Origin: Streptomyces sp. NBC_00344
GTDB taxonomy: Bacteria; Actinomycetota; Actinomycetes; Streptomycetales; Streptomycetaceae
Direction of reading: 5' to 3'
Assembly (NCBI RefSeq): GCF_036088315.1
Contig: NZ_CP107996.1
Location: 1,426,001-1,490,000 of the forward strand
DNA length: 64,000 bases
In this document: piece by piece, positions 1 through 64,000 of the stretch
How the letters are laid out: the number at the start of each line of letters is the position of its first letter
Numbering within the stretch: the first letter of the stretch is position 1
Translations under genes and position numbers: made by a program
The notes under the pieces: model-generated
What the model was told of the DNA's origin: nothing
The model's database searches: none
What the model saw: the letters and a program-made list of their open reading frames with translations, nothing else

Positions 1-109
1 TCATGAGGACGACGAGCAGCGCGGTGACGGTCCACGCTCGGCGCCTCGTTCCGCTCGGCGCCTTCGGGGGGCCGGCGGGCACAGCGGGTGCGACATCGGT
101 GTCGGTCAC
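1..109 (-). CDS. Probable MFS transporter, N-terminal fragment (runs off left edge)
   Basis: Only the first 36 codons are in the window. The reading frame gives a short charged leader followed by the start of a hydrophobic segment (WTVTALLVVLM), the usual beginning of a Streptomyces major facilitator permease. I chose the GTG at 107-109 because a GGAG lies five bases upstream. An ATG at 158-160, directly after the dioxygenase stop, is also in frame but has no good ribosome-binding site. It lies directly downstream of the TauD-type dioxygenase on the same strand, so the two are probably co-transcribed. The family assignment is an inference from so short a fragment. Confidence 0.5.
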   Translation of the reverse strand, partial: MTDTDVAPAVPAGPPKAPSGTRRRAWTVTALLVVLM

Positions 110-160
110 AAGGGCTCCGCGGAGACTGGGCAGGGTGGGGAGGAAGGGCCGGGAGGTCAT

Positions 161-1084
161 TCAGGAGAGCGGGACGCCGACGATCGCGATGCGCTCCATG
201 ACACGGCGCTGCGGGAAGTAGTCGTTGATCGCGTAGTGCTGGGTGGCGATGTTGTCCCAGATCGCGACCGAGCCCGGCTGCCAGCGAAAGCGCACCTGGT
301 ACTCGGGGATGCGCGCCTGGAGGACGAGCTCGTCGAGCAATTCACGGCTCTCCGGGTCCGACAGGCCGACGATCCGAGTGGTGAAGGGCTCGTTGACGTA
401 GAGAAGCTTGCGGCCGGTACGTGGGTGGCGGACGACCACGGGGTGCTCGACGGCCGGCAGGTTCTCGCGATGCGCGGCGAGCTGGGCCTCGGTCATCAGC
501 GAGCCCCAACTGGGCACCCAGTCGTGCACCGCGGTGAGGGCGTCGATGCGCTCCTTCATGGAGTCGGTGAGGTTGTCGTAGGCGGCCGCCATGTCCGCCC
601 ACATGGTGTCGCCGCCGGCGGACGGAACCTCGACAGCCCGCAGCACGGAGCCGAGGGCCGGCGCGGCCATGAACGAGTGGTCGCTGTGCCAGATGTTCTC
701 GGTGCCCATGGCCATGGCGTCCTTGGCCAGCCGGGAGACTCCGACCGTGTCTCCCTTGGGGAAGAACGGGTTTGCCTCCGGCTCGCCCCACAGCGCGGAG
801 AACGCAAGCTGGGACTGCGGGTCGAAGCCGTGCTGGCCGCGGAAGAAGAGCACCTTCCACTCCAGAAGGGCCTGCCTGATCTCCTCCGCGACGTCCTCGC
901 CGATCGGGAGCGAGAGGTCGACGCCCTCGATCTCGGCGCCGACGTGCGGGGTGAGCGGGCGGATGTCCACGAGCTGGTAGTCGGGCTGGGACGCGTCCGG
1001 CGCGATGCGGTCGAGCGTGCGCTTGCCGTAGTGCATCAGCGGCTTGTCGAGCGCGGGGGCGGGGGTGGTGACGGCGCTGTCCAT
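161..1084 (-). CDS. TauD/TfdA family Fe(II)/2-oxoglutarate dioxygenase
   Basis: This 307-residue protein has the length and motif order of the taurine/alpha-ketoglutarate dioxygenase family, cytosolic enzymes that hydroxylate small substrates using Fe(II), O2 and 2-oxoglutarate. The HxD iron ligands are seen in WHSDHSF (about residues 132-138), and the distal His followed by the 2-oxoglutarate-binding Arg in ATQHYAINDYFPQRRVMER near the C terminus. The substrate cannot be told from the sequence; taurine or another sulfonate is only a family precedent. The gene lies 116 bases downstream of a TetR regulator and immediately upstream of a probable MFS transporter, a layout suggesting a regulated uptake and degradation unit. 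Confidence 0.88.
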   Translation of the reverse strand: MDSAVTTPAPALDKPLMHYGKRTLDRIAPDASQPDYQLVDIRPLTPHVGAEIEGVDLSLPIGEDVAEEIRQALLEWKVLFFRGQHGFDPQSQLAFSALWGEPEANPFFPKGDTVGVSRLAKDAMAMGTENIWHSDHSFMAAPALGSVLRAVEVPSAGGDTMWADMAAAYDNLTDSMKERIDALTAVHDWVPSWGSLMTEAQLAAHRENLPAVEHPVVVRHPRTGRKLLYVNEPFTTRIVGLSDPESRELLDELVLQARIPEYQVRFRWQPGSVAIWDNIATQHYAINDYFPQRRVMERIAIVGVPLS

Positions 1085-1104
1085 GGGTCCTCCGAAACGG
1101 CTGG

Positions 1105-1131
1105 GAAAATCGTTACCGGAAGTATCGTTAT
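1105..1131 (-). promoter_or_regulatory. Repeated ATCGTTA motifs upstream of the dioxygenase gene
   Basis: The gap between the TetR gene and the dioxygenase contains two direct copies of ATCGTTA, at 1109-1115 and 1124-1130, 15 bases apart start to start. The spacing and AT-rich content stand out in this GC-rich gap and would suit an operator or a -10 region read on the minus strand. Binding by the neighbouring TetR protein is an inference. Confidence 0.3.
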
Positions 1132-1200
1132 CAGGGTGCGGCGAGGCAAGGGCTTGGCACCACGAGAAATGGGGCGCGGGAAAGCCGTGGATGCCAGGCG

Positions 1201-1803
1201 TCAGCCGGTCGGGCCCACAGCTCGGGCCACGAGCTCGACCAGCGTCTCCACGAAGCGGGCGTCGGGCATCTCCTGCTCGCCGATCAGCCGGAAGATCAGA
1301 GGAGCGGCCACCAGAGTGGCTGCGGCCCGGACATCGGTGTCCGGGTCCACGTCACCGCGGGCCATCCCCCGCTCGAGGATGCGCCTCGTCTCACTCGTGA
1401 TCCGCTCGGTGTACTCCGCGTACTGGCCCCGTGCCGCGCCTGTCTCGGCCGCCGCTCCGATCAGGCCCGCGATCAGCCGGTCCGACCCAGGCAGCCGATA
1501 CGCCTCCAGGCGAGCGGTGAGGACGAAGCGGAGCTCGGCGCGGAAGTCGCCCAGATCAGGCACCGACAGGACGCCGAGACGGCTCTCGGCAGCGGCGATG
1601 ATCAGCTCCTGCTTGGTGGGCCACCGCCGATACATGGCCGGTTTGCTCACCCCGGCGCGCGACGCGACGGCGTCCATCGTGACCGCCCCGATCCCCTGCT
1701 CGGTGACCAGGTCCACGACCGCGGTCAGGACGGCTCCTGTGACCCGCTCCTCGCGCGGGCGCCCCGGCCCTCGTACGGCCCCGTCCCGCTGCATACCCGC
1801 CAT
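1201..1803 (-). CDS. TetR/AcrR family transcriptional regulator
   Basis: The 200-residue product starts with a Gly/Pro/Arg leader and a clear TetR helix-turn-helix (about residues 20-66, including GIGAVTMDAVASRAGVS and YRRWPTKQELI). An all-helical ligand-binding and dimerisation region with a TetR_C-type alanine-rich end follows. Proteins of this family repress a nearby promoter until an effector binds. It sits upstream of, and in the same direction as, the TauD-type dioxygenase, so it probably controls that gene and the transporter beyond. The ligand is unknown. Confidence 0.9.
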   Translation of the reverse strand: MAGMQRDGAVRGPGRPREERVTGAVLTAVVDLVTEQGIGAVTMDAVASRAGVSKPAMYRRWPTKQELIIAAAESRLGVLSVPDLGDFRAELRFVLTARLEAYRLPGSDRLIAGLIGAAAETGAARGQYAEYTERITSETRRILERGMARGDVDPDTDVRAAATLVAAPLIFRLIGEQEMPDARFVETLVELVARAVGPTG

Positions 1804-2327
1804 GCCCAGAGCCTACGGTCTCCGCAGGACCGGCCGGAACGAGGCGAACTCGTCGTCCGGAGCCCCCTACGAGGGATACTGCCCGCCGATGCCTTGGTGG
1901 TCGACCTGGTGCGAGATCGCACGGCGGGCCGACCGGCGGTGCATTCCTCGTCCAGGCAGGGAAAGAGACGGCGATTGCGAAATCGACGCGGCGGGGCAGG
2001 GTCTGTCCCCGGTCCTGTGTCGCCATCCATGCGCGGTCGAGGTCGCTGATCTCGTCGTCGACCCAGAGGAGCGACTTCGGCTCAACGCCGACGACCAGGA
2101 CAGCCGTGGACTTGCAGGCCTCGGTCTCACCAATGTCCATAGCCCGGCGGACCATCGAAGCCAGCGTCATTTGAGCGTAGAACGTTCGCAAGACAGTCAC
2201 CCCGACGCCCTTCGACTACCCCTCACCCCAAAAAGCGCAGGCCCCCCGGATCGCCCCACCTGTTGCACCCACGAAAACAGGTTGACCCGACCCACCCGGA
2301 AACGGCAGGACCCAGAAAAACCGCAGG
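1804..2327. other. Gene-poor stretch between tetR and the island edge
   Basis: No intact gene was found. On the minus strand, about 1950-2140, one frame reads protein-like (KSLLWVDDEISDLDRAW). It loosely recalls the WIDD...W segment of small HAD-like Streptomyces proteins and could be a decayed gene end. It has no convincing start, stop or ribosome-binding site, so it is not called as a gene. Confidence 0.35.
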
Positions 2328-2392
2328 TCAGATGGCCTTTACCGCAGGCGCCAAGATCGCCACGCACTCCACGTGATGCGTCATCGGAAACA
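2328..2392 (-). pseudogene. Displaced 3' end of the RNA methyltransferase gene
   Basis: Read on the minus strand from the left repeat, this stretch gives THHVECVAIL followed by APAVKAI and a TGA stop. The intact methyltransferase at the other end of the island ends THHVECVAIL followed by EPVKKDD and its stop. The left piece is therefore what remains of the original chromosomal gene end after an element inserted and supplied a replacement end. It has no start of its own and is not expected to be translated. Confidence 0.85.
2356..2392. repeat. attL: left copy of 37-bp island direct repeat
   Basis: This 37-bp stretch, starting ATCGCCACGCACTCC and ending CATCGGAAACA, is identical to 38748-38784 and in the same orientation. 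The similarity continues imperfectly for a further 14 or so bases on the left. The repeat lies in the coding 3' end of the RNA methyltransferase gene, a typical tyrosine-recombinase attachment arrangement. The two copies bound all of the defence genes. Confidence 0.88.
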
Positions 2393-2711
2393 CGTGGCCT
2401 CGAGACGAACCAACAAAACCGCAGGTCAGCGCGAGTTTACCGGCTCGCCTATCAGTCATTGGACGCGTGGAGCGTCAGATGAGCGTCAGGGCGAAGCCTG
2501 TAGCAACGCGGGGGCTACGGCGAGGCGTGATCCCTGGTGGCGCATATGCAGGGGTCGGGGAGCTCGCGGCACTCGCACGGGAGCCGACGCGCATCGATGG
2601 TTGCACATCCAGCCATACCGTCCGCCTCGCCAGCGTGCCGTCGCAGTGAACCCGGAGTGCAACCCGACCGACCGTGGCCTACCGAGCCGACTCGCGTCAG
2701 CGCCGTCGATG
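2393..2711. other. Gene-poor left end of the island
   Basis: Nothing recognisable as a gene. A 15-base sequence, AAAACCGCAGGTCAG, occurs at 2317-2331 and again at 2415-2429, on either side of the left repeat, and may be a recombinase arm site or debris of an earlier insertion. An integrase gene would be expected at one end of the island, but none is readable here. Confidence 0.4.
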
Positions 2712-2890
2712 GTCGGCCCGCAGCTCGAAGTCGTCGTCGCTGTTGCAGGCCGTGCCACCGGGCGCAACGATCTCGTCGATGGCATCGAGCACGTCGGCCT
2801 ACAACGTGACGTCGGCGGCAGGCAGGAACGCCTCCAACTGCTCCATGGTCAGCAATCCGATGACAGCCGTTAGCCCAGCGGCCAGCGCGG
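2712..2890 (-). pseudogene. Remnant of an aldo/keto reductase C terminus
   Basis: On the minus strand one frame reads GLTAVIGLLTMEQLEAFLP, then AADVTL, a TAG stop, and in the same frame ADVLDAIDEIVAPGG. This matches the usual C-terminal pattern of aldo/keto reductases, in which a final NADPH-pocket helix is followed by a 'D.L..(I/F)D.IV.PG' ending. The in-frame stop and the lack of the barrel domain upstream show that it is a decayed fragment. Assignment rests on this short pattern only. Confidence 0.45.
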
Positions 2891-3048
2891 CTCTTGGCCG
2901 ATATTGCCGCCCTGCCCGTCGCATGGTCACTGGCTCGCCCGCATGGTCGACGGCAGTGCATGCAGCTGGGAGTTGCGGGGCTTGCCGCCATGGCATCCGT
3001 GGAGAATTCGATCACGGGGTGGCTCACGCGAGGTGACAAGGCGGGGCG

Positions 3049-4108
3049 CTATCGGCCGGCTGACCCGTGTTCCTGCGGCGACGGCCGAGTGGTCGGCGCG
3101 GTGGGGGCGGGGGTAGCCGACGAGGAGCGCTCAGGGCCCAGGTCTTCGTCCGTCGTCTCAGTTAGCCTGTTGTCATTTATCGAACTGCTGACGAGTAGGT
3201 CTCTGGCTCGGTGCAGAGCCTCGCGGAGCGGCGGGCAGATCAGGGCAACGCTTGCCAGACCTGCGGCCGCCAGGAGATCCGAAACGGCACCCCCGCCCGG
3301 GAAGAGGGCCGCCCCGGTGAGAAGCCCCACCGCCAACGCCATCCTGCCCGCCCCCGCAAGAAGGCGGTTCCTGAGCGGCTCGACGACGCTCACAGCGTCT
3401 GGCTCCGGCACTTCCGCCAGGATTGCGACATCGGCAATCAGCAGACCGTCGCGCTGTGTACGCGGACGGCAGCTGCGGCGTAGTGCGTCGGAAACGAGCC
3501 AAGACAAGTCACGAACCGCGATATCACGCTCCGCCCCCTCGCAGAACAGGTAACGCTGGTTGCCGTCGCCGAGTTTGGCGATCAGATGCTCCGTGCTCGC
3601 CCCCACTCGCTCTCGGGCGGCAGGCGGCATCGTACGAGCTGTGTACCGTGCCTGGGTGCGCAGGGAGTTGCAGAGCCGCCCGAACATCCATGAGCGTGAT
3701 GGAGACGGCACCGAAACCGGCGATGACGGCGAACATCCAGAAAGGCGTGACTGCGGTCCGGGCGAGCGATGTCGCCCACCAGAAGGCCAGCACCACGACC
3801 AGCACGGGTACCGCCTGGAGGAACACGGAGACGCATCGCCCGATGGAGATGCGGTGCCACCGGTCAACGAGTTCCTCGCGGTCCGGTCGCGCTTCGGGCG
3901 GGATCTCTCTGCGCTCCAACTGGGCCAGCAGCACCTCGACGCGCTTTTCGCAGACGCTGCGCCGCATGCGTCGCACACCGGGCATCCGGTACACCACGCC
4001 ACCGAGCACACGAGTGCGCGTCCGCCACAGCAAAGAGATCCATACGGCCTCGAAGAACGTCCACCAGCCCCAGAAGAACGAGAGGTTCACGAATTCTGTC
4101 CGCGTCAT
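3049..4108 (-). pseudogene. Frameshifted membrane-protein gene of unknown family
   Basis: Two overlapping minus-strand frames make one protein-like product. The first, from the ATG at 4106-4108, has an N-terminal hydrophobic patch, a basic and acidic helical part (KRVEVLLAQLERREIPPEAR) and two further hydrophobic segments ending near ITLMDVRAALQL. Sense then passes, around 3655-3690, into the next frame (NSLRTQARYTARTMPPAARE), which continues through AKLGDGNQRYLFCEG and two more hydrophobic stretches to the stop at 3049. Joined, it would be about 350 residues with roughly four to five membrane segments. A single indel or a sequencing error would explain the break. I do not recognise the family. 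It is the first gene-sized feature inside the island. Confidence 0.5.
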
Positions 4109-4703
4109 GATGAGCAGAGTGGCAGACGACTATGACACTGATGCGAAGTCATCTTCCGGCGGGTTGGCTCAGGAACTGATGGGGACCTGTTGAGCACGGC
4201 CCCATTGATGCCCACTCCCCTCGTTTCCAGTGCCCTGAACCAGACCGCCGGCCGCCTAGATTCTCACCACTCACCCGCAACCGTACGGCGTATTCCACGT
4301 CGCCTCGCAGCGATGCCGTATTTCTTGGGTGCAGCTGACCCGGCCCCGCATCACCAGCCATGATCTACGGGGAGGAGACCGTCGCGGCAAAAGGGAAGGG
4401 GGTCAGAACACCTGCCGAAACCAGCCGGGCGCAGTCAAGCTTTCGAGACCTTTGTCGTCGGAGCCTCGCCGCCGCACACACAACGGCAGCGGTTTGGCAG
4501 GCTTGATGACGCTGGCGGCTCGTGGGGCGATTCGTACCGCCGCTGCGAGACGGTATGGAACCGCACTCAGAATGGATAACGTGGCGGCGTCGCCGTGGTC
4601 ACATACTTCCCTGTGACACCTGCCGTGGCGTTGACACTCTCGCGCCCGTCCCGGCCGGTCGTCGCGGAGGCTCCATCCTCGCGTCCGAATGGAAAGGCAG
4701 CTC
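4109..4703. other. Intergenic region upstream of the kinase gene
   Basis: About 600 bases without a convincing gene in any frame. It separates the divergently oriented frameshifted membrane gene from the kinase-drmD-like-drmMI-like unit and should hold the promoter of that unit. No clear promoter, operator or repeat could be picked out by eye. Confidence 0.4.
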
Positions 4704-5972
4704 GTGCACATCGCACCTCTCAGCCCACACGACCCCACCGAGCTGGGCGGCTACGAGCTGCTCGGTCGTATCGGGCAAGGCGGGATGGGGCAGGTGTACC
4801 TGGGAGAGTCCCCGGGCGGCGAGCCCGCCGCAGTCAAGGTGATCAAGCCGTCCGTCGTAGATTCCGAGACGCGGCAGCGCTTCGCCCAGGAAGTGGAGAT
4901 CCTCAAGACCATCTGGGGCGCCCGGATCGCCGCGCTCCTGGACGCCGATCCGGAAGCGGACCGACCGTGGCTGGCCACCGAGTACATCGAGGGGCTCGAC
5001 CTGAGCCGACACGTGGCGAGCCACGGACCGCTCCCCTCCTTGCTCACGGCGTCGCTCGGGGCAACTCTTGCCGAGGCACTCGCGACCGTGCACAAGCAGG
5101 GTCTGCTGCACCGCGACCTCAAGCCCGCGAACGTACTGCTCGGTCCCAATGGTCCGAAGATCATCGACTTCGGCCTCGCGGTCTTCGCCGAATCGAGCGT
5201 GTCCCTCACCGCACCCAACACCGTCGTCGGCACCCCGTCCTGCATGCCGCCGGAACAGGCCAACGGTGAGAAGCCGCTGACGCCGGCCGTCGACGTGTAT
5301 GCCCTCGGCGCCGTGCTTCTGTTCGCCGCCTCCGGCCACCTCCCCTACCAGGCGGGCAACATCCATGTCCTGTTCCACCAGGTCACCGACCCGGCGAAAG
5401 CTCCCGACCTGTCGGGTGTACCGGACGAGCTCGTGCCCCTGCTGACGGCCATGCTGGCGCACCAGGCCCAGGACCGACCCGCACTCGACGACGTGGTGCA
5501 ACAGAGCCGCGCCCTGATCGAGGCGCAGGGCTTCAAGGTCGCCCAGGCGCGACGTCGGCTGACGAGCCACACTGCCGCACCCACACAGCTGATGGACAGC
5601 CTGCTTCCTACGATCAAGGCACCGACCGTCCCCGTCTCCCCTTCCGCGCTCACCGCCGCAACGGCCTCTGCCGCACCCACGACGGCCGATCCTGGTACCG
5701 CGACGACTCGTGTGCTGCCGTCCACCGGCCCAGAGCAGACGCCCACACTCGTCAACCGTCCCGAGTCGCAGCCCGCGACCCCTGGCGCCACAGGTCAGGC
5801 CCAGACCCCTCCCACGGCGTCGGCCGCGGACACGGGCCGAGCGGCGCCGACCACCCGCCCGGAACCTGGCCCCACGACCAAGGGTCGCGCCGGGCGACCC
5901 CGCCACTCAGCCCAGGCCCGGATCACCGCCCAGCGGCTCCGCGAGGTCTATGCGGCATCCGCGGCCTTCTGA
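4704..5972 (+). CDS. Serine/threonine protein kinase, defence-associated
   Basis: A Hanks-type kinase of about 422 residues. From the chosen start the ATP loop GQGGMGQVY lies near residue 25, the catalytic Lys in AVKVI near 45, the catalytic loop HRDLKPANVLL near 136-147 and the metal-binding DFGL near 155. PPEQ and DVYALGAVLLF follow as usual. After about residue 270 there is a Pro/Thr/Ala-rich linker and a basic C-terminal tail. No membrane segment is seen, so it should be cytosolic. I preferred the GTG at 4704 because GAAAGG sits seven bases upstream; an ATG at 4689 is also in frame. The next gene, a DrmD-like helicase, begins 66 bases downstream in the same direction. Kinases are found in several phage-defence systems (PglW of Pgl/BREX, Stk2), so a sensing or regulatory role here is plausible but inferred. 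Confidence 0.85.
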   Translation: MHIAPLSPHDPTELGGYELLGRIGQGGMGQVYLGESPGGEPAAVKVIKPSVVDSETRQRFAQEVEILKTIWGARIAALLDADPEADRPWLATEYIEGLDLSRHVASHGPLPSLLTASLGATLAEALATVHKQGLLHRDLKPANVLLGPNGPKIIDFGLAVFAESSVSLTAPNTVVGTPSCMPPEQANGEKPLTPAVDVYALGAVLLFAASGHLPYQAGNIHVLFHQVTDPAKAPDLSGVPDELVPLLTAMLAHQAQDRPALDDVVQQSRALIEAQGFKVAQARRRLTSHTAAPTQLMDSLLPTIKAPTVPVSPSALTAATASAAPTTADPGTATTRVLPSTGPEQTPTLVNRPESQPATPGATGQAQTPPTASAADTGRAAPTTRPEPGPTTKGRAGRPRHSAQARITAQRLREVYAASAAF

Positions 5973-6038
5973 CGGGCACGGACCCGCGATACTGGAGGAC
6001 CTGCCCCATCCGCCACGAAACGCCACAGGAGGCCACGG

Positions 6039-8975
6039 GTGACCGTCGTCCAGTCCAGCTCCGAGCAGCACGGCGACGTTTCGGACAAGTTGGGACATGA
6101 GCAGTTCCCTGCGGGTGCTCAGGTTCTCGTACGTGACGAGGTGTGGCTGGTCAAGAGCTGCGTGCAGACCAAGGACGACGGGGCCCGCGTCGAGGTGGTC
6201 GGCGCGTCCGACTTCGTCCGCGACCAGGAAGCCGTCTTTTTCACTCGGCTGGACGCCATCGAGTTGATCGACCCCCGGGAGACCCGGCTGATCGCGGACG
6301 ACTCCCCGAACTACCGCCGCTCCCGTCTCTTCCTGGAGGCCGTCCTGCGCCGTACGGCGCTGCCGCAGTCGGAACGTCGGCTCGCCCTCGCGGACTCGTT
6401 CCTCATGGATGCGCTCCCCTATCAGCGCCGACCCGCCGAACTCGCCCTCTCCGGCGCGAATCTCCGCCCCCGCCTCCTCATCGCGGACGTGGTGGGCCTG
6501 GGTAAGACCCTGGAGATCGGCCTCACGCTCGCCGAGCTGATCCGCCGTGGCCGCGGTGAGCGAATCCTTGTCGTCACCCCGCAGCACGTACTGGAGCAGT
6601 TCCAGCACGAGATGTGGACTAGGTTTTCGATTCCGCTGGTGCGGCTGGACTCGGTGGGCATCGAGCGGATCCAGCGAGAGATCCCGGCCGGGCGCAATCC
6701 GTTCACCTTCTTCAAGCGCGTGATCGTCTCCATCGACACCCTGAAGAACACCGACCAGTACCGGCACCACCTGGAGCAGATCCGCTGGGACGCGGTCGTC
6801 ATCGACGAGTCGCACAACCTCATCAACCGAGGCTCGCTCCGCAATCAACTCGCCCAGACCCTGGCCCCGCGCACCGACGCCCTAATCCTCGCCTCCGCCA
6901 CTCCGCACAACGGCGACGCCAGGTCGTTCGCCGAGCTCATCAGTCTGCTGGACCCGGCAGCGATCCGCGACCCGGAGAACTACCGGGCCGAGGACATCGA
7001 GCACCTCTTCATCCGGCGTACGAAGGTCAGCACCGAGGTCCGCGAGCAGATGAAGGGCCAGTGGGCCGACCGCGGCCCGTCCGAAGCGGTGCACTGCCCG
7101 GCCACCCCCGCCGAAGAGAAGATCTTCGAGGAGCTGGCCGCAGTCTGGCTGCCGTATGACGGCGGCAGCTCCGTGAGCTCGGTCCCGCTCTTCCCGTACA
7201 CGCTCCTGAAGTCGTTCCTGTCCTCACACTCGGCGTTCAAGGCCACGGTCGCCGCACGGGTCAAGACGCTGGAGAAGAAGGACGACCCGCGGGGCACCGC
7301 GGCCGAGCTGTCCGCCCTTCACCGCCTCGCGGAACTGGCTGCGGACATGAGCGAGGCGGATTCCGCGAAGTTCGGCGCACTGGTGCGGCAGCTGAAGGCC
7401 ATCGGTGTCGGCCCCTCCTCCGATACCCGCGTCGTCATCTTCTCCGAACGCGTCCAGACCCTGGAATGGCTCGGCACCGTCCTGCCCGCCGCCCTCGGCT
7501 TCCGGGGGCGTACAGCGCAGGGCTGCACCCAGGTAATGCACGGCGGCCTCTCCGACGAACAGCAGATGGACGTCGTGGAGAAGTTCGGGCTCGCCGGCGC
7601 TCCGGTACGCATCCTTCTGACCGGCGATGTGGCCTCGGAGGGCGTCAACCTGCACCGCCAGTGCCACCAGCTCGTCCACTACGACGTCCCCTGGTCGCTA
7701 ATCCGCATCGAGCAGCGCAACGGCCGCATCGACCGCTACGGGCAGGCCCATCAGCCGCAGTTCCGGGCGCTGATCCTCACCAGCGAGGTCGAAGGCGCCA
7801 AGGACGACACGCTCGTCTCCGAGCGCCTGCTGGAGCGCGAGGACCAGGCATACCGCGCGCTCGGCACCGCCGAGGCCGTCAGCGGGCTCTACCGGGCGGA
7901 GGTCGAGGAGAAGTCACTGATTCAGGACCTGCTGCGCGGCAAGAGCGTGGACGAGTCCCTGGACGCCCGGCAGTCCGGAGCCGACGCGGATGCGACAGGG
8001 ATGGACGACTTCCTCGCGGACTTCTTCGGCTCGGTCGGAGAGCATCCGGCGGAAGACGCCGACGATGCCACGACAGGCGTCTCGGAAGCGCCCGCGAGCG
8101 GCGCCGGCCCAAGCCGCGCCGTACTCCCCCGCCTCTTCGAGTCCACCGCCCACTTCCTGGACGAGGCGCTACGAGAGGTGTACCCCGACGCCCGCGAGCG
8201 GCTGGACCTCGACCGCGACGACCAGTCGGGGCTACTGTCCTTCCGCCCTCCCGCCGACCTGCTCCACCGGCTCAAGGCGCTTCCCGTGGACTACCTGCGT
8301 GAGCAGGGCCTGCGCGAACGCCTGCTCGTCACCTTCAACCGGCGGCTCGCCCAGCACTCGCTCCAGAGGGCCCGCGAGGCGGACTCCACGTCGAGCTGGC
8401 CGGAGATCTCGCTACTCACCGACCTTCACCCGGTGGTCGAGTGGCTGACCGACAAGGTCCTCGTCAGGCTCGGCCGCCAGGAGGCCCCGATGATCACCGC
8501 CGGTGTCACGGAGCCCACGTTCCTCGTGCAGGGCGTGTACTCGAACAGCCTCGGCCGACCCACCGTCGTGAAGTGGATGGGCGTGACCAGGCGTGGGGCC
8601 GTGGACGCGGACATGGTGTCCCTGCTGCGCCGCTCAGGAGTCGGCTCCACCATGGCGAACAAGCTCCGCTACCGCGACCCCGCCCCGCTGAGCGCCGCCA
8701 TTCCGGACGTACTGACCGCGGCCGAATCCTTCATGGAGGAGCATCGCGACGCCTGGGACCTGCCGCTGCGCGAGTCGATCGCACAGCACAAGGAACGCCT
8801 CGGCGAGTGGGAGCAGCCCACGCTCTCCGGCGAGCACACCAGGAAGCGCCTGGTCGATCTCGCCGACGACCTGCTGACCACCGGACAGCGCCCGATGCTG
8901 CGGGTGCTCGCGGTCCTGCTCCCCGACCCCGACGCCCCGGCCGCGTCCCTGTCCGCCGCGCCCGCCGCCCTGTGA
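6039..8975 (+). CDS. drmD: SNF2-type helicase, DrmD-like (DISARM class 1)
   Basis: A 978-residue superfamily 2 ATPase. Walker A is DVVGLGKTLEIG (about 149-160), motif II is VVIDESHNLI (about 250-259), and the C-terminal helicase lobe ends with QRNGRIDRYGQAHQP (about 558-572). The last 400 residues form an uncharacterised, largely helical region. Length, domain order and the directly following N6-adenine methyltransferase match DrmD of class 1 DISARM; RapA/HepA proteins share the motor but not this context. The start is GTG with AGGAGG just upstream, and the stop is 13 bases before the next gene. In DISARM such a helicase acts with the methylase and DrmA-DrmB-DrmC to block incoming phage DNA. 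No separate drmA, drmB or drmC lies next to it here, so the system name remains a family inference. Confidence 0.75.
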   Translation: MTVVQSSSEQHGDVSDKLGHEQFPAGAQVLVRDEVWLVKSCVQTKDDGARVEVVGASDFVRDQEAVFFTRLDAIELIDPRETRLIADDSPNYRRSRLFLEAVLRRTALPQSERRLALADSFLMDALPYQRRPAELALSGANLRPRLLIADVVGLGKTLEIGLTLAELIRRGRGERILVVTPQHVLEQFQHEMWTRFSIPLVRLDSVGIERIQREIPAGRNPFTFFKRVIVSIDTLKNTDQYRHHLEQIRWDAVVIDESHNLINRGSLRNQLAQTLAPRTDALILASATPHNGDARSFAELISLLDPAAIRDPENYRAEDIEHLFIRRTKVSTEVREQMKGQWADRGPSEAVHCPATPAEEKIFEELAAVWLPYDGGSSVSSVPLFPYTLLKSFLSSHSAFKATVAARVKTLEKKDDPRGTAAELSALHRLAELAADMSEADSAKFGALVRQLKAIGVGPSSDTRVVIFSERVQTLEWLGTVLPAALGFRGRTAQGCTQVMHGGLSDEQQMDVVEKFGLAGAPVRILLTGDVASEGVNLHRQCHQLVHYDVPWSLIRIEQRNGRIDRYGQAHQPQFRALILTSEVEGAKDDTLVSERLLEREDQAYRALGTAEAVSGLYRAEVEEKSLIQDLLRGKSVDESLDARQSGADADATGMDDFLADFFGSVGEHPAEDADDATTGVSEAPASGAGPSRAVLPRLFESTAHFLDEALREVYPDARERLDLDRDDQSGLLSFRPPADLLHRLKALPVDYLREQGLRERLLVTFNRRLAQHSLQRAREADSTSSWPEISLLTDLHPVVEWLTDKVLVRLGRQEAPMITAGVTEPTFLVQGVYSNSLGRPTVVKWMGVTRRGAVDADMVSLLRRSGVGSTMANKLRYRDPAPLSAAIPDVLTAAESFMEEHRDAWDLPLRESIAQHKERLGEWEQPTLSGEHTRKRLVDLADDLLTTGQRPMLRVLAVLLPDPDAPAASLSAAPAAL

Positions 8976-8988
8976 GAAGAGCCCTGTC

Positions 8989-11900
8989 ATGACGTACGAC
9001 TCCCTGGTCAACCGCGGCGACTATTTCTCCGCCCACTACCTCGCCGAGGTACTGCCCAAGGACCTCAAGTCGGGCCTGCTCCAGACGTGGAAGGAGCGGG
9101 AGGAGGCAGCCAAGCCACCGACGGACAGGGTCGCGTCGACCCCGGCACCGGCCGGCACCTCGGACGAGGAGACACCCACAGCCGAACTGGGCACGGTGCG
9201 GGAGCCGAAGGGTGTGGCACTCCCTGTCACCCCGCGTGCGGGGTTGCGGGCGCTGCGCCGGGACTACTTCAGGGCGCGGTCCTCCTTCGCGCTCCCGGAG
9301 GACACCGACGGCGCCACCGCCTCTCCCGACACCGAGGACGATTCGGCGACGTACGGCGCCCCGGCCTGGCGGGAGCGCGTACGGGACCTCAACGCCGACG
9401 TGCTCCGCGCCCTCGGCTACGACGCCAAGCCGCGAACCCTCACCGTGGAACGCGCCCGGCAGACCTACGAGATCCCGGTCGCCCACGCCGAGACGGGCCT
9501 CGTCGCGGTGGACTGCGGCTGGGCCGCCGAACCCGATGCCGCCCTGGACCCCGACGGCCCGGGCCGGCTCCTGAAACCGGTGCCCCTGGGCGGCACCGAC
9601 GCCCTGGCCACCGGGTCGAAGCTGGCGTCGTTCCTGTTCGCCTGCGAGGACGCGCCGCGTTACGTCCTGCTGCTCGTCGGCGGCGTCATCGTCCTCGCCG
9701 ACCGCGTGGTGTGGGGCGAGGGCCGCTATCTTGCGGTCTCCCTCGATACCGCACTGCAGCGCAATGACACCAGGGCGGGCGGCGAACTCGACACGGTCGC
9801 GGCGCTGTTCGGTGCGGACTCGCTGCGTACCCCGGAGGAGGGCGGCGAGAACCCCCTCGCCGAACTCGTCGGCAAGTCCACCAAGCACGCGGTGGGCGTC
9901 TCCAGCGAGCTCCGCGACGGCTTGCGGGTGAGCGTCGAACTGATCGCCAACGAGGTGCTGGAGCGCCTGTACGAGCAGGGGGTGCGCCCGCAGGACATCG
10001 GCGAACTCCCCGAACTCGGAAAGCAGCTGACGCGCGAATCGCTGCGCTACCTCTACCGCATCCTGTTCCTGCTGTACGCCGAGGCCCGCCCGGAGCTCGG
10101 CATCCTGCCGTCCGACTACCCCGAGTACCAGCTGGGCTACGGCCTCGGACGGCTGGGCGAGCTCGTGGCCGAGCGGGACCTCATCGACGAGAAGTCCCGC
10201 AAGGGCTTCTATCTGTACGAGTCCCTGGACCTGCTGTTCCGCAAGGTTCAGGACGGCTACCGGTCGCGCCGCACGCACGGGGAGGCGGCCGAGGCCGTCG
10301 ACGCGAAGGCCAGCGAGGACCTCGGCCTGCGCTTCGAGCCTCTGCACTCCAAGCTCTTCGAACGCGAGTCGATCCGGCTGATCGGCTCGGACTCCATCCC
10401 CGATCCCCGCCACGACTCGGACGAAGCCCTCGCCCGGGGAGAGGACGTCCGCTACCTGGACACCCGGCTGCGCAATGCCACGCTGTACGAGGTCCTGCAC
10501 AAGCTCATGCTCACCAAGGGCAAGAAGGGCGAACGCGGCGGCTTCATCTCGTACGCCCAGCTGGGCATCAACCAGTTGGGCGCGGTGTACGAGGGCCTGA
10601 TGTCGTACAGCGGCTTCATCGCGGGCGAGGAGCTCTACGAGGTCGCCAAGGGCGGCGACCCGAAGGACGGCTCCTGGCTCGTCCCGAAGTCGAAGACGGA
10701 CGAATACCGGGACGCGGTCTTCGTCAAACGGCAGGACAAGGACACGGGCGAGGAACTGCGGGTGCGCTACGCCCCGGGCTCGTTCGTCTACCGGCTCTCG
10801 GGCCGCGACCGGCAGACCTCGGCCTCGTACTACACCCCGGAATCCCTGACGAAGGTCACCGTCCAGCTGGCCCTCCAGCACCGCCTGGACCAGGACGGCA
10901 CGACCACCGAGGCGCGAGAGCTGCTGGACTGGAAGATCTGCGAACCGGCCCTCGGCTCCGGCGCGTTCCTCAACGAGGCGATCAACCAGGTCGCGGCCGA
11001 GTACCTGCGCCGGCGGCAGCAGGAACGGGGCCAGTACATCGACACGGAGCAGTACGCGGTCGAGTTCCAGAAGGCCAAAGCGTACATCGCCCTGCACAAC
11101 TCGTTCGGCGTCGACCTCAACGAGACGGCGGTCGAGCTGGCCGAGGTCTCGTTGTGGCTCAACACGATGCACCCGGGCATGGAGGCCCCGTGGTTCGGCC
11201 TGCACCTGCGCCGGGGCAACTCCCTGATCGGCGGCCGGCGCGAGGTGTACGCGGCGGAGCGTCTGAGGAAGGGCGGCTGGCTGGGCACGACGCCGGAGCG
11301 CCACCCGCTGGCGGACGCGCTGTCGGGCACGCCGCTGCCCGAGGGGGCGGTCCACCACTTCCTACTTCCGGCAAAGGAGTGGGGCGCGGTCGCCGCCGAG
11401 AAGGAGGCGAAGGCGCTGGCACCCGAGGCCGCGAAGGCGCTGGGCGCGTGGCGCAAGGCGATCACCAAGTCCCCGACCCCGAAGCAGACCGCCCGCCTTC
11501 AGGGCCTGGCGCGCCGGGCCGAGTACCTGTGGGACCTGGTGGTGCAGCGGTTGACGATCTCCGAGCGGGAGATCTCCCGGCGCGTGGATGTGTGGGGCGC
11601 GGAGGACGGGTGGCTGCGGTCGCCGAAGGACGCCGTGCCGCGAGAGAAGGTGCTGGCGGACCTGCTCGCGGTGGACACCCCGTACTGGCGGCTGAAGAAG
11701 GTCATGGATGCCTGGTGCGCGCTGTGGTTCTGGCCGGTGCAGGAGGTGGGGCTCCTCGATGGGGCGGACGGAAGGTACGCGCGGGCGGAGGACGCCGCCG
11801 AGGCGGGGGGCGGGGCCTCAGGTGCGACGAGTGTCGGCGGTACGGCCGGTGAGGTGATCCGTACGTACGAGGAGGTCGACCTCCTCGGCAACGTCACGGT

Positions 11901-14190
11901 GAAGGAGATCAAGCGCGGCGATATCGACAAGCGCCGCAAGGGTGCCCGCAAGGGTGAGCAGGCGTTCGCCGGGCAGCGCCGCGAAGTAATCCCGCTCGCG
12001 GACCTGAGCGACTGGCTGGACTTCGCGGAGGCACTGCTCGGCACGCACGATGTGCCGGCAGAGTCGCTGGTCGCGTCGTTCGACTCGCTGGACGCGCTGG
12101 AGCGGTACGAGGACGATCTGCCCGACTGGATGGGCATGGACCGGTCGTACTGGCTGGAAGGGCGGTTCCCCTGGGTGGGTGTCGCGAGTGATGTCGCGGA
12201 GCGGCAGGGGTTCTTCCACTGGGAGTTGGAGTTCGCTCAGGTGTTTGGGGGGCGGGGTGGATTCGATCTTCAGGTGGGGAATCCGCCTTGGGTGAGGCCG
12301 CGGTGGCAGGAAGACTTGGTTCTGGCTGAGCTGGAGCCGTGGTTTGTACTGGAGGAACGGCCAAGCGCAGCGGAATGGCGCCTGCGCAGGCAGGAGGTAC
12401 TGGAGACCGCTGATGGAAGCCCTGCCTATCTCCTAAACGAGTTGGCAGCGCACGAAGGAACCGTCGCCGTGCTGGGCAGCCCCGGCGCATATCAGCTACT
12501 CGTAGGAACCCAAGGAGATCTCTATCGCGCCTTCATGGCGCAAGTCTGGCGGCATATGGCTCATGACGGGAGCGCAGGGCTCATCCACCCGGACACGCAC
12601 TTCGGTGGAGCTCGCGAAGGCGCGCTCCGGGCAGCCGCATACCGCCATCTACGGGTGCATGGACATTTCGTCAACTCGGCCAACTGGGCGTTTGATGACC
12701 TCGGACGGACTCAGGAATTCGGAACGCATATCTACAGCGTTCCACGCGAGCCAGATTTCCTGCACGTCAGCGAGCTACGCGCCGCCGAAGTCCTGCCCGA
12801 ATCTCTGGTTCATGGCGGCCAGGGCGAAGCGCCTGGCATCAGATACGGCGACATCTGGGACGTGCGGCCGCATCTAGAACGCGTAGTGCATGTCGACACC
12901 GCGCTACTCACCATCTGGCAGACCTTGACGGGCTCATCGGGACCGGCAACAGATGCACCCCTGCTCTATCCCCTCCTGCGTGGCGAGCAGACGGCTATCG
13001 AGGCGCTTGCCGCTCACGACACTACTCTCGCCAGCTATCAGCCGATGATCACAAGCGGATACCACGAAGCCGGGGCCAAGAAAGACGGTCTGATCCGATG
13101 GGGTAACCAAGCTGTTCCCGAGCAAGAGGATGTCATCCTGCAAGGGCCTCACATCTCAGTCGCCCATCCTTTCACAAAGCAGCCAAGGACTCCCTGCCAC
13201 AATCACAGAGACTGGGAACCTGTGTCGCCTACGGCATTGCCGGAGGCGTACGTACCAGTGACCAACTACGTGCGAGCCACAGATCGGACATCTTACACTT
13301 CCGCTCAAAACTCCTGGAACGGAGCACCCTTTACTTCCTATTTCCGGCTGGCGTGGCGAACCATGATTCCCTTCAACACCTATCGCAGCCTATTGGCAGC
13401 CCTCTTCCCACCTGGCCCTGCCCACGTCCACACGGTGCATTCCATGGCCTTGGAGAGCAATCGTCTGACTGCTCTCAACGCAGGGTTCTGGGCAGCGTTG
13501 CCTCTCGACTACCTCCTGCGCATCACGAGCCGTTCGCACCTACAGGTCAGCGAAGCGAATCAGATGCCCGCACCTGAGCCCGGGCACCCCCTGGCCTCCG
13601 CTCTCCTCCTCCGTACACTCCGTCTGAACGCCCTGACTTCCCACTACGCCCCACTCTGGGCAGAGTTGTTCAACCGCCAGTGGTCGGGCTACGAAGGCTG
13701 GGCCAACCCGGACTGGCCCCATCTCAAACCCCTAGCCACCGGCCTCAAGCCAACCTGGGAGTACACCACCCCGCTCCGGACGGAGCATGAGCGCCGGGCG
13801 GCGCTGGTTGAGCTGGACGCCCTAGTCGCCGTCTGGCTAGGCATCACCGCCGACCAGCTCGCCACGATCTTCAAGTCCCGCTACCCGCAGCTGTACGACT
13901 ACGAGGCGGCAAGCTACTTCGATTCCAAAGGCCGCAAGATCGCCAGCGACTTCAACACGTTCGGCTACGGCCAGACCAAGCAGGACTATCTCGACCTGCT
14001 CGCCCACCTGGAAGACCCGGCCGCCAACCCGCCCCCCGTCGGCTACACGGCACCCTTCTACAAGGCCGACCGCGTAGCCGAGATGCGGGCCGCGCACGCG
14101 CACTTCCAGGCGCGGCTGGATGCGGAGATCGCTGCAGGCCGCTGGTCCCTCCGAGCCGCGAAGCGGTTGAAGCATGAGCCACCGGAATAG
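8989..14190 (+). CDS. drmMI: Large N6-adenine DNA methyltransferase, DrmMI-like
   Basis: A 1733-residue protein with the motif order of gamma-class, Eco57I/PglX-like N6-adenine methyltransferases. ASYYTPESL precedes motif I EPALGSGAFL (about residue 651), followed by FGVDLNETAVELAEVSLWL and the catalytic NPPW (about residue 1099). No PD-(D/E)XK nuclease motif was seen at the N terminus, which argues against a type IIG restriction enzyme. It follows the DrmD-like helicase by 13 bases and is probably translated from the same message. In DISARM, methylation marks host DNA so that the helicase complex spares it. The part from about 12300 to 13650, after NPPW and probably the target-recognition region, uses noticeably less GC-rich codons than the flanks, as if exchanged. 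BREX PglX is the main alternative, but no other BREX genes are present. Confidence 0.78.
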   Translation: MTYDSLVNRGDYFSAHYLAEVLPKDLKSGLLQTWKEREEAAKPPTDRVASTPAPAGTSDEETPTAELGTVREPKGVALPVTPRAGLRALRRDYFRARSSFALPEDTDGATASPDTEDDSATYGAPAWRERVRDLNADVLRALGYDAKPRTLTVERARQTYEIPVAHAETGLVAVDCGWAAEPDAALDPDGPGRLLKPVPLGGTDALATGSKLASFLFACEDAPRYVLLLVGGVIVLADRVVWGEGRYLAVSLDTALQRNDTRAGGELDTVAALFGADSLRTPEEGGENPLAELVGKSTKHAVGVSSELRDGLRVSVELIANEVLERLYEQGVRPQDIGELPELGKQLTRESLRYLYRILFLLYAEARPELGILPSDYPEYQLGYGLGRLGELVAERDLIDEKSRKGFYLYESLDLLFRKVQDGYRSRRTHGEAAEAVDAKASEDLGLRFEPLHSKLFERESIRLIGSDSIPDPRHDSDEALARGEDVRYLDTRLRNATLYEVLHKLMLTKGKKGERGGFISYAQLGINQLGAVYEGLMSYSGFIAGEELYEVAKGGDPKDGSWLVPKSKTDEYRDAVFVKRQDKDTGEELRVRYAPGSFVYRLSGRDRQTSASYYTPESLTKVTVQLALQHRLDQDGTTTEARELLDWKICEPALGSGAFLNEAINQVAAEYLRRRQQERGQYIDTEQYAVEFQKAKAYIALHNSFGVDLNETAVELAEVSLWLNTMHPGMEAPWFGLHLRRGNSLIGGRREVYAAERLRKGGWLGTTPERHPLADALSGTPLPEGAVHHFLLPAKEWGAVAAEKEAKALAPEAAKALGAWRKAITKSPTPKQTARLQGLARRAEYLWDLVVQRLTISEREISRRVDVWGAEDGWLRSPKDAVPREKVLADLLAVDTPYWRLKKVMDAWCALWFWPVQEVGLLDGADGRYARAEDAAEAGGGASGATSVGGTAGEVIRTYEEVDLLGNVTVKEIKRGDIDKRRKGARKGEQAFAGQRREVIPLADLSDWLDFAEALLGTHDVPAESLVASFDSLDALERYEDDLPDWMGMDRSYWLEGRFPWVGVASDVAERQGFFHWELEFAQVFGGRGGFDLQVGNPPWVRPRWQEDLVLAELEPWFVLEERPSAAEWRLRRQEVLETADGSPAYLLNELAAHEGTVAVLGSPGAYQLLVGTQGDLYRAFMAQVWRHMAHDGSAGLIHPDTHFGGAREGALRAAAYRHLRVHGHFVNSANWAFDDLGRTQEFGTHIYSVPREPDFLHVSELRAAEVLPESLVHGGQGEAPGIRYGDIWDVRPHLERVVHVDTALLTIWQTLTGSSGPATDAPLLYPLLRGEQTAIEALAAHDTTLASYQPMITSGYHEAGAKKDGLIRWGNQAVPEQEDVILQGPHISVAHPFTKQPRTPCHNHRDWEPVSPTALPEAYVPVTNYVRATDRTSYTSAQNSWNGAPFTSYFRLAWRTMIPFNTYRSLLAALFPPGPAHVHTVHSMALESNRLTALNAGFWAALPLDYLLRITSRSHLQVSEANQMPAPEPGHPLASALLLRTLRLNALTSHYAPLWAELFNRQWSGYEGWANPDWPHLKPLATGLKPTWEYTTPLRTEHERRAALVELDALVAVWLGITADQLATIFKSRYPQLYDYEAASYFDSKGRKIASDFNTFGYGQTKQDYLDLLAHLEDPAANPPPVGYTAPFYKADRVAEMRAAHAHFQARLDAEIAAGRWSLRAAKRLKHEPPE

Positions 14191-14216
14191 TGATCGCTTG
14201 GCGTAGCGCCTAGGGA

Positions 14217-14257
14217 GGGGTCTGTCCGCGACACTTGAGTGCCGTGGACAGACCCCC
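14217..14257. terminator. Hairpin terminator between convergent genes
   Basis: The 11-base arms GGGGTCTGTCC (14217-14227) and GGACAGACCCC (14246-14256) enclose an 18-base loop. The hairpin lies between the end of the methyltransferase gene and the end of the convergent DUF397 gene, so it may serve both. Confidence 0.65.
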
Positions 14258-14276
14258 TTGTTGGTCTAGGCACGTC

Positions 14277-14540
14277 CTACTGGTGCGCAGAGCTGACAAA
14301 TGAGGTCCAGGCGGTAGGGCTGATTGTCAGGCTGGGGCGGGCCGTGTCCTTCGAGTCACGCACGTGCACACCATGCGGACAGGCCGCCGTCTCGAAGCAC
14401 TCACCGCCCTCCTCACCACTGAAGCTTGACTTGCCCCACTCCAGGGCCACTTCAACGCATTGACCGCCGTCACCTGCGCTGTAGCTGCTCTTGAACCAGA
14501 CGAGCGCACCAATCGCGCGCCTCGACCGCTCCTCGTTCAT
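14277..14540 (-). CDS. DUF397 domain-containing protein
   Basis: An 87-residue protein with the DUF397 pattern, apparently in two partial copies: WFKSSYSAGDGGQCVEVA and then WGKSSFSGEEGGECFETA, followed by VHVRDSKD and a C-terminal AWTSFV. DUF397 proteins are small actinobacterial partners of Scr1-type XRE regulators and are thought to act with them in a toxin/antitoxin-like or developmental switch. The ATG overlaps the stop of the upstream XRE gene (ATGA), showing translational coupling. The duplicated motif is slightly unusual for this normally single-copy domain. Confidence 0.88.
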   Translation of the reverse strand: MNEERSRRAIGALVWFKSSYSAGDGGQCVEVALEWGKSSFSGEEGGECFETAACPHGVHVRDSKDTARPSLTISPTAWTSFVSSAHQ

Positions 14541-15391
14541 CTCTCTCCCAGCAGTTCCTCGACCAAGGCCAGCGACTCCTGCGGAGTCTTCGCCTGCGCA
14601 CGGACTGTTCCGTACGTGGCCTCCAACTCCCGAACCCTGTTCCGTTCAGTGTGCAGGCGGCTGTCGCTTTGTACCTCCGTGTAGGCGATCCTCCGCCCCT
14701 CCTTCGTTTCCATCAAGGTGAAGGGGCCTCCCAGCCCGGCGTGGTCGCCTAGACACAGCGGCATGACCTGAATGTCAACGTTCCGCTCCTGCCCCATGAG
14801 GATGATCTGCTCCAGTTGACCTCGCCAGACCCGGTCGCCGCCAATGCGTCGACGGAGGACGGCCTCCTCGATGACAAAGCTCAGGTGGGGACGCGGTCGC
14901 CGAGCAAATATCGCCTGCCTGGCCATGCGGGCCGTGATCCGCTCATCGATCAGCTCTTGCTCCAACAGCGGCCTCCACAAGCGGAAGACTGCCCTGGCGT
15001 AATCTTCCGTCTGCAACAGCCCGTTGACCACATGCGTGTCGTAGACGTGCAGCTCGACCGCCTCCCCCTCCAGCCTCGCCGCATCCCTGAAGAAGGCCGG
15101 GAACTGCGTCCGCGCAACCTCCTCCTTCATCTCCTTCAGGACACCGCCCGCATCCAGCAGCTCGTCCGCCTGGTCGATGGCCTCCGGAGGCGGCACCCGG
15201 CGACCCTGTTCGTACGCGGCGATCGTCGAGACCGAGTAGCCCAACCGGTCTCCGAACTCGCGCCGCTCCAGACCCGCGCGCAGCCGGAAGCATTTGAGCT
15301 GGCGGCCGAAGACCCGCAGGATCGCTGATCCCGCCCCCGAGTCCGGCTCTGCCCTGGGATCCTCGTCAGCCGACCGCGTCAGTTCGCTCAT
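14537..15391 (-). CDS. Scr1-type XRE family regulator with DUF5753 domain
   Basis: The N-terminal helix-turn-helix (FGRQLKCFRLRAGLERREFG to YEQGRRVPPPEAIDQAD) is followed by the DUF5753 region, with HVYDTHVVNGLLQTEDYARA, FVIEEAVLRRRIGG and LGDHAGLGGPFTLMET. This is the standard architecture of the Streptomyces family that includes BldB/WhiJ partners. I start it at the ATG at 15389-15391, 11 bases after a GGAGG; an in-frame GTG at 15439 would add 16 residues not typical of the family. It is coupled to DUF397 downstream and divergent from the ATPase gene upstream. Such trios regulate development or nearby genes. Here the trio is embedded between two defence modules, so control of island genes is possible. 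Confidence 0.9.
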   Translation of the reverse strand: MSELTRSADEDPRAEPDSGAGSAILRVFGRQLKCFRLRAGLERREFGDRLGYSVSTIAAYEQGRRVPPPEAIDQADELLDAGGVLKEMKEEVARTQFPAFFRDAARLEGEAVELHVYDTHVVNGLLQTEDYARAVFRLWRPLLEQELIDERITARMARQAIFARRPRPHLSFVIEEAVLRRRIGGDRVWRGQLEQIILMGQERNVDIQVMPLCLGDHAGLGGPFTLMETKEGRRIAYTEVQSDSRLHTERNRVRELEATYGTVRAQAKTPQESLALVEELLGER

Positions 15392-15539
15392 GCCCGGCAT
15401 CACCTCCACCCGCCAACGCCGCTCGGCGTCGACCGTCACGCTCCGTACCGCCTACAAGCGCAGACCGGTCGCGTACAGCCACCGGCCGTAAGCGCACCGT
15501 CTCTTTCAACCGTAGATCGGCGGCGGAAGCGTGTACCCC

Positions 15540-15989
15540 ATGCACAGCGAAACTTCGCCCGCACCAGCGCCAGTTGGAACCCACGAGTTCTCGATGCGCT
15601 TCACCTCCTCATCACGTGGGGCCCGCCTCGCCCGGCGGCTGGTCTCCCACCGGCTGGACACCTGGGGCCACCCCTACGCGTCCGCCGCGAACGAGACCTT
15701 GACGCTGATCGCCGCCGAGCTCACCGGCAACGCCGTGCGCCACGGCCATGTCGCCGGCCGGGACTTCCACCTCCGTTTGACCGAGAGCGCCGACATCCTC
15801 CGCGTCGAGGTCACCGACACCCGCACCGAGCGCGTACCCCTGCTGTCCCGCGACGTGCCGCCCGGTGACGCGGAGTCGGGGCGTGGGCTGCTCGTCGTGG
15901 CCGGGCTCGCGAGCCGTTGGGCGGTCTTGCCGCGCACCGACGCGCCCGGCAAGACCGTATGGGCCGAGCTGTGCGTTTCCCGCCATTGA
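15540..15989 (+). CDS. Anti-sigma-like ATP-binding protein (HATPase, RsbW/SpoIIAB type)
   Basis: A 149-residue GHKL-fold protein. The N box is ELTGNAVRHG (about residues 58-67), the G1 box is the DTRTERVPL region, and the G2 box is GRGLLVVAGL (about 115-124). Single-domain proteins of this type in Streptomyces are kinases or anti-sigma factors, and they commonly sit divergent to an XRE/DUF397 pair, exactly as here. The ATG at 15540 is preferred over the GTG nine bases earlier because GGAAG then has usable spacing. The target is unknown. Confidence 0.88.
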   Translation: MHSETSPAPAPVGTHEFSMRFTSSSRGARLARRLVSHRLDTWGHPYASAANETLTLIAAELTGNAVRHGHVAGRDFHLRLTESADILRVEVTDTRTERVPLLSRDVPPGDAESGRGLLVVAGLASRWAVLPRTDAPGKTVWAELCVSRH

Positions 15990-16089
15990 CCAGCCGGTTT
16001 CGGATACTCACGGGGGCTTCGCACCACGCTCCCGATAGCCTTGCCGGTCCGTGTGTCCGCCGCACGGGGAGCCAAGGGGGACATCGAAC

Positions 16090-16497
16090 GTGAGCACCAT
16101 CCACGCGGGGCCGGCGGGCTACCGCGTCTCCATCGTTGACGAGGACCCACTGCGCGCCCGGCGCGAAGCGCGCGAGTTGCTCGCCGCGATCGTCGACATC
16201 GATCCGCATGCCTCCGTCGATGTCCCCTGGCCGCAGGCCCCGGCCACCGACGGCAGCCTCAAGGGCGGACCCGTCACCGACCTGATCGGGCTGGTGTTCG
16301 GCGGCGGTTCCATGGTCGCCGCAGCCGTTCAGATCTGGCTGGCCCGCGTGCCGCAGCGGACCATCGTCGTCACCCGGCCCGACGGGGCGACGTTGCGTAT
16401 CTCCGGCAAGGAGGCACGGGCCGACGACGAGCGGATCGAGCGGTTTCTCTCCGAAAGCTCGCAGGACCGCCAGGGGGACGGACCGGCTCCGGAGTGA
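16090..16497 (+). CDS. EACC1-like effector-associated constant component
   Basis: A 135-residue protein with a variable N-terminal half, a small hydrophobic segment around GLVFGGGSMVAAAVQIWLAR, and a C-terminal beta-strand part (TIVVTRPDGATLRISGKEA). This is the pattern described for the 'effector-associated constant component' EACC1, which accompanies caspase-like, trypsin-like and other effectors in predicted actinobacterial conflict systems. The GTG start follows a short intergenic region after the ATPase gene. Its last bases overlap the GTG of the caspase-helicase gene (GTGA), so the two are coupled and almost certainly function together. Whether EACC1 acts as a sensor, adaptor or inhibitor is not known. 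Identification is by context and pattern only. Confidence 0.72.
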   Translation: MSTIHAGPAGYRVSIVDEDPLRARREARELLAAIVDIDPHASVDVPWPQAPATDGSLKGGPVTDLIGLVFGGGSMVAAAVQIWLARVPQRTIVVTRPDGATLRISGKEARADDERIERFLSESSQDRQGDGPAPE

Positions 16498-19400
16498 GTG
16501 ACAACGACCGGTACGCCATGCTCATCGGCGTATCCACGTACGACAGCGACGGCTACCACGATCTGCCGCCTGTCAAGGCCGACCTGCACTACATGCGGGC
16601 GGTGCTGGAGAGCACCGAAATCGGTATGTACAACGACTGCGCGATGGTTGCCGAGCCGACCCGCGCCGAGATGCTGCACGCGATCGAGACGTTCCTGGAG
16701 GAACGGCAGCCCATCGAGACCGCGCTGCTCTACTTCAGTGGCCACGGGGAGTTCTGCGAGGCGGACGGCCAGTTGTACTTCCTCACCCGCGACGCCGATC
16801 CGGACGACCTGCCGGGAACTGCGGTGCCCGCCGAGTTCCTGGAGCGGATGCTCCAATCCTGCCGGGCGTCCTCGAAGGTGGTGCTGCTGGACTGCTGCTC
16901 CAGCGGCTCGGTCGTACAGGGGTGGACCTCCAAGGGTGCGGCCGACTCGGATGCCCGGCCCGCGCCCAGCACTCTGTTGCATCCGACCGGCGTGTACTTC
17001 ATCACCGCATCCGACGCCCTCCAGGCCGCTTCGGCGATGGCCCCGGCCGGGTCCTCGCTCGGCACCTCCCGGTTCACCGGTGAGATCGTGGAGGGTCTGC
17101 GCTCGGGGCGCATCAAGGACAGCGGCTGGATCACGCCGGACGACCTCTTCGAGTACCTGACCGCGCAGATGGTGCGTGCCGGCGTGCCGCAGGAACAGCG
17201 GCCGACCAAGTCCACGATCCGGGCGACGAATACGCTTCCCCTCGCACGCTCCGTGGCACGGTCGGTGAACCTTCCCGCCCTGCCCGGCGGCGGTAGCGCC
17301 CGAGCCGACCAGAACTCCTCCCCCGCGCTGCTCAAGGCACGGGAACTGGCCGGGCTCGACGCCCGGGACGGCGTCGACCGGCAACGGCTGCTGCGTTACT
17401 ACGTGCACTGCCTGAGCGCGCAGGCCGCGTCGGGCATGCTTCCCGACCGGGACAGCGGGCGAGGATCCGCGTACTTCCTGCTGGGGCAGGGCTCCGAGAC
17501 GATCCAGTCCGGGCTCGGCCCCTCCCTTCCCGCTCCTTCCCAACTACCGAGGCCGAAGAGCACAGGAGCGAGGTCGGCCGATGGTGCCGGGCTCCAGGAG
17601 TACTGGTACGGGTATCCGGCGATCACCCTCCCCGAGCGCGGTGGGGACGGCCGACGCCGGGCTGCGGTGCAGATCGCGCCGTTGCTGATCCAGTCGATGG
17701 AGCTCGCCCCCGACGAGGACGGCCGTGACAAGCTCCGCCCGAACGGGGTCCCCTCGCTTCACACCAAGCTGATCACGGACCTGCTGGACGACGACGAAGC
17801 CGCCGAGCTCCTCGCCCGCTGGCAGCCGACGTGGCAGGAGGGCAACGGCACGCAGATGGTGCGGGCCGTGCGGGAACTCCTGACGGAACTCAGCATTCCG
17901 GAACTGGAGCCGCTTGACCTGTCGGCGCTCAGCGAGCGGTCCGTGATGGACTCGCTGCGGCCCGGCGCCCACAACGCTGCGGTTCTCCTCGCGCCCTCGG
18001 GTGTGGAACGGATCGCGACCGAGGCCCTCATGGACAACCTGCTCCAGATGTCGACCCGTACTGCGCAGAATTCCGGCACCTCGCTGGACGCGCTCCTGAC
18101 GGGCGGTAATGGAGCAGACATGAGCCGCGAAGCTCCCTGCATCGTCGCCCCGGGGCCGTGCAACGAGAGCCAGGAGTTGGTGATCCGGTCGGCGATGACA
18201 CGCCCTCTGACCGTCGCGACCGGGCCGCCTGGTACCGGCAAGAGCGAGGTCGTGACGGCCGTGGTCGCGACCGCCGTCGCCGCCGGTCAGACCGTGCTGG
18301 TCGCGTCCACGAACAACGACGCCGTGGACGTGGTGGCCGAGCGCTGTGACGCGATCTCGCCCGGGCTGCTCATGCGGACGGGTAACGCGGCGGCGTTGGA
18401 GCGCGAGGCCGCGAAACTGGAAGGGCTGCTCAGCCTGCCCATCGAGACCCCCGGGCGCGGGGCGGCGACCGTGGCCGGTGACTTGCGCAACCGGCATGCG
18501 CGATCGGCCACCCATCGGGCAGAAGCGGCGCGGCTGGTGGGCGAGGAGACGCACCTGGTGGAGCTGCTGCGGCAGCGTGCCCGGCAGGCCGACGATCTTC
18601 AGCTGGCTGTCGAACTGGTGGAAGGGGTCTGGTCCGGCAGTGAGACCGACGCGCTCTCCCGTTGGGAGGAGCAGGCCCGGAGGGCCGCCGCCGCCCGATG
18701 GTTCGCCTTCGGGCGATGGCGCCGAGGGCGGGCTCTCTCGGCGTTGGTCGCCGCGTCCGGTACGGCTCCGGCCGACCCGTGGCCGCCTTGGGCCTCGGCT
18801 CGGCCGGTGCCGCCCGAGCTCCTGCTCGCCCTTGCAGAGGCCGTGGCGGTGGAGCGTGCAGTGCGAGAACTCGTGCCGCGGGTCCTCGGCCAGGACGAGG
18901 AGGGGCTGAAGCGGGCCCGGCTGGAGACGGCCGCCGGACTGTCGGAAGTGTCGGGTGAACTGGCCCGGGCGGTGGCGGCGGAGGCCATGACCCGAGGACG
19001 CTCGCTCATGGGCCAGCGGCTCCAGGCGCTGCGCCGACGGTCGGGCTTCCAGAAGAGCCAGCGCAACCTGATGGCGCACCTCAAGGCGTGGGCCATCAGC
19101 ACGCATTCGGTGCGCCAGCTGGAACTCGCTCCGAAGCTTTTCGACTTGGTAGTGATCGACGAGGCGAGCCAGTGCTCGATCCCGGCGGTCCTTCCCCTGC
19201 TGTTCCGGGCCGAGCGGGCACTGATCATCGGTGATCCCATGCAGCTCGGACACATCCCCGGCATCACGGCACAGCAGGAACGGCAGGCGCGGGAACGGGC
19301 CGGTCTCAGCGCGGCACAGCTGGAGGACCACCGGCTCGCCTACCACGTGTACGCGTCGTACCACGCGGCTGCGCAGCACGGCGAGTCGGCGCTGCTGCTC

Positions 19401-20369
19401 GACGAGCACTACCGCTGCCATCCGGCGATCGCGGACATCGTCAACGGATACTGCTACGCAGGGCAGTTGCAGGTTCTCACCGACGTCCGCAGGCAGGTTC
19501 CGGCTTCTGATCCGTTCGGCAAGGCCGATCCGGCGCCGGTGCTTGGCTGGGTGGACGTGCCGCACGGCGAGTCGGCGCGGGGTGGCAGCGGTCAGTCATG
19601 GCGCAACGCGGCGGAGGCGGGGCGGGTGCGGGAGACGGTGGACGAGCTGCTGCTACGGCTACCGAAGGACGCGACGGTCGGTGTGGTCACACCGTTCCGG
19701 GCCCAGAAGGAGGCGCTCGCCCGCGTCTGGGCGGACGGCGAGCGGGTCAGGGTGGGCACCGTGCACGCCTTCCAGGGCGGGCAGCGCGACGTCATGGTCC
19801 TGAGCCCGGTGGCGACCAGCAATACCCCACCTCGTACGACGCATTGGGTGGCGAGCCAGGCCAACCTGTGGAACGTGGCCGTCACCCGGGCGAAGTCCCA
19901 GCTGATCACCGTCGGCAGTCACGCGTTCTGGCAGGAACAGGCGGGGTTGCCCGCGTTGCTCGCGGAGCGGTCGGCGGTGCTGCGCACGGACGCGTACGCC
20001 GACCAGGACAGCGCTGTCAGGCCGGAAACGGTCTCCGGCGTCCGCGAAGAGCTCGCCGACCGGCTCCAGGAGTACCTGGGGGTACGCGGGATCACCGATC
20101 TTGAGCGCGCCGCGCTCGTCGGCGGACACACGGTGGATCTGCTGTTCACGGCGGACGGCACGAACACCGCGGTGCTGATCGATCCCGGTCCCCGCAACGA
20201 CCAGGATCCAGCCCGGCACCTGCGGCTGACGCACGCGCGCGGCGACCTGCTCACCGGCCTGCCGTCCGGCGGCGCCGGGGCGAAGACCGGGCCGGTGACC
20301 CGGACGATCCGGGTCCCGGCGTGGCGGATCCTGGCCGGCGAGTCAGTGCTGGAGCCGCTGTTCACCTGA
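16494..20369 (+). CDS. Caspase-like protease fused to an Upf1-type helicase
   Basis: A 1291-residue fusion. The N terminus is a C14-type caspase domain: strand YAMLIGVSTY, catalytic His in YFSGHGE (H84) and catalytic Cys in LLDCCSSGS (C135). A middle region (about 270-560) resembles the N-terminal part of large bacterial SF1 helicases. The C-terminal Upf1/Dna2-type SF1 helicase has Walker A GPPGTGKSE (about 576), VIDEASQCSIPAV (about 887), IIGDPMQLGHIPG, DEHYRCHPAI and TVHAFQGGQRD (about 1089) with VAVTRAK. Caspase-NTPase fusions with EACC1 belong to predicted NTP-dependent immune systems in which nucleic-acid sensing triggers proteolysis and cell death. Both catalytic residues are intact. 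The gene overlaps EACC1 at its start. The last 110 residues may be a degenerate nuclease fold. Confidence 0.85.
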   Translation: MSDNDRYAMLIGVSTYDSDGYHDLPPVKADLHYMRAVLESTEIGMYNDCAMVAEPTRAEMLHAIETFLEERQPIETALLYFSGHGEFCEADGQLYFLTRDADPDDLPGTAVPAEFLERMLQSCRASSKVVLLDCCSSGSVVQGWTSKGAADSDARPAPSTLLHPTGVYFITASDALQAASAMAPAGSSLGTSRFTGEIVEGLRSGRIKDSGWITPDDLFEYLTAQMVRAGVPQEQRPTKSTIRATNTLPLARSVARSVNLPALPGGGSARADQNSSPALLKARELAGLDARDGVDRQRLLRYYVHCLSAQAASGMLPDRDSGRGSAYFLLGQGSETIQSGLGPSLPAPSQLPRPKSTGARSADGAGLQEYWYGYPAITLPERGGDGRRRAAVQIAPLLIQSMELAPDEDGRDKLRPNGVPSLHTKLITDLLDDDEAAELLARWQPTWQEGNGTQMVRAVRELLTELSIPELEPLDLSALSERSVMDSLRPGAHNAAVLLAPSGVERIATEALMDNLLQMSTRTAQNSGTSLDALLTGGNGADMSREAPCIVAPGPCNESQELVIRSAMTRPLTVATGPPGTGKSEVVTAVVATAVAAGQTVLVASTNNDAVDVVAERCDAISPGLLMRTGNAAALEREAAKLEGLLSLPIETPGRGAATVAGDLRNRHARSATHRAEAARLVGEETHLVELLRQRARQADDLQLAVELVEGVWSGSETDALSRWEEQARRAAAARWFAFGRWRRGRALSALVAASGTAPADPWPPWASARPVPPELLLALAEAVAVERAVRELVPRVLGQDEEGLKRARLETAAGLSEVSGELARAVAAEAMTRGRSLMGQRLQALRRRSGFQKSQRNLMAHLKAWAISTHSVRQLELAPKLFDLVVIDEASQCSIPAVLPLLFRAERALIIGDPMQLGHIPGITAQQERQARERAGLSAAQLEDHRLAYHVYASYHAAAQHGESALLLDEHYRCHPAIADIVNGYCYAGQLQVLTDVRRQVPASDPFGKADPAPVLGWVDVPHGESARGGSGQSWRNAAEAGRVRETVDELLLRLPKDATVGVVTPFRAQKEALARVWADGERVRVGTVHAFQGGQRDVMVLSPVATSNTPPRTTHWVASQANLWNVAVTRAKSQLITVGSHAFWQEQAGLPALLAERSAVLRTDAYADQDSAVRPETVSGVREELADRLQEYLGVRGITDLERAALVGGHTVDLLFTADGTNTAVLIDPGPRNDQDPARHLRLTHARGDLLTGLPSGGAGAKTGPVTRTIRVPAWRILAGESVLEPLFT

Positions 20370-20405
20370 CGCATCGGGCAGGCGAACAGCGGCAGAGGTG
20401 CGCGG

Positions 20406-21452
20406 TCACGCCCGCAAGGTCCGCACGACGTAGGTCATGTGCTGGATGTTGCCGACACGGAGCCAGACGGAGGCATTGCCGGTGCCCGCCGGACCGTGCC
20501 CGCGCGCGCAGTCCCGCAGCCAGCTCTCCCCCGCACCGGCCACCGTGCCCCGGAAGTCCGGCAGTTCAAGCAGCTACCGGGCCGCGTCCCGGTTGACGGC
20601 GGTCCGATCCTCGCCCCGTGCCAGTACTTTGGCAAGGACGAACGACTCGGCGGTGGTGTAACGAAGCACGCCCCAGGCGGGGCCGCCCCCGCCCGCCGAC
20701 GGTTCGCGTGCGATAGCCCGGGCGGGCTGGATACCGTAGTCGCCGAAGCTGAGCCACGGGATGTAGCCGCGAGCGGCGGCGGTCAGCTCACGCCAGGCGC
20801 GCCAGTCCGTGCGAGGTTCGGCGCGCAGTCCCTCCTCCAGCATCTGCGCGGTCACGGACGGGAACCCACCGCCCAGAAAGGCGGCGGTCCGCCAGGGTGT
20901 CAGGGGCATCAGAGCGTCGAGCGCGCGCAGTGCCTCCTTTCCGGCAGCGGGACGATCGCCCAGCACCGCACCCAGGTCGAGGAGCAGATCCGCCTCGTCG
21001 GCGGGATCCAGGCGGTCGAGCAGCGCGCGAACAGCATGGGCGGCGTGGTCGTCCCACTCCCCCGGGAGTGCGACACGTATACCGACGCCACTCCCACAGC
21101 GCCGCGCTACCTCCAGCGCGGCGGCCTGCTGGAACTCGGGGCGGCCGGGCCCGGTGATCGGACGCAGTGCGCTCAACTCACAGAGGTCGGCCAGCACCGA
21201 CATGAAGGCCCTCAGTTGGAGCTCTCCGGCGAACGGGGTGTCGATCCAGGCCGGATGATGATGCTGCACCCGGCTCACAGCATGCGCCTCCCGCCGCGTG
21301 TGTGCGACGAGTACGTCGAGGGCCGCCCCATGACGTGGCGGAAGATTCCAGAGCGGCACCACCGCTCCCTGAACGGCCGGACTCAACTGCTGGTATGCCG
21401 CGGTTGCGTGCGGCGACGCCGGCAGGACGGGAACGTACAGCGGTCCGGACAT
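20406..21452 (-). pseudogene. Beta family protein gene with one in-frame TAG
   Basis: The reading frame from the ATG at 21452, with GGGGGAG six bases upstream, looks like an actinobacterial 'beta family protein' (related to phage T4 beta protein). Seen are YVPVLPASPHATAAYQQL near the start, PLWNLPPR, GWDDH-type acidic stretches and YIPWLSFGDYGI. It is interrupted by TAG at 20574-20576. The same frame carries on after the stop for 55 codons (LLELPDFRGTVAGAGESWL, and later NIQHMTYVVRT) to a TGA at 20406-20408, restoring the family's usual length of about 350. A single CAG-to-TAG change would explain it. The truncated 292-residue product may still be made, so loss of function is likely but not certain. 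In other genomes these proteins sit beside defence genes; their activity is unknown. Confidence 0.75.
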
Positions 21453-21722
21453 GACGGCTCCCCCTTGGCTCTGCCCGTGCCCTATTTCCCTCTTCTCTTC
21501 AGGGTCTGCCCCCTCGCCATTTCACGGAATGACGCCTTTTCGGCCCGGGTGGCTGGAACGCGCAAGAACCTGGTAGCTCTGTGATCAGGGAGGTACTGTT
21601 CGTGGTGCTCGGCAGCCGAACCTTTCGCGTCACACACGCGTATGACGGTGCATCCGCCGTGGCTGACTCCTGTCGAACCGGCCGAGCTGTGCCCGGCTGC
21701 TCCCTGATTGGGCACGAGGCGC

Positions 21723-22955
21723 GTGAACCACCGCATACTCGGACTGACGGTCCGGAACTTCCGCACCCTGACGGACGTGAAACTGCCCCTGGGTCCGCTG
21801 ACAGTGATGGTGGGGCCCAACGCTGCAGGCAAGTCGAACGTCCTGCATGCCTTGAAGTTCTTGGGAGACATCGGTCGACAGGGGATCGAGGCCGCGGTCG
21901 ATGATCGAGGTGGTTTCGACGTCCTGGCCTTCCGCGGAGGCCGTAAGCCGGTATCGCGTATCTCGGTCAGCCTTGAGGGCATCTGGTCGGACTTCGCGTC
22001 ATCGAAGAGCCCTGACCGCTATGCGCTGAGCGTCTCTCGGCGCCGGCTGCCGGACGCCTCCCGCCAGCGGTTCACGATGTACCGGCGAGAGCTGTTCACA
22101 CAGCACTCGGTGGAAAGCGCTGTGACCGCCGTCGAGCTGTCCGGCGACCGCATGACAGTCGCCGGTCCGCTGGAGAGCGAGACCGATGCGCCTCACCCCG
22201 CTGTCGGGCGCATGGCGTCGGCGCTTCATAAGGCAGCGCCGCTTCCCTCGGACAGCCCCCCGGCCACGAGCATGAACGAGGTAGCACGGCACCTCAAGCA
22301 GATCCGGGTCTTCGACCCGAATGTGCGCGCCGCGCGGGAGCCCTCTGCGATCACTGATGAAGGGCGCCATCTGAAGGACGACGCCTCCAACCTGGCTGAT
22401 TTCCTCAAGACCTTGCGTGACCTCAAGGACAAGGAAAAGGACGGTCGCAGGGTCATCTGGGAGGCATTGCTGGACGACGTCAGGACGGTTGTTCCCCAGA
22501 TCCACGACATTCATTTGGTGGACGTCCCGGGGATGGCTGGCTACCTCTCGGTAGAGCTGGAAGAGGAGAGCCTGCGAGGACGCACCCGCCTACAGGACGC
22601 CTCCTTCGGCACCGTGCGTCTTATTTGCCTCCTGGCTATCTTCCACGATCCGAACCCTCCTCTGTTGACCTGCATCGAGGAGATTGACCACGGGATCCAC
22701 CCGCACGCTCTGGAACTCCTCGCCGGGAGGTTGCGCGAGGCAAGCCGACGGGGACAGTTCCTGGTCACCACCCACTCACCCGCCTTCGTCGATGAGCTAG
22801 AACCGGACGAGTTCGTCGTCTGTGAACGCGGCCGGGACGGCGCATCAGTCATTCCCGCCCTCACTACGGATGAGGTGCGTGAACGCATCGAAGCATCCGA
22901 AGGTATGCCCATCGGCGAACTGTGGTTCGCCAACACCCTGGGGGGCGGCCTGTGA
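21723..22955 (+). CDS. AAA family ATPase (OLD/RloA/AAA_21-like)
   Basis: A 410-residue SMC/ABC-like ATPase. Walker A is GPNAAGKSNV (about residues 32-41) after the usual LTVRNFRTL opening strand. The signature-like DASFGTVRLICLL lies in the C-terminal half, followed by Walker B LLTCIEEIDHGIHP and the H-loop LVTTHSPAFVD. The GTG at 21723 has GAGG upstream. Its stop overlaps the start of the next gene (GTGA). Stand-alone ATPases of this family pair with a TOPRIM or DUF4276-type partner in overcoming-lysogenisation, RloAB, Gabija-like and PARIS-like defence systems. It is divergent from the broken beta gene across a 270-base region. Confidence 0.87.
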   Translation: MNHRILGLTVRNFRTLTDVKLPLGPLTVMVGPNAAGKSNVLHALKFLGDIGRQGIEAAVDDRGGFDVLAFRGGRKPVSRISVSLEGIWSDFASSKSPDRYALSVSRRRLPDASRQRFTMYRRELFTQHSVESAVTAVELSGDRMTVAGPLESETDAPHPAVGRMASALHKAAPLPSDSPPATSMNEVARHLKQIRVFDPNVRAAREPSAITDEGRHLKDDASNLADFLKTLRDLKDKEKDGRRVIWEALLDDVRTVVPQIHDIHLVDVPGMAGYLSVELEEESLRGRTRLQDASFGTVRLICLLAIFHDPNPPLLTCIEEIDHGIHPHALELLAGRLREASRRGQFLVTTHSPAFVDELEPDEFVVCERGRDGASVIPALTTDEVRERIEASEGMPIGELWFANTLGGGL

Positions 22956-23587
22956 GCTCCAAAGCAAGGCCGAGCAAGGGAAAGGGCAATCGTCCGGTCA
23001 TAGTTGTAGCGGGTGAGAGCGATTACGACAGGCAGGTACTCCGCCACCTCATCCAATCTGTGCACCCCAAAACGAGAATTGCGAATATTAGGAAGAAGGT
23101 CGTACTCACCGAAGCCGACAAACACTTGAGACCGCGCGTGGATGAGATTCGCCGACTGGCAGATACGGCTGCTGTCGGTTCGGAGCTGACCGGAATCGTG
23201 GTCCACGTCGATCTGGACGCCGTGGACGACGCGCGATATACCAAAGTCCGGGAACGCATCGCTTCCGAGCTCAGCAACACGTTCCCCTGCCCCTCCGCTC
23301 TCGCCTTGGCTGCCTTTGAGACCGAGGCATGGCTCATGCAGTTCCCCCGAGCGTTCTCGAAATTCGACTCCGGATGGACCCTGCACAACAAATACCGAGG
23401 TTGCGATCTCACCAAAGTGGATGACCCCAAGCGAAGACTCACGGAGCACGGGTGGAAGACTTCATATCTGGTGTCACACGCACCGAAGATCATGGAGAAC
23501 GCCTTCGAGGAGGACGGCACACTCATGAAGCCGGACGGAAAGAACCGCTCGTTCCAGGAATTCATGGACGAACTGTCCGCCTGGTAG
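22952..23587 (+). CDS. TOPRIM/DUF4276-like partner of the AAA ATPase
   Basis: A 211-residue protein translated from a GTG overlapping the ATPase stop. After a basic leader it has VIVVAGESDYDRQVL, with an acidic residue placed as in the first TOPRIM motif, then VVHVDLDAVDD as a DxD-like second motif, and FETEAWLMQFP. Small proteins of this shape beside AAA_21-type ATPases are assigned to DUF4276, RloB or DUF4435. In PARIS the equivalent partner is a toxic nuclease released by the ATPase on phage sensing. I cannot choose between these families without a profile search. Codon use is clearly less GC-rich than in the neighbours, which fits recent acquisition. Confidence 0.62.
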   Translation: MSSKARPSKGKGNRPVIVVAGESDYDRQVLRHLIQSVHPKTRIANIRKKVVLTEADKHLRPRVDEIRRLADTAAVGSELTGIVVHVDLDAVDDARYTKVRERIASELSNTFPCPSALALAAFETEAWLMQFPRAFSKFDSGWTLHNKYRGCDLTKVDDPKRRLTEHGWKTSYLVSHAPKIMENAFEEDGTLMKPDGKNRSFQEFMDELSAW

Positions 23588-23684
23588 CCGAGGCCCGGAC
23601 TCCACCTGCTGCGGCGATGTCGCATCACAGCGCATATACGGTGGTCCTGATCACCAGGGCAAAGGCAAGACAAAGGGGACCGTC

Positions 23685-26600
23685 GTGAAGCCCACCATGG
23701 CCGCCGCCCAGTTGCGCGGCAGTCTGACGCAGTACCTCACGACGACGTACGCCCTCGCCGACGAGGACACCCGGCGGGCGCTGGAACGCTTCCTCGACCA
23801 CCCCGAGACAGGCATCTTCCGGGGCCCCTACCTCCGGATCAGAACCCCGTTCCACCGCGCCGACGACGGCTGGCAGCGGGACCTGGAGTGGACGGGCGGC
23901 TTCCCCGGCTTCACCCCCCACCGGCACCAGGCCAAGGCATGGAGTCGGCTGTCCACCCTGCGTGGTCCCGCACAGCCGACGCTGGTGACGACTGGAACAG
24001 GCTCCGGCAAGACCGAGTCCTTCCTCATCCCCATTCTCGACCACTGCCGACGGCAGCAGGCCCAGGGCAACCGCGGCATCAAGGCCGTTCTGCTCTACCC
24101 GATGAACGCACTCGCCACCGACCAGGCGGGGCGCATCGCCGAGTACCTGAGCCGGCCCGAACTGGCGCAGGTGACCGCCGGCCTCTACATCGGCGACCGG
24201 CCGGACACCGACTTCCGCCGGGTCATGACGCGACGTGAGGAAATGCGCCTCACGCCGCCCGACGTGCTGATCACTAACTACAAGATGCTCGACCTGCTCC
24301 TCCAGCGCGGCGAGGACCGCCCGTTGTGGGAGAACGCCGACCTCACCTACGTCGTACTCGACGAGTTCCACACCTACGACGGTGCCCAGGGCACAGACGT
24401 GGCGATGCTGCTGCGCCGTCTGGCCGCCTCGACCGGGGCTTCGCGACCGGGGCGACCGCTCGGTTCGATCTGCCCGGTGGCGACGTCGGCGACCCTCGGA
24501 GAAGGCACGGCGGACAAGGAATCCGGCGGCATTCTTGATGTCGCCTCACGAGTCTTTGCGATGCAATTCTCCGCCGACGCCGTCATCGGTGAGGAGCGGA
24601 TGTCCGCGGAGGAGTTCACGGGCGCCGTCGACTACGAGCTGCCGGAGCCTCCCACGCCCCAGGAGGTCATCACCTTCTCCGGCGGTCCCGGTGTGGAAGC
24701 CCAGCCCGATCTGCTGGACCTGGACCGCCTGGCCGCCAGGATGCTGGGCCGATCCGGCCTAGACCCTTTCCGTCTCGGGCGCCTGCTCAAGCGGCACGAT
24801 TTCACTCTGGGTGTGCTGTCCCTCCTAGGCGGAGAACCTCTGGATGAGTGGGGTCTGCGGGACCGGCTGGCCCGGTTCGGATACGCCTGGGGCCGTACCG
24901 CGCGGGAGAACCCGCAACTCGTGCTACAGGCCCTCTCCCGGTTCGTCGCCCTGCTGTCGGCGGCACGCGACCCGGACTCCGACGAGCGCAGACCCCTCCC
25001 CCTCCTGCACATCGAAGCGCACCTGTGGGTCAGGCCCGTGACCCGCGTCCTACGCGGCGTGGGCCCTTCTCCTGAGTTCCGTTGGTACGAGGACGATCGC
25101 ACCGCCGCGCGCCGGGCTGCCCTAAACACCGCTCCGCTCGCCGACGAGGAGCCTGACGGGGTCTCCGGCGGCCGGTCATCGGCGCGCCGACCGCAGCCTC
25201 TTCCCGGCACGGACACAGCTGTCCGCCCGGCCGAGGTGCACCTGCCGGCGGTCTACTGCCGCAACTGCGGGCGCTCCGGATGGGCGTCCCTGTCCCCCGA
25301 GGCCGACCCCCAGCGGCTCGTCATGGCGCAGGACCGGATCTGGCGGGCAGCCGTGGGCCGGGACAAGCGGCGCATCCGCTACTTCATCTCGGCCACGCGG
25401 CGGGAGCGGCAGCAGGTGCTCGACGCCTTGACCGGCGCCCGCCCCTCGGACGGTGGCGTCGACCCCCTGTCGGTGGTGGTACTGGACGGCGGGCAGGGAA
25501 CGTACCGGCTGCCGGCCGCCGCGGACTCCGACGAGCTGATCGATGCCTGGTTTACGCTGGCGCTGCTCGACAAGAAAACCGCCGACCGGGCTGCTAAGGA
25601 CGACCGCTGCCCCGCCTGCCACACCGACAACAGCATCCGCTTCCTCGGTACGGCACAGGCGGCGCTGGCGTCGGCGACGGTCACGCAGCTGTTCACCGGC
25701 GGTGACATCGCGCTCGTTCCCGAAGAACGCAAGACGCTGCTCTTCAACGACTCCACCCAAGACGCGGCACACCGGGCCGGCTATGTCGCCAATGCCTCGT
25801 ACAAGTTCTCCCTGCGATCCCTTCTCGCCCACAATCTGGACGAGTCGGGGGCGCCGACAGCGCTCAACGACCTCATCGGCCATGTGCTGGAGTCCGTGGA
25901 CGACCCGGAGGCGCTGGCCGCCGTCGTGCCGCCCGATCTGCACGACGAACCAGGGGTCGACCGGCTCCTGTCGGGACGCGGCACCGGCGATGCCCGCACA
26001 TGGAAACTGATCGGCGAGCGCCTCGCTTTCGCCACCGTGATGGAGTTCGGGTTGCGCAGCAGAATGGGGCGCACCCTGGAGCTGACACGGACCGCCGCGG
26101 CCGAGGTCGTCGTGGACCAGCCGAGCCGGGTCACGGACGTCGCCCGGGACATCCACCTGTCCCTGCCAGGGCAGCTCCTGGTCACAGGAGGGCTCCCCAC
26201 ACCTGAACGGTACCTCGCCTACGTTCGCGGGCTCCTGGAGCGACTCAGGCTGCGTGGTGCGGTGCACCACCGCTGGCTCCACACCTGGATGAAGGAAGCG
26301 GGTACGAACCGGTATCTGATCTCCGGCCGCAGGCCCGATGGCATGCCCGCCTTCCCCAACGGTGTGGCTCCGCCACGTTTCCTGTTGGACGGTCAGAAGG
26401 ATCGGTCCGAGTTCGACGCCGTCACCGGGCGGCTCGGCTGGTACCAGGACTGGACGCGCCGGTGCCTGGGGCTGGATACGGCCGGGGCGACCGAGTGTCT
26501 ACGCAGGCTGCTTCCCGCCCTCGCCGACGAAAGAGTCCTCGCGGCACGGACAACGAGTGACCGGCAGACCCGGATCTACGGTCTGCAACCCGGGCACATC

Positions 26601-29600
26601 CAAGCGCAGTTGCTCGACGACTCCGTCGTCAACAAGGCGTTCGTCGGCTGCGAGGACTGCGGTTGGCAGCAGGTCATGGCGCCCGAACGCCGCACGCGCT
26701 GGTACGGACACCCCTGTCCGCGCTATAGGTGCAAGGGGATGCTGAAGGCCCCGCAACCCGGCATGCCGGGGAGCGGATCCAGCGTCTCCGGGTTCGGTTC
26801 GGCCGTGCGCGAGCGTGACTACACCGGCGACTATTACCGTCGGCTCTACCTGACCGGTGGCACGTTCCGGGTGGTCACGGCTGAGCACACCGGCATGCTC
26901 AGCAGGCCGGAGCGGGAACGCGTCGAGCGCGGGTTCAAGGCCGGCACCCACTACACCGACCCCAACGTGCTGTCGTGCACGCCGACGCTCGAACTCGGCA
27001 TCGACATCGGCGATCTGTCGGCTGTCCTGCTGGGCTCCCTGCCCGCCGGACCAGCCAACTACGTGCAGCGGGCCGGCCGGGCCGGCCGACGGACCGGTAA
27101 CGCGCTCGTGGTCGCCTTCGGCGGGCGCAAGGCCCGCGATCTCTACTACCTGGACGAGCCGCGCGAGATGATCGCCGGGACGATCCTGCCCCCGGGCTGC
27201 TACCTGTCCGCCGTCGAGATCCTGCGCCGGCAGTACACCGCTCGGCTGCTGGACCTCGCGGCCCGTGGCGCGCTGTTCACCTCCGACGGCGAGCGGCTCG
27301 CTCCCGTGCCCCGGTTGTCCTCGGCCCTGTTCGGCACCACAGGCTGGTGCCAGGACCTGGCGGACGCGGCGCAGACCCACGGCGCCGCGCTGGTCGAGGA
27401 GTTTCTCGGTCTGTTCCCGAACGGCAGCGGACCGGACGTCTCCGCCGATGCCGAAGTCTCCGAACATGCGGCCGGAGAGCTGAAGGCGTACGCCACCGAG
27501 GGAATCGTCAGGGCGTTCCAGGAAGCCGAGGAGGACTGGACGGGGCGGCGCGAGGAGCTCCGCCGAAGGATCGCGGCGATCGACGAGGCTGCCGGACTCC
27601 TGGTCAAGACGGACACCGTGCAGGACCGCGAGCGCCGGGAGCTGCTCGCCGAGCGGCGCGGCGCGGGGGACCTGCTCCGTGAACTGAGCCAGTCGAGCGC
27701 CCACGGCACCCTGGTGGAGCTGGGCCTGCTCCCGAACTACAGCCTCACCGACACCACGACCCAGCTGGAAGCGACGCTGTACTGGACGGAGACACCGGAC
27801 GACGAAGAGGGTGCGCGGGCGGGGAAGCCCGATGGGGAGGCGCCCGGCAAGGTGTACCGCAGCGAGACCCGCGACTACGAACGCTCCCGCAAACTGGCGC
27901 TGACGGAGCTCGCCCCCGGCAACAGCTTCTACGTGAACGGCTACCGTCACGTCGTCCGCGCACTCGACGTCGGTACCCCCGACCGCCGGGCCTGGTCGGT
28001 ATGGCGCCTCTGTCCATCATGCGGATACGCCCGCACGCACCAGAACGCGAAGAACGACACAAGTCCGTGCCCCCGTTGCGGCGGGCGGGAAATCGCCGAC
28101 GCGGGATGCGTGCAGTACGTGCTCCAGCCGAGGCGGGTCATCTCCCGTGACAAGCGCGACGATGCCCGGGTGCGGGACGATCGCGACGAGCGGGACCGGC
28201 GCCGCTACGCCGTGCTGACGACGGTCGACATCGACCCCGAACGCATCGCCCCCGGTTCCTGGCGGCACGAAACCGCCGTGTTCGGAGTGGACTTCACCCG
28301 CCAGGCGAAGATCCGGACGTTCAATCTGGGACTCGACCGCGAGGAGGGGAGCAGCACCGTACCGTTCGCCGGCGCGGACGTCCGACTCAATCCCTTCTAC
28401 GTCTGCACCAGTTGCGGAGGAGCGACGGCTGAGGGACACCCCGTGGTGGACGTCCCTCAGCACGCACTCACTGCGTCGGGAGCGACGAGCACCGCAGCAG
28501 CCGCCCACCACCTGCTGTGGTGTCCGCGTCGCCGGGTCAAGGGTGCATCCGCGGCCGGTGACGGAGGTCAGCCGAGCAACGGCCAGGACGTACCGCTGCT
28601 CCTCGCACACGAGTTGGGCACCGAGGCGGTGCGCGTCCTGCTGCCCGCCTCCGTGGCGCGGGCCAAGGAGCGGTTGGCGTCGTTCACCGCCGCGTTGTTC
28701 ACGGGAATCGCCGCGCAGTACGGCGGCGACCCGGACCACATCGACATCGCCGAGGCGACGATGCCCGACCACGCGGGGGCCGACGGCTCGGACTGGCCGC
28801 GACGATTCCTCGTCATCTACGACCGGCTCCCCGGAGGCACCGGCTATCTGCACCGGCTCGCGTCCGCGGCTGGCTTCCGGGACGTGCTTCTCAAGGCACG
28901 TGAGGTCATCGAGAGCTGCGCCTGCCGCGAGAAGGGGCTCGACGGCTGCCACCAGTGCTTGCTGCGGCGGGTCCCGGCCTCCGACTACGACAAGGTCAGC
29001 CGCAACGAGGTACGCCAGATGCTGGACGATCTGCTGGGCGGGGACGGGGAATGCTGGCGGACCTCACCCGTGGAGACGACACGTCACATTCCGCTGGAGC
29101 GACAGGCGGAGAGCGACCTTGAGATCATGTTCATCGACACGCTCCAGGACTGGGCCAAGCTCTCCGACTCCCAGGCAGCGGCCGATGCCTACACCACCTC
29201 GGCCGGAACCTACGCCCTGGACCTGCGGCTGACGGCGACCGACGGTTCGACGGTGAGCTGGCGTGTCTCGCAGCAGCGCGCCCTGGACGGCACCCGGCCC
29301 GACATACTCCTCGAACGCCTCGATGCGCCGGGCCCACGCGTTGCTGTGTACCTCGACGGCTTCTCGTACCACGCGACGCCCGAGCACAACCGCCTGGCCG
29401 ACGACGCCGCCAAGCGGACCGATCTACGCGGCGAAGGCACGCGGGTGTTCCAGTTGACGTACGACGACGTCAAGGAGTGGCGCGAGCGCGTGCGTGACAC
29501 CGGTTATACGGGGGGCAGCCCGGTTGATCCGGTCTGGGAACCGTACGGGACAGACGCGCGGAACCAGGCGCGCGACTACTACAGCCGGGTGGGCAACGGA

Positions 29601-30623
29601 CTGCCCGGCGAGCTGTCCGACGCGGTGTGGGTGAATCCTGCCCGACTCCTGCTCGCCTATCTGCGCTCACCCGACGCATCGCGCTGGCAGCACAGGGCCG
29701 AAGCCGCTGCCGCCGGGCTGTTCGGGACGGAGGGCGTCCGTGCCACTGTCCTCGGGGCCGATGGTGTCGGAGCGGGCATCCAACAGGCGCTTCGCGGTGC
29801 GACGGTCTCGGGATCTGCAGGGCCGATCCGGTTGATCCACGGACAGGATGCCTCCGGCTGCCGGCTGGTCCTGGTCGCGGACGGCAGGCGCACCCCACCG
29901 GTGTGGTCGGGGCTCGCGGTAGTGGACGACAGCGCGGCGGCACTGGCCGACATGCAGGCTCATCGACGCCGCTGGCGGGGCTGGCTGTACTGGAGCAACG
30001 TGCTGCAGTTCCTGGATCACGGCGGCGGTGACAGCGTGCAGCTCGCCAGCAGCCTCCTCGACGGCTTCACCGCCGAGGTACTCACCGTGACCGGCGGCGA
30101 GGGATGGCTGCTCTCCACCACGGTCAAAACTCCGGCCGCGGAGGCCCCACCGGCCCTCACCCCGACGACGGCCGCGGTGGAGGTCGGTGCCGTCCGCGAC
30201 GGTGACCAGGCCGCTACGCTGGCTCGCTCGCCTGTGGTGCCAGCGGCCGGAAAGGATCCGGCGTGGGACCAGGTGCTGAAATATCTCGATGAGGAGGAGA
30301 CCGGCCTCGTCGACCTCGCCCGGGCACTCGCCGACGCGGGCGTTCATGCCCCTCGGGACGGCTACGAGCTCGATGAGCGGGGCTGGCAGGCGGAGCTGGC
30401 TTGGCCCTCCGTACGAATCGGGGTGGTCCTGGCCCCCCGAACCAGCGGGACGGAACAGGTTCCGGAGCCCGACTACGAGTCCGTCGACCGGGACCGGGCG
30501 TTCACGGCAGCCGGCTGGGACGCCCGCCCGGCCGCGGACTGGGATGCCGACGAGCTGATCGCCCGGGTGACCGGCCGGAACCGGAACGACGACAGCACCG
30601 ACAACGGGGAGCACGGACGATGA
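23685..30623 (+). CDS. Giant DEAD-box helicase with DUF1998 and Vsr-like nuclease domain (DruE/MrfA-like)
   Basis: A 2312-residue protein. Residues 70-260 hold the N-terminal helicase lobe: TTGTGSGKTESFLIP (about 102-115), LLYPMNALATDQ and VVLDEFHTYDGAQG (about 223-236). The C-terminal lobe is at about 1095-1150: SCTPTLELGIDIGD, then YVQRAGRAGRRTGNALV. Cysteine pairs near 525, 642, 990-1015, 1445-1475 and 1575 suggest zinc sites. DUF1998 ends with CACREKGLDGCHQCLLRR (about 1747-1764). At about 1805-1926 comes RPDILLER, VAVYLDGFSYHA and RTDLRGEGTRVFQLTYDDV, matching Vsr/DUF559-type PD-(D/E)XK folds. The remaining 380 residues are unassigned. The motifs match YprA/MrfA and Druantia DruE more than DrmA. 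The gene starts at a GTG after AAAGGGGA, 97 bases past the TOPRIM gene, and overlaps the next gene by ATGA. DNA unwinding with cleavage of phage DNA is the likely role. Confidence 0.82.
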   Translation: MKPTMAAAQLRGSLTQYLTTTYALADEDTRRALERFLDHPETGIFRGPYLRIRTPFHRADDGWQRDLEWTGGFPGFTPHRHQAKAWSRLSTLRGPAQPTLVTTGTGSGKTESFLIPILDHCRRQQAQGNRGIKAVLLYPMNALATDQAGRIAEYLSRPELAQVTAGLYIGDRPDTDFRRVMTRREEMRLTPPDVLITNYKMLDLLLQRGEDRPLWENADLTYVVLDEFHTYDGAQGTDVAMLLRRLAASTGASRPGRPLGSICPVATSATLGEGTADKESGGILDVASRVFAMQFSADAVIGEERMSAEEFTGAVDYELPEPPTPQEVITFSGGPGVEAQPDLLDLDRLAARMLGRSGLDPFRLGRLLKRHDFTLGVLSLLGGEPLDEWGLRDRLARFGYAWGRTARENPQLVLQALSRFVALLSAARDPDSDERRPLPLLHIEAHLWVRPVTRVLRGVGPSPEFRWYEDDRTAARRAALNTAPLADEEPDGVSGGRSSARRPQPLPGTDTAVRPAEVHLPAVYCRNCGRSGWASLSPEADPQRLVMAQDRIWRAAVGRDKRRIRYFISATRRERQQVLDALTGARPSDGGVDPLSVVVLDGGQGTYRLPAAADSDELIDAWFTLALLDKKTADRAAKDDRCPACHTDNSIRFLGTAQAALASATVTQLFTGGDIALVPEERKTLLFNDSTQDAAHRAGYVANASYKFSLRSLLAHNLDESGAPTALNDLIGHVLESVDDPEALAAVVPPDLHDEPGVDRLLSGRGTGDARTWKLIGERLAFATVMEFGLRSRMGRTLELTRTAAAEVVVDQPSRVTDVARDIHLSLPGQLLVTGGLPTPERYLAYVRGLLERLRLRGAVHHRWLHTWMKEAGTNRYLISGRRPDGMPAFPNGVAPPRFLLDGQKDRSEFDAVTGRLGWYQDWTRRCLGLDTAGATECLRRLLPALADERVLAARTTSDRQTRIYGLQPGHIQAQLLDDSVVNKAFVGCEDCGWQQVMAPERRTRWYGHPCPRYRCKGMLKAPQPGMPGSGSSVSGFGSAVRERDYTGDYYRRLYLTGGTFRVVTAEHTGMLSRPERERVERGFKAGTHYTDPNVLSCTPTLELGIDIGDLSAVLLGSLPAGPANYVQRAGRAGRRTGNALVVAFGGRKARDLYYLDEPREMIAGTILPPGCYLSAVEILRRQYTARLLDLAARGALFTSDGERLAPVPRLSSALFGTTGWCQDLADAAQTHGAALVEEFLGLFPNGSGPDVSADAEVSEHAAGELKAYATEGIVRAFQEAEEDWTGRREELRRRIAAIDEAAGLLVKTDTVQDRERRELLAERRGAGDLLRELSQSSAHGTLVELGLLPNYSLTDTTTQLEATLYWTETPDDEEGARAGKPDGEAPGKVYRSETRDYERSRKLALTELAPGNSFYVNGYRHVVRALDVGTPDRRAWSVWRLCPSCGYARTHQNAKNDTSPCPRCGGREIADAGCVQYVLQPRRVISRDKRDDARVRDDRDERDRRRYAVLTTVDIDPERIAPGSWRHETAVFGVDFTRQAKIRTFNLGLDREEGSSTVPFAGADVRLNPFYVCTSCGGATAEGHPVVDVPQHALTASGATSTAAAAHHLLWCPRRRVKGASAAGDGGQPSNGQDVPLLLAHELGTEAVRVLLPASVARAKERLASFTAALFTGIAAQYGGDPDHIDIAEATMPDHAGADGSDWPRRFLVIYDRLPGGTGYLHRLASAAGFRDVLLKAREVIESCACREKGLDGCHQCLLRRVPASDYDKVSRNEVRQMLDDLLGGDGECWRTSPVETTRHIPLERQAESDLEIMFIDTLQDWAKLSDSQAAADAYTTSAGTYALDLRLTATDGSTVSWRVSQQRALDGTRPDILLERLDAPGPRVAVYLDGFSYHATPEHNRLADDAAKRTDLRGEGTRVFQLTYDDVKEWRERVRDTGYTGGSPVDPVWEPYGTDARNQARDYYSRVGNGLPGELSDAVWVNPARLLLAYLRSPDASRWQHRAEAAAAGLFGTEGVRATVLGADGVGAGIQQALRGATVSGSAGPIRLIHGQDASGCRLVLVADGRRTPPVWSGLAVVDDSAAALADMQAHRRRWRGWLYWSNVLQFLDHGGGDSVQLASSLLDGFTAEVLTVTGGEGWLLSTTVKTPAAEAPPALTPTTAAVEVGAVRDGDQAATLARSPVVPAAGKDPAWDQVLKYLDEEETGLVDLARALADAGVHAPRDGYELDERGWQAELAWPSVRIGVVLAPRTSGTEQVPEPDYESVDRDRAFTAAGWDARPAADWDADELIARVTGRNRNDDSTDNGEHGR

Positions 30624-32863
30624 ACACCTCGGGCGTGACACTGCGCTTGCTCGACAAGGCCGACAAGGAGATCCTCAAGCTCCCCCGCACGGTCAAGGGC
30701 GCCTTCTTCGACTTCCAACACAAGTTCAAGACGAACCCGCACACCACCGGCCTCAAGCTCCAGCATCTCAAAGGTGACACCAGGCTGTGGTCGGCGCGCG
30801 TCAGCGACGACTACCGCGCCCTGTTGATCAGGCTCGCCGACGACGACTGGCTGATCGTCTCCGTCAAGCACCGCAAGGACGTCTACGATCGGCTGTCCGC
30901 CGGCGTCAACCATGTCACCGGCGGCATCGAGTACGTCGATCTCGAGGTGGTCGAAGACAGCGTCCTGCGACGCCTTCCCGCCCCGCCCTCGGCCCCTGTC
31001 GTCGCACCCGAACCGGCCAAACCGCCGGAGCTCTTCGCGGACTGGTCCGACACCGAGCTGTCGGACCTCGGCGTCGCGGAACCGTTACTGCCGGTGATCC
31101 GGACTCTCACCACCGAGGACCAGCTGCTCGGACTGATCGAGTACGCCCCTCAGCTCACGGGCGAGGTGCTGCTCGCACTCTTCGACGGCAGGTCGTTCGA
31201 CGAGGTACTCGACCAGGTCACGACGCCCGTCGCCGCGGCCGAGCCGGTCGACCCGGCGGACTTCAAGGCCGCGGCCCAACGCCCGGCCACGGTGGTGACC
31301 ACCTCTGACGAAGACCTCCGGGAAGCGCTGGAGGGTGGCGACTTCGGCCGCTGGAAGGCCTTCCTTCACCCCACGCAGACCAAACTCGTCGAGCGACGCT
31401 ACTCGGGACCGGCACGGGTCGGGGGTGGCCCCGGCACGGGCAAGACTATCGTCGCCCTGCACCGGGTGCGCCATCTCGTTCGGCAGCTGCCGCCCGGTCG
31501 TGACAAGCCGGTCCTCCTGACCACGTACAACAAGAACCTCGCCGCGGATCTGCGCTCTCGCCTGCTGGAGTTGGGCGGCGAGGAGCTCGTGGCCAGGGTG
31601 GATGTGAGCCATGTCGACCAACTGGCACTGCGCACGGTACGCGAGGCCGAACCCGGCAGCGGCAAGCAGGCGATGGACGATAGTCAGGCCGTACGTGAGT
31701 GGCGCGCCCTGCTGGACGAGTTGGGCGAGGACACCTGGGACCCCGAGTTCCTGCACGATGAATGGACTCAGGTGATCCTGGGTCAGGCCGTCGCCACCCG
31801 CGCCGACTACTTCCGTGCCCGCCGTGCCGGGCGCGGCCGAAGCGTCACCCGCGGTGAGCGTGCCGAGATCTGGCAGCTCGCCGAGCGCTTCACCCAGCGA
31901 CTGGACCGTCTCGGACGTCAGACCTGGGACCAGGTCGCCGAGCGTGCCGCTCGGCTGGAAATGGGACGTGAGCACCGCATCCTCTCGATCGCACGTCAGC
32001 GGGAGGAGGCAGGAGGCCTCGCCAATGTCCATCTCCAGGACGGGTCAGCTGGCTGGCTGCGCTATCGCTACCGGCACATCATCGTGGACGAGGCGCAGGA
32101 CCTGCGCCCCGCCCATTGGAAGATGCTTCGCGCGATGGCGCCGCGTGAGGCCAACGACCTGTTCCTCGTCGGCGACACCCACCAGCGCATTTACAAGAAC
32201 CAAGTGACGCTGGGAAGCCTTGGGATCAATATTCGCGGGCGGTCGTCCAAGCTGAGCCTGAGCTACCGCACCACGCGCCAGATCCTGCGCTCCGCTCTCG
32301 ACGTTCTGGGTGAGACGGCATACGACGACCTCGATGGCAGCCAGGAGACACTGGCCGGTTACCGGTCCGTGCTCAGCGGAAAGCAGCCGGCGGGGCACTC
32401 ATTCGCGGACTGGGCCCAGGAGCGTGAAGGTATCGCTGCGCTCATCAAGGAATGGGACGACAACCCGGAGTTGAGCATCCCGCACGAACAGATCGCGATC
32501 TGTGTGCCGACAAACCAGATGGCTGCCGAGGTCGGCTACACACTCGGGCTGCAAGGCATTCGTCCGGTTGAGATCCGGGCCGACGGGCCCCACGGCGACG
32601 GCGGAGTGCACATCGGCACGATGTTCCGGTTCAAGGGGCTGGAGTACCAGCGAATGATCATCGGCGGCGTCACGGACGGTTTGGTTCCGCGGGATGCGGT
32701 CAACCTGTTGCGCACCAGTGATCCAGTGCGCTTCCGCCATGAGATGCAACGAGCCCGCTCCCTGCTGTTCGTCGCAGCCACACGGGCCCGGGACAGTGTG
32801 GACGTCTTCTGGCACGGCACGCCCAGTCCGTTCCTGGGGCCCTCACTGACGGGGAAGAGGTAG
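30620..32863 (+). CDS. RelE-like domain fused to UvrD-type SF1 helicase
   Basis: A 747-residue protein whose ATG overlaps the upstream stop (ATGA), so it is coupled to the giant helicase. Residues 5-95 have the RelE/ParE toxin-fold pattern: LKLPRTVKGAFFDFQHKF, GLKLQHLKGDTRLWSARV, DDYRALLIR and VSVKHRKDVYDRL. A linker of about 150 residues leads to a UvrD/Rep-like helicase with GGGPGTGKTIVALHR (about 268-282), HIIVDEAQDLRPAHW (about 486-500), LVGDTHQRIYK, LSYRTTRQI, TMFRFKGLEYQRMI and FVAATRARD. Such RelE-UvrD fusions recur in actinobacterial defence loci. Whether the RelE part retains mRNA cleavage activity or only binds nucleic acid is not known. Confidence 0.85.
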   Translation: MNTSGVTLRLLDKADKEILKLPRTVKGAFFDFQHKFKTNPHTTGLKLQHLKGDTRLWSARVSDDYRALLIRLADDDWLIVSVKHRKDVYDRLSAGVNHVTGGIEYVDLEVVEDSVLRRLPAPPSAPVVAPEPAKPPELFADWSDTELSDLGVAEPLLPVIRTLTTEDQLLGLIEYAPQLTGEVLLALFDGRSFDEVLDQVTTPVAAAEPVDPADFKAAAQRPATVVTTSDEDLREALEGGDFGRWKAFLHPTQTKLVERRYSGPARVGGGPGTGKTIVALHRVRHLVRQLPPGRDKPVLLTTYNKNLAADLRSRLLELGGEELVARVDVSHVDQLALRTVREAEPGSGKQAMDDSQAVREWRALLDELGEDTWDPEFLHDEWTQVILGQAVATRADYFRARRAGRGRSVTRGERAEIWQLAERFTQRLDRLGRQTWDQVAERAARLEMGREHRILSIARQREEAGGLANVHLQDGSAGWLRYRYRHIIVDEAQDLRPAHWKMLRAMAPREANDLFLVGDTHQRIYKNQVTLGSLGINIRGRSSKLSLSYRTTRQILRSALDVLGETAYDDLDGSQETLAGYRSVLSGKQPAGHSFADWAQEREGIAALIKEWDDNPELSIPHEQIAICVPTNQMAAEVGYTLGLQGIRPVEIRADGPHGDGGVHIGTMFRFKGLEYQRMIIGGVTDGLVPRDAVNLLRTSDPVRFRHEMQRARSLLFVAATRARDSVDVFWHGTPSPFLGPSLTGKR

Positions 32864-32944
32864 AGGCCGACCTCACTCAGATCCGACTGGGCCGGCGGAC
32901 GACCTTGACAGCATGCCGAAAGGGAGCGGTGATGAGCGTGTGGC

Positions 32945-35806
32945 TCAGACAACTCCGGTGATCTTGAATGCAGCCCAGAACAGCGGGTTCTCGGCGACCT
33001 GTTGATCAAGGTGGCTCCGCCAGTCCGGGAGCATCGCGTCGATGGCTGATTCGGCGACGCACACCGCACCCGCCTCGGAGGACGCTCGCCACCGGTGTCC
33101 ACGTAGGTAGCGGATGGTATCGGCGTAAGCGGTGTTGGAGTCCGCGCCGACGCCAAGGTGTGCGTGGAGCACAGCGGAGAACACTACGCCTTGCAGGTCA
33201 GTGATGTCCCACAGGGTAGAGATGACGGCTTTCGCGCCGCGGGCGAGAAACGCGGACTCGATGCTACGCAAGGTTTGCACGGTACGGCCGGTGCTTTCGT
33301 GCGTGCCCGTTCTGCAAGCGTTCAGGATGACCAGGTCGACGCTGGAGAAGAATCCGTCCGCGAGGACCCCGCTGGAAGTGAGCGTGGCCATCCCAAGTGA
33401 GCCGCCGTGCAGAGCGAGTCCTGCAGCCCAGCGATTCGGGTGTGTTAGGCCGTGTGCCGCCACGTGGACGATCCGGGCCATGGGCATCATGTGCAGAGCG
33501 CGGGCCGGGGTCGCATCCTCCTGCGTGAGAACCTCCACACTGTCGTGAAGACCTGCGATCACGTGGGCTTCGCACAAGGGCCCGCCGATCAGCTCGAGGC
33601 CAGGGAGGTGACCACCGCCGTGTGCCACCACCAGCACCTCGATCACGGCTGCTTGCCGCTGGGATCTCTCGATGGCGGACACGAGTCGAGCTGTAGGGGC
33701 ATAGACCACCTGCTCGAAAGCATCGACCAAAGTAGAGGTGCGGGCGCTGTCGAGCGGAGCTGCGTGGAGGGGCAATAGCTCCATCGGAGCCGTGGGGCTG
33801 AGCACCAGCCGACGGAACTCACGGGGGGCGGCCGTCTCGATGATGGCTCGTGCCAGCCCACCGCACTCGGCGACCAACTGCTCCAGGTAGTCGTGCCACA
33901 CACGTCGAGGGTGATCCGGTGCTTGCCGCGCCCATTGATCGACCGCGCCCGCGAAAGGCCCCAGGGGGAATTCCTCACACGACACCAGATCGAAGTGCGG
34001 GTGGCCCGCACGGGTCCGGCACACGGCGAGCTGAAGGGTTCCGTGCCGGTTGATGAGGTGGACGAACGCCGTTTGTTCGTCCACAGAGGGCATGTCTGCG
34101 CGTCCAGTCGACCGCGCCTTGCCGACTCTTCGCCCCGTCGCCGCCCGGAGGAGTTCAAGAGTGCGCTGCCTGCCCTCGGCAGCGGCCTGCAGCTCCGCGT
34201 CTCCCTCCGGCGGGCTGTTCCCGTCTAGCAGGCCGGCGGCATGCCGAGAACGTACCCAGGCGAGGTGACGTGCGGATGCCATGAAGGATTCGTACTCGGC
34301 GGCGTCGGACTCCAGGACGAGCTCGTCATGAATGTCCTCGCCCTTCGCGGTTTCACAGGTCCGGAAGGCGACCTCTGCGGCCTGATCGTGCCCCTCAAAA
34401 GCGATCCTCTGCCTTATCGTCTGCGCCTCGTCCCCGATCAGCCGACGGAGCGCTGCGATCGCGGCATCCTTGGCTTGGGCGCACACCTCTTCCGGCAGAC
34501 CGAGCCGGATGCTGCCCACGGCCCTGAGCTCACCGTCGCCGACAAGCCGGATGATGCTGAGGCGGGCATAACCAACGGTCGCAAGATGCAGTAGTTCCCA
34601 AGCGTGCTCCACCCAGGAGAGGGAGTAGGTGTACGGAGCCCGGAACGGAGGGTCGGGGTCGGCCGGAAGCGTGGGGAACTCGAACCACAGCCTCAGACCG
34701 TCACCGTAGTCCTCGACTCCGATGCCATACCGTGTTGGCGGCTCCATCAACTCCCGCACGGCCGCGATGTGCGTGTCCGTCTCCACTGTGGCCAGCCAGA
34801 CGGGGTGAGGACCTGCCTGTCTGTGGAGGAAGCGGGTTCCGCACGTAATGATTTCCTCGGACATCCAGTCGGGCACCGAGGAGTTCCGGGCGACGGAATC
34901 CGGTTGCCACAACAAAGCGTCATCTGGACTCAGTTCGGCTCGATGCATGCCCCAGCCCGCCCGAAGGCACTCCTCTCCGTACCGTTCATCCTCCGTCATG
35001 GGCACGATCAGCTTGAGCTCATGTGCCGTGAGGAGAGAAAATAGCTGCCCCATCTGTGCATCCCACGCGTCGAGGTCCCTGCGTAAACCCGTCAAGAGTT
35101 CTGGTGAGAGGTCCCTGACGCGATGCACGGTGTCTTCCAGATCGACCCGGTGGTGCCAGCGCTTCACGACCTCCGTGAGGTCCGGCCTGTCAGCCAGCCC
35201 CGGCCTCGTGCTCAGAAAAGGATCAGGGAGGGTGATCTTCATCAAGCCTCTGGTGACGAGGAACTGCGCGCACACCTTCGCCGTTCCGGTGGCGGACTCG
35301 TGCAGGAGATCCGGGGGCAGGAAGGCGAAGGGATCCTCAGCGTTTTCCAGAACGGTGTCGACAAGCCGGTCGTCCTCATGGCACCAGACCGCCGTGAGTA
35401 CGTCGCGGACCTTCTCCGGTGAGTATTTCGACAGCCGTCGTCCCGCCCACAACTCGATCAGCAAGGCATGGAGTCCGCCCACGTCCCACCACCGTTCCCA
35501 CGGCACACCATCTCTGCGAACCGTGTGCAGGACAGGCATGACCAGGTCGCAGGCCACCATCGATCCGGGAACCTCTGGGAGGACGAGGCCGGTCGATCGG
35601 AGCTGATCGCCGATGGTCTGCGGAGAGCTGCACCCGATGTCCTCCGTTGCGATCCGGGTCAACACGGTGGCAAGCGTCAGTTGATCATCCGCGACCCACG
35701 AGGGGAACATGTCGGAACGGCAGGTCTCAGGTCTGAGTTTGTGGCAGACCCGCGCTGCAAGGCCGTCGACCCATGTGGTGCGCATTCGAAGCAGATGGTC
35801 CCGCAT
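32945..35806 (-). CDS. CHAT-domain (caspase-HetF-associated) protease
   Basis: A 953-residue protein. The N-terminal two thirds are not recognisable: largely helical, with a WEFP-type beta segment and no membrane segments. The C-terminal 300 residues are a CHAT domain: LVLSPTAPMELLPLHAAP, IVHVAAHGLTHP with catalytic His about 785, LVILNACRTGTHES with catalytic Cys about 831, and the typical FLARGAKAVISTLWDITD. CHAT proteases act as caspase-like executioners, as in the Craspase TPR-CHAT protein. I start at the ATG at 35804-35806 behind GGGGAGG; a TTG at 35869 is in frame but unlikely. It is convergent with the RelE-UvrD gene and divergent from DUF6338. No obvious substrate gene is adjacent, so its partner is unknown. 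Confidence 0.87.
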   Translation of the reverse strand: MRDHLLRMRTTWVDGLAARVCHKLRPETCRSDMFPSWVADDQLTLATVLTRIATEDIGCSSPQTIGDQLRSTGLVLPEVPGSMVACDLVMPVLHTVRRDGVPWERWWDVGGLHALLIELWAGRRLSKYSPEKVRDVLTAVWCHEDDRLVDTVLENAEDPFAFLPPDLLHESATGTAKVCAQFLVTRGLMKITLPDPFLSTRPGLADRPDLTEVVKRWHHRVDLEDTVHRVRDLSPELLTGLRRDLDAWDAQMGQLFSLLTAHELKLIVPMTEDERYGEECLRAGWGMHRAELSPDDALLWQPDSVARNSSVPDWMSEEIITCGTRFLHRQAGPHPVWLATVETDTHIAAVRELMEPPTRYGIGVEDYGDGLRLWFEFPTLPADPDPPFRAPYTYSLSWVEHAWELLHLATVGYARLSIIRLVGDGELRAVGSIRLGLPEEVCAQAKDAAIAALRRLIGDEAQTIRQRIAFEGHDQAAEVAFRTCETAKGEDIHDELVLESDAAEYESFMASARHLAWVRSRHAAGLLDGNSPPEGDAELQAAAEGRQRTLELLRAATGRRVGKARSTGRADMPSVDEQTAFVHLINRHGTLQLAVCRTRAGHPHFDLVSCEEFPLGPFAGAVDQWARQAPDHPRRVWHDYLEQLVAECGGLARAIIETAAPREFRRLVLSPTAPMELLPLHAAPLDSARTSTLVDAFEQVVYAPTARLVSAIERSQRQAAVIEVLVVAHGGGHLPGLELIGGPLCEAHVIAGLHDSVEVLTQEDATPARALHMMPMARIVHVAAHGLTHPNRWAAGLALHGGSLGMATLTSSGVLADGFFSSVDLVILNACRTGTHESTGRTVQTLRSIESAFLARGAKAVISTLWDITDLQGVVFSAVLHAHLGVGADSNTAYADTIRYLRGHRWRASSEAGAVCVAESAIDAMLPDWRSHLDQQVAENPLFWAAFKITGVV

Positions 35807-35946
35807 TAGTCGTCCCGGCCTCCCCGGCAGTGAGCACTCGCCACGCCAGTATGTCTGCGGTACCCACAAGTCTTCGCGGGATCAGGGGTCATCAGGCCAT
35901 CGGGTCGCGAAGATCCTGCACCCGCTGTTCGGAAGGGCATACGACG

Positions 35947-36705
35947 ATGCCGCACGCACCCACCACGGTCACCCAGGTCGTGATCGTTCTTCTTCTGGTA
36001 CTCCCCGGCGTGACCTATCAGTTCGTCCGCGAACGAGCCCGCGGTCCGGTCCCGGGTCACAGAGACCTCGGAGAGCGCATACTCCGAGCTGTGACCGCGG
36101 GTATCGCTCTCGACACCCTTTACGTCCTGCTCGCCGGCCCGTGGTTGGTGCACCTCGTCTACGACCGTCGCCGGGGCTGGACCGGCGCGGCCGACAACCT
36201 TCGCATCGCCGCGCTGACGGCGACAACCCTGTTGATCGTGATGCCGGCCGCTGCCGCCTGGCTCACCTCATGGCTGGGCTCACGAGGAAGCCGGTCCACC
36301 TACGACCCGATCCCCACAGCATGGGACAAGGTCTTCCAGCGTCGGAGCCACTGTCTGGTACGCGCTCGCATGAAGAGCGGTCTCTGGGTGGGCGGGTATT
36401 ACGGGGAAAGATCCTATACCTCTGGCTACCCGGAAGCCGCAGACCTGTACCTGCAGACCACATGGGCCATGTCCGGCGCCGGACTGTTCGAACATCCACT
36501 GCCGCGTTCCGGCGGGATATATATTCGGATGAATGATGTGGAGTTCCTCGACTTCGTCGAGGTACCTCCCGGGGCCGAAGAGGGAGACACGGCAAGTGAC
36601 CGAGACACGACCACAGTTGGATCCCAACGGGAAGAGGGGGTACCGGCCCGTCGGCAGTCGGCCCGAGCCGACGCAGGCTCCGCCGACGCCGCCTCCGGTC
36701 GCTGA
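35947..36705 (+). CDS. DUF6338 family membrane protein
   Basis: A 252-residue protein starting at an ATG with GGAAGG nine bases upstream. Three hydrophobic segments lie at about residues 9-25, 45-70 and 90-112. A cytosolic part follows with the DUF6338 pattern: TAWDKVFQRR, LVRARMKSGLWVGGYYGE, SGYPEAADLYLQTTW and YIRMNDVEFLDFVE. The C-terminal 45 residues are low-complexity and overlap the next small gene. DUF6338 proteins are common next to phage-defence genes in actinobacteria, but no biochemical function is known. A membrane-bound accessory or effector is possible. Confidence 0.75.
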   Translation: MPHAPTTVTQVVIVLLLVLPGVTYQFVRERARGPVPGHRDLGERILRAVTAGIALDTLYVLLAGPWLVHLVYDRRRGWTGAADNLRIAALTATTLLIVMPAAAAWLTSWLGSRGSRSTYDPIPTAWDKVFQRRSHCLVRARMKSGLWVGGYYGERSYTSGYPEAADLYLQTTWAMSGAGLFEHPLPRSGGIYIRMNDVEFLDFVEVPPGAEEGDTASDRDTTTVGSQREEGVPARRQSARADAGSADAASGR

Positions 36706-36736
36706 GCGGGACACCGGCACGGCCGACGAAGAGTGA
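36596..36736 (+). CDS. Small Pro-rich protein overlapping the DUF6338 gene
   Basis: A 46-residue frame beginning with GTG at 36596-36598, nine bases after AGGGAG. It overlaps the end of the DUF6338 gene by 110 bases in another frame. The product starts MTETRPQLDPNGKRGYRPVG and has a PPTPPP stretch, with no membrane segment. The good ribosome-binding site and the low-complexity nature of the overlapping DUF6338 tail favour a real gene, probably a partner of DUF6338. Function unknown. Confidence 0.5.
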   Translation: MTETRPQLDPNGKRGYRPVGSRPEPTQAPPTPPPVAERDTGTADEE

Positions 36737-36875
36737 CGTGAGGCGTCCGTCCCGCGGAACCGTTGCACCTTCACCACGGCCCGGATCAGGGTTCGCCCGC
36801 GTCACCCCGGCAGCCGGCCACGTGGCGGTGGATCGCCTCCGTGGCGAGGATGGCACCGAGACCGTGACCACGCCA

Positions 36876-37849
36876 CTACTCGTCAGGAGTCACCCTGTCC
36901 ATGACGAGCAGGGCGGAGCCGACGTACGGCAGCCACCCGCCGACGTCCTCGGTGAAGCTCTCTGTGCTCGCATCCAGCAGGGCCTGGGCGGTCTCGTACA
37001 GTCTTCGGACTGCTCTTCCATGGCCCGGACCGCGTGTACTCCCGGTCGAGGTGCAACCTGTAGACGGTCATCGCCCCGACTTGGGCCTCCTCGTGGGGGA
37101 TGGCCACGTCCCACCGTTCCAAGGTGTCGGCCTGTGGGATGTCGTCGAGTTCGTCGGTGTAGGAGCAGGGAGGGTGCATTCACCGCTGCAGCGCAGCGAT
37201 GCGCCACGGGCAGCAGGCCAGTCGCCAAGATCAAACTCCTGGGCTGGCCTGCCTGCCGACGTGCGAAATACGGGCCCCAGGACTGCTCCAGCAGCCCCGC
37301 GCTGATCCGGTCCCAGCTCGGTCGGGGGCCGTCGACCGGGCGTACGGCTGTGAGCAGGCGGCCGTCGAGGAACGTATCGAGCCGATCGCCCGTCAGGATG
37401 GCCAGCCGCTCGCGTTGAGCACGGCGGTTCACCTCTACCCGCTCGCCCAGAACTCCGAGCAGTACCTCGTGACGCGCCTCGCCGAGGACGTCACCGCGGA
37501 TCCACCGTCCTCGGACCGGTACGCCGGCGAGCGTGCCGAGCTGGTGCTCCTCGCGGCTGAAGGCCAGGTCCATCGCCCCCTCGGCCGCCGGTCCCACCCG
37601 GCTGATCGCCGCCCGGCTGGCAGCCCCCTCACCGCTGAACTCCGGGAGCGGAAGGTCTACCATGAGGCCCCCTTCCGGGGCCGGGTCCACCACGCGGCGG
37701 GGATCAGACCGGGGAACACGGAATTGCCAGGGCTTCGCGTCTCCTGGCACGTTGATCCATCCGGTCTTGAGGCCCGTCAGGGCGGCGGAGCCGTCGGGCA
37801 GGAAGATGTCGACGTAGACGCCGCCCTCACCGAGCCAGACCCAGCTCAT
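36876..37849 (-). pseudogene. Multiply frameshifted gene of unknown family
   Basis: The minus strand reads protein-like in three successive frames. The first begins SWVWLGEGGVYVDIFLPDG and includes TGLKTGWINVPGD, LPLPEFSGEGAASRA and TGDRLDTFLDGRLL. The second takes over near 37170 (DELDDIPQADTLERWDVAIP, then TVYRLHLDREYTRSGP). The third takes over near 37020 (LYETAQALLDASTESFTEDV, GGWLPYVGSALLVMD) and ends in TAG at 36876-36878. In-frame sequence also continues upstream past 37849 (DHGDHAYF), so the original start is uncertain. At least two indels make this a pseudogene. I do not recognise the family. Confidence 0.6.
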
Positions 37850-38719
37850 GAAGTAGGCGTGATCGCCATGGTCAACGGCCCAGGAACCATGTGGTTCCCA
37901 GGGCCTTCGGGTTGGGGTGGGCGTGCACCAGGTGGCGGCGGTACATGGGCGCCGGTCTGTGTCGAGACAGCCGAAGCCCCCAGGAAGGTGCCCGCCTGGG
38001 ACTTTAACGATGATCAGTTCTTAGCTGCTCCACCTGTCAGCTGGTGGTCTGGGTCTCCTCCTCGCCTTAGGACTTCTTCCGTCGTGCCGCAATAAGGGCA
38101 ATGGTGGCGTTCGGGATGTGGGCGAGGCGGAGCAGCAGGGCCTAAAGCAGGCTGCGCCGCAGGGCGTGGTGAAGGTCGAGGGGACGCCGGCCCAGGGCGC
38201 GGTGTTGGTCGAGCAACTATGCGCGGTGCGTTCGGCTCAGAGGGCGTCCTCTGGGACCAAGACGGCCGGCCCGTCGTGTGCAGTGACGGCACGGAGTAGG
38301 CGGGCCTCCCTCGGCTCCCAGGACACCTGACTCGAACAGGGTGAAGGGGTCTATGGCGGTTCCGGCCATGGGCTTCGATACCCAACATCATCGCACCCGC
38401 CAGGCCGGCACAGCTGGCGTGCACGATCCCGCCCGCACTTGAGCGGCCCGCCGCCGATGTGCACCGTAGGAAGCACGCTGCTGCCCGACACGCCGATTGA
38501 GCCGCGCTGCCTGACCCGGGACGACCGCATAACGCTCCGTCAGAACCAGCGTCGAACGAGCGTCAAGACGTTTCCTAACCGGCCCGCAGAAGTCGAGTCA
38601 ACCTACACCCCGTTATACGAAGTCGCAGGTCAGGCAGGCAGCGGAAGCGTGCGCCATGCTTCACGTGGTAGGCGGAGGGAAACAGGTCGAGCAACCCACC
38701 CGGACCACAAAACCCCAGC
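37850..38719. other. Decayed right end of the island
   Basis: No intact gene. Short coding-like fragments can be read on the minus strand, for example LLRAVTAHDGPAVLVPEDAL near 38220-38300 and a CPYCGTTEEVL fragment near 38080-38110, suggesting one or more decayed genes. An integrase would be expected near this end, but none is readable. The last 60 bases contain a degraded partial copy of the attachment region, listed separately. Confidence 0.4.
38659..38692. repeat. Degenerate partial copy of the attachment sequence
   Basis: Aligned without gaps to 38763-38796 in the methyltransferase gene, this stretch shares about 25 of 34 bases, including CACGTG and the end GGAAACAGGTCGA. A related GAAAACAGGTTGA with a following CCCACCCGGA also lies left of attL, at about 2272-2300. 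The pattern suggests earlier integration events at the same gene end. Confidence 0.5.
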
Positions 38720-40048
38720 TCAGTCGTCCTTCTTCACCGGCTCCAGAATCGCCACGCACTCCACGTGATGCGTCATCGGAAACAGGTCGAACGCGCGCAG
38801 TGTCCGCACCTTGTAGCCGCCCTCGCGGAAGTACGCCAGGTCGCGGGCGAGGGCCGCCGGGTCGCAGGCGACGTAGGCGATGCGGCGGGCGCCCAGGGCC
38901 GAGAGGTGCTTCACCGTCTGCTTGCCCGCGCCGGCGCGGGGCGGGTCGAGGACGATCAGGTCGCACTCGGTGATGCCGGTGCGGGGCAGGATCTGTTCGA
39001 CCTTGCCGTGCTCGATACGGACCCGGTCGAGGTCCTGGAGGTTGTGGCGGGCGTCCTCGACGGCGCGCTTGCCGGACTCGATGCCGAGGACCGCGCCCTT
39101 CTCGCCGATCCGCTGGCCGATGGCCCCGGCGAACAGGCCGACGCCGCAGTAGAGGTCGAGGGCCATGTCGTTCTTGCGGGGCAGGAGGCCCTGCATGACC
39201 GCGCGGACAAGGGTGTTGGCGGCCTGCGGGTGGACCTGCCAGAAGCCACCGGAGCCGACGCGGTAGGTCCGGTCGTCGGCGCGCTCGCGGACGAAGCCGC
39301 GGCCGTGGACACGGTGGATGCCGCCGTCGTGCTCGTCGACGCGCAGGACCGAGACCGGCTTGTCGAGCTCGACCAGCGGCAGCCGGGCGCCGGGCTTCGG
39401 GGTGAGGATGACCTGGCGGTCGTGGGAACCGGTGGCGGTGATGGCTTCCACCGAGGCCATGCCGCTCCAGTCCCGCTTCTCGACGCCGAGTTCCGAGACA
39501 CCGGGCGCCGCGATCATGCAGTGGTCGACCGGCTCGACGTCGTGCGAGCGGTGCTTGCGCAGACCGGCCCGGCCGTCCTCGTCGATGGCGTACTGGACGC
39601 GGGTGCGCCAGGCGGGCACCTCGCCCTTGGGGAGCTTGTCGCCCTCGGCCGGCATGACCGTGCCGTCCCAGCCGGCCTCCTCGGGGGTGAGACCGGCGAG
39701 GCGCTGCAGCTGCTCGGCGACCACCTCGCCCTTGAGCCTGCGCTGGGCTCCCGGCTTGGCGTGCTGCCAGTCGCAGCCGCCGCACTTCCCCGGGCCGGCG
39801 TACGGGCAGGGGGCTTCGACCCGGTCCTTGGACGCCTCGATGATCTCGATGGCGTCCGCCCGCAGGAAGCGCGAGCTCTCGTCGCCGTCGGTCACGCGCA
39901 CGAGGACCTTCTCGCCCGGCAGGGTGTGCCGTACGAAGAGGACGCGCCCGTCGGAGGTGCGCGCGATGCAGTGGCCGCCGTGTGCGACGGGGCCGACCTC
40001 GACCTCGTACTCCTCCCCGACCAGCGATGACGTGGGTTCTGTCTGCAT
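38720..40048 (-). CDS. TRAM-domain SAM-dependent RNA (uracil-5-)methyltransferase, RumA/TrmA family
   Basis: A 442-residue enzyme. An N-terminal TRAM beta-barrel (about 8-65) is followed by Cys residues of the usual Fe-S cluster (CPYAGPGKCGGCDWQH, with a further Cys in VDHCMIAAP). The SAM fold has LDLYCGVGLFAG, and the catalytic region has DLIVLDPPRAGAG and YVACDPAALARDL with the catalytic Cys. The family makes 5-methyluridine in rRNA or tRNA; which base cannot be told. I start at the ATG at 40046-40048, with GGAG upstream, rather than the in-frame TTG at 40072. It is a housekeeping gene whose last codons (VKKDD) come from the inserted island, replacing the original ending found at 2328-2355. 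Confidence 0.9.
   Translation of the reverse strand: MQTEPTSSLVGEEYEVEVGPVAHGGHCIARTSDGRVLFVRHTLPGEKVLVRVTDGDESSRFLRADAIEIIEASKDRVEAPCPYAGPGKCGGCDWQHAKPGAQRRLKGEVVAEQLQRLAGLTPEEAGWDGTVMPAEGDKLPKGEVPAWRTRVQYAIDEDGRAGLRKHRSHDVEPVDHCMIAAPGVSELGVEKRDWSGMASVEAITATGSHDRQVILTPKPGARLPLVELDKPVSVLRVDEHDGGIHRVHGRGFVRERADDRTYRVGSGGFWQVHPQAANTLVRAVMQGLLPRKNDMALDLYCGVGLFAGAIGQRIGEKGAVLGIESGKRAVEDARHNLQDLDRVRIEHGKVEQILPRTGITECDLIVLDPPRAGAGKQTVKHLSALGARRIAYVACDPAALARDLAYFREGGYKVRTLRAFDLFPMTHHVECVAILEPVKKDD
38748..38784. repeat. attR: right copy of 37-bp island direct repeat
   Basis: Identical over 37 bases to 2356-2392. It lies about 25-65 bases before the stop codon of the RNA methyltransferase gene, within its coding sequence. 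The gene end downstream of the repeat (38720-38747) was therefore supplied by the island, keeping the host gene intact. Confidence 0.88.
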
Positions 40049-40070
40049 GGCGGGGGGACTCCAGAAGATC

Positions 40071-40125
40071 AAAAAAGGGAACAGCCGGACAACGACCCAC
40101 CAGTCTACGTGGGTGTTGCCCGGCT
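40071..40125 (-). terminator. Intrinsic terminator after the APC permease gene
   Basis: A stem with minor bulges pairs AGCCGG, CAAC and CCCAC (40083-40100) with GTGGG, GTTG and CCGGCT (40109-40125). On the minus strand it is followed by a run of six T residues (40071-40076), so it should end transcription of the permease before the methyltransferase gene. Confidence 0.75.
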
Positions 40126-40145
40126 GCTCACCAGAGTGCTGCCGG

Positions 40146-42209
40146 TCAGCTCTTGCCCTTGGTTCCCGACGAGCCCGAAGGCTCCTTCGGCCGGCTCACC
40201 GGACCGCGTCGCACCGATCCGGGCGCGCTCCAGTCGGCCCTCTTCTTCGCCCGCTTCTTGGCGAGCTCCGAGGACTCCAGCTGATAGGGGACCGACGTCA
40301 CCATCACCCCGGGCGTGAACAGCAGCCTGCCCTTGAGACGCAGGGCGGACTGGTTGTGCAGGATGTGCTCGTACCAGTGGCCGACGACGTACTCGGGGAT
40401 GTAGATGGAGACGACGTCGCGTGGGCTCTCGCGGCGCAGCCCCTTCACGTACTCGATGATCGGGCGGGTGATCTCCCGGTACGGCGAGTCCAGGATCTTC
40501 AGCGGCACGTTGATGCCGCGTCGCTCCCAGTCGTCCCTGAGCGCCTTGGTCTCCGCCGGGTCGACTCCGATCGACAGCGCCTCCATATGGTCGGAGCGCA
40601 TCAGTTTGGCGTAGGCGAGCGCCCGCAGCGTCGGCTTGTGGACCTTGGAGACCAGGACGATCGAGTGCACGCGGGAGGGGCGCAGGCTGTCGTCGGACGG
40701 CGCGTCGGGCGCCGCGATCTCCTCGGAGACCCGGTCGTAGTGCCTGCGGATCGCGCTCATCGTCACGTAGAAGATCACCATGCCGAGCAGGGCGACCCAG
40801 GCTCCGTGGGTGAACTTGGTGAGGAGGACGACGACGAGCACCAGGCCGGTGAAGAAGGCGCCGAAGGTGTTGATGGCACGGGAGCGGACCATGTGGCGGC
40901 GCTTGGCCTGGTCCTGTTCCGTCGCCAGATGGCGGTTCCAGTGCCGCACCATGCCGGTCTGGCTGAGGGTGAAGGAGACGAACACGCCGACGATGTAGAG
41001 CTGGATCAGCCGGGTGGAGTCGGCGCCGTAGATCACGACGAGCAGGATGGCCGCGCCGGCCAGCAGCACGATGCCGTTGGAGAAGGCGAGGCGGTCACCA
41101 CGGGTGTGCAGCTGGCGGGGCAGGTAGCGGTCCTGCGCGAGGATCGAGCCGAGCAGCGGGAAGCCGTTGTACGCGGTGTTGGCGGCCAGGAAGAGGACCA
41201 GCGCGGTCGCGCCGGCCAGAACCACGAAGAAGAAGGTCCCGTCGCCGAAGACCGCGGCGGCCACCTGCGAGATGACCGGGTCCTGGGTGAAGCCCGAGCC
41301 CACGCCGACACCGTGCCTGAGCAGGTCGGTGGCCGGGTTCTCGGCCATCTTCACATCGGTGGCCATGGCCAGACCGATGATGCCGCAGAACATGGTGACC
41401 GCCAGCAGGCCCATCATGGCCAGCGTGGTCGCCGCGTTCTTGCTCTTCGGCTTGCGGAAGGCGGGTACGCCGTTGCTGATCGCCTCCACGCCGGTGAGCG
41501 CCGCACAGCCGGAAGAGAAGGCCCGCAGCAGCAGGAAGACCAGCGCGAAGCTGGAGAGACCGCTCCGTTCGGCGTGGATGGTGAGATCGGCGGTCGGGGC
41601 CTTCATGGTGTCGCCGAGCACCAGCCCCCGGAAGGCACCCCAAATGATCATGATGAACACGCCGGCGACGAAGATGTAGGTCGGGATGGCGAAGAGCTTC
41701 CCCGACTCCTTCATACCGCGCAGGTTCATCAGCGTCAGCAGCACGATCATGCCCACCGCGCAGAACACCTTGTGCTCGACGAAGAAGGGGACGGCCGAAC
41801 CGAGGTTCTCGACGCCGGAGGCGATCGAGACCGCGACGGTCAGCACGTAGTCCACGAGCAGGGCGCTGGCGACGGTGAGCCCGGCCTTCGGCCCGAGGTT
41901 GGTGGTGGCGACCTCGTAGTCACCGCCGCCGCTCGGGTAGGCGTGCACGTTCTGCCGGTAGGAGGCCACCACCGTGAACATCAGCACCACGACGGCGACG
42001 GCGATCCATGGGCTGAAGTGGTAGGCCGACACACCCGCGATGGAGAGGACGAGCAGCACTTCTCCCGGGGCGTACGCCACCGAGGACAGCGGGTCGGAGG
42101 CGAAGACGGGAAGCGCGATGCGCTTGGGGAGAAGGGTCTCTCCCAGCTTGTCGCTGCGCAGCGCCCGGCCGATCAGGATGCGTTTGGGCACGTCGGTCAG
42201 TTTGGACAC
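40146..42209 (-). CDS. APC superfamily permease (KimA/YdaO-like potassium or amino-acid transporter)
   Basis: A 687-residue integral membrane protein with about twelve hydrophobic segments between residues 40 and 480. Family landmarks include FASDPLSSVAYAPGEVLLVL near the start, YPSGGGDYEVATTNLG, and AFSSGCAALTGVEAISNGVP. A cytosolic C-terminal domain of about 170 residues follows (VHSIVLVSKVHKPTLRALAYA, VVSIYIPEYVVGHWYEH). The GTG at 42207-42209 gives the normal N terminus; an ATG 62 codons earlier is in frame but adds non-family sequence. It is divergent from two TrkA-type NAD-binding proteins, which favours potassium transport (KimA family) over amino acids. Confidence 0.85.
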   Translation of the reverse strand: MSKLTDVPKRILIGRALRSDKLGETLLPKRIALPVFASDPLSSVAYAPGEVLLVLSIAGVSAYHFSPWIAVAVVVLMFTVVASYRQNVHAYPSGGGDYEVATTNLGPKAGLTVASALLVDYVLTVAVSIASGVENLGSAVPFFVEHKVFCAVGMIVLLTLMNLRGMKESGKLFAIPTYIFVAGVFIMIIWGAFRGLVLGDTMKAPTADLTIHAERSGLSSFALVFLLLRAFSSGCAALTGVEAISNGVPAFRKPKSKNAATTLAMMGLLAVTMFCGIIGLAMATDVKMAENPATDLLRHGVGVGSGFTQDPVISQVAAAVFGDGTFFFVVLAGATALVLFLAANTAYNGFPLLGSILAQDRYLPRQLHTRGDRLAFSNGIVLLAGAAILLVVIYGADSTRLIQLYIVGVFVSFTLSQTGMVRHWNRHLATEQDQAKRRHMVRSRAINTFGAFFTGLVLVVVLLTKFTHGAWVALLGMVIFYVTMSAIRRHYDRVSEEIAAPDAPSDDSLRPSRVHSIVLVSKVHKPTLRALAYAKLMRSDHMEALSIGVDPAETKALRDDWERRGINVPLKILDSPYREITRPIIEYVKGLRRESPRDVVSIYIPEYVVGHWYEHILHNQSALRLKGRLLFTPGVMVTSVPYQLESSELAKKRAKKRADWSAPGSVRRGPVSRPKEPSGSSGTKGKS

Positions 42210-42419
42210 GGTGAGGATCGTAAGCGTTCGGTATCCGGGGTGCCCACCCACCACCCCCCTCAGCTTCTCGGAATCAGCGACTCCGGGCGCACAGGGGTCC
42301 CCACCGGCACCGTGCGTGTGTAGCTTGGCCGCACGTCTGAGACCCTTTATTCCCCGGCGGGAGCTTTTTCCCTCCGAACATTTATGACCGAACATTTACG
42401 GACGGGTGGAAGGACGGTC

Positions 42420-43088
42420 GTGCACATCGTCATCATGGGCTGCGGGCGAGTGGGAGCCGCTCTCGCGCAGACCCTGGAACAGCAGGGGCATACGGTCGCC
42501 GTCGTCGACCAGGACCCCACGGCCTTCCGCCGTCTGGGCGCCGGGTTCGGCGGCCGCCGTGTCACCGGAGTGGGTTTCGATCAGGACACTCTCCGGGAGG
42601 CAGGGATCGAGGAGGCCGGTGCGTTCGCCGCGGTGAGCAGCGGTGACAACTCCAACATCATCGCCGCGCGGGTCGCCCGCGAGATGTTCGGGATCGAGAA
42701 CGTCGCCGCGAGGATCTACGACCCCCGCCGGGCCGAGGTCTACCAGCGACTGGGCATCCCGACCGTCGCCACGGTCCGGTGGACCGCCGACCAGATGCTG
42801 CGGCGGCTGCTGCCGTCCGGCGCCGAACCGCTGTGGCGGGACCCGAGCGGTGGCGTGCAACTCGCCGAGGTGCACACCTCTGCCGCCTGGATCGGCCGCA
42901 AGATCAGCCAGCTCCAGGAGGAGACGGGAGTACGCGTCGCGTTTCTCACGCGTCTGGGTGAGGCGACACTGCCGACGTCCCAGACGGTCCTCCAGGAGGG
43001 TGACCTGGTGCACGTGATGATGCATACCAGCGAGGTCGAGAAGGTCGAAGCGGCCTTCGCACGAGGTCCCGAGGAGGGCGGTCACTGA
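42420..43088 (+). CDS. TrkA-type potassium transport regulator, first of pair
   Basis: A 222-residue RCK protein. The Rossmann start HIVIMGCGRVGAALAQTLEQ gives the NAD(H)-binding GxGxxG motif, an acidic residue follows the second strand (VVDQDP), and a TrkA_C domain runs from about 140 on (EVHTSAAWIGRKISQ, LQEGDLVHVMMH). GGAAGG precedes the GTG start. The stop overlaps the ATG of the second TrkA protein. Together they resemble the CeoB/CeoC pair of actinobacteria, cytosolic subunits that gate a membrane potassium transporter. The likely partner is the divergent APC permease 210 bases away. Confidence 0.9.
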   Translation: MHIVIMGCGRVGAALAQTLEQQGHTVAVVDQDPTAFRRLGAGFGGRRVTGVGFDQDTLREAGIEEAGAFAAVSSGDNSNIIAARVAREMFGIENVAARIYDPRRAEVYQRLGIPTVATVRWTADQMLRRLLPSGAEPLWRDPSGGVQLAEVHTSAAWIGRKISQLQEETGVRVAFLTRLGEATLPTSQTVLQEGDLVHVMMHTSEVEKVEAAFARGPEEGGH

Positions 43089-43768
43089 TGCGTGTGGCTA
43101 TTGCCGGGGCCGGTGCGGTGGGACGTTCCATCGCGGGCGAGCTCCTGGAGAACGGGCACGAGGTCCTGCTGATCGACAAGGCGCCCACCGCCATCTCGGT
43201 GGAGCGGGTGCCGCTCGCCGAGTGGCTGCTCGCCGACGCCTGTGAGATCACCTCGCTCGACGAGGCGGCGCTGCAGCGGTGCAACGTGGTGATCGCGGCG
43301 ACCGGCGACGACAAGGTCAATCTCGTCGTCTCACTGCTCGCGAAGACGGAGTACGGGGTGCCGCGGGTGGTGGCCCGGGTCAACAACCCGAAGAACGAAT
43401 GGCTCTTCAACGAGTCGTGGGGCGTCGATGTCGCGGTCTCCACCCCGCGGCTGATGTCGGCGCTGGTCGAGGAAGCGGTGAGCGTCGGCGATCTCGTGCG
43501 GCTGCTGCGCTTCAGCCACGGCGACGCGAACCTCGTCGAGCTGACACTGCCGCCCGAGTCGGCGCTGGCGGGCACCCAGGTCGGCGAAGTGGACTGGCCG
43601 GAGGACACGTCGCTGGTCACCATCATCCGGGGAACCCGGGTGCTGACACCAAGCATCGAGGAGACGCTCGAGGCGGGCGACGAGTTGCTGTTCGTGGCAG
43701 CGCAGGCGCGCGAGGAGCAGCTGGAGGATCTGCTCTCGGTGCGGCGCGAGCAGAACACCACCGGCTGA
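43088..43768 (+). CDS. TrkA-type potassium transport regulator, second of pair
   Basis: A 226-residue RCK protein with RVAIAGAGAVGRSIAGELLE as the dinucleotide-binding motif, LLIDKAP after strand two, and a TrkA_C domain at about 140-215 (LVELTLPPESALAGTQVGEV, EAGDELLFVAA). Its ATG overlaps the stop of the upstream TrkA gene, so the two are coupled. A strong hairpin lies directly downstream. Confidence 0.9.
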   Translation: MRVAIAGAGAVGRSIAGELLENGHEVLLIDKAPTAISVERVPLAEWLLADACEITSLDEAALQRCNVVIAATGDDKVNLVVSLLAKTEYGVPRVVARVNNPKNEWLFNESWGVDVAVSTPRLMSALVEEAVSVGDLVRLLRFSHGDANLVELTLPPESALAGTQVGEVDWPEDTSLVTIIRGTRVLTPSIEETLEAGDELLFVAAQAREEQLEDLLSVRREQNTTG

Positions 43769-43776
43769 CCGGACGT

Positions 43777-43819
43777 ACGCGTGGGGCCCGGGAACCGATG
43801 GTTCCCGGGCCCCACGCGT
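43777..43819. terminator. Perfect 19-bp hairpin between convergent genes
   Basis: ACGCGTGGGGCCCGGGAAC (43777-43795) pairs perfectly with its complement at 43801-43819 around a five-base loop. It lies between the ends of the convergent trkA-type and DUF3159 genes and probably terminates both. Confidence 0.85.
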
Positions 43820-43842
43820 CGTGGTTCAGCTCACCGTGGGTG

Positions 43843-44583
43843 TTACGCCTCGCCCCGCTGCGCCTCGGCGACCCTGCGGGCCTCCTTCTCGTCCTTCTCG
43901 GCCTGCTCCTGCGCCTCCATCTCCGCGAACACGTCGATCGGCGGCGGCGCCTTGGCCAGGAAGACCCAGGTCAGATAGACCGCAAGCAGGAACGGCGGGA
44001 TCTTCAGAGCGATCAGCACCCAGCCGAACTGGGTGGTGTCGGCCCACCAGTAGAGCGGGAAGAGAATCGCGCACTTGGCGAGGAGAATCAGCCCCCAGGC
44101 CCAACTGGCCTTGGTGTACGCCTTCTTCCGGCCGGGGTTGCGGGTGCGCCAGGAGAGATTCTCCTTGAACACCGGCCCGAGGATCACTCCGATCAACGGG
44201 AATCCCGCGAGGGCGGTGACGAGGTACGCGGCTGCCAGGCCCAGTGTGTAGAGCATGCCGGGCAGGTAGAAATCCTTGGCATTGCCGGTCATCATCGCGA
44301 AGGCCACACCGAACGCGACACCGAAGATGCCGCTGAAGGCGTGCTTGACGGTGTCCCGGCGGGCCAGCCGCACGACGAGGAGGACCAGCGACACGGCCAC
44401 CGCCGCGATCGCGGCGGAGCGCAGGTCCTTGTTGATCGTGAATATCGTCACGAACAGCAGGCCGGGGAGCACGGTCTCCACCATGCCCCGCACTCCGCCG
44501 AAGGCCTCGAAGAGAGCCGCCTCCGTGACGGCTCTGGCATCGGTGTCCTGGTCGGTTGTGGTCGGCTTGTCGAGTGACGTCAC
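43843..44583 (-). CDS. DUF3159 family membrane protein
   Basis: A 246-residue protein with five or six hydrophobic segments and the DUF3159 pattern: EAFGGVRGMVETVLPGLLF, VKHAFSGIFGVAFGVAFAM, FKENLSWRTRNPGRKKAYT and WALGLILL-type segments. It ends in a charged Glu/Lys/Ala-rich tail. It lies three bases downstream of the OB-fold gene, probably in one transcript. The family is conserved in actinobacteria and has no established function. Confidence 0.88.
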   Translation of the reverse strand: MTSLDKPTTTDQDTDARAVTEAALFEAFGGVRGMVETVLPGLLFVTIFTINKDLRSAAIAAVAVSLVLLVVRLARRDTVKHAFSGIFGVAFGVAFAMMTGNAKDFYLPGMLYTLGLAAAYLVTALAGFPLIGVILGPVFKENLSWRTRNPGRKKAYTKASWAWGLILLAKCAILFPLYWWADTTQFGWVLIALKIPPFLLAVYLTWVFLAKAPPPIDVFAEMEAQEQAEKDEKEARRVAEAQRGEA

Positions 44584-44586
44584 CGG

Positions 44587-44970
44587 CTACTCCTGTCCGA
44601 GCGGTCGCAGTTCGTACTTGGGATTGAACAGCACCCGCCGGCCGTGGCTCATCGAGATCCGGCCGGTGGCGATCACCTTGCGGCCAGGTTCGATGCCCAT
44701 GATCGAGCGCCGTCCCAGCCACACCACGTCCAGCGGGGCCGTGCCGTCGAACAGCTCGGCCTCCAGAGCGGGTACACCGGCCCTGGGGCGCAGGGTGACC
44801 GTGCGCAAGGTACCAGTCACCTTGACGATCTGGCGGTCGTCGCAGTCGGAGATTCTGCTGCACCCCGTGGCCTGCGTGTCCTCCTGCAGTTCCGCGGAGT
44901 GCATTTCCTCCTGCGAGGTCGAAAGCCGGTCGATCATCCGACGGAAGCGGCCGGACGGCTTAGCACTCAT
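44587..44970 (-). CDS. OB-fold nucleic acid-binding domain protein
   Basis: A 127-residue protein. A charged N-terminal 45 residues is followed by an OB-fold: IVKVTGTLRTVTLRP, LEAELFDGTAPLDVVWLG, IEPGRKVIATGRISMSHGRR and NPKYELRPL. It resembles the single OB domains of RecG or of tRNA-synthetase-type anticodon-binding modules. It is the first gene of a pair with DUF3159, a pairing conserved in Streptomyces. Function unknown; RNA or DNA binding is inferred from the fold. Confidence 0.85.
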   Translation of the reverse strand: MSAKPSGRFRRMIDRLSTSQEEMHSAELQEDTQATGCSRISDCDDRQIVKVTGTLRTVTLRPRAGVPALEAELFDGTAPLDVVWLGRRSIMGIEPGRKVIATGRISMSHGRRVLFNPKYELRPLGQE

Positions 44971-45210
44971 GCTGCAAGCGTACCGGGCATCGGGGTTGGT
45001 GAATCAATGCAGGACGAGCACGGCTGCACTGCCCAGCGGTGCGGCTGCGACCGGGGTGCCGCACGGGAAGCCGGGCCGGACGGGGTCCGGGTCGGGGGCA
45101 GCCATCGGAGGGGTCAGCCGCGCCGCCCGGAAGACCCGCACCCGCGGGGCGACTACGCGCAGGGGCTGCGCACCACCGGGTCTGCGCACCATGGTGCAGC
45201 ACCCGCAGGC

Positions 45211-45909
45211 TCAGCGCTCGAAGCGGTATCCCATGCCCGGCTCGGTGACGAAGTGCCTGGGGTGCGAGGGGTCCGTCTCCAGCTTTCGGCGCAGCTGGGC
45301 CATGTAGACCCGGAGATAGTTGGTCTCGGTGCCGTAGGAAGGGCCCCAGACCTCCTGGAGGAGCTGTCTCTGGCCGACCAGCCGGCCGGTGTTCCGTACG
45401 AGCACTTCCAGCAGGTGCCATTCGGTGGGGGTCAGCCGTACGTCCCGGCCGTCCCGGTGGACCTTCTTGGCCGCGAGGTCGATGGTGAAGCCTGCGGCCT
45501 CAACGAGGGACACCGCGTCCTCTCCCGAGCCGGGCCCTGAGCCCACCGGCTCGGCTCTGCGGACCGCAGCGCGCAGCCGGGCGAGGAGCTCGTCCATACC
45601 GAACGGTTTGGTGACGTAGTCGTCCGCGCCCGCGTCCAGGGCCTCGACCTTCTCGTCCGACGTGTGCCGGGCCGACAGCACCAGGATGGGTACCCGGGTC
45701 CAGCCCCGCAGGCCTTTGATGACCTCCACCCCGTCCATGTCGGGCAGCCCGAGGTCGAGGAGGACCACGTCGGGGTGGCGGGCCGCGGCGCGCTGCAGCG
45801 CGGTGGCGCCGTCCGGCGCCGAGTCCACCTCGTACTTGCGCGCCTTCAGATTGATCACAAGGGCACGCACGATCTGCGGATCGTCCTCGACCACGAGCAC
45901 CCGGGTCAT
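45211..45909 (-). CDS. kdpE: Response regulator KdpE
   Basis: A 232-residue OmpR-type regulator. The receiver domain carries VVEDD, the phosphorylated Asp in VVLLDLGLPDMDG (about residue 52), and the conserved Thr/Lys region (LVLSARH, DDYVTKPF). The winged helix starts near residue 138 (RLTPTEWHLLEVLVRN and TNYLRVYMAQLRRKLE). Its ATG overlaps the kdpD stop (ATGA). KdpE normally activates the KdpFABC potassium pump, which is not in this window. Confidence 0.93.
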   Translation of the reverse strand: MTRVLVVEDDPQIVRALVINLKARKYEVDSAPDGATALQRAAARHPDVVLLDLGLPDMDGVEVIKGLRGWTRVPILVLSARHTSDEKVEALDAGADDYVTKPFGMDELLARLRAAVRRAEPVGSGPGSGEDAVSLVEAAGFTIDLAAKKVHRDGRDVRLTPTEWHLLEVLVRNTGRLVGQRQLLQEVWGPSYGTETNYLRVYMAQLRRKLETDPSHPRHFVTEPGMGYRFER

Positions 45910-48455
45910 AGGGATAGCTGCCTTTCTGCTGATGGTGCGGTGTCCGCGGGGGGCTGCCCCGTGGCCGCCCTGAGGGTGAGGACCATGGTCATTCCTCCGC
46001 CGGGGGTGTCCTCGGCACCCAGCGTGCCGCCCATCGCCTCGGTGAAACCACGGGCGACCGCGAGACCGAGGCCCACGCCCGCTCCGCGCGGAGCGTCGCC
46101 GAGGCGCTGGAACGGCTCGAAGATCTGCTCCTTCGCCTCGTCGGGAACACCGGGTCCCCGGTCGACGACGCGCAGTTCCACCCGGTCTCCGAGCGCGCTG
46201 GCCGCGACGGTGACGGGTACCGGTCCCGGGTTGTACTTGACGGCGTTCTCGACGATGTTGGCGACGGCCCGCTCCAGCAGGCCGGGGTCAACGGCCACCA
46301 TGGGAAGCGTCTCGGGGATGTCGAGTTCGGTGCTGGCGTCGGGGACCCCGCCGAGCGCCATGGGCACCACCTCGTCGAGGTCGATCTCGCGGATCAGCGG
46401 GGTGACGGTGCCGGTCTGCAGCCGGGACACGTCCAGGAGGTTCCCGACCAGATGGTCGAGCCGGTCGGCGCCCTCCTCGATGCCCGCGAGCAGTTCCGCC
46501 TCGTCCTCGTCGGACCAGGAGACGTCGTCCGAGCGCAGCGAGCTGACGGCGGCCTTGATAGCGGCGAGCGGCGTGCGCAGATCGTGGCTGACCGCGGCCA
46601 GCAGCGCCGTACGGATGCGGTTGCCCTCGGCGAGCCTGCGGGCCTTCTCCGCCTCGCCGACGAGCCGCTGCCGGTCCAGTACGACGGCGGCCTGGGCGGC
46701 GAACGCGCCCAGCACCCGGCGGTCCTCGGCGGGCAGCACCCTCCCGGAGAGCGCCATCGCCATGTGGTCTCCGATCGGCATGTCCACGTCGGCGTCCTCA
46801 GGCCGGGTGAGCGGTCTGGGCCCCACGCTTCCCGCACAGGTCCAGGGATCCACATCGCTCTTGCGTTCGAGGAGTGCCACGGACTCCATCGCGAAGGTCT
46901 CCCTCACCCGCTCGAGTAGTGCCGCCAGTGTGGTCTCGCCCCGGAGCACGCTCCCCGCCAGAAAGGAAAGGATCTCGGATTCGGCACGGAGTCTGGCCGC
47001 CTGATGGGTGCGGCGCGCGGCCTGGTCCACCACCGAGGCCACCGCGACCGCCACCGAGACGAAGACCAGGATGGCGACGATGTTCTTGGAGTCGGAGATG
47101 GTCAGCAGATGCAGTGGCGGAGCGAAGTAGTAGTTCAGCAGCAGTGAGCCGAAGGCGGCGGAAGCGAGGGCCGGCAGCAGACCGCCCAGCAGCGCCGCCG
47201 CCACGGTCAGGCACAGGAACAGCAGCATGTCGTTGGCCAGACCGAGGTCGGCGTCGATGTTGGTCAGCAGCACGGTGAGGAGACCCGGGCCGATCACACC
47301 GGCCAGCCAGCCCCAGATGATCCTGCCGCGGCCCAGGCGCGCACCCCTGGCGACCGGGAGCCCGCGCCCCTTGGCCACCTCCCCGTGGGTGACGATGTGG
47401 ACGTCCAGATCCGGCCCCGAGTCGCGCGCGACGGTCTGCCCCACACCGGGCCCGAAGACGTACTGCCACGTCTTGCGGCGGCTGGAGCCGAGGACGATCT
47501 GGGTGGCGTTGACGCCCCGCGCGAACTCCTGCAGCGCGGACGGTATGTCCTCGCCTATGACGTGGTGGAAGGACCCGCCCAGATCCTCGACCAGCGTCCG
47601 CTGAATCGCGAGTTCCTTGGGAGACGCCGATGTCAGACCATCGCTGCGGGCGATGTACACGGCCAGGATCTCGCTGCCCGACCCCTTGGCCGCCATGCGG
47701 GCGGCCCGGCGGATCAGCGTCCGGCCCTCGGGGCCGCCCGTCAGTCCCACGACGATGCGTTCGCGTGCCTGCCAGGTGGAGCGGATGTTGTGTTCGCCCC
47801 GGTACTGCTGGAGGTATTCGTCGACCCGGTCGGCGACCCACAGCAGGGCGAGCTCGCGCAGGGCGGTGAGGTTGCCTGGCCGGAAGTAGTTGGACAGCGC
47901 GGCGTCGACGCGGTCGGGCTGGTAGATGTTGCCGTGCGCCATCCGCCGTCGCAGCGACTGGGGCGACATGTCGACGAGTTCGAGCTGGTCGGCGCGGCGT
48001 ACCACTTCATCGGGGACGGTCTCCCCCTGCCGCACACCGGTTATCGACTCCACGACGTCGCCGAGCGACTCCAGGTGCTGGATGTTTACGGTGGTGACGA
48101 CGTCGATACCTGCCTTGAGCAGGGCTTCGACATCCTGCCATCGCTTGGCGTTGCCCGAACCCGGAACATTGGTGTGGGCGAGCTCGTCGACCAGGGCGAC
48201 GGCGGGTGCGCGCGTCAGCACGGCGTCCACGTCCATCTCGGTGAAGACGCTGCCCCGGTACGAGATCTCGCGGCGCCGGATCTGCTCGAGGCCGTGCAGC
48301 ATCACTTCCGTGCGCGGCCTGTCATGGTGCTCGGCGAAGGCGACGACACAGTCGGTTCCCCGCTCCACCCGGCGATGGGCCTCGGACAGCATGGCGTAGG
48401 TCTTGCCGACGCCGGGCGCCGCACCGAGGAAGATCCGAAGCTTGCCGCGTGCCAT
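45906..48455 (-). CDS. kdpD: Osmosensitive potassium sensor kinase KdpD
   Basis: An 849-residue sensor kinase. The N-terminal KdpD domain has LGAAPGVGKTYAML (Walker A) and DELAHTNVPG. A USP-like domain follows (RERIVVGLTGGPEGRTLI). Four membrane segments lie at about 390-490, then a GAF-like region, the histidine box AAVSHDLRTPLAAIK (about 650) and the ATPase boxes NIVENAVKYNP and GVGLGLAVARG. It phosphorylates KdpE in response to low potassium or turgor. The upstream 540 bases have no kdpFABC genes. Confidence 0.93.
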   Translation of the reverse strand: MARGKLRIFLGAAPGVGKTYAMLSEAHRRVERGTDCVVAFAEHHDRPRTEVMLHGLEQIRRREISYRGSVFTEMDVDAVLTRAPAVALVDELAHTNVPGSGNAKRWQDVEALLKAGIDVVTTVNIQHLESLGDVVESITGVRQGETVPDEVVRRADQLELVDMSPQSLRRRMAHGNIYQPDRVDAALSNYFRPGNLTALRELALLWVADRVDEYLQQYRGEHNIRSTWQARERIVVGLTGGPEGRTLIRRAARMAAKGSGSEILAVYIARSDGLTSASPKELAIQRTLVEDLGGSFHHVIGEDIPSALQEFARGVNATQIVLGSSRRKTWQYVFGPGVGQTVARDSGPDLDVHIVTHGEVAKGRGLPVARGARLGRGRIIWGWLAGVIGPGLLTVLLTNIDADLGLANDMLLFLCLTVAAALLGGLLPALASAAFGSLLLNYYFAPPLHLLTISDSKNIVAILVFVSVAVAVASVVDQAARRTHQAARLRAESEILSFLAGSVLRGETTLAALLERVRETFAMESVALLERKSDVDPWTCAGSVGPRPLTRPEDADVDMPIGDHMAMALSGRVLPAEDRRVLGAFAAQAAVVLDRQRLVGEAEKARRLAEGNRIRTALLAAVSHDLRTPLAAIKAAVSSLRSDDVSWSDEDEAELLAGIEEGADRLDHLVGNLLDVSRLQTGTVTPLIREIDLDEVVPMALGGVPDASTELDIPETLPMVAVDPGLLERAVANIVENAVKYNPGPVPVTVAASALGDRVELRVVDRGPGVPDEAKEQIFEPFQRLGDAPRGAGVGLGLAVARGFTEAMGGTLGAEDTPGGGMTMVLTLRAATGQPPADTAPSAERQLSL

Positions 48456-48925
48456 ACGTCGACCTTACGGCCACTGATCGCGACATTACGGACGGAGTGG
48501 GAGACCAGTGATCATCTTGACGGATTTCTGACGCATCCCGGCTGTGGTCGGCGCGGTGCCCGTCACTCAGCTCCAGCGCCCGGCCGGCGAGGGCCCAGCG
48601 GCCGGGCGTCGCCACCAGCGCCGCGGCCGCCTCGCTCCGTACGTCGGTGGTGCACGGCCACGTCCGATCCGCGCAGGGCTTCCATCCCGCCCGGCTGTTC
48701 CGTCGCCGCGTGCCCGGCACACCCGCCGGCCTCATCGGCAACGCGACACCGTACGCGCAGCGCTCTTCCCCCGGCCTTCTCGCACCCCAGGCGATCAGCA
48801 CCGTACGCACGGCAGCCGGAACGGCTCGCGGGGGTCCGGACATGCAACCACCGCGACCCGTAGGTCAACTGACTGAGCGTCAGTTATTGCCCGGCTGTTT
48901 CAGTGCGATGTTGGGCTCCAGGAAA
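48456..48925. other. Intergenic region upstream of kdpD
   Basis: No supportable gene on either strand. It should contain the kdpD promoter. A minus-strand stretch around 48570-48640 looks weakly coding (EAAAALVATPGRWALAGRAL) but has no usable start or stop context and could be a decayed gene. Confidence 0.4.
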
Positions 48926-48970
48926 GGCCGGTGGCCCGCATCCCCTTCTCGGGGATGCGGGCCACCGGCC
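48926..48970. terminator. Perfect 20-bp hairpin downstream of the DUF3710 gene
   Basis: GGCCGGTGGCCCGCATCCCC (48926-48945) pairs perfectly with 48951-48970 around the loop TTCTC, with AAA before and TTT after. It lies just past the stop of the DUF3710 gene and probably ends that transcript. Confidence 0.85.
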
Positions 48971-49001
48971 CTTTGCTTCTCGCAGCCTTGCGGAGCGAGC
49001 C

Positions 49002-49763
49002 TCAGCGCACCTCGGTGATCTCGGGTCCGCGCTGGAGCTGACCCATGCCACCGGAGAAGCGGGAGCTCTCCTGGTCCTCCTGCTGAACGCCGTCGGGCAT
49101 CATCTGCGCGTCGTCGGGCAACTTGAGGACGATCGGATCGCGGGGGGCCATCGGCCCGTCACCACGAACGACCACGGTGTCCCGGAAAATCTGCTCGAGG
49201 AGCCCTGCGGCCTCGGGCTGTACGGCGCCCTGCCCGGAGATCACACCGCGCAGGAACCAGCGCGGCCCGTCCACCCCGACGAAGCGCACCAGCTGCACAC
49301 CGTTGGTTCCGTCCGGGAGCTGAACGGGCACCTGGGCCCGCAGCTCCCAGCCGAGCGGACCTTCGACCTCGTCGATGATGCCGCCCTGCTGGGTGATGCC
49401 CGAGGCGATCTCCTCGCGCACTTCACCCCAGATGCCTTCCTTCTTGGGTGCGGCGAAGGCCTGGAGCTGGACGGCGCTGTCGCGCAGAACGACCGTGGCC
49501 GCCACGATCGCGTCGCCGGCGACCTCGACCCGGAGCTCCATCCCCTCGACCCCGGGCACGAAAAGGCCGCCGAGATCCACCCGGCCCTCGCCTGCCGCAC
49601 CCACCTCGGAGCTGTCCCAGGGACCATCGGGCCGGGGCGCGGGCGGCAGGTTCGACCTGCGTGCCTCGCTCACCTGTGCCTGATCGCTGCCGACTCCGCC
49701 GACCTGCTCGGCCTCGTCCGCCGCGTCCTCGGCAGAACCGCTGTTCTTGCGACGTCCGAACAC
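49002..49763 (-). CDS. DUF3710 domain-containing protein
   Basis: A 253-residue protein starting at the GTG at 49761-49763 (FGRRKNSGSAEDAADE). An acidic leader precedes the DUF3710 region: GPWDSSEVG, RVDLGGLFVPGVEGMELRVE, EEIASGITQQGG, LVRFVGVDGPRWFLRG and VVRGDGPMAPRDPIVLKLP. The start lies directly after the dut stop, with no gap, and the gene order dut-DUF3710 is conserved in actinobacteria. Cytosolic; function unknown. Confidence 0.9.
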   Translation of the reverse strand: MFGRRKNSGSAEDAADEAEQVGGVGSDQAQVSEARRSNLPPAPRPDGPWDSSEVGAAGEGRVDLGGLFVPGVEGMELRVEVAGDAIVAATVVLRDSAVQLQAFAAPKKEGIWGEVREEIASGITQQGGIIDEVEGPLGWELRAQVPVQLPDGTNGVQLVRFVGVDGPRWFLRGVISGQGAVQPEAAGLLEQIFRDTVVVRGDGPMAPRDPIVLKLPDDAQMMPDGVQQEDQESSRFSGGMGQLQRGPEITEVR

Positions 49764-49764
49764 G

Positions 49765-50280
49765 TCACTGTCCTTCCCGGTCGGATACGACCGAAGCGTA
49801 TCGATTCCCACCCGCTGTGCCGTCCACAGCGGCATGGCCGCCGGTGGACCCGAAGCCCCCGCCGCCCCGGGCCGAGCCGGGAAGTTCCGCCACCTCGTGG
49901 AAGCGCACCTTCTCGACCTGCTGGACGACCAGCTGGGCAATCCGGTCGAAGCGCTCGAACCGCACGCTCTCGCGCGGATCGAGATTGACCACGATTACCT
50001 TGATCTCCCCACGGTACCCGGCATCCACCGTCCCCGGGGCATTCACCAGGGCTACACCGCAGCGTGCGGCAAGACCGGAACGCGGATGCACGAAAGCCGC
50101 GTACCCGTCGGGGAGTGCCACAGACACTCCGGTGGGAAGCACGGCGCGCTCGCCGGGGGCCAGTTCCGCGGACTCGGTGGTCACCAGATCCACTCCGGCG
50201 TCGCCGGGATGCCCGTATGCGGGTACCGGCACCTCGGGGTCGACCCGGTGGATCAGTACATCGACGGGGTTACGGCTCAT
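49765..50280 (-). CDS. dut: dUTP diphosphatase
   Basis: A 171-residue trimeric-type dUTPase with all five motifs: DAGVDLVTT, HPRSGLAAR, NAPGTVDAGYRGEIKVI, RIAQLVVQQV and the C-terminal RGGGGFGSTGG. It hydrolyses dUTP to dUMP and pyrophosphate, keeping uracil out of DNA. The start overlaps the thioesterase stop by four bases. Confidence 0.95.
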   Translation of the reverse strand: MSRNPVDVLIHRVDPEVPVPAYGHPGDAGVDLVTTESAELAPGERAVLPTGVSVALPDGYAAFVHPRSGLAARCGVALVNAPGTVDAGYRGEIKVIVVNLDPRESVRFERFDRIAQLVVQQVEKVRFHEVAELPGSARGGGGFGSTGGHAAVDGTAGGNRYASVVSDREGQ

Positions 50281-50873
50281 GGGTTCACCTCGAAGGCGCG
50301 GGCGCGCTTGATCTGGTCGGGATCGGCCATCGCCGCACGGATCTCCTCCGGGCGCCCGTTCTCGGTGAAGTGGTCGACCTTGACCTCGATGAAGAGGGCG
50401 TCGGCGCGGACGGCGACGATCCCTTCCGGGCCGCCGATCCGACCGGTGGCACTCGAGTAGATCTTACGGCCGCGCACCGCCGTGACCTCGGCCTCCAGAT
50501 GAAGCAGGCTGCCCACCGGGACGGGCCTGACGTAGTCGGTCTCCAGCCGGCCGGTCACCGCGATCACCCGCAGCAGCCAGTTCAGCGATCCGAGCGTCTC
50601 GTCGAGCGCCGATGCCAGCACACCGCCGTGAGCGAGGCCGGGTGCCCCCTGATGGGCGGGCTGCACGGTGAACTCGGCGGTCACCTGCACGCCCTCACCG
50701 GCCCTGGCCTGGAGGTGCAGTCCGTGGGGCTGTCCGTCGCCGCAGCCGAAACAGTGCGCGTAGTGCGCTCCGAGAAGCTCGCCCGGGGCCGGGGCATCGG
50801 GGTGGCGCACCGGCGCTATGGCGTCGGCCGGGGGCGTCAGCGCTGCAGATGTTCGTGTCACAGGCGCGAACAT
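50277..50873 (-). CDS. PaaI-type hotdog-fold thioesterase
   Basis: A hotdog protein of about 198 residues. AHYAHCFGCGDGQPHGLHLQ precedes the catalytic-site loop GAPGLAHGGVLASALDETLG and the strand ETDYVRPVPVGSLLHLEAEV. It probably hydrolyses acyl-CoA thioesters; the substrate is unknown. I start at the ATG at 50871-50873; an in-frame ATG 48 bases upstream is possible, and none has a strong ribosome-binding site. It lies divergent from the DUF3093 gene and overlaps dut. Confidence 0.85.
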   Translation of the reverse strand: MFAPVTRTSAALTPPADAIAPVRHPDAPAPGELLGAHYAHCFGCGDGQPHGLHLQARAGEGVQVTAEFTVQPAHQGAPGLAHGGVLASALDETLGSLNWLLRVIAVTGRLETDYVRPVPVGSLLHLEAEVTAVRGRKIYSSATGRIGGPEGIVAVRADALFIEVKVDHFTENGRPEEIRAAMADPDQIKRARAFEVNP

Positions 50874-50919
50874 TACCCGCGCGGACAGATGCCGGACGCA
50901 CCGTGCCAAGCTTGGCTTC

Positions 50920-51366
50920 ATGCAGCCTTACGAAGAACGTCTCACCGCGCCCCGTTCATGGTGGTTGATCGCCCTCCTTGTCGGGATCGCGGGCGCGCTG
51001 ATCCTGCTGCCGCTCGGCACCCTGCCGATGCTCGGCGGGCTGGTCGGGGGCGCGGCGGTGGCGGGGGTCGTGGTGAGTTCGTACGGTTCGGTGCGCATCC
51101 GGGTCGTCGCGGACTCCCTGGTCGCGGGCGACGCGAGGATCCCGCTGACGGCGCTCGGCGAGGCCACCGTGCTGGACGCCGACGAGACCATCGCCTGGCG
51201 TTCGTACAAGGCTGATCCGCGGGCCTTCATGCTGCTGCGCAGCTATGTGACGACGGCTCTCCGGGTGGAGATCAGCGACCCCGAGGACCCGACGCCGTAC
51301 GCCTATCTTTCGACACGGGACCCCGAGCGGCTCAAGGCTGCTCTGTCGGCCGCGCCTGCGGCCTGA
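50920..51366 (+). CDS. DUF3093 family membrane protein
   Basis: A 148-residue protein. QPYEERLTAPRSWWLIALLV opens it, with two hydrophobic segments at about 14-52. A beta-rich part follows: VRIRVVADSLVAGDARIPL, DPRAFMLLRSYVTTALRVEI and PYAYLSTRDPERL. This is the DUF3093 pattern. Membrane location is predicted; function is unknown. It is divergent from the thioesterase-dut operon. Confidence 0.9.
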   Translation: MQPYEERLTAPRSWWLIALLVGIAGALILLPLGTLPMLGGLVGGAAVAGVVVSSYGSVRIRVVADSLVAGDARIPLTALGEATVLDADETIAWRSYKADPRAFMLLRSYVTTALRVEISDPEDPTPYAYLSTRDPERLKAALSAAPAA

Positions 51367-51414
51367 CCGGCGACCGGGCCGCGTCGGGAAGTCCGGCCCG
51401 CCGGGGCGCGGGCA

Positions 51415-52386
51415 CTAACGGTCCAGCTCCGGCGGCTGTTCGAGCCGGGGCAGCTCCGGGAGAGCGTCCCAGGGGATCTGGCGCTTGCGCATGTCCTTGC
51501 GGACCTTGTCCGCGAGTCTCCTGGTGTCGCGCCTGTTCATCACGGCTCCGACAGCGGCGCCGACCATGAACGGCATCAGGTTCGGAAGATCGCGGATCGT
51601 GCGCTTCATGATCTGCTGGCGCATTTCGCGCTTCATCTGGCCGCCGAGCACGGCGTTGACCGATTTCGGCTTGGTGATGTCGAATCCGCGCTCGCCGGAC
51701 CAGGCGTTCAGATACGCCATGGTGCGGTCCTTGAGGTTGCCCGGCGGGCGCATGCCGTAGACCTCGTGCAGCTCGGCGATGAGCTTCAGCTCGATCGCGG
51801 CGACGCCGGTGATCTCGGCGGCGATCTCGGCCGGCATGGCAAGCGGTACCGGCAGCATCGCGGCCGCTCCGATTCCCGCGCCGACGGTGGAGGTCGCGTT
51901 GGCCGCGCCGGCGACCAGTTTGTCTGCGATCTGTTCCGGGCCGAGGCCGGGGAAGTGTCTGCGCAGGGTCTGCAGATCGCGTACCGGGATCCGGGGCGCG
52001 ATGGCGATGATGCGGTCGGCGGTGTACGCGAGTCCTGCTTTCGCGCCCTCGCCGCTTTTGTGTATGCCGTGGTGTATGCCGTGCTTGAGGGCGTCCAGAC
52101 TGCGGCCCCTGGTCGTGGGTCCGGTCTGCACGCCCCGCGCAACTGCTTCTCGCGCCGCTTCGTCGAACGGCACCGCTTCGTCGAGCGGAGCCGCAAGGCC
52201 CCGCTCGTCGTCACGTGCCCCGGCGACCGGCGCGTTCACCCCGTGGTCGTTCGCCCCCGGTGGCCTGGGGGCGAGCGGCCCGGAAGGCGCCTGGGGGCCT
52301 TCTGTCGAGCCTGTGCCGCCCTGTGGGGCCTCCGGGGAACCCTTCCGCCTGAAGCGTCGCTTCCCGTGCGGTGTCGAGCCTGCCAC
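51415..52386 (-). CDS. Conserved hypothetical protein with central hydrophobic region
   Basis: A 323-residue protein. The first 95 residues are Pro/Gly/Ala-rich and disordered. The rest is helical, with amphipathic parts (GIHKSGEGAKAGLAYTADRI), a hydrophobic stretch (VGAGIGAAAMLPVPLAMPAE, continuing as IAAEITGVAAIELKLIAELH) and NLMPFMVGAAVGAVMNRRDT near the end. It resembles the helical membrane-associated proteins found beside cutRS in Streptomyces. I cannot name a family. It lies 12 bases downstream of the DUF4193 gene, so they are probably co-transcribed. Confidence 0.75.
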   Translation of the reverse strand: MAGSTPHGKRRFRRKGSPEAPQGGTGSTEGPQAPSGPLAPRPPGANDHGVNAPVAGARDDERGLAAPLDEAVPFDEAAREAVARGVQTGPTTRGRSLDALKHGIHHGIHKSGEGAKAGLAYTADRIIAIAPRIPVRDLQTLRRHFPGLGPEQIADKLVAGAANATSTVGAGIGAAAMLPVPLAMPAEIAAEITGVAAIELKLIAELHEVYGMRPPGNLKDRTMAYLNAWSGERGFDITKPKSVNAVLGGQMKREMRQQIMKRTIRDLPNLMPFMVGAAVGAVMNRRDTRRLADKVRKDMRKRQIPWDALPELPRLEQPPELDR

Positions 52387-52398
52387 GGACTCTCTGCC

Positions 52399-52695
52399 TC
52401 AGTCGCAGTCGCGGCAGATGGGCTGGCCGTTCTTCTCCCGCGCGAGCTGGCTGCGGTGGTGCACCAGGAAGCAGCTCATGCAGGTGAACTCGTCGGCCTG
52501 CCGGGGAAGAACCCGGACCGAGAGCTCTTCGTTGGACAGGTCGGCGCCGGGCAGTTCCAGGCCCTCGGCCTGCTCGAACTCGTCGACGTCCACCGCGGCC
52601 GTGGACTTGTCGTTCCGGCGAGCCTTGAGCTCCTCGAGACTGTCCTGGTCGCTGTCGTCGTCGGTCTTGCGTGGAGTGTCGTAATCCGTAGCCAT
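52399..52695 (-). CDS. DUF4193 domain-containing zinc-ribbon-like protein
   Basis: A 98-residue acidic protein starting MATDYDTPRKTDDDSDQDS. The C terminus has two CxxC pairs, CMSCFLVHHRSQLA and CRDCD, forming a probable zinc site, with SVRVLPRQADEFTC just before. This is the DUF4193 pattern, conserved across actinobacteria. A role in transcription or RNA binding is only a guess. Confidence 0.9.
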   Translation of the reverse strand: MATDYDTPRKTDDDSDQDSLEELKARRNDKSTAAVDVDEFEQAEGLELPGADLSNEELSVRVLPRQADEFTCMSCFLVHHRSQLAREKNGQPICRDCD

Positions 52696-53089
52696 GTCGC
52701 GCTCTCCCCCTCTGGGTATTTGCGGTGTCTCCAGCGCACGTAACGCGTGAGAGGCCGGACTTGTGCCCGACCTGAGGCGGAGATTTTGCCTCACATCAAG
52801 GTCTGTTACTCAATCGACACCCAACCGGATCCCCTGGGAGAGATCGATTTGGATGGCGAACGGGACCGTACACGGTCTGCCGGTCGCGCCCTACCGGCGC
52901 CACCCCGTGTACTTCCCGTCATTCGACCCCCCGGAAACCCCAGGTTTTCCCGGTTTTTCGGGGATTTGGGCATCACGGAGAGTAGGGGGCCCGAATTGCG
53001 GCCCTGTGACCGATCGCACATATGTTTTCCGGGAGCAGCCTCCGGAAATTCCGCGCAAAGCGAACATCCGGAGTGGACCGGGCCCGGCC
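52696..53089. other. Intergenic region between DUF4193 and cutS
   Basis: About 390 bases with no supportable gene. It should hold the DUF4193 promoter. A T-rich patch near 52945-52970 (GTTTTCCCGGTTTTTCGGGG) is the least GC-rich part and could be part of the cutS terminator or a promoter. Confidence 0.4.
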
Positions 53090-54331
53090 TCAGATCGGCA
53101 ACGTGACGCGCATCACCAGCCCACCACCCTCGCGGGGCTCCGCGTTGATGCGGCCGCCGTGGGCCCGCGCGACGGAGCGGGCGATGGAAAGTCCGAGGCC
53201 CACACCCTTGTCGCTGCCGGTCCGCTCGGTCCGCAGGCGCCGGAACGGCTCGAAAAGATTGTCGATCTCGTAAGCGGGAACCACGGGACCCGTGTTCGAT
53301 ACCACCAGAAGGGCCTGGCCCGGCTGGAGCTCGGTCCTCACCTCGACCCAACCCTCGTCCTGGAGGTTGTACCGGACGGCGTTCTGCACAAGGTTCAGGG
53401 CGATGCGCTCCAGCAGGACACCGTTGCCCTGGACGACGGCCTGCGACTGCCGGCCACGGATCTCGACGCCCTTCGCCTCCGCCTCGGCGTGTGTCTGGTC
53501 GATCGCCCGGGTCGCCACCTCTGCCAGGTCGACCGGTTTGCGCTCGACGATCTGGTTGTCGCTGCGGGCAAGCAGCAGCAGGCCCTCCACCAGCTGCTCG
53601 CTCCGCTCGTTGGTGGCCAGCAGCGTACGGCCGAGCTGCTGGAGCTCCACGGGCGCCGCCGGGTCGGAGAGGTGGACCTCCAGGAGCGTGCGGTTGATCG
53701 CGAGCGGCGTGCGCAGCTCGTGCGACGCGTTCGCGACGAACCGCTGCTGCGCGGTGAACGCCCGCTCCAGGCGGTCCAGCATCTCGTCGAAGGTGTCGGC
53801 GAGCTCCTTCAGTTCGTCGTCGGGCCCGTCGAGCTCGATCCGCCGCGCCAGGTCCGTGCCTGCCACCCGGCGGGCGGTACGGGTCATCCGGCCCAGCGGC
53901 GACAGCACCCGGCCCGCCATGGCGTAGCCGAAAGCGAAGGCGATGATGCTGAGGCCGACGAGGGCGTACAGCGAGCGGGTGAGCAGATTGTCCAGCGCGT
54001 GCTGGCGCTGGTTACCCATGCAGGCCTTGAGCACGTCGTTCAGCTGGTCGTTGTTCTGCGCCCTGCCGAGACTCGGACAGGTGCCGCTCGAGATCTGCAC
54101 ATTGGTGCCGGCCACTTGGAAGGCCGGCGTACTGCCGTTGTGCAGCGCCTGCGCCGCCAGCATGTAGATGATCGTGAGCAGCAGGATCCCGGCAATCAGG
54201 AACATTCCGCCGTACAGCAGGGTGAGACGTATCCGGATCGTCGGACGCAGCCACGGAAAGACCGTTTCTGCTTCCTTGGGGTCCCAGGTCGGTTTGGGCG
54301 GTGCCGTCGGCGGCGCGGGGGTCGTGGCCAT
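53090..54331 (-). CDS. cutS: Sensor histidine kinase CutS
   Basis: A 413-residue membrane kinase. Two transmembrane segments (about 34-58 and 118-140) enclose an extracytoplasmic loop with two cysteines (SGTCPSLG, LKACMG). A HAMP domain follows, then the histidine box FVANASHELRTPLAI (about 206), the N box LNLVQNAVRYN and the G2 box KGVGLGLSIARS. It lies six bases after the response-regulator gene. The pairing, sizes and gene neighbourhood match CutRS of Streptomyces, a system affecting secondary metabolism and envelope redox stress. The loop cysteines could sense disulphide status. Confidence 0.88.
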   Translation of the reverse strand: MATTPAPPTAPPKPTWDPKEAETVFPWLRPTIRIRLTLLYGGMFLIAGILLLTIIYMLAAQALHNGSTPAFQVAGTNVQISSGTCPSLGRAQNNDQLNDVLKACMGNQRQHALDNLLTRSLYALVGLSIIAFAFGYAMAGRVLSPLGRMTRTARRVAGTDLARRIELDGPDDELKELADTFDEMLDRLERAFTAQQRFVANASHELRTPLAINRTLLEVHLSDPAAPVELQQLGRTLLATNERSEQLVEGLLLLARSDNQIVERKPVDLAEVATRAIDQTHAEAEAKGVEIRGRQSQAVVQGNGVLLERIALNLVQNAVRYNLQDEGWVEVRTELQPGQALLVVSNTGPVVPAYEIDNLFEPFRRLRTERTGSDKGVGLGLSIARSVARAHGGRINAEPREGGGLVMRVTLPI

Positions 54332-54337
54332 CGGCGG

Positions 54338-54991
54338 TCAGATCCGGTATCCGGAGCCCGGCACGGTCACGATGACCGGGGGCTCGCCGAGCTTGCGGCG
54401 CAGGGTCATGACCGTCACCCGCACGACGTTCGTGAAGGGATCGGTGTTCTCGTCCCAGGCCTTCTCCAGAAGCTGCTCCGCGGAGACCACCGCGCCCTCG
54501 CTGCGCATCAGCACCTCGAGCACCGCGAACTCCTTGGGGGCGAGCTGGATCTCCTTGCCGTCCCGGAAGATCTCCCGGCGGTTCGGGTCCAACTTGATAC
54601 CGGCCCGCTCGAGCACCGGCGGCAGGGCTACGGTCGTACGGCGGCCGAGGGCCCGCACCCGTGCGGTCAGCTCGCTGAAGGCGAAGGGCTTGGGCAGATA
54701 GTCGTCCGCGCCGAGCTCGAGGCCCTCCACCCGGTCGCTCACGTCTCCCGACGCCGTGAGCATCAGGATGCGGGTCGGCATGCCCAGTTCGACGATCTTG
54801 CGGCAGACGTCATCACCGTGGATGACCGGCAGGTCGCGGTCCAGGACCACGACGTCGTAGTCGTTGACCCCGATCCGCTCCAGAGCGGCGGCGCCGTCGT
54901 ACACGACGTCGACGGCCATGGCCTCCCGGCGAAGTCCGGTGGCCACCGCATCGGCGAGCAGTTGCTCGTCCTCGACGACGAGTACGCGCAC
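54338..54991 (-). CDS. cutR: Response regulator CutR
   Basis: A 217-residue OmpR-type regulator. The receiver domain begins RVLVVEDEQLLADAV, with the phosphoacceptor in VVVLDRDLPVIHG (about residue 51) and DDYLPKPF. The winged helix has LAPKEFAVLEVLMRS and VRVTVMTLRRKLGEPP. The GTG at 54989-54991 follows GAGGAAGGA by about six bases, and its length matches CutR. It is the first gene of the two-gene unit. Confidence 0.9.
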   Translation of the reverse strand: MRVLVVEDEQLLADAVATGLRREAMAVDVVYDGAAALERIGVNDYDVVVLDRDLPVIHGDDVCRKIVELGMPTRILMLTASGDVSDRVEGLELGADDYLPKPFAFSELTARVRALGRRTTVALPPVLERAGIKLDPNRREIFRDGKEIQLAPKEFAVLEVLMRSEGAVVSAEQLLEKAWDENTDPFTNVVRVTVMTLRRKLGEPPVIVTVPGSGYRI

Positions 54992-55298
54992 GTCGCTGTC
55001 CTTCCTCTGAGCCCGTGTCCAGGGCAGGTGTCGGCACTGAGTGTGTGCGTCCATCCTGCCCCGTACGGCCATAAACCGGCTGTAAGGCAGTGCCGGGCAC
55101 CGGGCGGAGGGGAATTCCTTGATTCCTGGGCCTGTTGAGGTTTCTCCGGGAGCGAGCCTGGGGAGGACGACTGCACACCCGCCGATCACGCCCCGTATGT
55201 GGCGCGCCACAGCCCGCTCCGCCGCCACTGGATTGCGTGATCGATTCATCACCCTCGGCACACCCCCGTGCCACCGACCCACGACGAGGGGGCGCACC
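54992..55298. other. Intergenic region between divergent cutR and a small gene
   Basis: About 300 bases with no supportable gene. It should contain the divergent promoters for cutRS and for the 57-residue protein. No clear operator repeat was seen. Confidence 0.4.
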
Positions 55299-55472
55299 AT
55301 GGACGCATTCACCGCAGGTCTGCTGCAGCGGATAAAGGCCACAGAGACCGACCTGACGCGTGCTCGCGAAACCGGCGACGACTTCCTCGCGGACGTCGAG
55401 CAGGGCGAGTTGGACGATCTGCACCGCCTCGCGGCTGTGCACGGCGTCGAGGTCCGCACCGCGAGCGTCTGA
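55299..55472 (+). CDS. Small conserved hypothetical protein
   Basis: A 57-residue helical protein, MDAFTAGLLQRIKATETDLT followed by RARETGDDFLADVEQGELDD and ending VHGVEVRTASV, with GAGGGG upstream. It is divergent from cutR and followed by a strong hairpin. The composition suggests a soluble helical hairpin. No family is recognised. Confidence 0.75.
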   Translation: MDAFTAGLLQRIKATETDLTRARETGDDFLADVEQGELDDLHRLAAVHGVEVRTASV

Positions 55473-55485
55473 TCCGGACCGACGC

Positions 55486-55526
55486 ATGCGAAGGCTCCGG
55501 CACCCGTGGTGCCGGAGCCTTCGCAT
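55486..55526. terminator. Perfect 19-bp hairpin between convergent genes
   Basis: ATGCGAAGGCTCCGGCACC (55486-55504) pairs perfectly with 55508-55526 around a three-base loop. It lies between the small protein gene and the convergent inositol monophosphatase gene. Confidence 0.85.
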
Positions 55527-55574
55527 GGGCTCCCCCGGCGCGGTCCGTGCCGCCGGGGCCACTCACTCAGGACA

Positions 55575-56375
55575 TCAGTCGTGCCATGCCCCGTACTGCT
55601 CCAGCAGTTGCTGAAGCGGCCCGAACACCCCGGGTGACGCTGCCACCGTCAGATCGTCCGTCGGCCGCTCCCCCGGCCGGCCGCCGGTGAGCGCTCCGGC
55701 CTCCCGGGCGATCAGATCCCCGGCCGCCCGGTCCCACGGGTGGAGCCCCCGTTCGTAGTACCCGTCGAGCCGGCCCGCGGCCACATCACAGAGGTCGACC
55801 GCCGCCGACCCGCCCCGGCGGATGTCCCGCAGCTGCGGGATCAGCCGCTGCGCGACGGCCGCCTGGTGGGCGCGTACCGATGTGACGTAGTTGAAGCCCG
55901 TCGAGACCAGCGCCTGGTCGAGCGGCGGCGACGGCCTGCATCCCAGCCGCAGGTCGCCGAGGCGGGCGCCGCCGCCGCGCACCGCGTAAAAAGTTTCGCC
56001 GCGCATCGGGACCGCCACCACGCCCGCCACCGTCTCGCCGTCCTGCTCGGCCGCGATCGACACGGACCAGGTGGGGAGCCCGTACAGGTAGTTGACGGTG
56101 CCGTCGAGCGGGTCGATGATCCAGCGGACGCCGCTGTTCCCCTCCGAGCTCGCGCCTTCCTCACCGAGGAAGCCGTCGTCGGGCCGGAGGCCGGCCAGAT
56201 AGCCGGTGATCAGCTTCTCGGCTGCGATGTCCATCTCGGTGACCACATCGATGGGGCTGGACTTGGTCGCGGCCACCCCCAGATCGGCCGGGCGCCCGTC
56301 CCGCAGCAGGGCGCCGGCGCGACGGGCGGCCTCCTGCGCGAGTTCGAGCAGTTCGGTGTGGAGTGGCTCGGTCAC
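55575..56375 (-). CDS. Inositol monophosphatase family protein
   Basis: A 266-residue metal-dependent phosphatase. GFLGEEG, WIIDPLDGTVNYLYG (the metal-binding DPxDGT motif, about residues 85-100) and LHPWDRAAGDLIAREAG (second metal motif, about 213) are all present. It is expected to hydrolyse inositol 1-phosphate or a related sugar phosphate. It lies nine bases downstream of the ferrochelatase gene. Confidence 0.92.
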   Translation of the reverse strand: MTEPLHTELLELAQEAARRAGALLRDGRPADLGVAATKSSPIDVVTEMDIAAEKLITGYLAGLRPDDGFLGEEGASSEGNSGVRWIIDPLDGTVNYLYGLPTWSVSIAAEQDGETVAGVVAVPMRGETFYAVRGGGARLGDLRLGCRPSPPLDQALVSTGFNYVTSVRAHQAAVAQRLIPQLRDIRRGGSAAVDLCDVAAGRLDGYYERGLHPWDRAAGDLIAREAGALTGGRPGERPTDDLTVAASPGVFGPLQQLLEQYGAWHD

Positions 56376-56384
56376 GGTTCTCCC

Positions 56385-57497
56385 TTACGCGTAGGGGCTG
56401 TCGGTGCCCGCGGCAGCGGGCTTGGGGCCACGGGCCGGGCAGCAGCCGACCGGGCAGAGATCGTGCGAGGGACCCAGCGCACCCAGCGCGCAGCGTTCCA
56501 CCGGGCGCCCTCGTTCCGCCGCCGCCCGCTCCAGGAGGAGTTCGCGCACCCCGGCAGCGAAGCGCGGGTCGGCGCCGACCGTGGCGGACCGGGCGGCGGG
56601 CAGTCCCAGTTCCGCGGCTCTGTCGAGGGCCTCGGTGTCCAGGTCGTAGAGCACTTCCATGTGATCGGAGACGAACCCGATGGGCACCATCACGACGGCG
56701 GGTGCCCCCGAGGCACGCAGCTCCGCCAGGTGGTCGCAGATGTCCGGCTCCAGCCACGGGGTGTGCGGGGATCCGCTGCGCGACTGGTAGACGAGCTGCC
56801 AGGGATGCTCGACACCGGTCTGTTCACGGACCCGCTCGACGATCAGCCGCGCCACGTCCAGGTGCTGGGCGACGTAGGCCCCGCCCGCGGGCCCCGAGCT
56901 GTCGGCCGCCGCGGTGGGGATGGAGTGCGTGGTGAACGCCAGGTGCGCCCCGTCCCGAACGGCCTCGTCGAGTCCGGCGAGCGAGGTCAGTACGCCGTCC
57001 GCCGTGGGCCCCACGAATCCCGGGTGGTTGAAGTAGTGCCGCAGCTTGTCGACACGGGGAAGTTCGAGACCTTCGGCCTCCAGGGTCGCCAGTGCTTCCG
57101 CCAGGTCCTCGCGGTACTGCCGGCAGCCGGAATAGGAGGCGTACGCGCTGGTCGTCAGCACCGCGATCCGTCGGCGCCCGTCGGCGATCATCCCGCGCAG
57201 CGTGTCGGTGAGATACGGCGTCCAGTTGCGGTTCCCCCAGTACACCGGCAGGTCCAGGCCGTGCTCCGCGAAGTCCTTGCGCAGGACGTCGAGGAGTGCG
57301 CGGTTCTGGCCGTTGATGGGGCTCACGCCGCCGAAGAGGAAGTAGTGCTGCCCCACCTCCTCGAGACGCTCCCTCGGGATACCGCGGCCGCGGGTCACGT
57401 TCTCCAGGAACGGGATCACGTCGTCCGGGCCCTCCGGCCCGCCGAAGGAGAGCAGCAGAAGGGCGTCGTAGGGTTCTGGATCACGCTGATCGGACAT
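56385..57497 (-). CDS. hemH: Ferrochelatase (coproporphyrin-type)
   Basis: A 370-residue enzyme starting at the ATG at 57495-57497 ([20 protein letters not shown]). It has SINGQNR-type substrate motifs ([15 protein letters not shown]), the metal-binding His region [11 protein letters not shown] and [18 protein letters not shown] cysteine-rich end, [20 protein letters not shown], is typical of actinobacterial enzymes that carry a [2Fe-2S] cluster. In Gram-positive bacteria this enzyme inserts iron into coproporphyrin III. A longer in-frame start exists but adds Arg/Gly-rich non-family sequence. Confidence 0.93.
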
Positions 57498-57727
57498 GTC
57501 CCCGATCCTGCCACTCGTGTGCGGCGGGCCCGCGGACCCCCCGCTCCGGGGCCCCGGAGCCGTGTCCGGCCCACCGGTGGGTCCAGCGGCGGTGCTGAAC
57601 AGGATCCCCGTCCAGCCGGCCGGGAATCTGCCCCTCCGGCCATGGCGCAGCGCCCCGCGACGTGATGGTGTGGCCCGGGACCGCAGGCCGCACCGGCCGG
57701 CGCCGTGGGTACGAGGGGAGCGGGCGG

Positions 57728-59044
57728 ATGACCGGGACATCGAGGACGTCGGGCACCTGGCGCAACTGGGCGGGGAACGTCACCGCCCGGCCGGTGCGGG
57801 AAGTGACCCCCGCGTCGGTCGAGGAACTCGCCGCCGCCGTGAAGAAGGCGGCCGAAGACGGCCTGAAGGTGAAGGCCGTCGGCACCGGTCACTCCTTCAC
57901 TGCGACAGCTGCGACCGACGGGGTACTGATCAGGCCGGAGCTGCTCACCGGCATCCGGCTGATCGACCGCGCGGCCGGTACGGTCACCGTCGAATCGGGC
58001 ACCCCGCTGAAGCGGCTGAATCTGGCCCTGGCCCGTGAGGGGCTCTCCCTCACCAACATGGGCGACATCATGGATCAGACGGTGGCGGGGGCCACCAGTA
58101 CCGGCACCCACGGCACCGGGCGCGAATCGGCCTCGATATCCGCGCAGATCCGTGCGGTCGAACTGGTGACGGCCGACGGAACTGTACTGACGTGCTCGGA
58201 GACCGAGAACCCGGACGTCTTCGCCGCCGCCCGGGTCGGCCTGGGCGCCCTGGGCGTGATCACCGCGATCACCTTCGCCGTGGAGCCGGGCTTTCTGCTG
58301 GCTGCCCGCGAGGAGCCGATGCCGTTCGACCGGGTGACCGGCGAGTTCGACCAGCTCGTCACGGAGAACGAGCACTTCGAGTTCTACTGGTTCCCGCACA
58401 CCGGCAACTGCAACACCAAGCGCAACAACCGCAGCGCGGGCCCCGCCGCTCCACCGGGAAGGCTGTCCGGCTGGGTCGAGGACGAACTCCTGTCCAACGG
58501 CGTGTTCCAGGTGGCCTGCTCACTGGGCAGGGCGGTCCCCGCGGCGATCCCCTCGATCGCCAGGGTCTCCAGCCGCGCGCTCTCCGCCCGGACGTACACG
58601 GACATCCCGTACAAGGTCTTCACGAGTCCGCGCCGGGTGCGCTTCGTCGAGATGGAGTACGCCCTTCCGCGCGAGGCGGCCATGGGCGCGCTGCGCGAGG
58701 TGAAGGCGATGGTCGACCGCTCGCCCCTGCGGGTCAGCTTCCCGGTCGAGGTGCGCACCGCTCCCGCGGACGACATCGCGCTCTCCACGGCGTCGGGCCG
58801 GGAGAGCGCGTACATCGCGGTGCATCTGTACCGGGGCACTCCGCATCAGGCCTACTTCACGGCAGTGGAACGGATCATGACCGCGCACGGCGGGCGGCCG
58901 CACTGGGGCAAGGTGCACACACGCGACGCCGCATACCTGGCCGGCGTGTATCCGCGGTTCGGGGAGTTCACGGCGGTGCGCGACCGGCTGGATCCGGACC
59001 GGCTCTTCACCAACGGCTACCTCCGCCGGGTCCTGGGCGACTGA
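57728..59044 (+). CDS. FAD-dependent oxidoreductase, D-arabinono-1,4-lactone oxidase type
   Basis: A 438-residue VAO-family flavoprotein. The FAD-binding half has [14 protein letters not shown] (about 53-66), SGTPLKRLN and [12 protein letters not shown]. The C-terminal ALO domain has [17 protein letters not shown] and the family motif [13 protein letters not shown], and ends [15 protein letters not shown]. It probably oxidises an aldono-lactone or polyol; the substrate is not known. The ATG at 57728 follows a GAGGGGAGCGGG stretch. It is divergent from hemH. Confidence 0.9.
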
Positions 59045-59067
59045 CCCCGGCCGGAACCCGGCCGGGG
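59045..59067. terminator. GC-rich hairpin between convergent genes
   Basis: CCCCGGCCGG (59045-59054) pairs with CCGGCCGGGG (59058-59067) around a three-base loop, directly after the oxidoreductase stop and before the end of the convergent hypothetical gene. Confidence 0.65.
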
Positions 59068-59089
59068 CCGGTCCGACCGCCGCTGCCCG

Positions 59090-59947
59090 TCAGCCCGCGG
59101 GGGTGCTCGTGCCGGTGGCGTCGGAGCCGTCACCCGTCGCGGACTGCGAGGGCGTCGGCGACGGCGTGACCGCGCCCGGTGACGACGGTGCGGGGCTGGG
59201 GTCCCGCCCGGTCGTCGAACCGCTCTTGCCCGGATCGGGTTCCGGCTGCCGGCTGTTCCCGGCACTGCCGCTCGGCGTGGGCTCAGGGCTGCGGCTCCCG
59301 CCGTCGTCCTGACCGCGGTTTCCGTCCCTCTCACGGTGCGTGGTGCCCGTGGGAGTGGTGGACGGCGCCGGTCTTCCCGCGCCGCCGCCGTGGACCACGG
59401 AGCCCACCGTCGTCCCGATGCCGCCGTCGAGGTCGTGCCCGGAGAGCAGCTCGAAGCCGGTGATTCCGGTCATGGCCACGAGGAAGGCCACGACAGCCGC
59501 GATCGAGGAACGCTTCCAGCCGCGCACCCGGGTGCCGTGCACGGTGGGCGCGGTGTACCCGTCGTCCGGGAGCGCCGGGGCGGCGCCGTTCCTCGCATCC
59601 TCCGGCCACGGTCCGGCGACCGCGGCGGGCACCGCTCCGGGGTCCCGCGCCCCCGGGGCACTGTGCACCGGGACCTTGAGGACCTTCGGCTTCACCTGGA
59701 CCCTGACCTCGCGGATCTGCTCCCCGGTGCGCCGGAAGAGATGCTGGAACACCGTGCCGCCGCAGGTGGCGATCACGCTCACCAGGCCCGCGCCGATGAT
59801 CGTTCCGTAGACGCCGAGCTTCGATGCCAGTACCGCCGCCATGACGGCGGCGAACGCGCTGCCCGCGACCTGCGGCACGCTCAGATCGAGCTGCTTCCTC
59901 CTCGGCTTGCTGGTTTCCTCATCGGCCGGCTTCTGCTCCATCCCCAA
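59090..59947 (-). CDS. Hypothetical membrane protein with Pro/Ser/Thr-rich tail
   Basis: A 285-residue protein. A charged start (MEQKPADEETSKPRRKQLDL) leads to two close hydrophobic segments (about 26-65), a basic cytosolic region (EQIREVRVQVKPKVLKVPV), a third hydrophobic segment (about 146-166) and a long Pro/Ser/Thr/Gly-rich tail, probably outside the cell. It could begin six bases later at a second ATG. It is common beside sepH in Streptomyces. No family is recognised. Confidence 0.75.
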   Translation of the reverse strand: MGMEQKPADEETSKPRRKQLDLSVPQVAGSAFAAVMAAVLASKLGVYGTIIGAGLVSVIATCGGTVFQHLFRRTGEQIREVRVQVKPKVLKVPVHSAPGARDPGAVPAAVAGPWPEDARNGAAPALPDDGYTAPTVHGTRVRGWKRSSIAAVVAFLVAMTGITGFELLSGHDLDGGIGTTVGSVVHGGGAGRPAPSTTPTGTTHRERDGNRGQDDGGSRSPEPTPSGSAGNSRQPEPDPGKSGSTTGRDPSPAPSSPGAVTPSPTPSQSATGDGSDATGTSTPAG

Positions 59948-60438
59948 CCTCTGTTTGTCCGTGTCCTAGCACCCTGCACCAGAAAGGGACATATGAGCGA
60001 AGTAGATAGTTCCATTTCGGGCGATTGTGTGAAGGATGACACCCGAGGGCATACTCGGTGCGCACGTACCGGCTTCCAACTCCCTTGACCCGCCAGAACT
60101 TCGACGGCGAGCCGTCCACCCACTTGGTCCGAATGGAGTACTGTGGCGAGCCCTGGGCCCGGCCTCCCTCAGGGGTGTCCGGATCAACGGGAGGGGGCCG
60201 AAGGCGGCACTCGAACCGGCGGCGCCGTGGCACCGCACGGGCGCCTGCTGCGCAGAGTGACCGAATGGTCGCCCTGTGTCGCAAACAGGTAACCGTGCCA
60301 TAACGGCGATCCAGGGCCGAGGCCCGACACGCCGGGCAACTCGGCAAGGTTGTGGCGTGCCGCACCCGGGCAGGCCACACTCGACTAGCGGAAGCAGCGA
60401 CGCACGTGACGTCGGCAGGCACCACCCGGGAGGTTCCC
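59948..60438. other. Intergenic region upstream of sepH
   Basis: About 490 bases. It holds a possible 31-residue plus-strand gene (listed separately) and the expected sepH promoter; TAACCGTGCCATAAC near 60289-60303 is -10-like. On the minus strand, about 60040-60160, one frame reads strikingly protein-like (YSIRTKWVDGSPSKFWRV, then RYVRTEYALGC) with high GC at third positions. It lacks a clear start and runs into the adjacent gene, so it is not called. Confidence 0.4.
59993..60088 (+). CDS. Possible 31-residue peptide gene
   Basis: An ATG five bases after AAAGGG opens a short frame, MSEVDSSISGDCVKDDTRGH and so on, to a TGA at 60086-60088. The ribosome-binding site is good and the surrounding DNA less GC-rich, but the length and lack of a known family leave this uncertain. 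It could equally be chance. Confidence 0.25.
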   Translation: MSEVDSSISGDCVKDDTRGHTRCARTGFQLP

Positions 60439-61485
60439 ATGCCCGAACTGCGTGTCGTGGCCGTCTCGAATGACGGCACACGACTGGTGCTCAAAGCTGC
60501 GGACAGTACGGAGTACACGCTTCCGATCGACGAACGGCTGCGTGCGGCGGTCCGTAATGACCGCGCCCGCCTCGGCCAGATCGAGATCGAGGTGGAGAGC
60601 CACCTCCGTCCCCGCGACATTCAGGCACGTATACGAGCAGGCGCCTCCGCGGAAGAGGTCGCCCAGATGGCCGGGATTCCGGTCGACCGCGTCCGACGCT
60701 TCGAGGGCCCGGTACTCGCTGAGCGCGCTTTCATGGCCGAGCGGGCACGCAAGACGCCCGTGCGGCGGGCAGGCGAGAACACCGGGACCGGACCTCAGCT
60801 CGGCGAAGCCGTGCAGGAGCGGCTGCTGCTGCGTGGAGCCGAACGGGAAACCGTGCTCTGGGACTCCTGGCGCCGCGACGACGGCACCTGGGAAGTCCTG
60901 CTGGTCTACCGGGTGGCCACCGAGACGCACTCGGCGAGCTGGACCTACGATCCGCCGCGCCGCCTGGTGCAGGCCATGGACGACGAGGCGCGGTCGCTGA
61001 TCGGGGAGTCCGACGACTCGCTGGTGGCGCCCGAGCCGAGCTTCCCGTTCGTGCCCCGGATCGCCAGGCTGCCCCGCGACCGGCCGCTCGACCGTGCTCT
61101 GGACCGGCAGATGGAACGCCCGCTGGCGCCCTCTCCCCCCGAGCCGGAAGAAAGCAGCGGTGAGCGGGACTCGCTGACCAGCCTGCTGGAGGCGGTACCG
61201 AGCTTCCGGGGCGACATGATCGTCCCCGAGCGGCCCGCGCCGGAGCTTCCGCCGGCCGAGCCCGCGCAGGAGCCGGAGGTGGAGGAGCCGCCGGCGGCAT
61301 CCGCGGGCGCCGGTTCGGCCTACGCGGATGTCCTGATGCCGCGCGCCGTGGCCGGGCACCGCGACCGGCTCACCGGGACGACCGACCGGCAGGCCGAGGC
61401 CGACGGAGTCCGCCCCGGACGCCGGGCGGCCGTGCCCAGTTGGGACGAGATCGTCTTCGGAACCCGGCGCAAGAAGCAGGACTGA
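60439..61485 (+). CDS. sepH: Cell-division regulator SepH
   Basis: A 348-residue protein whose ATG follows GGGAGG by five bases. The N-terminal DUF3071 domain begins PELRVVAVSNDGTRLVLKAA and includes a helix-turn-helix-like part (IQARIRAGASAEEVAQMAGI, PVDRVRRFEGPV). A long Pro/Glu-rich linker leads to a conserved short C terminus (VPSWDEIVFGTRRK). SepH stimulates FtsZ filament assembly during Streptomyces sporulation and vegetative septation. The domain order and neighbours match. Confidence 0.93.
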   Translation: MPELRVVAVSNDGTRLVLKAADSTEYTLPIDERLRAAVRNDRARLGQIEIEVESHLRPRDIQARIRAGASAEEVAQMAGIPVDRVRRFEGPVLAERAFMAERARKTPVRRAGENTGTGPQLGEAVQERLLLRGAERETVLWDSWRRDDGTWEVLLVYRVATETHSASWTYDPPRRLVQAMDDEARSLIGESDDSLVAPEPSFPFVPRIARLPRDRPLDRALDRQMERPLAPSPPEPEESSGERDSLTSLLEAVPSFRGDMIVPERPAPELPPAEPAQEPEVEEPPAASAGAGSAYADVLMPRAVAGHRDRLTGTTDRQAEADGVRPGRRAAVPSWDEIVFGTRRKKQD

Positions 61486-61530
61486 GGGCTGTTCCCCCTG
61501 AGCATCCGCCGTGGACGGGAGCAGGCACCG

Positions 61531-61569
61531 GACACGTGGGCCGCACGCATCGCGTGCGGCCCACGTGTC
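61531..61569. terminator. Perfect 18-bp hairpin between convergent genes
   Basis: GACACGTGGGCCGCACGC (61531-61548) pairs perfectly with 61552-61569 around a three-base loop, between the convergent sepH and sulfurtransferase genes. Confidence 0.85.
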
Positions 61570-61590
61570 GTGTCTCGCGCCTCGGCGGAC

Positions 61591-62418
61591 CTACCGCGGG
61601 TCGGGGCCGGTGGCCACCGGACGGGACGGGTCGGACGACCACTCCGACCAGGAGCCCGCGTACAGAGCCGCCGGGATGCCGGCGATCTCCAGGGCGAGGA
61701 CCTGGTGTGCCCCGGAGACGCCCGAGCCGCAGTAGACCCCGACCTCAGCGCCCTGCGCGGCCCCGAGCCCCGCGAAGCGCGCCGTGAGCCGGCCGGGGGC
61801 CAGGAAGCGGCCGTCCTCGCCGGTGTTCGCTGTGGTGGGCGCCGAGACCGCGCCCGGGATGTGTCCACCGACCCGGTCGATCGGTTCCACGTCGCCGCGG
61901 TAACGCTCCGCCGCACGCGCGTCGAGCAGCACCCCCTTGCCGGCCAGCTCCGCCGCACCGTCCGCGTCGAGCAGCGGCACCGATCCCGGGACCGGCACGA
62001 AGTCGCCCGGCGCAGGTTCCGGGATCTCCGCCGAGAGCGGCCCCGACCAGGCCGCGAGACCACCGTCCAGTACCCGGACCTGCGGATGGCCAGTCCAGCG
62101 AAGCAGCCACCAGGCGCGTGCCGCAGCCCAGCCCTGCCCGCCGTCGTACACCACGACCGGGGTGTCCGCGCGGACGCCTGCCCGGCGCATCACCGCGCCG
62201 AAGGCCACCGGATCGGGCAGCGGATGACGGCCGCCCGCGCCGGGGGGACCTGCCAGCTCCGCATCCAGGTCGACGAAGACGGCGCCGGGGATGTGCGCCG
62301 CGGCGTAGGCGGACCGGAGACTCGGACCGCCGAGCTGCCACCGGACGTCGAGGAGCACCGGAGGCCTGGGGCCTTCGGACTCCCTCGCGAGTCCGGCGGC
62401 GGAGATGATGGGTGTCAT
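61591..62418 (-). CDS. Thiosulfate/3-mercaptopyruvate sulfurtransferase
   Basis: A 275-residue protein with two rhodanese domains. The N-terminal inactive domain has VLLDVRWQLGG and HIPGAVFVDLDAEL. The C-terminal domain has LLDARAAERYRGDVEPID, HIPGAVSAP and the active-site loop VYCGSGVSGAH with the persulfide-forming Cys. It transfers sulfur from thiosulfate or mercaptopyruvate to a thiophilic acceptor. The ATG at 62416-62418 follows GAGGATGG. It is divergent from the VOC gene. Confidence 0.92.
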   Translation of the reverse strand: MTPIISAAGLARESEGPRPPVLLDVRWQLGGPSLRSAYAAAHIPGAVFVDLDAELAGPPGAGGRHPLPDPVAFGAVMRRAGVRADTPVVVYDGGQGWAAARAWWLLRWTGHPQVRVLDGGLAAWSGPLSAEIPEPAPGDFVPVPGSVPLLDADGAAELAGKGVLLDARAAERYRGDVEPIDRVGGHIPGAVSAPTTANTGEDGRFLAPGRLTARFAGLGAAQGAEVGVYCGSGVSGAHQVLALEIAGIPAALYAGSWSEWSSDPSRPVATGPDPR

Positions 62419-62648
62419 ACGGACCATCCTCACCCAGAGCGCCGATCGTACGTACACGCCCGCGTACAACGCCCGTGCGTAACGACGGGAAACGGCTGAG
62501 GAATACCAAATCAGCCATCCTCCTGCTGGAACGTGCAAAATACGGCGCGGCCGTGGCGCGTCGCGCGGCAGGTGGTGGAACCATCTGGGCGGGGGACGGC
62601 ATACCGCCCCCGCAAGGCCACCACCCATGGTCCGAGGAGAGAGCGAAG

Positions 62649-63422
62649 ATGACCGAGGCAGTCTCTCGGCACGTGCCCGGAACCCCTTGCTGGGTCAGCC
62701 TGATAGTGCACGGGCTATCGGCCACCCAGGACTTCTACGGAGCACTGTTCAACTGGGACTTCCGGCCGGGCCCCGGCGAACTGGGCCCGTATGTGAGGGC
62801 GCTGCTCGATGGCAAGGAGGTCGCCGGCCTGGGGCAGATGCCGCCCGACCAGCATCTGCCGATCGCCTGGACGACCTATCTGGCGACCGATGACGCCGAC
62901 GCCACCGCGGAGACCATCAGGCACTGCGGAGGCACGGTGGGGGTGGGCCCGCTGGACGCCGGCGAGGCCGGCCGACTCGCCATAGGGTCCGATCCGTCGG
63001 GTGCGGTCTTCGGTATCTGGCAGGCGGCCGCCCATGCCGGCGCCGCGACGGCGGGCGCCCCGGGAACACCGGTGTGGAACGAGCTGGTGACACGGGAGAC
63101 GGTATCCGTCGGCAAGTTCTACCAGGCGGTCTTCAACTACGGGACAGAAGCTGTCGTATCGGCCGACTTCGACTATCTGACCCTCTCCCTGAACGGCCGG
63201 GCAGTCGCCTCGCTGCACGGTGTGGGTCAGGCGCTGCCACGCGACAGGGGTCCGCACTGGATGACGTACTTCGAGGTGGCGGACACCGACGAAGCCGCGC
63301 GCCGGGTGGCCGAGCTGGGTGGCCAGGTGCTCCAGCAACCGCACGAGGGTGAGACCGGCCGGCTCGCCACGGTCGCGGATCCGGAGGGCGCGGTCTTCAC
63401 GATCGTCCGTTCGACGCGCTGA
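62649..63422 (+). CDS. VOC family protein with two glyoxalase-like domains
   Basis: A 257-residue protein with two vicinal-oxygen-chelate repeats. The first is HVPGTPCWVSLIVHGLSATQ, then FYGALFNWDF and AWTTYLATDDADATAETIRH. The second is GTPVWNELVTRETVSVGKFY, then YQAVFNYGTE and HWMTYFEVADTDEAARRVAE. The pattern is that of the actinobacterial CFP30/hydroxylase-like group. The metal-ligand set is incomplete by eye, so enzyme activity is uncertain. Confidence 0.88.
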   Translation: MTEAVSRHVPGTPCWVSLIVHGLSATQDFYGALFNWDFRPGPGELGPYVRALLDGKEVAGLGQMPPDQHLPIAWTTYLATDDADATAETIRHCGGTVGVGPLDAGEAGRLAIGSDPSGAVFGIWQAAAHAGAATAGAPGTPVWNELVTRETVSVGKFYQAVFNYGTEAVVSADFDYLTLSLNGRAVASLHGVGQALPRDRGPHWMTYFEVADTDEAARRVAELGGQVLQQPHEGETGRLATVADPEGAVFTIVRSTR

Positions 63423-63427
63423 CCGGT

Positions 63428-63454
63428 GCGGGTGCGGCGCAGGACCGCACCCGC
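63428..63454 (+). terminator. Hairpin after the VOC gene
   Basis: GCGGGTGCGG (63428-63437) pairs with CCGCACCCGC (63445-63454) around a seven-base loop, six bases after the VOC stop. Confidence 0.6.
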
Positions 63455-63518
63455 GGGCCGGCCGCTCCCAACCGGCCAGTAGAGTTCCGCTCCGTCCCCT
63501 CCGACCCTGAGGTATCGA

Positions 63519-64000
63519 GTGAACTCCGCGCGCCCCGCACCAGCAGTGACCGTCGTCGGGATCGGTGCCGACGGCTGGCACGGGCTCACGGAACGGTCAC
63601 GGGCCGTGCTGCGAGAGGCGGAGGTTCTGATCGGCGGCCCCCGACAGCTGGCGCTCCTCCCCGATGAGTGCCCGGGCGCGCGCACGGCCTGGCCCAGCCC
63701 GCTGCGGCCCGCGGTCCCCGGCCTGCTCGCGGCCCACCGGGGCCGCCGGGTCTGTGTACTGGCGAGCGGCGACCCGATGTTCTACGGCATCGGCAGGGCG
63801 CTGTCGGAGGTGCTGCCCGCGGAGGAACTGCGGATCCTGCCGCACCCTTCGTCCGTCTCCTTCGCCTGCGCCCGTCTGGGGTGGCCGGTGGAGGACACCG
63901 AAGTGGTCACGCTCGTCGGCCGCCCGATCAGCGGTCTCGCCGCCGAACTGCACGGCGGGCGCCGGCTGCTGGTGCTCAGCGCCGGCCCCGGCACGCCCGC
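63519..64000 (+). CDS. cobL: Precorrin-6Y C5,15-methyltransferase (CbiE domain), partial
   Basis: The gene runs off the right edge; about 160 codons are seen from a GTG with GAGG upstream. The start VTVVGIGADGWHGLTERSRA is followed by EVLIGGPRQLALLP, VCVLASGDPMFYGIGRALSE and ILPHPSSVSFACARLGWP. This is the SAM-dependent tetrapyrrole methylase pattern of CbiE, the N-terminal half of CobL in cobalamin synthesis. Whether the CbiT half follows cannot be seen. Confidence 0.85.
   Translation, partial: MNSARPAPAVTVVGIGADGWHGLTERSRAVLREAEVLIGGPRQLALLPDECPGARTAWPSPLRPAVPGLLAAHRGRRVCVLASGDPMFYGIGRALSEVLPAEELRILPHPSSVSFACARLGWPVEDTEVVTLVGRPISGLAAELHGGRRLLVLSAGPGTP

Follow-up and report, generated by a model that had tools for sequence, protein, structure and literature searches.

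A DUF1998 helicase with a predicted Vsr-type nuclease domain as the probable ArmC of an actinomycete ARMADA type II locus with a neighbouring kinase gene and a recurrent insert site

Results

The window, the whole stretch of 64,000 nucleotides analysed here, corresponds to positions 1426001-1490000 of contig 1 in a genome of 7.06 Mb. Four genes lie on its plus strand in the order armA-armB-armC-armD, with a protein kinase gene before armA and 9.5 kb of other genes parting armB from armC. The reading frame at 23685-30623 is intact and encodes 2312 residues, close to the 2302-2324 residues of its ten best homologues, and it overlaps armD within the tetranucleotide ATGA. The features of the locus and of the ArmC protein are as follows:

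4689..5972, plus strand: Ser/Thr protein kinase, 427 aa, directly upstream of armA (Pfam Pkinase, E 1.2e-42)
6039..8975, plus strand: armA, BrxHII/DrmD-like Swi2/Snf2 helicase, 978 aa (K156, D256)
8989..14190, plus strand: armB, PglX/type IIG-like adenine methyltransferase, 1733 aa (G656, N1098 of NPPW)
14191..23684, no strand: 9.5-kb insert between armB and armC, seven genes
23685..30623, plus strand: armC, YprA-type SF2 helicase with DUF1998 and a predicted C-terminal Vsr-type nuclease domain, 2312 aa
23991..24014, plus strand: armC Walker A motif TGTGSGKT, aa 103-110 (K109)
24360..24371, plus strand: armC motif II DEFH, aa 226-229
28689..28961, plus strand: armC MZB/DUF1998 zinc-binding domain, aa 1669-1759
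29061..29519, plus strand: Vsr/EDxHD-type nuclease domain, predicted PD-(D/E)XK fold, aa 1793-1945
29121..29123, plus strand: E1813, first acidic residue (helix 1), in 79 of 79 homologues
29301..29303, plus strand: D1873 of RPD, in 79 of 79
29355..29357, plus strand: D1891 of YLDG, D in 70 and E in 9 of 79
29370..29372, plus strand: H1896, in 79 of 79
29547..30134, plus strand: middle domain, aa ~1955-2150, confidently folded in the model
30240..30584, plus strand: degenerate Vsr-like domain, aa 2186-2300, Vsr-like order of elements, weak hhalign match
30620..32863, plus strand: armD, GajB/UvrD-like helicase, 747 aa, RelE/ParE-like N-terminus (K275, D490)

ARMADA type II, as presented in the main text of the 2025 preprint by Bell et al. 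(PMC12458937), consists of ArmA (BrxHII-like), ArmB (PglX-like), ArmC (YprA-like, with a Vsr domain) and ArmD (GajB-like, with a RelE-like N-terminus), and protects E. coli against 13 of 80 phages. Compared gene for gene with an E. coli plasmid operon (L085), the window proteins show 29-37% identity, and that operon bears the residues mutated in the preprint study, as far as its main text gives them, at identical numbers. All eight have counterparts in the window: K156 and D256 in ArmA, G656 and N1098 in ArmB, K109 and D226 in ArmC, and K275 and D490 in ArmD. ArmA matches the PADLOC models of DrmD and BrxH and is 32% identical to the plasmid ArmA, while ArmB is a PglX-like methyltransferase with SAM and NPPW motifs. 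ArmD matches GajB in PADLOC (E 4e-22) and is 35% identical to the plasmid ArmD, N-terminus included; the match of this N-terminus to RelE/ParE itself was weak (E 0.022, below the cut-off). In one related locus (L061 of genome G015) both armB and armC look interrupted.

In ArmC, Pfam recognizes the DEAD, Helicase_C and MZB/DUF1998 domains, and cysteines C1745, C1747, C1755 and C1758 of the zinc-binding domain are shared by all 79 aligned homologues, which extend to an E. coli plasmid protein with 29% identity. An ARMADA II helicase is marked by a BrxA-like insertion after RecA1, a beta-barrel zinc module and a MarR-like insertion in RecA2, and CxxC pairs at positions 525, 642, 989, 1443, 1462 and 1574 are compatible with the zinc module and the insertions expected. 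Beyond the MZB domain, the sole Pfam match is a weak one to the restriction-like MTES_1575 (E 0.05-0.2).

The original prediction of a 2312-residue DUF1998 helicase ending in a Vsr-like domain was borne out by the intact reading frame, the SF2 motifs, the DUF1998/MZB domain and the predicted PD-(D/E)XK domain. Residues 1870-1926, pointed out at that time as a Vsr endonuclease pattern, do follow it, with D1873 and H1896 present throughout and D or E at 1891. When folded alone, the predicted domain reached a pLDDT of 84, its top Foldseek match was the catalytic domain of I-Bth0305I, and the model contains a restriction-like core with conserved catalytic positions. E1813, D1873 and H1896 belong to just 7 invariant columns out of 153 across the 79 proteins, and the active-site residues are likewise invariant in 121 of 121 members of a second, similarity-selected set. 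In the L085 protein, D1748 and H1773 correspond to D1873 and H1896. Compared with the Vsr and EDxHD endonucleases (E. coli Vsr, 1vsr; I-Bth0305I, 3r3p), the ArmC domain differs in being fused to a 1760-aa helicase, and sequence identity to them is unrecognisable.

Two further domains follow the Vsr domain. The last one gave a weak hhalign match to the first Vsr domain in a sensible register (P 0.0018, probability 14.8%), lacks a histidine at the matching position and retains a single invariant column out of 115 (W2240). According to the main text of PMC12458937, type II helicases carry a predicted active Vsr domain followed by inactive EEP and Vsr domains. The degenerate last domain of ArmC would probably bind DNA or partners.

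The insert between armB and armC holds the following genes:

14537-15439, minus strand: XRE-DUF5753 regulator
15531-15989, plus strand: HATPase
16051-16497, plus strand: EACC1
16494-20369, plus strand: 1291-aa protein in which an EACC1-associated caspase domain is joined to an SF1 helicase
20574-21452 (probable extent), minus strand: gene weakly resembling PD-Lambda-2_C in PADLOC (E 6e-6)
21708-22955, plus strand: HEC-01A ATPase
22922-23587, plus strand: HEC-01B

The junctions were compared in at least 80 loci, a set that is biased because it was picked by likeness to the window ArmC. Among the matches listed, the armA-armB gap did not exceed 90 bp in 31 of 31 loci, nor the armC-armD gap 101 bp in 79 of 79, whereas armB and armC lay no more than 10 bp apart in 29 of 54 loci and 1.1-9.7 kb apart in the other 25. 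In the remaining 26 of 80 loci the flank was too short in 8, while 18 had at least 9 kb upstream; in 14 of these 18, armB lay on the same contig and strand at 10.7-22.3 kb from armC, in three it was on another contig, and in one it was not found at E 1e-60. The measured gaps and the distant armB genes therefore place an insert of 1.1-22 kb in 39 of 68 placeable loci among the matches listed, armB-armC being the only junction found opened among them. A quick tree built from ArmC homologues only implies at least 4-5 changes of the inserted state (five needed, four of them forced by well-supported branches).

Content was compared in 46 intervals (45 loci and the window), some of which end at the flank limit. 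Recurrent clusters were the XRE-DUF5753 regulator (20 intervals), the HATPase (15), NsnA/B/C-like proteins (11/10/8), HEC-01A/B (10/9) and the caspase-helicase (7). Genes seen as single representatives include those for a CHAT protein, an RHS protein, a PLD-helicase and DrmA as well as one for type ISP restriction-modification. Nsn corresponds to Menshen. Inserts recur at the armB-armC junction of actinomycete ARMADA II, and they are often defence modules.

In the window, 66 bp separate the end of the kinase gene from armA. Among the matches listed, 47 loci showed where armA begins; nine of these had too little upstream DNA, leaving 38 testable. A same-strand kinase directly before armA was present in 35 of them, with its stop at -54 to +393 bp from armA, and 32 of these 35 kinases carry both HRDLKxxN and DFG. 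An upstream kinase is missing from the other three testable loci: L083 (Arthrobacter), L084 (Paeniglutamicibacter) and the E. coli plasmid. Downstream of armC, 17 kinase matches were found in 735 kb, and in ten cases the kinase starts no more than about 150 bp past armD (L020, L022, L023, L024, L027, L028, L031, L067, L068 and L079). The kinase of those ten loci is a second, more distant one, with 31-36% identity. Distances between kinases and between ArmC proteins correlated at r 0.97 in 20 loci, a value that linked descent alone could give.

Discussion

The gene at 23685-30623 is very probably armC of an ARMADA type II anti-phage locus (armA-armB-armC-armD), and the mechanism proposed below is the most likely one. 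Gene identity, gene order and intact motifs are read from sequence, as are the predicted nuclease fold, the linkage of the kinase and the site of the insert. The system of Bell et al. (PMC12458937), as its main text describes it, is alike in the helicase, which has DUF1998, a C-terminal Vsr domain and degenerate domains beyond it, and in the partners ArmA, ArmB and ArmD in identical order; the window differs in the 9.5 kb inserted upstream of armC and in the Ser/Thr kinase gene before armA, neither of which that text mentions. The fusion of helicase and Vsr domain had been correctly spotted in the original prediction, yet it was already published in that preprint. The label DruE/MrfA-type given in the original prediction stands at the level of the YprA family, the exact home of the protein being ARMADA type II ArmC.

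The protein could instead be seen as a DruE-like helicase of a Druantia III-type variant in which a C-terminal Vsr domain replaces the PLD. The top PADLOC models for ArmC are indeed DruE3 (E 7e-86) and DruE1 (E 4e-83), and some Druantia III-like helicases bear a Vsr domain according to the main text of PMC12458937; the PADLOC-DB of 2023, which names ArmC DruE, gave no ARMADA model among the matches listed. Likewise, type III DruE, as far as it is described in PMC13192584 and PMC13316683, is a YprA-type helicase with DUF1998 and shares the idea of a helicase-nuclease effector, but it carries two PLD domains. In ArmC, Pfam found no PLD domain at the C-terminus, where a Vsr-type fold is predicted instead. 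Furthermore, when 14 window proteins were scanned with PADLOC, DruH, the type III partner, as well as DruA-D and DruMFG, were not among the matches listed, at most 25 for each protein. The gene sits between armB and armD in a four-gene set that corresponds gene by gene to the ARMADA II operon of an E. coli plasmid, and the Druantia reading appears highly improbable. The similarity to class 1 DISARM (DrmD, DrmMI, DrmA, DrmB, DrmC) suggested originally holds in part. Matching functions occur in one locus, with a DrmD-like ArmA, the methyltransferase ArmB and a helicase with DUF1998, but the separate helicase (DrmA) and DUF1998 protein (DrmB) genes that define DISARM are represented by a single chain in ArmC, and the fused nuclease is no counterpart of DrmC by descent, because DrmC is PLD-type (PMC12458937, main text) and the ArmC domain Vsr-type.

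Alternatively, the Vsr-type domain could have lost catalysis and serve to bind DNA, which would leave ArmC purely a helicase. Decay does occur within ArmC, since its last domain is a degenerate Vsr copy, and the Vsr domains of Druantia I/II are inactive in the account of PMC12458937, whose main text predicts an active C-terminal Vsr domain in ARMADA I and II; for ArmC too, activity is a prediction. On the other hand, the last domain keeps one invariant column, W2240, whereas the first retains its putative active-site residues among so few invariant positions, and we consider a dead domain unlikely. None of the eight residues mutated, as given in the main text of that study, lies inside the ArmC Vsr domain, and the list of invariant active-site residues thus covers positions that the published mutants left alone.

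For ARMADA II with a nuclease-bearing ArmC, the following course of events can be proposed. ArmB would mark host DNA by adenine methylation, and ArmA, a Swi2/Snf2 motor, together with ArmC, a YprA-type SF2 helicase with a DUF1998 canopy, would engage phage DNA that lacks the mark. By analogy with DruE and with the logic of restriction-modification, ArmC would then probably unwind the unmarked phage DNA and cut it with its Vsr domain, the tethered domain nicking or cutting through a metal-bound E/D/D/H site, and ArmD would assist. We infer the distinction of self from non-self by methylation, the cutting of DNA by the Vsr domain of ArmC and the function of the kinase. Related to this, DruE engages 3′-tailed DNA according to the available text of PMC13192584, and ARMADA defence is called direct and non-abortive in that of PMC12458937. 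The Ser/Thr kinase just upstream of armA would probably be a further component gating the system in actinomycetes, and the armB-armC junction takes up other defence genes.

We propose the kinase as a fifth component of ARMADA II in actinomycetes. A protein kinase gene beside a PglX-like methyltransferase is also known from Pgl/BREX type 2 of actinomycetes, where PglW is the kinase and PglX the methyltransferase; the window kinase differs as a small general STK. In its full form, the proposal is of a five-gene, kinase-gated system (kinase-ArmA-ArmB-ArmC-ArmD), paralleling the kinase and PglX pairing of Pgl/BREX-2, with the armB-armC junction as a dedicated bay that exchanges whole defence modules such as HEC-01, Nsn/Menshen-like and caspase-helicase genes, among others. 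We regard this as evenly poised; if true, one core system carries interchangeable backup effectors. Kinase and insert could also be ordinary defence-island company, functionally unlinked to ARMADA, which we hold to be a substantial possibility, somewhat short of an even chance. Such company would fit inserts that differ between near relatives, with an RHS protein and a toxin-type RNase domain among their contents, a window kinase whose best PADLOC matches are the general defence kinases mad6 and PD-T4-6, the lack of a kinase match near armA in the E. coli operon, the other kinase just past armD in ten loci, and a distance correlation explicable by shared descent. However, the position and orientation of the kinase are unchanged in 35 of 38 loci, against 17 matches in 735 kb downstream of armC, and inserts are found at armB-armC in 25 of 54 measured loci, at armA-armB in none of 31 and at armC-armD in none of 79.

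With respect to the main text of PMC12458937, three things are new: the conservation of the active site, the linkage of the kinase and the insert site. The word "kinase" is absent from that main text, and a literature search including the available text of PMC12839542 found no association of a kinase with ARMADA, although one could still exist in print. The neighbouring kinase and the inserted block of defence genes were less expected than ArmC itself: in this sample, a kinase almost always stands beside actinomycete ARMADA II, and further defence genes have entered a defence operon time and again at a single junction. Both bear on the regulation and the combination of defence systems.

Several neighbouring genes deserve mention on their own. 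A 974-aa CHAT-domain protein is encoded at 32945-35869 on the minus strand, convergent with armD; at E 1e-8, neither L085 nor any of the 80 loci contained a relative of it. The gene at 20574-21452 is conserved in nine related loci, and the SF1 helicase part of the protein encoded at 16494-20369 is related to Mokosh MkoA/MkoC.
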